A DNA stretch of 23,470 nucleotides, taken from assembly GCA_029834535.1 (NCBI GenBank), contig JAQMWT010000507.1, forward strand, positions 1 to 23,470. The letters run 5' to 3'. The position numbers and the translations under genes were made by a program. Shown here piece after piece: positions 1 through 23,470 of the stretch. This stretch comes from Chrysophaeum taylorii. Its lineage: Eukaryota; Sar; Pelagophyceae; Pelagomonadales; Pelagomonadaceae. The notes below the pieces were generated by a model. That model was not told the origin of the DNA. It did not search any database and saw only the letters and a program-made list of their open reading frames with translations. The first letter of the stretch is position 1. Every line of letters starts with the position of its first letter.

Positions 1-459
1 AAGGTTAAGGTCCGTGGCTTGGGCGATATTGTTCGTTGGATTGACGAGCTGAAATGCTGTGCGGTCGACGATTTAACGAAGGATGGTGAAGCCGAATCTA
101 ACAAGGCTAACCTATCATTCACTGTTTCGGTCGCAAGCCATCTTACTCAAGGCGATGCGGCTCCTGAACCTGATGCTTTGAGCTCAGTGCAGAAGGCGTC
201 TCCTTCTGCCGATAAGAAGAAGAATTCTCGTCAAGAATCGCTCGGTAACGACGATTTCGACCGACGAACTGACGAGGAGGAAAAGAAATGCCGAGAAGTT
301 ACAGAATGCGAGATTCGCCGAGGTTTGAAAGGTCCACTGGGTGCCGATCACGTATCGCAAGGTTGTGATGCTCTTCAGCGGCGCCGGAGGAAGTACTTTA
401 GGACTGCAACGAGCGAACGAGTTGTGCGGGACGTCGTTTCGAGTCGTCCTTGCTCTTGA
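1..459 (+). CDS. Open frame of unknown function upstream of the methyltransferase-like domain (partial)
   Basis: The frame is open from the window edge and stops at 457-459. Its product is charged and lysine/glutamate rich, with a stretch around RTDEEEKKCREVTECE, and I recognise no domain. It probably belongs to the retrotransposon polyprotein upstream of the methyltransferase-like domain. The true reading is likely to leave this frame near position 330-345, because the methyltransferase motif I lies one base over in another frame. The residues encoded after about 335 are therefore probably not real. A protease would be expected upstream or here, but none is visible. Confidence 0.35.
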   Translation, partial: KVKVRGLGDIVRWIDELKCCAVDDLTKDGEAESNKANLSFTVSVASHLTQGDAAPEPDALSSVQKASPSADKKKNSRQESLGNDDFDRRTDEEEKKCREVTECEIRRGLKGPLGADHVSQGCDALQRRRRKYFRTATSERVVRDVVSSRPCS

Positions 460-559
460 CTCGTCAACAGCTGCCAACAAGGTTCATCAGAAGAATTTCC
501 GAAGATACCTGTGGTCCAGCACACGCTCTGTGGACGATATGACTCGACCCTCCGGTTGA
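341..559 (+). pseudogene. N-terminal part of cytosine-C5 DNA methyltransferase-like domain (motifs I and II), out of frame
   Basis: This frame encodes VVMLFSGAGGSTLGLQRA, which matches the S-adenosylmethionine-binding motif I of C5 methyltransferases (FxGxGG). It is followed by RVVLALDSS, where D at about residue 40 fits the acidic motif II position, then AAN...KNF, the usual N-F ahead of motif IV. The rest of the domain continues in the frame of the next coding segment. The switch falls near position 495, where a single missing base after the N-F codons would restore continuity. Frame changes on both sides, at about 330-345 and 495, compensate each other. They could be mutations or assembly indels. 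Confidence 0.75.
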
Positions 560-2235
560 TCAAGGCTTATTTGCCTGAAGCGGAATGGTCATCGTCGATG
601 TGTATAGCGTCTCCGCCCTGCGTTCATTCCGCACTCTGCAACTTGACATCCAGAGATGTTGGCAAGGGTGTTACGGCCACTAACTGGACGATGAAGTTGT
701 GCAAGATGGCTGGCTTCATGATGTGGCTGATTGAACAGGAGGCGTCCATTATTTCGTATATAGCGCGCTTACACCCTTACGTGTACGTCGTCAATTTTCA
801 TGATATCACACCTACTCTGATGAGCTCTCGCGTGCGATTGTTGGTTTCCAGTCACCCACTGCACTTGCAAGAGGCTCCGAAGACATGTGTGAACATGCAA
901 CAAAAATTTGCTGCAGCTTTAGGTTATGCTCATGAACGCCACCTTCTCCAGCTGAATAATCTTGGCTCGTCCCGAGAAGCAACAGATACGGCTTACACCG
1001 TTACGCGGGTTCCTCTTCGTTTGGGACCGCATCGCTCGGACACTCAGCCTTTGACTCTCAAGATGACGGCCGAGTTGCTCACGATGCCGGTGGATCATGA
1101 TTGGGCTAGCTTGTCTAAGACAGATTCGTTCAAACATTTAGCGTCTGTCGTCCCTCCAGATACTCTTGCGATTTTAGCAGTCGATCTGCACAACTCCGTG
1201 ACCAGAGGTTTCCGCCAAAGTGGTGAAGTCCTGCCGACCGCGTTGAGCCCGACAGATCGATCCTTTGAGCAGTATTTGCGAATCTCCGACACCACCTTTC
1301 GTCACGTAGAGATTCCGCTGTTAAATACGCGCACTCGTGTCGTTAAGTGGGTGTCAAAAGATGATTTCCAGGATCCCACTAAATGGGAACCGCCCGAAGT
1401 TCCTATGCTTCCGCTTCCAACTGATGCGCCGGGGACGGCTCATGCTTTTTCTGCTGCCCCCCCCCAACAATCAAAAGTGGACGTTCCGCCGGATCCTAAA
1501 CCTGAACAGGAGCCGAAAGTAAGGAGCGAGGCGAATGTGCGCGTCAAAGGTAAAAAGATCAATAAGAGCCACCCTGAGGTGAGGTTCAAATACGAAGAAA
1601 AGTTCGATGTGCCATGGAAGGATGCGCCGCGCGATGCGGACGGTGTACCATTACCGCAGATTCCCGAGCACGTCAAGGACAATTATGCGATGAACGTCGT
1701 AATTCCGACGAAGGAAGAAGTAGAGAAGGTTGTTCGAGATCTAGGAATTCCCGACAACCCGCATCTGGATGATGATGCGAAGATGATGTTGAGCCATTGC
1801 GTGCAATGCGCGTGGGCTTTCTTTGATCCGATTATGAGACCCGTGGACTCGCCACCGGTTTCTCTACGCTTTAAAGACGCAAACCCACGACCGATCAAGA
1901 TGACGCCTTACAGGTTGACGCCAGCAAAGCTCGAGTGTCTCCGAAAGCAGATCACTGAGTGGTGTCGCGATGGAGTCATCCGACCGGCGAACTCTCCGTG
2001 GGGATTTCCTGTACTTATGCTGCCTAAGAAGGGAGCCGAGGCCGGGACGTCGAATGCTTTTCGTGCTGCCGTTGACTTGCGTCAGCTCAATGATCAGCTG
2101 GTCAATGACAGTTGGCCGAATATTCGGCAAGATGATGCTATGGCTTTTCTTGCCATGCGCCGTTGGCGGACGTGCATCGATATTCGATGGGGTTATCATA
2201 ACTTACGTTTGGACGGCGCTGCTCCCTTACCCTGA
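511..2235 (+). CDS. Retrotransposon polyprotein, 5' part: methyltransferase-like domain then Ty3/gypsy reverse transcriptase (truncated by insertion)
   Basis: Residues 1-230 continue the methyltransferase-like fold. IASPPC (residues 32-37) fits motif IV with the catalytic Pro-Cys. IEQE (74-77) sits where the ENV motif VI belongs, 40 residues later. SRVRLLV (106-112) fits motif VIII (QxRxR), and LTLKMTAELL...SVVPPDTLAILA (181-223) fits motifs IX and X. The motif IV Gln and motif VI Asn are changed, so activity is doubtful. A proline- and charge-rich linker follows (about 285-450, including a C homopolymer near 1459). RT begins at about 455: PIKMTPYRLT, SPWGFPVLMLPKKG, FRAAVDLRQLND and motif A CIDIRWGYHNL with catalytic D557. 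The frame then runs into inserted DNA and stops. The annotated first codon is only the first possible non-ATG start; the real frame enters from upstream. Confidence 0.85.
   Translation: MVQHTLCGRYDSTLRLIKAYLPEAEWSSSMCIASPPCVHSALCNLTSRDVGKGVTATNWTMKLCKMAGFMMWLIEQEASIISYIARLHPYVYVVNFHDITPTLMSSRVRLLVSSHPLHLQEAPKTCVNMQQKFAAALGYAHERHLLQLNNLGSSREATDTAYTVTRVPLRLGPHRSDTQPLTLKMTAELLTMPVDHDWASLSKTDSFKHLASVVPPDTLAILAVDLHNSVTRGFRQSGEVLPTALSPTDRSFEQYLRISDTTFRHVEIPLLNTRTRVVKWVSKDDFQDPTKWEPPEVPMLPLPTDAPGTAHAFSAAPPQQSKVDVPPDPKPEQEPKVRSEANVRVKGKKINKSHPEVRFKYEEKFDVPWKDAPRDADGVPLPQIPEHVKDNYAMNVVIPTKEEVEKVVRDLGIPDNPHLDDDAKMMLSHCVQCAWAFFDPIMRPVDSPPVSLRFKDANPRPIKMTPYRLTPAKLECLRKQITEWCRDGVIRPANSPWGFPVLMLPKKGAEAGTSNAFRAAVDLRQLNDQLVNDSWPNIRQDDAMAFLAMRRWRTCIDIRWGYHNLRLDGAAPLP
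2211..2224 (+). repeat. Target-site duplication, left copy (14 bp)
   Basis: GGACGGCGCTGCTC here and GGACGCCGCTGCTC at 2590-2603 flank the insertion and differ at one base. They mark where the non-LTR type insertion entered the gypsy RT. Confidence 0.8.
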
Positions 2236-2589
2236 TCGCCGACTGTGGTTGCGATGGAGGACGGTGCCTCATTAATCCGGAGCCTTGCGAGGGCATCCGC
2301 CCTCCCGGCGTAGGTTGGCACCTATTCGCCTCCCGGGCGGGCCGGTTGGCAGCCGGAACGTTCGCAGTGGGACGGGGTATGGCCGGGGGGCGAAGACGGA
2401 AGGTTATCGACGAGTTGGTTGTCAGTCACATCGTGGTCTCCTCGTCGCATGGCGACAAGCTTGATGGTCACTCTCCGCCGACCGACCTTTCGGCGCTCCT
2501 CGTCTACAGGCCCGTGATTCCGGACTGGCTCCTGTCGGTCCGGCCTGGCTCCCATGCTCGGGAGAGGTCTGAAGTTAGTTAGTTAGTTA
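2225..2589 (+). mobile_element. Short non-LTR type insertion (truncated LINE or SINE) with (TTAG)n tail, inside gypsy RT
   Basis: About 365 bp lie between 14 bp direct repeats and end in GTTAGTTAGTTAGTTAG, the layout of a target-primed insertion on the + strand. The last ~75 bp before the tail closely match the 3' end of the twin-primed element at 9326-9713 (shared CCTGGCTCCCATG and GGGAGAGGT blocks). The first ~290 bp are GC-rich and show no clear protein or tRNA-like promoter. It could be a 5'-truncated LINE of the same family or a SINE borrowing the LINE's 3' end. Excising 379 bp (insert plus one duplication) returns the flanking RT halves to one frame, so it inserted into an open gypsy copy. 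Confidence 0.8.
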
Positions 2590-2603
2590 GGACGCCGCTG
2601 CTC
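2590..2603 (+). repeat. Target-site duplication, right copy (14 bp)
   Basis: Matches 2211-2224 at 13 of 14 positions. The first G may instead belong to the TTAG tail. Confidence 0.75.
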
Positions 2604-2617
2604 AGGACGCTGTTACT

Positions 2618-5614
2618 ATGGTTAGTCCACTTGGAGCCCATAGTTTCTTGCGCTTGCATCTAGGAGTAAAAACAGCAGAAGCTCTCTTTTGTAAGCAGAT
2701 GGCTAGCGATTTGTCCACATGGATGTATAAGGACTTGGTCGCGTTTGTCGACGATATTATGATGGGATCGGATGAACTCCATCGACATTTACAAGTTTTG
2801 ATTGAAGTGTTGTGCCATTTAGTACAGCGAAGATATAGTGGACGAACTTCGAAGTTCCACCTCCTCAAGGATGAAATCGAGTTTTTGGGACATATTTCGA
2901 CTCCGGAGGGCTTGAAGCCGAATCCCAAGACGTTAGCAGCGTTGCAGCAGATGCCGATTCCCGGTACGTTGCCCAACACGTCCCCGAAGACCCAGATTCG
3001 ATCTTTCATTGGTATGAGCAACTATTGCCGCCGATATGTGAAGAATTATTCGAAGATTGTGGAGCCGCTTAGGCGATTGTGTCTTGAAGGCGTTAAGTTT
3101 GAGTGGACGCCTGAGTGCCAAAAGGCATGGGACACGATCATCGAAGCTTTGGTGGATTCTCGTGGAGTTTATCATCCTGACTACGATCTTCCTTTTCAGA
3201 TCCGCTCGGATGCTTCCAAGGATGGTCTGGGTGCGTATCTTTTTCAGCTCGTGGAAATCAAGGACGAAACCGGCAAGGTGACACGAGAGGAACGAGTAAT
3301 TGAGTATTGGAGCCGAGCTGTGCCGAAAGAGATGCGGAACTATGAGCCTCGCCGGCTAGAGCTACTGGCAGTTATTCTTTCTCTTGAGCATTTCCGCTCT
3401 TATATTGAAGGTCACAAGACGATCCTTGAAACAGATCATCGCAACTTGACGTTTTTACGAAAGGCGAAGCACTCGTCTGGGCAGTTGGCTCGATGGGCGA
3501 TGCGGCTCGCCAATTTTGATCCTGAATTGGGTTACAAGCCAGGGAAGTCGCCGGGAATGAGCATCCCTGACTGTCTCTCTCGCAATCCTATAGATCATGT
3601 CATCGAGACGGACGAGTTTGGTGAACCCTTGAACCACGCGTATCTAGTGTGCCAAGAACTCCCTCGTTCTGTTGATGATGAAGGAGTACCTTTACCTGGG
3701 TGCCATGTCATTCTGTCGTTTGTTACGACTGAGTTGCCTGTGGAGGAAGAGGAGGAAGACCTCGATGATCCGATGCAATTGGTCACGTCTCATGCTACGA
3801 AACAACGTCAGAAGCAACGACTTCAGACCCAGCCTAGTATTTTCCGTGATGCCGATGATTACCAAGAGTACATCGACAAGATTCCGGATAATTTGACTTT
3901 GGAAGAGATAGCCAAAGAGCAGATCACTGATGCTACTTGCGAGGACATTCGTTATCGCATGGCTCAGGGCCATTCTCTTCGTCGGTACGGAGCCAATTAT
4001 CGCTATCAAGTGGTGAAAGGAGTTCTCTACCGTGCCGCACCCGACTTGCACCCGATGATAGTCGCACCCCGAACTTTACGGACGCGCATCATCCGATTGT
4101 ACCATGACACACCTCTCAATGGTGGTCATATGGGTCGTCAAAGTACAGTGCAGTCGATACTTGAACGTTTTTGGTGGCCCCATATGTCTAATGAGGTGGG
4201 TGCTTACATTGCTGGTTGCATAGTGTGCAAGAAAGCTCGTACGCCTGAACCAAAGAGAGCAGGTCTGCTTCAGCAACCGGTGTATGATGGTGATTGTGTC
4301 GTCCTTTGTATGGATTTGTTTGGACCTTTGCCCAGTGCTGGTCCCGAGACATATCTCATCGTCTTTTTTGATCCATTTTCTCATTTCTTGATTCTTGACG
4401 TACTACACCATAAGACTGCTGAGTCAATCCTCGAGTCTTTTGTCGCGAATATATTACTCAAAGGTTATCTACCTCAGAGGATTCGTACCGACAATGGGAA
4501 AGAGTTCGTCAACAAGTTGATGGAAGAGTTTTGTCATCTTTTCAATGTTCGGTATAGTACCACGATTCCGTATCATGCTCAGGCTAATCCTGCGGAAAGG
4601 GTCAACCGCTTTATCAAGGCTTTCCTCCGTGCGTGCCTTCAAAACCGCAAGATCACGGAATGGCCCGAATTCGCGGAGTACATTGCTTTCTGTTACAATC
4701 GTAAATTTATTCCGGGGACTCAGATCTCACCTTTCATGCTTCGTCTTAACCGGCAGCCTTTATTGCCAACCGATTACACGATCATGGATCTTGATGTCCG
4801 CCGCCTGCCGAAAACTCGCTCCGATGTTGTGGCAGAGACTCGCGAGAGGCTGAAGTTCTATACCGCTACGGTGAACGAAGCTCGTGAGAAGGCTCTTCGT
4901 AAACAACGTCTCGCCTATAATGCGGACCATGTTGATGTGGAGTATGAAGAAGGTTCACATGTTCTGCTCTACATCCCTTTTCTTCAGAACAAGCTTCGAC
5001 CGGAATGGCGCGGTCCATTCGTTATTTTGGAACGCTTGTCCCCGGTCACTTACAGGATTGAGTCTCTTGATTATCCTCCCGAACGCCGTTGTGTTCATGT
5101 TAGTCAGATTACCCCTGTGATGGTTTCTCCAGTGGTCGATCGAGCTGTGCCCAAGCCCAAGGAGACCTTTCGGGATGATTACAAGCATGGTAAGTTCGTT
5201 ATCTTTCGGATTCCGGATAATAAACGGTCCGATTGGCGAAAGAAGATTTATGTCGCTGAAGTTTATGAACCCTATGATTTTGTGAATGATCGAGTCGCTC
5301 TGCATTTCTATGCTGATCTCGGTCCCCATGACAAGGTTTCTTATTACAAGCCTACTTCACATCTCTCTACTCGCAAGCTTAAGCCGGAATACAAGGACGT
5401 GGACGGTCGCAGTTTCACCGACAAGACCAAGGTCAACAACAGTACCACTCCTTGTGTCACCGACTTCGCTCCGCATGAGATCGATGTGTTGATTCCTAAG
5501 TTCACTTTGCGTGGTGGACGCGTTCCTGAACCTGTCGTTGAACGTGCCTACAAGAAGATTCGTTCTCGAGATGCTCATTCAGCCAAGGCTCGTGCTTCTC
5601 GCCGGACTCGCTGA
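2618..5614 (+). CDS. Retrotransposon polyprotein, 3' part: RT catalytic core, RNase H, integrase, C-terminal extension
   Basis: An intact 998-residue frame. FVDD (43-46) is the RT catalytic box. RNase H residues are D198, E248, D273 and D318, the last in IPDCLSR. The integrase zinc-binding region has H495, H504, C534 and C537, and its core has D566 (CMDLFG), D625 (RTDNGKEF) and E660 (NPAERVNR), 35 residues after D625. A GPF module lies at about 780-815. About 150 further residues include GKFVIFRIP...YVAEVYEPY...VALHFYAD (858-900), possibly a chromatin-reader-like fold, and a basic end. The functions are reverse transcription and integration of the element's cDNA. The true frame continues from 2604 directly after the upstream insertion, so the GTG start here is not biological. 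Confidence 0.93.
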   Translation: MVSPLGAHSFLRLHLGVKTAEALFCKQMASDLSTWMYKDLVAFVDDIMMGSDELHRHLQVLIEVLCHLVQRRYSGRTSKFHLLKDEIEFLGHISTPEGLKPNPKTLAALQQMPIPGTLPNTSPKTQIRSFIGMSNYCRRYVKNYSKIVEPLRRLCLEGVKFEWTPECQKAWDTIIEALVDSRGVYHPDYDLPFQIRSDASKDGLGAYLFQLVEIKDETGKVTREERVIEYWSRAVPKEMRNYEPRRLELLAVILSLEHFRSYIEGHKTILETDHRNLTFLRKAKHSSGQLARWAMRLANFDPELGYKPGKSPGMSIPDCLSRNPIDHVIETDEFGEPLNHAYLVCQELPRSVDDEGVPLPGCHVILSFVTTELPVEEEEEDLDDPMQLVTSHATKQRQKQRLQTQPSIFRDADDYQEYIDKIPDNLTLEEIAKEQITDATCEDIRYRMAQGHSLRRYGANYRYQVVKGVLYRAAPDLHPMIVAPRTLRTRIIRLYHDTPLNGGHMGRQSTVQSILERFWWPHMSNEVGAYIAGCIVCKKARTPEPKRAGLLQQPVYDGDCVVLCMDLFGPLPSAGPETYLIVFFDPFSHFLILDVLHHKTAESILESFVANILLKGYLPQRIRTDNGKEFVNKLMEEFCHLFNVRYSTTIPYHAQANPAERVNRFIKAFLRACLQNRKITEWPEFAEYIAFCYNRKFIPGTQISPFMLRLNRQPLLPTDYTIMDLDVRRLPKTRSDVVAETRERLKFYTATVNEAREKALRKQRLAYNADHVDVEYEEGSHVLLYIPFLQNKLRPEWRGPFVILERLSPVTYRIESLDYPPERRCVHVSQITPVMVSPVVDRAVPKPKETFRDDYKHGKFVIFRIPDNKRSDWRKKIYVAEVYEPYDFVNDRVALHFYADLGPHDKVSYYKPTSHLSTRKLKPEYKDVDGRSFTDKTKVNNSTTPCVTDFAPHEIDVLIPKFTLRGGRVPEPVVERAYKKIRSRDAHSAKARASRRTR

Positions 5615-5626
5615 GGGCAGCTCGTG

Positions 5627-5644
5627 TTCTCACCAGGGGAGTCC
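5627..5644 (+). promoter_or_regulatory. Polypurine-like tract before 3' LTR
   Basis: The AGGGGAG-containing stretch just after the polyprotein stop and immediately before the LTR start is where plus-strand DNA priming is expected. It is short and not purely purine. Confidence 0.45.
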
Positions 5645-5971
5645 TGTGGCGGCAACTCCTGACCGCTAAGGCTTACCCCCCCTCTCTCGAGGCTTGATAC
5701 CCGTTCAACGGGACACCTTTCCCGATCTTCTTAGTGACATCATACCTCTCTCTTGTGAGAAGCATTCTTGCTGTATTCTTGTAGTTTCCTTGCTATCATA
5801 TTCCATCTCTCCATCTTGTTGAGAGGCTTGGTGAGCGTGAGCAAGGTGTGTGGCGAGCTTATCCGACCCCGCGTCCGTGTTTTCCTCGTTCAGTGAGGTC
5901 TAGGACGAGTCGGTGAGTACCCCGTTGTCACCCGGGGGTCGAGAAGGTTTTTTTTTTTCTGTGCCGCCATA
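5645..5971 (+). repeat. 3' LTR of the gypsy element (327 bp)
   Basis: It starts TGTGGCGGCA and ends TGCCGCCATA, an inverted pair with one mismatch (the usual final CA appears as TA). The first part (TGTGGCGGCAACT, CTAAGGCTTACCCC, GACATCAT) resembles the 337 bp LTR at 17263-17599 on the other strand, and the two are of similar length. It contains a T homopolymer near 5948. The 5' LTR is outside the window, so the boundary rests on the inverted ends and on similarity to the second LTR. Confidence 0.7.
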
Positions 5972-6576
5972 GAATGTACGAGTGGACGTACCCAAAATAT
6001 TCCATAACATGTGTGCAAGAGTGCAGGTTAGCCAACTTACACACACATCAACATTGACACGACAATACGATACTATGAACAGGTGCACACAAGGTTACAC
6101 GATCACGTGTGCAAAGTATGCTATATACAGCCCAATGGTAATGGCGTTATATTGACAAGCGTGTCTACATGGCGAGGCTGGACCGGCGCGGTAACAGTCC
6201 AAAACCCATAGGCTACGTGCATGCTGACACATGGTTTCTCAGGGACCCGCCTGGGCCCATAACCTGCAGAGCAATTAGCATGCAGTGGTAAGTCACCTGG
6301 GAAACCATCCCGTCTCATCATGAACGTCTGGAAGTATTTCATTCGGGGAATGAAAAGGTATGTTCCCTATATCATCAGAACACGACAGGCGGCATCTAGA
6401 ACTACACGAGAAAGGTAAAGTGTATAGTGCTACATACCTCGGGACGCGCTACATGATGATGAGCTTAAGCACAAATCAGAGGACTAATTGACTGTGTAGA
6501 AAGGAAGAAGAAGGGTAAGGAAGAGATCACGTTCTCAACGGACGGATAAGGGTAAGAGGCAGCAGATTTCTCTGCA
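5972..6576. other. Spacer with no recognisable gene
   Basis: About 600 bp between the gypsy LTR and the copia RT. It is more AT-rich than its surroundings and has short CA-rich stretches. I see no convincing coding frame, RNA gene or LTR. It may include flanking DNA and the rearranged 5' side of the copia remnant. Confidence 0.5.
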
Positions 6577-7317
6577 GTGGTATTAGGTTATACCCAAGTG
6601 CATGGCGTCGATTATTTCGCAACTGATTTCCCAGTTGCTACGGCAACTACAGTAAGAGTATTTTTGTGTCGTGTCGCTCATCTCAATTGGGAACTTGTCA
6701 AACTTGATATCAAGAATGCGTTCACACAAGCTACATTTTCTGAAAATGTTTACGTTTGGCCCGCAGAGGGGTTTCCTATTCAACAACCACCATCGGGCTA
6801 TCACGTTTTGAAACTCAAACGATCATGGTATGGTACTCATCAAGCTAGTCGTAGCTGGAATATCCTCCTTCATAAGATTCTTACTGACTTCGGTTTTGCG
6901 GCAACTGACGCTGATCGCTGCTTGTATTTGTTTTACGTTCAAATGCAGGTTGTCATCATGTTGATTGTGATTGTAGATGATATGCTAGTGTCTTTTGATC
7001 GAGCTAACTCTCATCATTACCAGCGTCTTGTTGTGTTCCTTCGGACACGTGTTCATTCACCTTCTGATGTTAAAGAACTGGGTTCAGTTTCTGGCTTTAT
7101 TGGTTTTGAGATATTTCGCAACCGCCAAACGCGCACGATTCAAATACGGCAGACCAAAGCTATCAATGATCTGCTTAAGGTTGCGAGTCTGGGCCCTTCT
7201 CAAGTTGCTTCAACACCAGGACAGCCAGCTGTTCATCTGTCAGCTGATTCTTGTCCGCAAATTAAGTCTCCGGAATGGCATTATATGCAGCGTTTACCTT
7301 ATCGAGGCACTGTCTGA
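6577..7317 (+). pseudogene. Ty1/copia reverse transcriptase fragment
   Basis: The product begins in the middle of copia RT: VLGYTQVHGVDY, then LVKLDIKNAFTQ (catalytic Asp of motif A), YVWPAEGFP, LKRSWYGTHQASRSWN and IVIVDDMLVSF, where VIVDD stands for the usual YVDD. It ends at an in-frame TGA (7315-7317) inside the conserved YRGTVG...TRPD block, so the stop is premature and RNase H continues in the same frame afterwards. Gag, protease and integrase are missing upstream. The start is only the first possible codon in a 5'-truncated copy. Confidence 0.9.
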
Positions 7318-8008
7318 GTTTTACTGTTCATTGCTATTATGACGAGACCTGATTTTTTGTTTCAAGTCGTTCAAGCTTGCCGTTTTGGTAATAATCCTGG
7401 TCGCAAGCACTGGACATATGTTCGTCATATTCTGAAGTATCTGCACGGCTCACGCCACTTGTGTTTGACTATTGATGGCTCCAAATGGCAACAATTTTAT
7501 ATCTACTGTGACGCCGATTGGGCTTCAAATCCTGATTCACGCCGCTCTGTATCTGGATATGTTTACATGCTGTGTGGCTGTGCTATCGCTTCGTGTTCTT
7601 CTGTGCAACATCTGGTCGCTCGTTCTAGGTTCGAATCAGAGCTCATTTCCCTTTTTGGCTGCACTGCCTATCTGCTATGGCTTCGCCGCTTATTGACTGT
7701 TCTCGGTTTACAAACGGATCCCGTGCCATTGTACATGGACAACAAAACTGTGGTTCATCGCAAAAATAAAAAAAGAGTTCGCTATCACTAAACACACTCG
7801 TCATATAGGGATACGCTACATTTATGCAACTGACATGCTTAATGCTGGTATCATCGCTCCTGTTAAAGTCAACTCCAACTGGAATGCCTCCGATTGCCTT
7901 ACCAAGTCGAGCAAGTACGAGATATTTTTTCGGCAACGTGCCATTCTCTTGAATCTCTCTGCTGACATTCAGACACCTACGCCTGCTGCTCCTGCCCCTG
8001 CTCCTTAA
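7318..8008 (+). pseudogene. Ty1/copia RNase H and polyprotein end, frameshifted
   Basis: From 7339 the frame encodes TRPDFLFQVVQACRF, RHILKYLHGSRH, IYCDADWAS (RNase H Asp), RRSVSGYVYML, ARSRFESELISL (Glu) and YMDNKTVV (Asp), the normal copia RNase H order. Near 7762-7775, in an A-rich run, the frame shifts by one base. It continues as TKHTRHIGIRYIY and NASDCLTKSSKYE (the usual ADxLTK motif) to a stop at 8006-8008, after a Pro-Ala-rich end. Together with the upstream TGA this makes the copy non-functional. Confidence 0.88.
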
Positions 8009-8022
8009 ACTTTAGGGGACGG

Positions 8023-8278
8023 TGTTGGTAGATTGGTTCCGGTACCTCGGACTGTGTGTCCGGTACCATGTACCGGAACATGACATTACTTACTCCTAAC
8101 CTGCTCAATCATCATCCCATCACCACTTTGATCTGGTGGAGAACGGGCCTTAGTAAATGCGCCGAAAGTTTTGGGACTTGATATATAGCATACATCAGGG
8201 AAAACTTGCGTCCAATCTTCATCGACATATATTCCCCACACACACCCCCCTCTTAGCAGTCTTAACTACTAATCGACA
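8023..8278 (+). repeat. Probable 3' LTR of the copia remnant (~256 bp)
   Basis: It follows a purine tract (TTTAGGGGACGG) a few bases after the copia stop and starts TGTTGGTAG, the usual copia LTR opening. A plausible end is TCGACA at about 8278. Near its start it holds CCGGTACCATGTACCGG (7 bp arms, 3-base loop) and a wider TTCCGGTAC/GTACCGGAA pair. No second LTR copy is present to prove the right edge. Confidence 0.6.
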
Positions 8279-8280
8279 GA

Positions 8281-8316
8281 TGTTTGTTTGTCTGTCTGTT
8301 TGTCTGTCTGTCTGTC
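8281..8316. repeat. TGTC/TGTT microsatellite
   Basis: A run of TGTT and TGTC tetranucleotides directly after the copia LTR. Confidence 0.85.
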
Positions 8317-8328
8317 CCTCGATTTAGG

Positions 8329-8374
8329 GTAAGGATCAGGTAGGCGCGAGAGTAAGGATCAGGTAGGCACGAGA
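8329..8374. repeat. 23 bp tandem duplication
   Basis: GTAAGGATCAGGTAGGCGCG plus AGA is repeated once immediately with a single G-to-A change. It is preceded by TTTAGGG. Confidence 0.85.
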
Positions 8375-8382
8375 GCCAGACA

Positions 8383-8942
8383 GTGATCCTCCAAGCCGTC
8401 TACGGCGACCTCGCAGACTATTTCCACGACCCGCGGCGGCTCTTTCAGCGCGCCATTCTCACGCCCCGTCGAAACGATGTTGTCGATGCTGACAACGCGT
8501 GCATGACCGCGGCCTTTTTTTCCCGAAGACGAGGCGTCGGAGTTCTTTTCGGCTCACTAGGTTGGGTCGGAAGCCGACGCCTCGCTCTTTATAGTCGAGT
8601 TTTGAACTCCCTGACAACCAACGGCATGCTGACTTTGATCGCGAGCTTAAAGTCTTCGCAACCTCGACCCGTCGCACGGCCACTGCAACGGTACCAGATA
8701 CATGATCGATCCTGTCGTTGTCACCGAGGCTCCTCCAACCTGTATCCCGTAAGGCCCGCCGACGCCAAACGATCACCAAGAGCCAGGGCCAGACGCCCCG
8801 CGAGGTCGGCGTCCTCTTGGCAAAGCCCGTCTTCTGCCACGTCCAGCTCTACGTGGCTCTCTGTCGATCGGCAACCCCGAGTATATCCTCTTCTGAGTCG
8901 ACGACTCCACCCTACCCCACACGTGCTGCGCAATACCGATAA
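8383..8942 (+). pseudogene. Helitron-type PIF1-like helicase remnant, frameshifted
   Basis: Three blocks in the right order across different frames identify the C-terminal part of a Helitron Rep/helicase. They are VYGDLADYF...LFQRAILTPRRNDVVDADN (frame from 8383), RNLDPSHGHCNGTRYMI (about 8656-8706) and KSQGQTPREVGV with HVQLYVALCRS (about 8776-8870), the last normally reading KSQGQTL...HGQLYVALSR. VEFLNSLTTNGML is also visible if one base is restored near 8600. The intact protein would unwind DNA during rolling-circle transposition. The N-terminal Rep domain and upstream helicase motifs are absent. The copy has at least three frame breaks and is dead. Confidence 0.87.
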
Positions 8943-8972
8943 GCCCCCTCCCGGCGTCTACACGCGCACTAT

Positions 8973-9295
8973 AGGTGAACTTGCTGGGACCAGGTGAATT
9001 TACTGGGGTTAGAGATTGGGATTAGGTGAATATAGTGACCAGGTGAACTTACTGGGACCAGATGAACTCACTGGGGGTTTTAGAGTAAACTCAAAGGTTA
9101 GCGGCGTGTGCGGATCAAGGCAGCTTATATTGGCGGAGGTGAGAGCGACGAGCTCGAAGGAGAGTGGGGTGAGTGGGTGTGAGCACGAGTGGGCTTACGC
9201 CGAATTTACTGGGGTTAGAGATTGGGACTAGGTGAACTTACTGGGACCAGGTGAACTTACTGGGGTTAGAGATTGGGACTAGGTGAACTTACTGG
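8973..9295. repeat. Minisatellite clusters (AGGTGAACTTACTGGGACC family)
   Basis: Two clusters, about 8973-9085 and 9203-9295, are built from a ~19-base unit AGGTGAACTTACTGGGACC and a longer unit that adds GGGTTAGAGATTGGGACT. The ~115 bp between them has no clear repeat and no gene. The array begins just after the Helitron helicase remnant. Confidence 0.8.
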
Positions 9296-9310
9296 CCTGC
9301 ACTTGTCGAC

Positions 9311-9325
9311 ATTTAAAGACATATA
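9311..9325 (+). repeat. Target-site duplication, left copy (15 bp)
   Basis: ATTTAAAGACATATA, repeated exactly at 9714-9728, brackets the twin-primed retrotransposon insertion. Confidence 0.88.
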
Positions 9326-9713
9326 ACTAACTAACTAACTTCGGACCTCTCCCGGGCATGGGAGCCAGGCTGGGCCGGTAGTAGCCGGTCCAGGATCACA
9401 GAGCAAAAAAATCACACAGTTGGGGTAGAAGCTTGGGATGAAAGTGCATGGATGGCGGACCGCCACTGCGCGCGGTCTTGTGCGAGGTCGTGCCACGAGT
9501 TGAAGGGGATGTCGCATTTCCGGAGTGCCTTGGCGAGCGACCTCCCGTACGATCCTGCGGCGGCGCCTCGGCCTCGAGTCCATCGACGTCTACGTCACGC
9601 GCCGCCAGCTCCGCTGGGCCGGTCACGTCGCCCGCATGCCCTTCTCCCGACTCCCTCGCAAGATGCTCTCGTCTTGGGTCCGCTCCAAGCGCCCACCGGG
9701 GGCTCCGCAGATG
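9326..9713 (-). mobile_element. 5'-truncated non-LTR retrotransposon with inverted 5' segment (twin priming)
   Basis: The - strand reading ends in a (TTAG)n tail at 9326-9343. The - strand from about 9550 down to 9430 encodes YGRSLAKALRKCDIP and SWHDLAQDRAQWRSAIH, the usual last residues of LINE endonuclease/RT proteins, then a stop and a short 3' UTR. The + strand from about 9551 to 9713 encodes RRQLRWAGHVARMP...RLPRK and RPPGAPQM, which normally comes immediately before YGRSL. So the upstream half is inverted relative to the downstream half, and both meet at 9549-9551. This is the product expected when target-primed reverse transcription is primed twice. A 15 bp target duplication flanks it. 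Confidence 0.85.
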
Positions 9714-9728
9714 ATTTAAAGACATATA
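9714..9728 (+). repeat. Target-site duplication, right copy (15 bp)
   Basis: Exact copy of 9311-9325. Confidence 0.88.
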
Positions 9729-9829
9729 GCTTCGGTTTATAACCTAACCCTGCGATCGTTAACCTTGTTGTTGCTGAGCTGGCGACGTGAGCTGCTCGGG
9801 AGTTACGTTTTTCGTCGAGAGTGGGAAGA

Positions 9830-10142
9830 ATGGCTGCGAACAAAAAAGTTCCGGACCACCAGCTGCGGGAAGAAGGAGGAGGCGACGAGGAATCTCCGGT
9901 GGCCATCCCGGCGCAATGGTACCGCGATAATACACCGGAAAATGGCTGTCCTACTCCTCGAGACGTGTGGTTGCATGTCAAGCGCTTGACGGGCGATCAT
10001 CCGGAGTGCGCGAAGGAAGACACCGATCCAAGCAAGACGATACGCAGCTGGGATCAGAGGGGAAAATGAGTTCGACGAACTGAAGAACGTCAAGAAGCCG
10101 GATCTCGTCGAGCACCTCCTACCCCTCCATGTGGGCAAGCTC
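9830..10142 (+). pseudogene. Truncated gene fragment of unknown function, with SAP-like end
   Basis: From ATG at 9830 the frame gives MAANKKVPDHQLREEGG, then IPAQWYRDNTPENG and PTPRDVWLHVKRLTGDHPEC, stopping at 10067-10069. A one-base shift in the GGGGAAAA run just before the stop continues into EFDELKNVKKPDLVEHLL, which resembles a SAP-type helix pair. Homology of the following DNA to the gag-like element starts at 10143, so this gene looks cut off there. I do not recognise the family. It could be the start of a host gene or of another transposon protein. Confidence 0.5.
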
Positions 10143-12164
10143 CTGAATATCGTGAGCAGCGCTCGAACCGAAGGTGGCATTAGAACTACCGTCGTCACGC
10201 GAATGATTATCTTTCCTTTGTCGGCTCTCCCATCGTCCTCGCGAGATGGGCTTTCTGCCGTCTTTGATGTATTTGCACATCGCTACATAATAGTCGTCGG
10301 GCTCGCGGTTGCAAATGACGCGGTTCCCGTGTTCGTCTTTGTCGTGGGTCGCTAAGAAAAACCCACAGTCGAAGTTCGCGCCGGCACAGACGACGCCGAT
10401 CGCGCTACGACGAATACGACGGAGGCTCTTGTTATCTTTGTCTCTCTCTGGCGTCAGTTCGGCAGGTCCTAGTACCTCTGGATCGTCCCTGTAGGCGACT
10501 GGTGCTCCCAAGTCTATCCGAACTGGCTCAATCGTCTCTTCTATCGAAATATCGACGCCTTCGTCGTCTTTTTGCCAAAACTCCGACCAAACGTAAATTA
10601 AATCTCGGTTTGCCAATAACTCCGTGCCTCGGGGTCGGAATTGTACTTCTTTCCGCTCTGGCGGTTTCTTCCTCAGGAAACATTGAGCTCGTATCCTTAT
10701 CGTCGGTACGCTCATCTTCTTATTATCCATGCTGATCGTCCCATCCAAATTCGGTTCCGGGCGGCAGCTATACTCACCCCTCATAGTATGTTCGGGATCT
10801 TTCTTTATCACGTAGCCATCATCATATGCAGGCTGAAAATCTTTGAACTCTTCGTTCGTGAGTAATACGCCAGGGCTTTCACTGAGCTCCAAAGGCAGTT
10901 CATGCGTTATAAGATTCTTCATCTCTTCCGCTTTCGTATTCATTTTCTCGGCCGTTTCACTCGGCCTCTCATCCACTCCATCGCTTCGAATATCGGCAAT
11001 CGCCTCGTCACTAAAAATGTCGGCACACGAATTGTCTGCCATCGTCAAAGGGAATAAAACATCTGCAAAAACGTCTGCAGTCGGTTCGTCGGGGGGGGCT
11101 GCAAAAGAAGGAGGCGTCGTCCCCGACGTCATATCTGTCAAAAACTGGCCACCAAAGGGCACGTGACGTTCGATGGGTGTGTACTCAGGTGCGCGCTTAT
11201 CATTCGAGGTAATCCTCTGCGACGCATCGTCGATCGATCGTGGAGGCGACGTGCCATCCACTTGAATGTTCGGAGGTAAACTCATAGCATCGAGCGTAGC
11301 AGCGGCGGGTCCCTTACTTTGGGCGTCATCGGCTGCACGGAGCTCGTAAATCGGATTCACACGTAACTCCGGCGCGTCGTCAAGACCGAGGGTTGTGTCA
11401 GCTGACGACAAATCATATCGTGCCACCAACGGTGACACCGGGTTAGAAGCGGTAGACGGCTTCGACCCGTAGTTTAACGACGTTTCGGTCAAATTCTTCG
11501 ATTCTGTGGGGATTTTGGTTTGGGTGAGCTCCTTCGACTTGGATTGCCCTTGATCGTAGTTTAACGACGTTTCGGTCATCTCGGACGACTCGTCGTCGTC
11601 GTCGCGCGGCTTCCTGACTTTCGCTCGCGTTCGCGTGGGCGGCGGTACCTCCGAAGTTCGGAATTCTCCCTCGAGACCGTTCGCTCGCCTCGGGCGATTC
11701 GGCATACGCAATTCATCTCTTTCACGTGTCAACGCGCTTGCTTGATCTTGGAGGGCGTCTGCTCGAGCATTGGCCATACGCAGTTGCTCTCGCATTATTT
11801 TTATCTCATTCCAGTGTAGCCGTTCTTTTCGTTCGTTCTCTTCCCCTATTTGTTTTAAAAGTCGTTCTTGCGCGCGTTCGTTCTCTTCGCGTAATGCCCG
11901 CAAGTGAGCTTCGTAGAACTCATTCATTTTCGTTGCATCCGGGGGTCCTGCACGCGTTGACGGAGCTGTCGATCGTCCTCCCGCCGGTCTCTCCGTGGGC
12001 TTGCCGTCGTTGTAGTTTAGCTCTTCTTCCTCGTCAACTTCTGTATCGTGCTCTTCTTCATCATCATCATTATCATCATCGTCATTCCGCTCGTTCGTCT
12101 CATCCTGACGGCTTGGCGGTTCTTCATATCGTAGCTGCTCGACGGCAGCATCATCGTCTTCCAT
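10119..12164 (-). CDS. Gag-like protein, mosaic copy A (681 aa)
   Basis: It begins with ATG at 12164. An acidic Asp/Glu-rich stretch (about 20-50) is followed by a coiled coil (about 80-150, ALREENERAQERLLKQI), both nearly identical to copy B. The middle is unlike the capsid part of copy B but distantly resembles its later acidic region (SGTTPPSF, FLRKKPPE). Residues about 600-675 (DCGFFLATHDKDEHGNR...MCKYIKDGRKP) are a Cys/His-rich segment about 94% identical in DNA to copy B. The last residues (ELAHMEG) come from antisense of the neighbouring gene fragment, so the C-terminus is chimeric. LNY-containing TETSLNY motifs repeat twice (DNA at 11468-11491 and 11555-11578). Likely a defective structural protein; capsid and protease are absent. 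Confidence 0.7.
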   Translation of the reverse strand: MEDDDAAVEQLRYEEPPSRQDETNERNDDDDNDDDEEEHDTEVDEEEELNYNDGKPTERPAGGRSTAPSTRAGPPDATKMNEFYEAHLRALREENERAQERLLKQIGEENERKERLHWNEIKIMREQLRMANARADALQDQASALTRERDELRMPNRPRRANGLEGEFRTSEVPPPTRTRAKVRKPRDDDDESSEMTETSLNYDQGQSKSKELTQTKIPTESKNLTETSLNYGSKPSTASNPVSPLVARYDLSSADTTLGLDDAPELRVNPIYELRAADDAQSKGPAAATLDAMSLPPNIQVDGTSPPRSIDDASQRITSNDKRAPEYTPIERHVPFGGQFLTDMTSGTTPPSFAAPPDEPTADVFADVLFPLTMADNSCADIFSDEAIADIRSDGVDERPSETAEKMNTKAEEMKNLITHELPLELSESPGVLLTNEEFKDFQPAYDDGYVIKKDPEHTMRGEYSCRPEPNLDGTISMDNKKMSVPTIRIRAQCFLRKKPPERKEVQFRPRGTELLANRDLIYVWSEFWQKDDEGVDISIEETIEPVRIDLGAPVAYRDDPEVLGPAELTPERDKDNKSLRRIRRSAIGVVCAGANFDCGFFLATHDKDEHGNRVICNREPDDYYVAMCKYIKDGRKPISRGRWESRQRKDNHSRDDGSSNATFGSSAAHDIQELAHMEG

Positions 12165-12243
12165 ATCGGCTCTGGCTCGTTCTAGTCGGCCGAGATCAGA
12201 GCGGGTCCAAAATAATTGAGTAATCGTCGTTCTCGTGCTCCTT
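12151..12243 (+). repeat. Inverted repeat, left arm (~93 bp)
   Basis: Gag start codon region plus adjacent leader. It is present in reverse complement at 12637-12730 with essentially one mismatch. Confidence 0.85.
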
Positions 12244-12636
12244 CGGCTCCGGAACTTCTAATCGTCCACGACACGCGTAATATCGTCGTTGCGTGCGTCT
12301 TCCACCGACAAATCTATCCGTACGGTGGGCGGCAGAACTCGTCTCTGCCCGTCAAACAATGCCTTATCCGTGAGTTGCGATCTCACTCCGCTCGCCTGCG
12401 GCAGCGGTACCCGGGTTGCGCGTCGGTTAGCACCAAATCGCGCGTCGTCACTTCCGACGACTAACGTATCCGGCCGGGGAACTTTCCCACGGCAATGGTC
12501 CTTCTGGAATTCCTTGTCGGCGCGCTTGATCAGGGCGCGCACGGCTTGTCCGGACCGTGTAGAGAATGCAAGATGCACTAGTTCGTTGCGACCGATATAG
12601 TCGCTCGAATCTCGTATTCCTCCCCACCTGTGGCGT
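12165..12636 (-). other. 5' leader of copy A with degenerate primer-binding region
   Basis: This is nearly identical to the leader of copy B (16798-17260). On the - strand it runs from the end of an LTR (CTCCTTACGCCACAGG at about 12624-12640) through a damaged primer-site equivalent, GTGGGGAGGAATACGAG, to the gag ATG at 12164. It includes the same ATG-poor open frame as copy B. The LTR itself is missing; the next DNA is an inverted copy of leader and gag start. Confidence 0.75.
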
Positions 12637-12730
12637 AAGGAGCACGAGAACGACGATGACTCAATTATTTTGGACCCGCTCTGATCTCGGCCGACTAGAA
12701 CGAGCCAGAGCCGATATGGAAGACGATGAT
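12637..12730 (-). repeat. Inverted repeat, right arm (~94 bp)
   Basis: Reverse complement of 12151-12243, about 390 bp away. It makes the last ~23 residues of the copy B polyprotein (ending SERVQNN) a chimeric antisense tail. Both sides share GGAG/CTCCTT at the left edge, a possible microhomology for template switching. Confidence 0.85.
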
Positions 12731-15700
12731 GGCACTTCTTCCGTGGCAGTAACCGCCACCCGAGCAGCGGACCGGTCGCGCTCTTCGCAAGAAGAACACA
12801 TTCCTTCGACAACTCCCAACTGCTCGTTCTCGGCAAACGTAGCGATGAAAACCTGTCCCTTTTCCATAGGTTTCGACAAAATAACCGGCAGATTGTAAGT
12901 TCGACCGGGCTCGATTTGAAGCGTGCGCGCAGCATAAGCTACTACTTCTCGTGCGTCTTCTCCCGGAGCTGGGGATAATTTGGTCGTAGCATGTCCCCGC
13001 GTAGCCAAGGCTACCTTTCGTTCCGGCGGCGGGCTTCGGAGATCTTTAATCGTGCTCAAACGAGCATAAACTCGAGTCTTGACCAGGTCGAGACTCTGCC
13101 GAAAGGCATCGTGTTGATGATTGTAAATCGGCACGGTTATCGGATTTCGATCGTAAATAGACCGAAAGGCCACGATTGGTGCATCGACCCGTTCATCCTT
13201 AACTTTAATCTTTTTGCGCCCGTAGACGACTTGGGTTCGACAAAAACAGATCCGATCATGGGGAAAATCCACGATGGCTCCTAAAACTCGTATATCGCGC
13301 CCTCCCAACAGGAACAAATAATTCGTATCGGCTACAATAGCGACAATGGGGGCAGCGAAATCGTCGGCGAAAGCGACCCGAAGGGCGATCCAACGATGGA
13401 TCGTCGTCGTATTCAACCCTGATCCGTACAGCTTGCGCTTAATCGGAAGTTCGCCTTCATCGAAAATCAACTGATCTTTGGTCAACTTTTTGACCATTTC
13501 TCGGCAAATACAAGAAACATCTGCCATTCCATCGACACCGATGGTCGTCGAGAATTTCGGTCCGTCACGATTCCTGTAGATGTGACAGGCTATAAACGTT
13601 AGAGTACCCGTATCTAAACAACTTAGGGTAATCAAATCATCTTCGATCGTCTTGCCGTCTCTCGGCGTCAACGAAGTGTGAGCACATCGGGCTCTGAATC
13701 GCTCATCTCCGGGGTTGGGCATCGATACCGCGGCTTGAGCTTTCGTATTATCTGTTGTTGGCGTCTTCGCCATAACGCTCGCGGCAGCCTCTTTATCTGG
13801 CGGCTTCCGCTCTTCCTCCAAGACAATCTCCGAGGGAATAAACGCTGGTAGGGGATCCTGGTCTTCGTAATCCTTGGAAGCAAACAACCCCTCCCATAAA
13901 TCATTCATTTCGTCGTTCCAGAATGCATCTGTGAATTCATTCGTCGCCTGCTGATCCTCATCAGCATCGGCGATCGGTTCCGTGTCAGCTGCGGCTTTGA
14001 GTCTGCAGCTGCGCGGTTGTTCTGGTGGCTTCCTTAGCAAGAAATTCCGAGCTTTCGTCCCCCAATCCTGCAGGTTCCACGTCGGCTCGTCTTCGTCCCA
14101 CTTGAGAACGCTGCTAATCTTCTTCATAAATCTATCCTTTTCTTCCGGCGGCGTATCCGTGTCTCGATCCGTAGTAATCGAAACCGTTTCGGGGGGGTCC
14201 GCAGGAAAAGATGGCGTCGTCCCTGACGTCAACTCTATCGTAAAATCGTCGTCTGCCATACTCGCGCTGGTCATCGTCTCGTCAGTCGAATGCGCGCACG
14301 AGTTATCACTGCAGAAATTCATGTCTGGCTCACAGCCAGTTCGGTCGCCGGCGGTCATCTCTGGAGGGTCCAAAGATAAGCCGATGGCATCGAGGGCTTC
14401 CTCATCAAAAATAAACGGTGGGTCGTCCGTGGACGACCCGTCAAATAACGTTAACGCGGACACTGGTTCACAAAGTGCAGCTTCTTCATCTTCCGAATCT
14501 GAATCGCCTTCCCAGTATCGTGGAGCTTCAAGTTCCTCGCTCGAATCTTCGAGCTCCTCGCTCGACATCTGCTCATAAATCTGTGCCAAAGACCGACGAT
14601 TGGTCAGCCCGTCGTTGGGTGGCTCGTCCATCGGTGGGCGAGCAAGGTCTTCGAATGCGGCCGCGGCAAGGGCGTCGGCCGCGTCGTTGGTGCGGGTGTC
14701 CGTTTTCGGGTACACCGTCACTCCTAATGGTAACTGTCGACCGCAAGGGGTCGTAAATGCGAACGTTGTAGACGACTGTCCCGAGTCTTCCCGGTAACGA
14801 CTATCGTCCGAATCGCGATCGCGAGATCTTCGTCGCCGGCGGCGGCGTGAATGTCTGCTAGAGCTCCTGCTATCTTTCCGTCGGCGCTGGCACGAGCTGC
14901 TACGGCTCTTGTCGTGGCGTCGGGGGCTCCGGCTATCTCGACGGCCCGGTCGTGTCGAAGACGATCGGCCGTGTCCATCTGTTAAGTGCTTCACGGTATC
15001 CATAACCGTGGTTAGCTGCGTGCCCATATCATTGAGTCTGCTCTGAATATCGTGAGCAGCGCTCGAACCGAGGGTGGCATTAGAACTGCCGTCGTCACGC
15101 GAGTGATTGTTGTTTCTTTGTCGGCTCTCCCATCGTCCTCGCGAAGTGGGCTTTCTGCCGTCTCTGATGTATTTGCACATCGCTACGTAATAGTCGTCGG
15201 GCTCGCGGTTGCAAATGACGCGGTTCCCGTGTTCATCCTTGTCGTGGGTCGCTAAGAAAAACCCACAGTCCTTGCACGTCCTCTCGAACCACTTTTTCGG
15301 ATTCTCTTCGAGGCGTAAGGCTTCATATTTCGTTGTTTTATCTTTCGTTCCCGAGACGAGAGCTCGTCCTCCGCGTCCAGGCGGCGGCTTCTGCGGCTTC
15401 CCGCTCGAGGGGTTCATCGAGTTTCGGCTGTTCTTCTCCGCCATGGCTGTTGCGAAGTCGTTTTCGAGCCGCGTAATCAGCGACAACGTGGACGTAAACG
15501 TCTTATACGTCGTCGGGTGTCCGCTGCGCATCGTTCGCACGCGGGATTTCAATTCGCTGGACTCCAGTCCACGTATCAAGTAAGAGATGATCTCCACGTC
15601 GTTGAGATCTCGGTTGGCCACGGAACAGTATGCCATGGCTTCTTGCTGAAATTTAATGCAATACGTATGCACGTGACGTTCTCCAGAGCGTTTCGGAACG

Positions 15701-15810
15701 GTCGCTTGGGTCGTGCATTGTAACTTTCGTAATGATTCCTCTGCCGTCACCGGCAGCGGACAACTCTCTCGGAAATATTTCAAAATCTTGAGGCAATACT
15801 TCTCGTTCAA
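12661..15810 (-). CDS. Gag-protease polyprotein, copy B downstream part (1049 codons)
   Basis: In frame with the upstream gag-like ORF and separated from it by a single TGA. It starts with a capsid-like helical region (VANRDLNDVEIISYLIRGL, about 80-150). Next come a Cys/His-rich segment (CKDCGFFLATHDKDEHGNR...CKYIRDGRKP, about 180-220), an Arg/Ser-rich basic region (about 285-340) and a long acidic region (380-700). The protease-like region (about 745-870) has TTIGVDGMADVS, where VDG stands for the retropepsin D-T/S-G, and YLFLLGGRDI, like the LLGxD motif. It breaks off before RT: from about residue 1027 the sequence is the inverted gag-start segment. The listed start is only the codon after the TGA. 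Confidence 0.75.
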   Translation of the reverse strand: MNEKYCLKILKYFRESCPLPVTAEESLRKLQCTTQATVPKRSGERHVHTYCIKFQQEAMAYCSVANRDLNDVEIISYLIRGLESSELKSRVRTMRSGHPTTYKTFTSTLSLITRLENDFATAMAEKNSRNSMNPSSGKPQKPPPGRGGRALVSGTKDKTTKYEALRLEENPKKWFERTCKDCGFFLATHDKDEHGNRVICNREPDDYYVAMCKYIRDGRKPTSRGRWESRQRNNNHSRDDGSSNATLGSSAAHDIQSRLNDMGTQLTTVMDTVKHLTDGHGRSSSTRPGRRDSRSPRRHDKSRSSSCQRRRKDSRSSSRHSRRRRRRRSRDRDSDDSRYREDSGQSSTTFAFTTPCGRQLPLGVTVYPKTDTRTNDAADALAAAAFEDLARPPMDEPPNDGLTNRRSLAQIYEQMSSEELEDSSEELEAPRYWEGDSDSEDEEAALCEPVSALTLFDGSSTDDPPFIFDEEALDAIGLSLDPPEMTAGDRTGCEPDMNFCSDNSCAHSTDETMTSASMADDDFTIELTSGTTPSFPADPPETVSITTDRDTDTPPEEKDRFMKKISSVLKWDEDEPTWNLQDWGTKARNFLLRKPPEQPRSCRLKAAADTEPIADADEDQQATNEFTDAFWNDEMNDLWEGLFASKDYEDQDPLPAFIPSEIVLEEERKPPDKEAAASVMAKTPTTDNTKAQAAVSMPNPGDERFRARCAHTSLTPRDGKTIEDDLITLSCLDTGTLTFIACHIYRNRDGPKFSTTIGVDGMADVSCICREMVKKLTKDQLIFDEGELPIKRKLYGSGLNTTTIHRWIALRVAFADDFAAPIVAIVADTNYLFLLGGRDIRVLGAIVDFPHDRICFCRTQVVYGRKKIKVKDERVDAPIVAFRSIYDRNPITVPIYNHQHDAFRQSLDLVKTRVYARLSTIKDLRSPPPERKVALATRGHATTKLSPAPGEDAREVVAYAARTLQIEPGRTYNLPVILSKPMEKGQVFIATFAENEQLGVVEGMCSSCEERDRSAARVAVTATEEVPSSSSISALARSSRPRSERVQNN

Positions 15811-16797
15811 TCATCGTATCCGTCGTACCACGGAACCGTACTCCTCATCGTCGATATCCCGACGTAAACAGAAAGACGCTGGGTGATCTAGGTCTTTACA
15901 CAGGTCTTCATACTTCTTTAAGTGTTCTCGAAAAATCGGTGCGACTGTGTCGCGCAGGGTCGCGGGAAGTAGATATCGGAGTTTCTCTAAGCTGAAATGG
16001 TCTTCTGCTAACGTACTCATCACCGCGCCCGCATCTAAATCGAACTGGTCCTGATCGCGTCCATCGAGAACCAGTTTAAAAGTTTCGGTTTTTAATCCAG
16101 AGGTTGATCGCCGCTCCTTGTTGCGATCGTGTTTAGCTAACGCGCTCGCGAGTCGATCCGTAAAACCCATCAAGAACTCCTGGGTGTCGATCTTTCCGGC
16201 GCCACGCGTCTCCTCCTTTTCTTCTTCATCATCGTCTTCATAGCGCGGCTTCCTAGCTTTCGCGCGTGATCGTGTAGTCGGCGGCTCATCCTCAGCTCGG
16301 GACTCCGGGCTGCTCGCTCGCCTTGCTCGACTCGGCGTACGCAACTCGTCTCTTTCACGGGTCCACGAGCTTACTTGCTCTTGGAGGGCGTCTGCTCGAG
16401 CGTTGGCCCGACGTAGTTGCTCTATTAGTTCTTCTTTCTCCTTCCGTTGTCGCCGTTCTTTTCGTTCGTTCTCTTCACCTATTTGTTTTAAAAGTTGTTC
16501 TTGCGCGCGTTCGTTCTCTACGCGCAATTCCTGCAAGAGAGCCTCATATAACTCTTTCATTATCGTTGGGTCCTGGGGTACTGCACGCGTTGACGGAGCT
16601 GTCGATCGTCCTCCCGTCGGTCTCTCCGTGGGCTTGCCGTCGTTGTAGTCTAGCTCTTCTTCCTCGTCAACTTCTGTATCGTGCTCTTCTTCATCATCAT
16701 CATTATCATCATCGTCATTCCGCTCGTTCGTCTCATCCTGACGGCTTGGCGGTTCTTCATATCGTAGCTGCTCGGCGGCAGCATCATCGTCTTCCAT
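15811..16797 (-). CDS. Gag-like protein N-terminal part, copy B (328 aa)
   Basis: It starts with ATG at 16797 (MEDDDAAAEQLRYEEPP). The protein has an Asp/Glu-rich acidic stretch, a coiled coil (about 85-155, rich in Glu/Arg heptads) and a basic region with TTRSRAKARKPR. A probable capsid N-terminal part follows (TQEFLMGFTDRLASALAKHD..., about 205-320). It ends at TGA (15811-15813) directly before an open frame of 1049 codons in the same register. A CGA-to-TGA transition would explain the stop; readthrough is the alternative. Retroelement gag proteins form the particle that packages element RNA; assignment here rests on position after LTR, primer site and leader. Confidence 0.75.
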   Translation of the reverse strand: MEDDDAAAEQLRYEEPPSRQDETNERNDDDDNDDDEEEHDTEVDEEEELDYNDGKPTERPTGGRSTAPSTRAVPQDPTIMKELYEALLQELRVENERAQEQLLKQIGEENERKERRQRKEKEELIEQLRRANARADALQEQVSSWTRERDELRTPSRARRASSPESRAEDEPPTTRSRAKARKPRYEDDDEEEKEETRGAGKIDTQEFLMGFTDRLASALAKHDRNKERRSTSGLKTETFKLVLDGRDQDQFDLDAGAVMSTLAEDHFSLEKLRYLLPATLRDTVAPIFREHLKKYEDLCKDLDHPASFCLRRDIDDEEYGSVVRRIR

Positions 16798-16890
16798 ATC
16801 GGCTCTGGCTCGTTCTAGTCGGCCGAGATCAGAGCGGGTCCAAAATGGTTGAGTCGTCGTCGTTCTCGTGCTCCTTCGGCTCTGGAACTT

Positions 16891-17236
16891 CTAATCGTCC
16901 ACGACACGCGTAATATCGTCGTTGCGTGCGTCTTCCACCGACAAATCTATCCGTACGGTGGGCGGCAGAACTCGTCTCTGCCCGGCAAACAATGCCTTAT
17001 CCGTGAGTTGCGATCTCACTCCGCTCGCCTGCGGCAGCGGTACCCGGGTTGCGCGTCGGTTAGCACCGAATCGCGCGTCGTCACTTCCGACGACTAACGT
17101 ATCCGGCCGGGGAACTTTCCCACGGCAATGGTCCTTCTGGAATTCCTTGTCGGCGCGCTTGATCAGGGCGCGCACGGCTTGTCCGGACCGTGTAGAGAAT
17201 GCAAGATGCACTAGTTCGTTGCGACCGATATAGTCG
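16891..17236 (-). other. Leader open frame between primer site and gag, without ATG
   Basis: About 115 codons are open from just after the primer site (SSDYIGRNELVHLAFSTRSG...) to a stop at 16891-16893. The frame contains no ATG; a GTG at 17211 is the first alternative start. The same frame is intact in copy A (about 12258-12600). It could be coding through non-AUG initiation or readthrough, or simply a conserved structured leader. Confidence 0.4.
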
Positions 17237-17237
17237 C

Positions 17238-17260
17238 TCGAATCTCGTATTCCTCCACCA
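17238..17260 (-). promoter_or_regulatory. Primer-binding site complementary to a tRNA 3' end
   Basis: On the - strand TGGTGGAGGAATACGAGATT continues to CGA. Its complement ends in CCACCA and contains TCGAATC, as in the T-arm and acceptor of a tRNA. It lies two bases after the LTR end, the normal position for the primer of minus-strand DNA synthesis. I cannot assign the amino acid. Confidence 0.78.
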
Positions 17261-17262
17261 CC

Positions 17263-17599
17263 TGTGGCGTAAGGAGAATTTTAGGGGCTACCTGGCGTGC
17301 CTTCGAATCCTGGCTCGCCGATCGCGTCCGTGCCCTGGGTGGGATCACTGGACGAGGATGGCCGTTCTCCCGCCACGCGACCACAAACAACTTCCGTGCC
17401 TGGTCCTCTCAACTTGAGGACCGGCTGTTGCTTTATGATCAAGGATATATCGAAAATCAGAAATCAGGGTGACATGCGTCACGGAAAAGGAAGATGATGT
17501 CATAGAGAACACTGACATCATCGGAACGGAGTAGGGTGCCCCTGATAAGGGGGGCCCTAGAAGAGGGGTAAGCCTTAGGAGGCGGAAGTTGCCGCCACA
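17263..17599 (-). repeat. 5' LTR of the second gypsy-like family (337 bp)
   Basis: On the - strand it begins TGTGGCGGCAAC at 17599 and ends TTACGCCACA at 17263, with perfect 7 bp inverted ends (TGTGGCG/CGCCACA). The primer site follows two bases later. The first part resembles the LTR at 5645-5971. The sequence at 17600-17759 beyond it is flanking DNA with no gene that I can support. Confidence 0.82.
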
Positions 17600-17759
17600 C
17601 CCCCCACGGCCTCGAGGGCCGTCGCGTCTCGGGAGCCGACCACAAACGCCGTCGCACGCCGTGGAAATTCTGTCTTTTCGGTTCTTGAAGATTTCTGCGC
17701 AATTTTCCGTTCTTGGGTTAGGGTGGGTACCCTTTTCCTTGCTTTCCGTTGCGCGAAGC

Positions 17760-17766
17760 GTTCTGG
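17760..17766 (+). repeat. 7 bp target-site duplication, left copy
   Basis: GTTCTGG directly before the left TIR, matched by GTTCTGG at 22405-22411 directly after the right TIR. Confidence 0.8.
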
Positions 17767-17783
17767 TAGGGTCGGATAAGAAA
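17767..17783 (+). repeat. Left terminal inverted repeat
   Basis: TAGGGTCGGATAAGAAA, inverted partner at 22388-22404. Confidence 0.85.
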
Positions 17784-17791
17784 GCTCAAAA

Positions 17792-17802
17792 CTAGGCCCT
17801 AG
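17792..17802. repeat. Short subterminal palindrome CTAGGCCCTAG
   Basis: An 11 bp palindrome just inside the left TIR; possibly a protein-binding site. Confidence 0.5.
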
Positions 17803-17853
17803 CCTACATTTCGAACACCAAACGAGAAACCCTCATTCAAAAGTGGATTGTCT

Positions 17854-17878
17854 CAGGCTATGTTTCAAACATAGCCTG
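17854..17878. promoter_or_regulatory. Perfect 25 bp palindrome upstream of the transposase start
   Basis: CAGGCTATGTTT, a central C, then its exact reverse complement, ending 27 bp before the ATG at 17906. It could form a hairpin in RNA or bind a dimeric protein such as the transposase. Its role is inferred from position only. Confidence 0.6.
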
Positions 17879-17905
17879 CAAAATCACAAAATCGGCGTTC
17901 CGCCC

Positions 17906-18253
17906 ATGGAATCGGCCGAAACGAGCAAAGAGTCGGCCCCGGGTCCTTCTGTAACCCCTGTGGACCCTTCGGTCCCGGCTGAGTTGACGAAAGTGTCGAA
18001 AAAACCCGCTGCCAAACGTCAACGGCGAAAAAACCTCTTGAGGGGAGAGTGCGTGTGCTGCGTAGCGAGGCTCGACGCCGACGAGACGGCCAGGGGCCAG
18101 CCGCTCGACCTGGAGCGACTCCTGAATATCGAGGGCGAGCTGCCCGACAAGTTCTACGTGTGCTCGAAAATGTGCCGGGACGACTTCACCCCGAGCAAGC
18201 TACACACGACGAAGGGCGCGAAGGCCGTTCTCGCCGGATCTCCGCGTCGCTAA
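17906..18253 (+). CDS. Transposase N-terminal segment with zinc finger
   Basis: MESAETSKESAPGPS leads to a basic patch (KKPAAKRQRRKN, a likely nuclear signal). GECVCC then lies about 45 residues ahead of FYVCSKMCRDDF, plausibly one Cys4 zinc site binding the transposon ends. The frame stops at 18251-18253. The protein then seems to continue one frame over with RSGDEVLIEHDFSAGHNIQG (about 18270-18470), an SH3/Tudor-like strand-rich stretch. Confidence 0.6.
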   Translation: MESAETSKESAPGPSVTPVDPSVPAELTKVSKKPAAKRQRRKNLLRGECVCCVARLDADETARGQPLDLERLLNIEGELPDKFYVCSKMCRDDFTPSKLHTTKGAKAVLAGSPRR

Positions 18254-18577
18254 CTAGGACTCTCAAGACAACCATCCGCAGCGGGGACGAGGTCCTCATC
18301 GAGCACGACTTCTCGGCGGGGCACAACATCCAGGGCGGCAACGGCGTTGTCCTGGGCCTAATCTACAACAACACTGTGTGTCGGGTCGAGTCATACGACG
18401 TGAAAACGATTCAGCAGGGAGAGATCCGCGTCCCGTTCTCCCACGTCAAGGCCAAGCCCGACAAGGAGAACGACACCCCCGATTCGGCGACTACCACCCG
18501 GACGGCCAGCGCGTCCGACGCTTGGATCGAGTGGGTCATCGGTTATCTCCACACTGTCGTCGTCGTCGGACTCGAAT

Positions 18578-19417
18578 GTGCGGATCTCGGAGCTCGAGAA
18601 GGAGGTGTCGAAACTCCGGAGCACGGTCGACAAGCTCACGGCGGCCAAGACGGCTCAGCACTCTCGCTCTGTCACCGCCGAACGCGAGACGAAAGAAGCC
18701 CACGCCGACGCCTTCGCCGCGGAAATGGCGGCCGCCAAGGCAGACGCGGCGCGTCTCGAGGCCAAGTGGAAGTACGAGGACGAGGTCCGGGATGCCGCAC
18801 GTCGGGAGGCACGGCTCCAGGTCCGCATCGAACGCCACCAGGCCTCCAATGAGAAGCAGCGCGACCGCGATGCCGCGAGGCTGCAGCGAGCCATCGACGA
18901 GCTCAACGCGACCAAGGCCCAGTCGAACGAGGCGGCGAGACAGGCTGCGGCGGCGGCCGAGTTTCGGGAGAGGAACCGACTGAAGAAATCGGACCCTCGG
19001 GCCATGCGACAACTCAAGAACAATTACGCCGCCCTCAACCAGGAAGCGAAGCAAATGGAGATAAAGCTCGCGGCTGCCGAGGACCGCGTCCAGGCCCGGG
19101 AGGAGGAGATCGAGCGGCTGCGGGAGCGGGTCGCGGTCCTCGAGAAGCAGAACGCCGAAGTGTGGGTACCGCGGAAGCCGTCCGGCAAGGGATCCGGCAA
19201 GGGCACTCCGTGGGACTCGAAGCTCAGGGTGCTGTGTATGAAACTGCTCGCCTCGCGGGTTGCGCCTGCGGAAATCCCCGAGGTCCTGGTCTCGGTCGTC
19301 GAGGCGGTCGTTGGCCCGGAGCGAGTGCGCGACATGGAGCTCCTTCATTCGCGACCTGCGCTCCGAGATGGGTGTCCTTCACGAGGCCGCCGTCGCCCTC
19401 GCCGTGGGATACGGTGA
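18578..19417 (+). CDS. Transposase segment: coiled coil
   Basis: This frame starts in a serine-rich linker and encodes about 190 residues of charged heptads (ELEKEVSKLRSTVDKL, REEEIERLRERVAVLEKQ). A Gly/Lys/Ser linker and a globular stretch (DSKLRVLCMKLLASRVAP...VVGPERVRDMEL) follow. Correct reading probably leaves this frame near 19345 for the next segment (SFIRDLRSEMGVL). The coiled coil suggests oligomerisation. Confidence 0.6.
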   Translation: MRISELEKEVSKLRSTVDKLTAAKTAQHSRSVTAERETKEAHADAFAAEMAAAKADAARLEAKWKYEDEVRDAARREARLQVRIERHQASNEKQRDRDAARLQRAIDELNATKAQSNEAARQAAAAAEFRERNRLKKSDPRAMRQLKNNYAALNQEAKQMEIKLAAAEDRVQAREEEIERLRERVAVLEKQNAEVWVPRKPSGKGSGKGTPWDSKLRVLCMKLLASRVAPAEIPEVLVSVVEAVVGPERVRDMELLHSRPALRDGCPSRGRRRPRRGIR

Positions 19418-19875
19418 CGTCGTCGACGCGGCGACGGACGCGTCGCCGCTCGACGGCAAGGAGATCGCGACTACCCAACTTCGCGTCACACGCGGCGGCG
19501 TGACGGAGAACTGGACGCTGGGCGCGAGCGAGATCTCCGACCAGAGCGCGCCTGGCGAGGCCAAGGCGATCAACGATCGGTTTGGTGACCTGAATCGAGC
19601 GCTCCAGCTCGTTAATCAAGTTTACCAGGAGCTCTACGGAGCCGACGCTGCTGCGGAGGCGCTCCCGGCCGCCGGCAGCGCCGGCGTGCAGAATCTCGCC
19701 GGCCGGGCCATCGTTACCGACAACGCCTCCGCCGCCATCGCATCGGTCCGCGAGCTCCAGGAGCATGTCCTCGCGGCGGTGCAGAAGGAGATCGGGGAAG
19801 AGCTGTGGAATTTGATGACGCAAGACGAGCGCGACGCGAAGACTCGTGTCTTTCACGGGAACTGCCAGCGACATC
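19345..19875 (+). CDS. Transposase segment: first half of DDE core and CxxH motif
   Basis: Frame 3 encodes FIRDLRSEMGVLHEAAVALAVG, then ASPLDGKEIATTQLRV (candidate first catalytic Asp), an amphipathic stretch (KAINDRFGDLNRALQLVNQ), AIVTDNASAAIASV (candidate second Asp) and FHGNCQRHL (CxxH). A one-base loss at about 19875 then moves the protein to another frame (RYVAPSHQQFVEQATWLDGG). Confidence 0.65.
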
Positions 19876-20023
19876 TCGGTACGTCGCGCCGTCCCACCAG
19901 CAATTTGTTGAGCAGGCAACACATGGCTCGACGGCGGCGCCGCCGAGGAGGCCAAGATGCTCGACACGCTGCTGAAGGATAGCATCGAGCTCGGAGGCGA
20001 AGCACCTGCGCCTCACCGGCGAG

Positions 20024-20506
20024 TTGAACAAGGTCATTCATGCCTTGTCCAAGTGTATCGGCGAGGGCGTGGATCGCTATGGGAAGGGCTTCGGGACCCC
20101 TCTCCGGGCATTCCTCGAGGAGAAGCACCCGTCGGAGCTCTACCTCACGCTCGGCCGCACGGACAAGGGGACGCGGCAGGACGCGTGCACCAACGCGGCC
20201 TGGGTCATCTTCCACAACCTCCCGTTTCTCATCGAGTTCCTCGAGAACGCGAGCTACGCACCGCAGAACATCCTCAGGAACAACCTCTTCTCGACCTTGT
20301 CCTCGCAGGAGGTCGCCGGAGCCATTCGAGCCCGAGCGATCATCGACGACAAGCTCACGGTGCCTTTCCGATTTTTCGCCGCATCGGACGCCCTCGAGGG
20401 TTGGTCGGTTCTCGACATGGCGGGCGTTCTCGAGCGAGTGCATGCCTTCTTCAAGTCTGCCAGGATAATCCACAACTCGTTGCGACCGCCGGTTACGAGG
20501 CCTTAG
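20024..20506 (+). CDS. Transposase segment: insertion-domain-like helical region
   Basis: Encodes HALSKCIGEGVDRYGKGFG...LRAFLEEKHPSELYLTLGRTDKGTRQDACTNAAWVIF and FLIEFLENAS...NNLFSTLSSQEVAGAIRARAIIDDKLTVPFRFF. It lies between the second Asp/CxxH and the candidate Glu, where such transposases carry a helical insertion domain. Continuation (GYEALDTEIATYAQFLETRAG) is in a neighbouring frame up to about 20615. Confidence 0.6.
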   Translation: MNKVIHALSKCIGEGVDRYGKGFGTPLRAFLEEKHPSELYLTLGRTDKGTRQDACTNAAWVIFHNLPFLIEFLENASYAPQNILRNNLFSTLSSQEVAGAIRARAIIDDKLTVPFRFFAASDALEGWSVLDMAGVLERVHAFFKSARIIHNSLRPPVTRP

Positions 20507-20624
20507 ACACTGAGATCGCCACCTACGCCCAGTTCCTCGAGACGCGGGCCGGGTCGGCGAAGCTGTCCGTCGACAGCCAGTCCACGATCCGCGACGTCGC
20601 GGCCGTTCGCTCCGCCTGACACCA

Positions 20625-21605
20625 ATGATCCAGAGGCCAAGACCATGCTCGACGCGCTCCGGGCCTGGGGCCGCGGCATGCGCCGCACGTTCGAGGGGGC
20701 AGTCTATGCGCTACGTCGGCGACGGCGACCTCGCGGCGGTCAACCAGACGTCGGAGCTCCGGAGGGCCTTCGACGGCGTGCGGCGGAACTCGAACGAGGT
20801 CGAAGGCGAGTTTGGCGTATTGAAGTATTACAACGCCTCCTACGTCAACATGAGCGTCGTGAACTGCGTCGGGGTCGTCGCGTGCCAACGGGACCACATG
20901 TTCGACCGGGCCGCCACGAGTTTTACGACCAAGCGCCGGCGACGCGTCGCCGACGAGGTCGCTGGTCGAACGACGACGAAGGCTCGAATGCGCGATCGAG
21001 TTGGTGGAGGACGTCTCGCCACGCTCGGCGACGACTTTCGAGGAGTGTTGATGGAGGCGGCTCGTCGTGGTCGGCAGAACCACAAGGAGCAGGCTGCCGC
21101 GCGCGCGGAGGCGGCGAAGGAGCACCATCGCCGTCGCGCCGCCGCGTTCGTCGAGAAGGCCCTCGAGCGCCAGGTGAACGACTACGCCAAGGCCCAGGAG
21201 GCCATGAAAGTCAAGCCTGTCGTCGACGAGCAGGCCCTCGTCGGGAGGACCCTGCTCTCGACGGTCAAGAAGCGACTTGATGCGGCACTTAAGCAGATCT
21301 CGAGCGACGCTGCGCGGTCGAAGGTCCTCAAGGAGAACATCGACAGGTACGTCGTCGGCATGGGCATGGGCGACCTCAAACCCAAGTCCTACACCTCGGG
21401 CAAGGACCCGACGATCGGCTCGGCCGGTTCCAAGGCCAACATCGAATTCCTCACCGCGCACCTCGAGTACGTCTACGAGCAGATCAAGACCAACTCCCGC
21501 GAGTTGGTCGCCGAGGCGGTAGTCCCGGCGAGCGCCGACGGCAGCTGCCAGTGCTCGGGACCGCGACGGCCCAGCGTCTCGAACTCGACGCGAGGCGGCA
21601 CTTGA
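20625..21605 (+). CDS. Transposase segment: candidate catalytic Glu and basic coiled region
   Basis: From about 20700 this frame encodes SMRYVGDGDLAAVNQTSEL, then NSNEVEGEFGVLKYYNASY with the candidate catalytic Glu, and VVNCVGVVACQRDHMF. A basic, Ala/Arg/Lys-rich coiled region (KEQAAARAEAAKEHHRRRAA) and EFLTAHLEYVYEQIKTNS follow. The N-x-x-E-x-x-FG arrangement is what one expects around the last acidic residue of a DDE core. The last ~40 codons overlap the next frame and are probably not real. Confidence 0.65.
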   Translation: MIQRPRPCSTRSGPGAAACAARSRGQSMRYVGDGDLAAVNQTSELRRAFDGVRRNSNEVEGEFGVLKYYNASYVNMSVVNCVGVVACQRDHMFDRAATSFTTKRRRRVADEVAGRTTTKARMRDRVGGGRLATLGDDFRGVLMEAARRGRQNHKEQAAARAEAAKEHHRRRAAAFVEKALERQVNDYAKAQEAMKVKPVVDEQALVGRTLLSTVKKRLDAALKQISSDAARSKVLKENIDRYVVGMGMGDLKPKSYTSGKDPTIGSAGSKANIEFLTAHLEYVYEQIKTNSRELVAEAVVPASADGSCQCSGPRRPSVSNSTRGGT

Positions 21606-22214
21606 GCGTTGACGAGCTCAAGGCCAAGGTTGAGGAGTGCCGCGCCTTTCGCCATCCGAGGAAGCGGACGCGGACAACGAGTGGCCGCTCGAAGCTACCG
21701 ACGATTGACGTGGCGTTGGTCGGGTCACGCGTCGAGGTTCTCTGGGAGTTGTCGGGGCACCCGGGCTGCTACTGGATGCCCGGCACCATCGAGGCGGTAT
21801 CCGACGAGAACTCCAAGGACGGTCGCAAGAAACTCGGGCTGGGTTGGATCTTCGTTTCCTATGACGACGGTTTCAGCGGGTGGCTCCTCGCGAACCGCCC
21901 CACCTTCTTCAACGGCTCCAAGCCGGCTTCCTGGCGCTTCGTGTCCGAGGACAACGAATACGACGACGACGACGACGAGGAGGAGGAGAGGACGCGATGG
22001 ACGTCGACGACGACGACTACGCATAGCTGCGTTCGCGGGCCCCGACGCCGGTCTCCCGAGGACGCCCGGAAAGACGAGGACACTAGAACTGGCCCCAGCG
22101 AACAAAAGGCGCCGTCTAAACGCCCACACGACCCTCATTGGGCCTACGGACATTCCCGACGCGCCGGTTGTTGTATTTGGAGCCGATGGCGTCGTGCAGA
22201 GTAGAGCCACCTAG
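21551..22214 (+). CDS. Transposase C-terminal segment with Tudor/PWWP-like domain
   Basis: VGSRVEVLWELSGHPGCYWM, then PGTIEAV, GWIFVSYDDGFSGWLLA and RPTFF, looks like a Tudor/Agenet/PWWP-type beta barrel (small-residue G-x-x-V-E-V-x-W, then W-x-x-G-x-I and YDDG). An acidic tail (about 21955-22020) follows. The frame then appears to change: one reading ends DVDDDDYA at 22026, another continues to ANKRRRLN and ends at 22214. Such domains usually read methylated histones or bind DNA; here this is inferred from pattern only. Confidence 0.6.
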
Positions 22215-22387
22215 GCCCCCGCCTCCACCGAGGCGCCAAAATACCTCACTCCCAAGTAGATTCGCCAAATCGGCAGCTACGGACTTCGTTCCAAGATAAA
22301 ATCGGCACCATTTTGGGTCAACTTGGCGACGGACAAAAAAGCCCGCCAATCCTTGGGGATTTTCGGCCCCGGCGCGGGACCCACGAG

Positions 22388-22404
22388 TTCCTTATCCGAC
22401 CCTA
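22388..22404 (-). repeat. Right terminal inverted repeat
   Basis: Inverted partner of 17767-17783, 16 of 17 bases. Confidence 0.85.
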
Positions 22405-22411
22405 GTTCTGG
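22405..22411 (+). repeat. 7 bp target-site duplication, right copy
   Basis: GTTCTGG, identical to 17760-17766. Confidence 0.8.
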
Positions 22412-22975
22412 GGGTTAGCGTTATGCCTGTTTATTTTCGGCTCCGCGTTTTTTGCGGATGGACTATGTGATGGCCGAGGGCCGCTTTTATTGGAGTATTT
22501 CCTGCGTAGTGAGAAGGAGGGCGTGGCGCATAATCCATAGATAGCGGACGCGCCGTCGCGGTCGACGGTCCAGAGGTAGCTCGTCTGCGAGGACGGCCGC
22601 TGCGGGAAGAGCGAGGCGTGGCCGCGGAAGCGGACTTCGCCGTAGACGCGAAGGGAGGTCTTCGTCTTCTTCTTCTCCGTCGGCGATGGCCAGAGCGCGG
22701 CCACGGGCGGTCGTCGTGGTCGCGAGCGCGCGGCGGTGCGTCAGCGGCGTGTCGCGCGTACGCTCGTCGCGGTCGTCGCCGCGTTTTCGTGGTCATCGAT
22801 CATAGGCAGCAGTAGGTCGCGAGGTTTGCGATGGCCGAGCCCGGCCAGTCCCGGACGGCGCGACCACCGTCGGCCAAAGCAAATCGCGGTCGCGGACGCG
22901 TCGAGTCGACGACGCCTCGACGAAGCCGCGACTTTACGGCGACCGATGTCGCCCGCGGGGAGAGTCCGAGGCCGC
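22412..22975. other. GC-rich flank with possible antisense coding stretch
   Basis: No gene can be called firmly. On the - strand about 22500-22700 a protein-like stretch (TSLRVYGEVRFRGHASLF, then TSYLWTVDRDGASAIYGLC) is open, and part of it (22602-22652) recurs in degenerate form at about 23274-23326. It could be an exon or remnant of a host gene or repeat. Confidence 0.35.
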
Positions 22976-22987
22976 GGTCGGGACGGC

Positions 22988-23470
22988 GGTGGCCGCTGGC
23001 AGCGGCGACGAAGACGCCGGCACGCATCGTATCGAAGCGCCGGGCCGGCGGCGCGGACGCCGCCGCGTCGGCGCGCCGCGAGTTTTTCGGGTTTGTCGAC
23101 TGGACGTCAACCCGCGGGCGAGTCGAGTCCGCGGGCGAGTCGAGCGCGGTCGCGACGGCGGTGGCCGCTCGCAGCGGCGACGAAGCCGGCGGCACGCATC
23201 GTATCGAAGGTGAAACGATGTTCGATCCACCGAGTCGGGTCGAGTCTCGTTCGCTCGCGCGTTCGAGACGTCCCGTCGGAAGAGCGAGTCGTGGCCGTGG
23301 AAGCGGGCTTTGACCGCAGACGCGAGCGGCGCGGCAAGCCGTTGTCGATTTCGGTGGCCGGTCGCAGCGGCGACGAAGACGCCGGCACGCATCGCGCGCG
23401 TACCGAAACATCGAAATCGAAAACCCCGGCGGTGGCCTCGCAGCAGCGACGAAGACGCCGGCACGCATCG
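22988..23470. repeat. Irregular GC-rich minisatellite (GGTGGCCG...CACGCATCG core)
   Basis: A ~45-50 bp core (GGTGGCCGCTCGCAGCGGCG then ACGAAGACGCCGGCACGCATCG) occurs at about 22988, 23160, 23353 and 23430, with spacings near 172, 193 and 77 bp. Open frames on the - strand that repeat MRAGVFVAA are a product of this repeat and are not called as genes. The array runs off the window edge. Confidence 0.75.

What the first reader, a model, noticed from the sequence alone, without database searches (positions are those of the whole stretch)
338..1200. Cytosine DNA methyltransferase-like domain embedded in a Ty3/gypsy polyprotein
Seen: FSGAGGSTLGL (motif I), ALD (II), NF, SPPC (IV), EQE 40 residues later (VI position), SRVRLLV (VIII) and LTLKMTAELL...VVPP (IX/X), in correct order and spacing directly upstream of gypsy RT in the same polyprotein. 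Known: methyltransferases have been reported in retrotransposons of a few lineages (gypsy in a charophyte alga, copia in dinoflagellates). Inference: the element could methylate its own or host DNA, perhaps to control its silencing, or the domain is now structural, given the altered motif IV and VI residues.
Basis: partly seen in the sequence, partly recalled or inferred. Interest (0 to 1): 0.88.

Follow-up and report, generated by a model that had tools for sequence, protein, structure and literature searches.

The report
Algal retrotransposons carrying DNA-methylase domain
A jumping gene of a marine alga carries inside its own copying machinery a domain derived from cytosine-methylating enzymes, present in many copies and kept intact by selection, which suggests that the element uses it during its life cycle.

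Summary
The finding holds. Window 329-1212 encodes a C5-cytosine-methyltransferase-like domain upstream of reverse transcriptase in a Ty3/gypsy polyprotein; one frame break splits it in this copy. The host is the pelagophyte Chrysophaeum taylorii. Unbroken copies pass Pfam's cut-off for PF00145 at motif I; a sublineage 41% identical passes it at motifs IX-X. Matches, all lower bounds: 140 with the window's domain, 151 with the divergent one. Of 54 unbroken domains all keep the catalytic Cys and 53 a Glu 38 residues on. dN/dS between two sublineages is about 0.05, near that of RT. The genome also holds a seemingly separate capture: a copia element with a different C5-MTase-like domain. Retrotransposon-borne methyltransferases are known (PMC5890265), so this is a new variant of a known kind. 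No CpG-decay footprint was seen, which argues against lasting CpG methylation of the copies.

The parts
1..328 (+). linker upstream of the methyltransferase-like domain; the element is cut at its 5' side by the contig edge
   Evidence: blastn to the C235 copy, 98% over window 1-2224; the window is the whole contig C507
329..556 (+). first piece of the C5-MTase-like domain (frame 2), with motif I FSGAGG at 374-391
   Evidence: PF00145 E 1.9e-4, 21.4 bits, cut-off 22
460..1212 (+). rest of the C5-MTase-like domain in frame 1 of the open frame 460-2235 (the change of frame lies near 520-556)
   Evidence: translation of 520-1350 is 100% identical to stretches in C174, C147, C235 and C415
610..621 (+). 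motif IV SPPC; Cys codon 619-621
   Evidence: Cys in 54 of 54 unbroken domains
733..741 (+). motif VI position, EQE instead of ENV; Glu codon 733-735, 38 residues after the Cys
   Evidence: Glu in 53 of 54, Gln in 54 of 54; EQE also in the 41% identical sublineage
826..837 (+). motif VIII SRVR
   Evidence: both Arg in 54 of 54
1051..1158 (+). motifs IX and X (LTLKMTAELL ... SVVPP)
   Evidence: opposite IX and X in the low-stringency whole-length alignments; PF00145 260-321 in the divergent sublineage, 22.7 bits
1213..2225 (+). linker and N-terminal half of reverse transcriptase
   Evidence: open frame 460-2235, no Pfam match on its own; the homologous stretch of the C5 copy matches RVT_1, 47.1 bits
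2226..2590 (+). repeat (GC 0.63) inserted into the RT of this copy; edges approximate
   Evidence: gap between the blocks aligned to two other copies; window 2310-2590 recurs, reversed, in the C235 copy
2591..5614 (+). rest of RT, RNase H, integrase (H2C2, rve, p58_C)
   Evidence: PF17917 94.6 bits, PF17921 63.1, PF00665 47.1, PF22938 30.9, RVT_1 25.2 (below its cut-off of 29.6)
5646..5953 (+). 3' LTR (start taken from the TGTGGCGGCAAC end seen in the C5 copy; end approximate)
   Evidence: 5698-5953 is 95.3% identical to the first 257 bases of the C235 stretch; that those are its 5' LTR is inferred

Best explanation
A Ty3/gypsy LTR retrotransposon lineage of Chrysophaeum taylorii took up a C5-cytosine-methyltransferase domain, placed it in Pol upstream of RT, and has kept it since before three sublineages parted. 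Shown: homology, place, copy number, conservation of Cys, Glu, Arg and of motifs I and IX-X, purifying selection between two sublineages. Inferred: the domain is made with RT in the Gag-Pol particle, binds S-adenosylmethionine, and attacks cytosines with the PPC cysteine, the EQE glutamate standing in for ENV. Inferred too: its substrate is the element's own nucleic acid in or leaving the particle (nascent cDNA or RNA:DNA hybrid), marking or shielding the incoming copy rather than keeping chromosomal copies methylated for long.
For: PF00145 above cut-off in two unbroken copies (25.9, 27.4 bits) and at motifs IX-X in the divergent sublineage (22.7 bits); one copy, C260, matches both ends of PF00145 in one open frame, 35.1 bits together, and is 95% identical to the divergent domain. 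Domain, RT, RNase H and integrase lie in one open frame of 3063 codons at C5, between 341-bp repeats 98.2% identical. Cys 54/54, Glu 53/54, both Arg 54/54; all these are invariant in the four-row alignment with the 41% identical copy. dN/dS between two sublineages is 0.054 for the domain (720 pairs; 13 with saturated dS not in the dS mean), against 0.033 for the RT N-half, 0.099 for the putative protease region, 0.18 and 0.21 for the neighbouring linkers. A copia-type element of the same genome carries its own C5-MTase-like domain, as expected if such a domain helps retrotransposition here. Precedent: SymbioDIRS-Dnmt3 domains methylate CG in yeast (PMC5890265).
Against: Motif IV lacks the usual Gln (PCV), motif VI is EQE, the stretch from that Glu to motif VIII is 32 residues against 41 in 46 of 83 references (32 of the 83 gave no match to the motif pattern). 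No fold was obtained. Homology of the back half is not significant by profile comparison for the window's own type. Chromosomal copies show no CpG loss (observed/expected 1.16 and 1.28) and no raised CpG transition rate (ratio 1.05 and 1.02), so any CpG methylation is not lasting or does not decay. The gypsy DNMT of Klebsormidium gave no methylation in yeast, which its authors call inconclusive.
Confidence: 0.5

Rival explanations
1. The domain is a catalytically dead relative kept for binding nucleic acid or for the architecture of Pol (spacer, processivity, particle assembly).
For: PCQ changed to PCV, ENV to EQE, shortened stretch before motif VIII, 296 residues in all; no CpG footprint.
Against: The Cys, the Glu at the right spacing and both motif VIII Arg stay in 53-54 of 54 domains and in the 41% identical copy; the V-VIII third has the lowest ratio within the domain (0.044, with 131 of 900 pairs saturated).
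Confidence: 0.27
2. The domain is an RNA methyltransferase of Dnmt2 style, acting on the tRNA primer or the genomic RNA beside RT.
For: The best, though not significant, matches among solved structures are Dnmt2/TRDMT1 (E 0.08; 0.52); up to E 10 the only other C5-MTase listed is one bacterial entry at 1.7. LTR elements are primed by tRNA (general knowledge, not tested here). No CpG footprint.
Against: The CFT motif invariant in the 20 Dnmt2 aligned is in none of the 54 domains nor in the divergent piece; only motif I drives those matches; the Pfam, TIGR and PHROG matches are general.
Confidence: 0.13
3. The domain methylates CG of host or element chromosomes to steer silencing, as discussed for Symbiodinium.
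For: Precedent in PMC5890265; the genome has six matches to the methyl-CpG-binding domain and two other C5-MTase genes found here, a Dnmt2 and L002.
Against: No CpG depletion and no CpG transition excess in 29 and 30 sampled copies of two sublineages. Synonymous sites gave no consistent excess: in the window's sublineage the rate before G was above that before A and T but below that before C, in the sister sublineage it was low.
Confidence: 0.08
4. Chance similarity, assembly chimera or a one-off insertion.
For: The window copy is broken and lies at a contig edge.
Against: 140 matches on many contigs, 115 of them without a stop inside (hand count), LTR-bounded copy, selection.
Confidence: 0.02

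Closest known systems
KnitGypsy-Dnmt3 of Klebsormidium nitens (de Mendoza et al. 2018, PMC5890265)
   Same: Gypsy LTR element with a C5-MTase domain in the Pol polyprotein, several copies, purifying selection (Ka/Ks below 0.2 there)
   Different: Streptophyte host; domain assigned to Dnmt3 with the key residues kept; fewer copies than in Symbiodinium by the authors' words. Here: stramenopile host, changed motifs IV and VI, class not assigned, hundreds of matches
SymbioDIRS-Dnmt3 and SymbioLINE-Dnmt of Symbiodinium (same paper)
   Same: Hundreds of C5-MTase domains carried by retrotransposons in one algal genome; the DIRS form shares an ORF with RT
   Different: DIRS and LINE classes, not LTR gypsy or copia; SymbioDIRS domains shown active in yeast
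DNMT3 members in LTR Copia and DIRS elements (one sentence in PMC12344493, passage read)
   Same: C5-MTase in a copia element, like the second family found here
   Different: The sentence refers to streptophytes and dinoflagellates; the word pelagophyte does not occur in that paper
Dnmt2/TRDMT1
   Same: Profile match over motifs I-IV and best, non-significant, match among solved structures
   Different: No CFT motif, PCV and EQE instead of PCQ and ENV, fused to gypsy Pol
m6A RNA demethylase in orchid Ty3/gypsy (PMC9289625, search listing only)
   Same: Gypsy element that took up a nucleic-acid-modifying enzyme domain
   Different: Demethylase of RNA, another enzyme

Membership tests
Ty3/gypsy LTR retrotransposon | RT, RNase H, then integrase in one Pol | tested here: met
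Ty3/gypsy LTR retrotransposon | long terminal repeats | tested here: met
   C5 copy: 341 bp, 98.2%; the window holds only the 3' one
Ty3/gypsy LTR retrotransposon | Gag and aspartic protease | tested here: inconclusive
   no significant Pfam match in the 1307 residues before the domain in the C5 piece; protease (GVDGMADVS) and a capsid-like stretch in the C235 copy are readings by eye
C5-cytosine methyltransferase (PF00145) | match above Pfam's cut-off | tested here: met
   27.4 and 25.9 bits in two unbroken copies, 22.7 in the divergent sublineage; window piece 21.4, just below
C5-cytosine methyltransferase (PF00145) | motif IV Pro-Cys nucleophile | tested here: met
   Cys 54 of 54; Pro before it 53 of 54
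C5-cytosine methyltransferase (PF00145) | motif VI ENV | tested here: inconclusive
   EQE at the usual spacing; Glu kept 53 of 54, Asn replaced by Gln
C5-cytosine methyltransferase (PF00145) | motif VIII QxRxR | tested here: inconclusive
   both Arg 54 of 54, first Gln absent
C5-cytosine methyltransferase (PF00145) | Rossmann-type MTase fold | not testable with these tools
C5-cytosine methyltransferase (PF00145) | methyl transfer to cytosine | not testable with these tools
   needs an assay
Dnmt2 | CFT motif | tested here: not met
   invariant in the 20 Dnmt2 aligned, in 0 of 54 domains and not in the divergent piece
Dnmt3 (as in KnitGypsy-Dnmt3) | clusters with Dnmt3 in a tree | not tested
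   too diverged and no Dnmt3 set fetched

The most novel reading that the evidence does not exclude
In one alga two unrelated LTR retrotransposon superfamilies each captured a C5-MTase domain on their own, and the gypsy one has become a methyltransferase with an EQE active site that works on the reverse-transcription complex itself (RNA:DNA hybrid, nascent cDNA or tRNA primer) rather than on chromosomal CpG.
Probability: 0.2. Interest if true: 0.9.

Novelty: new variant of a known kind. Interest (0 to 1): 0.7.

Why it matters
Retrotransposons are often silenced by cytosine methylation, so elements that carry and keep their own methyltransferase are a paradox. This would be a further, stramenopile lineage, with what look like two separate captures in one small genome, which argues that the trait is favoured rather than an accident. 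Nanopore and PacBio data of this alga were made for its genome paper, so whether the copies are methylated could be asked without new sequencing if those raw data can be had.

Tried and rejected
My own reading of VVNF as motif VI (and so of a lost Glu; note) was dropped after the spacing test. Searches for relatives elsewhere found none: 8000 scored candidates and 2213 candidates drawn from 5.8 billion proteins at E 0.001, and viral contigs for both domains; Chrysophaeum's own polyproteins did not appear either, so those nulls are weak. A CpT transition excess in whole copies was not seen at synonymous sites. A tree for the origin was not attempted: only about 100 columns align safely. Perkinsus as host was a wrong guess; the host was named by its Dnmt2 gene.

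Papers: PMC5890265 read in parts 1, 3, 4 of 7 and by passages; PMC9998398, PMC12477816, PMC12344493, PMC3145265, PMC10366177 by passages; the others as search listings only. That elements of this kind in Chrysophaeum or other pelagophytes are not in print rests on ten searches of the held library (most listings show only the best rows) and on zero occurrences of retrotransposon, transposable and repeat in the main text of PMC10366177; subscription papers and preprints are not covered.

Full report
What is there. The window is a whole contig (C507) of a 70.8 Mb, 697-contig eukaryotic assembly. A Dnmt2 gene of that assembly is 100% identical to a protein of Chrysophaeum taylorii, a pelagophyte, on a contig of the same length, 102313; its genome paper reports 71 Mb on 702 contigs (PMC10366177, passages). 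Window 1-5953 is a 5'-cut Ty3/gypsy element. Frame pieces: motif I piece 329-556 (frame 2), then 460-2235 (frame 1) through the rest of the C5-MTase-like domain into RT; a repeat at 2226-2590; then 2591-5614 with RT end, RNase H, H2C2, integrase core and C-terminal domain.

Is the domain real. The motif I piece alone matches PF00145 at E 1.9e-4; the 591-residue frame-1 piece has no match to it. Unbroken domains from the C5 and C235 copies pass the cut-off with 25.9 and 27.4 bits against 22, over profile 2-52; the C5 domain matches PHROG methyltransferase families at E 8.3e-7 and 1.9e-6, and TIGR00675 at 0.0011, far below that model's cut-off. hhalign of nine copies against 20 Dnmt2 proteins: probability 96.6 over columns 12-101, ending just after SPPC. 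Shuffling: for the front half 0 of 200 and 0 of 150 reach the score. Back half: 50 of 200 and 56 of 150; V-VIII 22 of 150; motifs IX-X 10 of 200 and 4 of 150. With a divergent copy added: against Dnmt2 53, 51 and 15 of 150 for back half, V-VIII and IX-X; against 93 C5-MTases (83 bacterial and viral, 10 eukaryotic) 10, 0 and 6 of 150. These are many tests, so the profile support for the back half is mixed.

The divergent sublineage supports the back end. A gypsy locus in C137 (L157), picked from the integrase list, carries the same domain at 41-42% identity. It keeps SPPC, EQE, SRTR and LTLQM and reads LGSMVPP at motif X, close to the GN.VPP that I recall as usual. It matches PF00145 at positions 260-321, 22.7 bits, as a 266-residue piece (in the 1257-residue frame the same stretch scores 17.6, below the cut-off of 22). 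A relative in C260 matches both 7-48 and 260-321 in one open frame, 35.1 bits together. Front and back of the family profile thus appear in order and at fitting distance.

Catalytic residues. Of 60 loci examined (30 brought by each of two searches, best matches first; one is the window itself), 54 had the whole domain in one frame without a stop and were counted; 6 were dropped for that reason, the window among them. Cys 54/54, Glu of EQE 53/54, Gln 54/54, second Glu 52/54, both Arg of motif VIII 54/54, motif I Gly at three positions 54/54. Cys to Glu is 38 residues, as in 69 of the 83 bacterial and viral frames used for comparison, which were fetched with a Dnmt2 alignment and chosen for holding PPC and ENV or ENI; Glu to Arg is 32 against 41 in 46 of those 83, the motif pattern not being found in 32 of them. 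M.HhaI as a yardstick (Cys 81, Glu 119) is recalled.

Copies. Protein search with window:520-1350: 140 matches (140 of 959 candidates scored), 77-100% identity, in open frames up to 3067 codons, 25 with stops inside by hand count. DNA search: 43 matches, 91-100% identity. With the sister domain: 132 (of 1007 candidates), overlapping. With the divergent domain: 151 matches (144 of 847 candidates scored), some being two pieces of one copy. By the tool's own statement such counts are lower bounds. The C5 copy has one open frame of 3063 codons: a putative protease by eye near residue 1049, the domain at 1432-1727, RT, RNase H, integrase, between 341-bp repeats 98.2% identical, so a fairly young insertion.

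Selection. Between the two sublineages, mean dN over mean dS (Nei-Gojobori) is 0.054 for the domain (24 by 30 copies), 0.067, 0.044 and 0.062 for its three parts, 0.033 for the RT N-half, 0.099 for the putative protease region, 0.18 and 0.21 for the linkers. Mean dS is 0.8 to 2.6; saturated pairs drop out of the dS mean (13 of 720 for the domain, 131 of 900 for V-VIII, 862 of 900 for the last part, 178 of 286 for the protease region), and only unbroken segments were used, so the values are rough. The ranking (RT, then domain, then protease region, then linkers) is the point. Within sublineages the domain gives 0.17.

A second family. L043 in C96 has an open frame of 1952 codons with a C5-MTase-like domain (PF00145 32.1 bits; FTLPCQ and ENV), a weak integrase match (rve 17.2 bits, below its cut-off) and a copia-type RT (RVT_2, 133.2 bits); the 578-codon frame before it has no significant Pfam match. 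A related copy reaches 46.3 bits for PF00145. 152 matches in the genome. Among seven copies the ratio is 0.09-0.16 for the 19 of 21 pairs with dS above 0.4, and 0.25 and 0.33 for the two close pairs; one of the seven has ENA for ENV. The two domains do not align with each other (hhalign probability 0.6), while each aligns with Dnmt2 (probability 96.6; 71.3). I read this as two captures; a very deep common origin is not excluded.

How it may work. Best reading: a retained methyltransferase acting in the reverse-transcription particle on the element's own nucleic acid. Homology, place and selection are shown; enzyme activity, substrate and purpose are inferred. Against lasting CpG methylation of resident copies: CpG observed/expected is 1.16 and 1.28 in the sampled loci of two sublineages (29 and 30 loci, flanks included), 1.26 and 1.46 in two host loci, and CpG transitions are not raised. 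The authors of the 2018 paper discuss cDNA methylation, RNA methylation for the LINE form, and slowing of transposition (PMC5890265). The structural rival stays strong because of PCV and EQE and because no fold was obtained.

Place among known things. Retrotransposon-borne C5-MTases are known in Symbiodinium (LINE, DIRS) and Klebsormidium (gypsy) and mentioned for Copia and DIRS. New here, as far as the ten paper searches show: a stramenopile host, gypsy and copia in one genome, a gypsy domain with altered motifs IV and VI yet fixed residues, and hundreds of matches in 71 Mb.

Noticed in passing
L043 (G000:C96:59000-68999), 4943-5818: Second, seemingly unrelated C5-MTase-like domain in a Ty1/copia-type element (LPCQ and ENV kept), 152 matches in the genome, purifying selection.
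   Followed up: yes
L157 (G000:C137:26000-32000): Divergent gypsy sublineage with the same domain at 41-42% identity; in this copy one stop follows motif I.
   Followed up: yes
window 10411-12642 and 12731-17603, minus strand: Two partial copies of the sister gypsy sublineage; one ends about 340 bases before where the domain would start, the other in the N-terminal part, so neither shows domain or RT.
   Followed up: partly
window 2226-2590 and 9324-9399: Repeat (GC 0.63) that interrupts RT here and lies in the opposite orientation in the C235 copy; by eye its translation also recurs in a frame before Pol in L157.
   Followed up: partly
L041 against L039 and window 15811-16890: By eye, the N-terminal region differs: the C5 copy lacks the capsid-like stretch seen in the C235 copy and on the window's minus strand, and has another stretch instead.
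   Followed up: no
window 6556-7791: Copia-type RT fragment (RVT_2, 104.7 bits for 6556-7314), GC 0.44.
   Followed up: no
G000 C498, C93, C36, C145, C200: Six matches to the methyl-CpG-binding domain PF01429, two of them in open frames of 1342 and 1721 codons on C498.
   Followed up: no
window 22973-23470: Direct repeats of 34-65 bp, GC-rich, at spacings 172, 193 and 76.
   Followed up: no
window 17850-22300: GC-rich (0.64) stretch with overlapping long open frames and no Pfam match at E 0.01 in the five translated pieces tested.
   Followed up: partly
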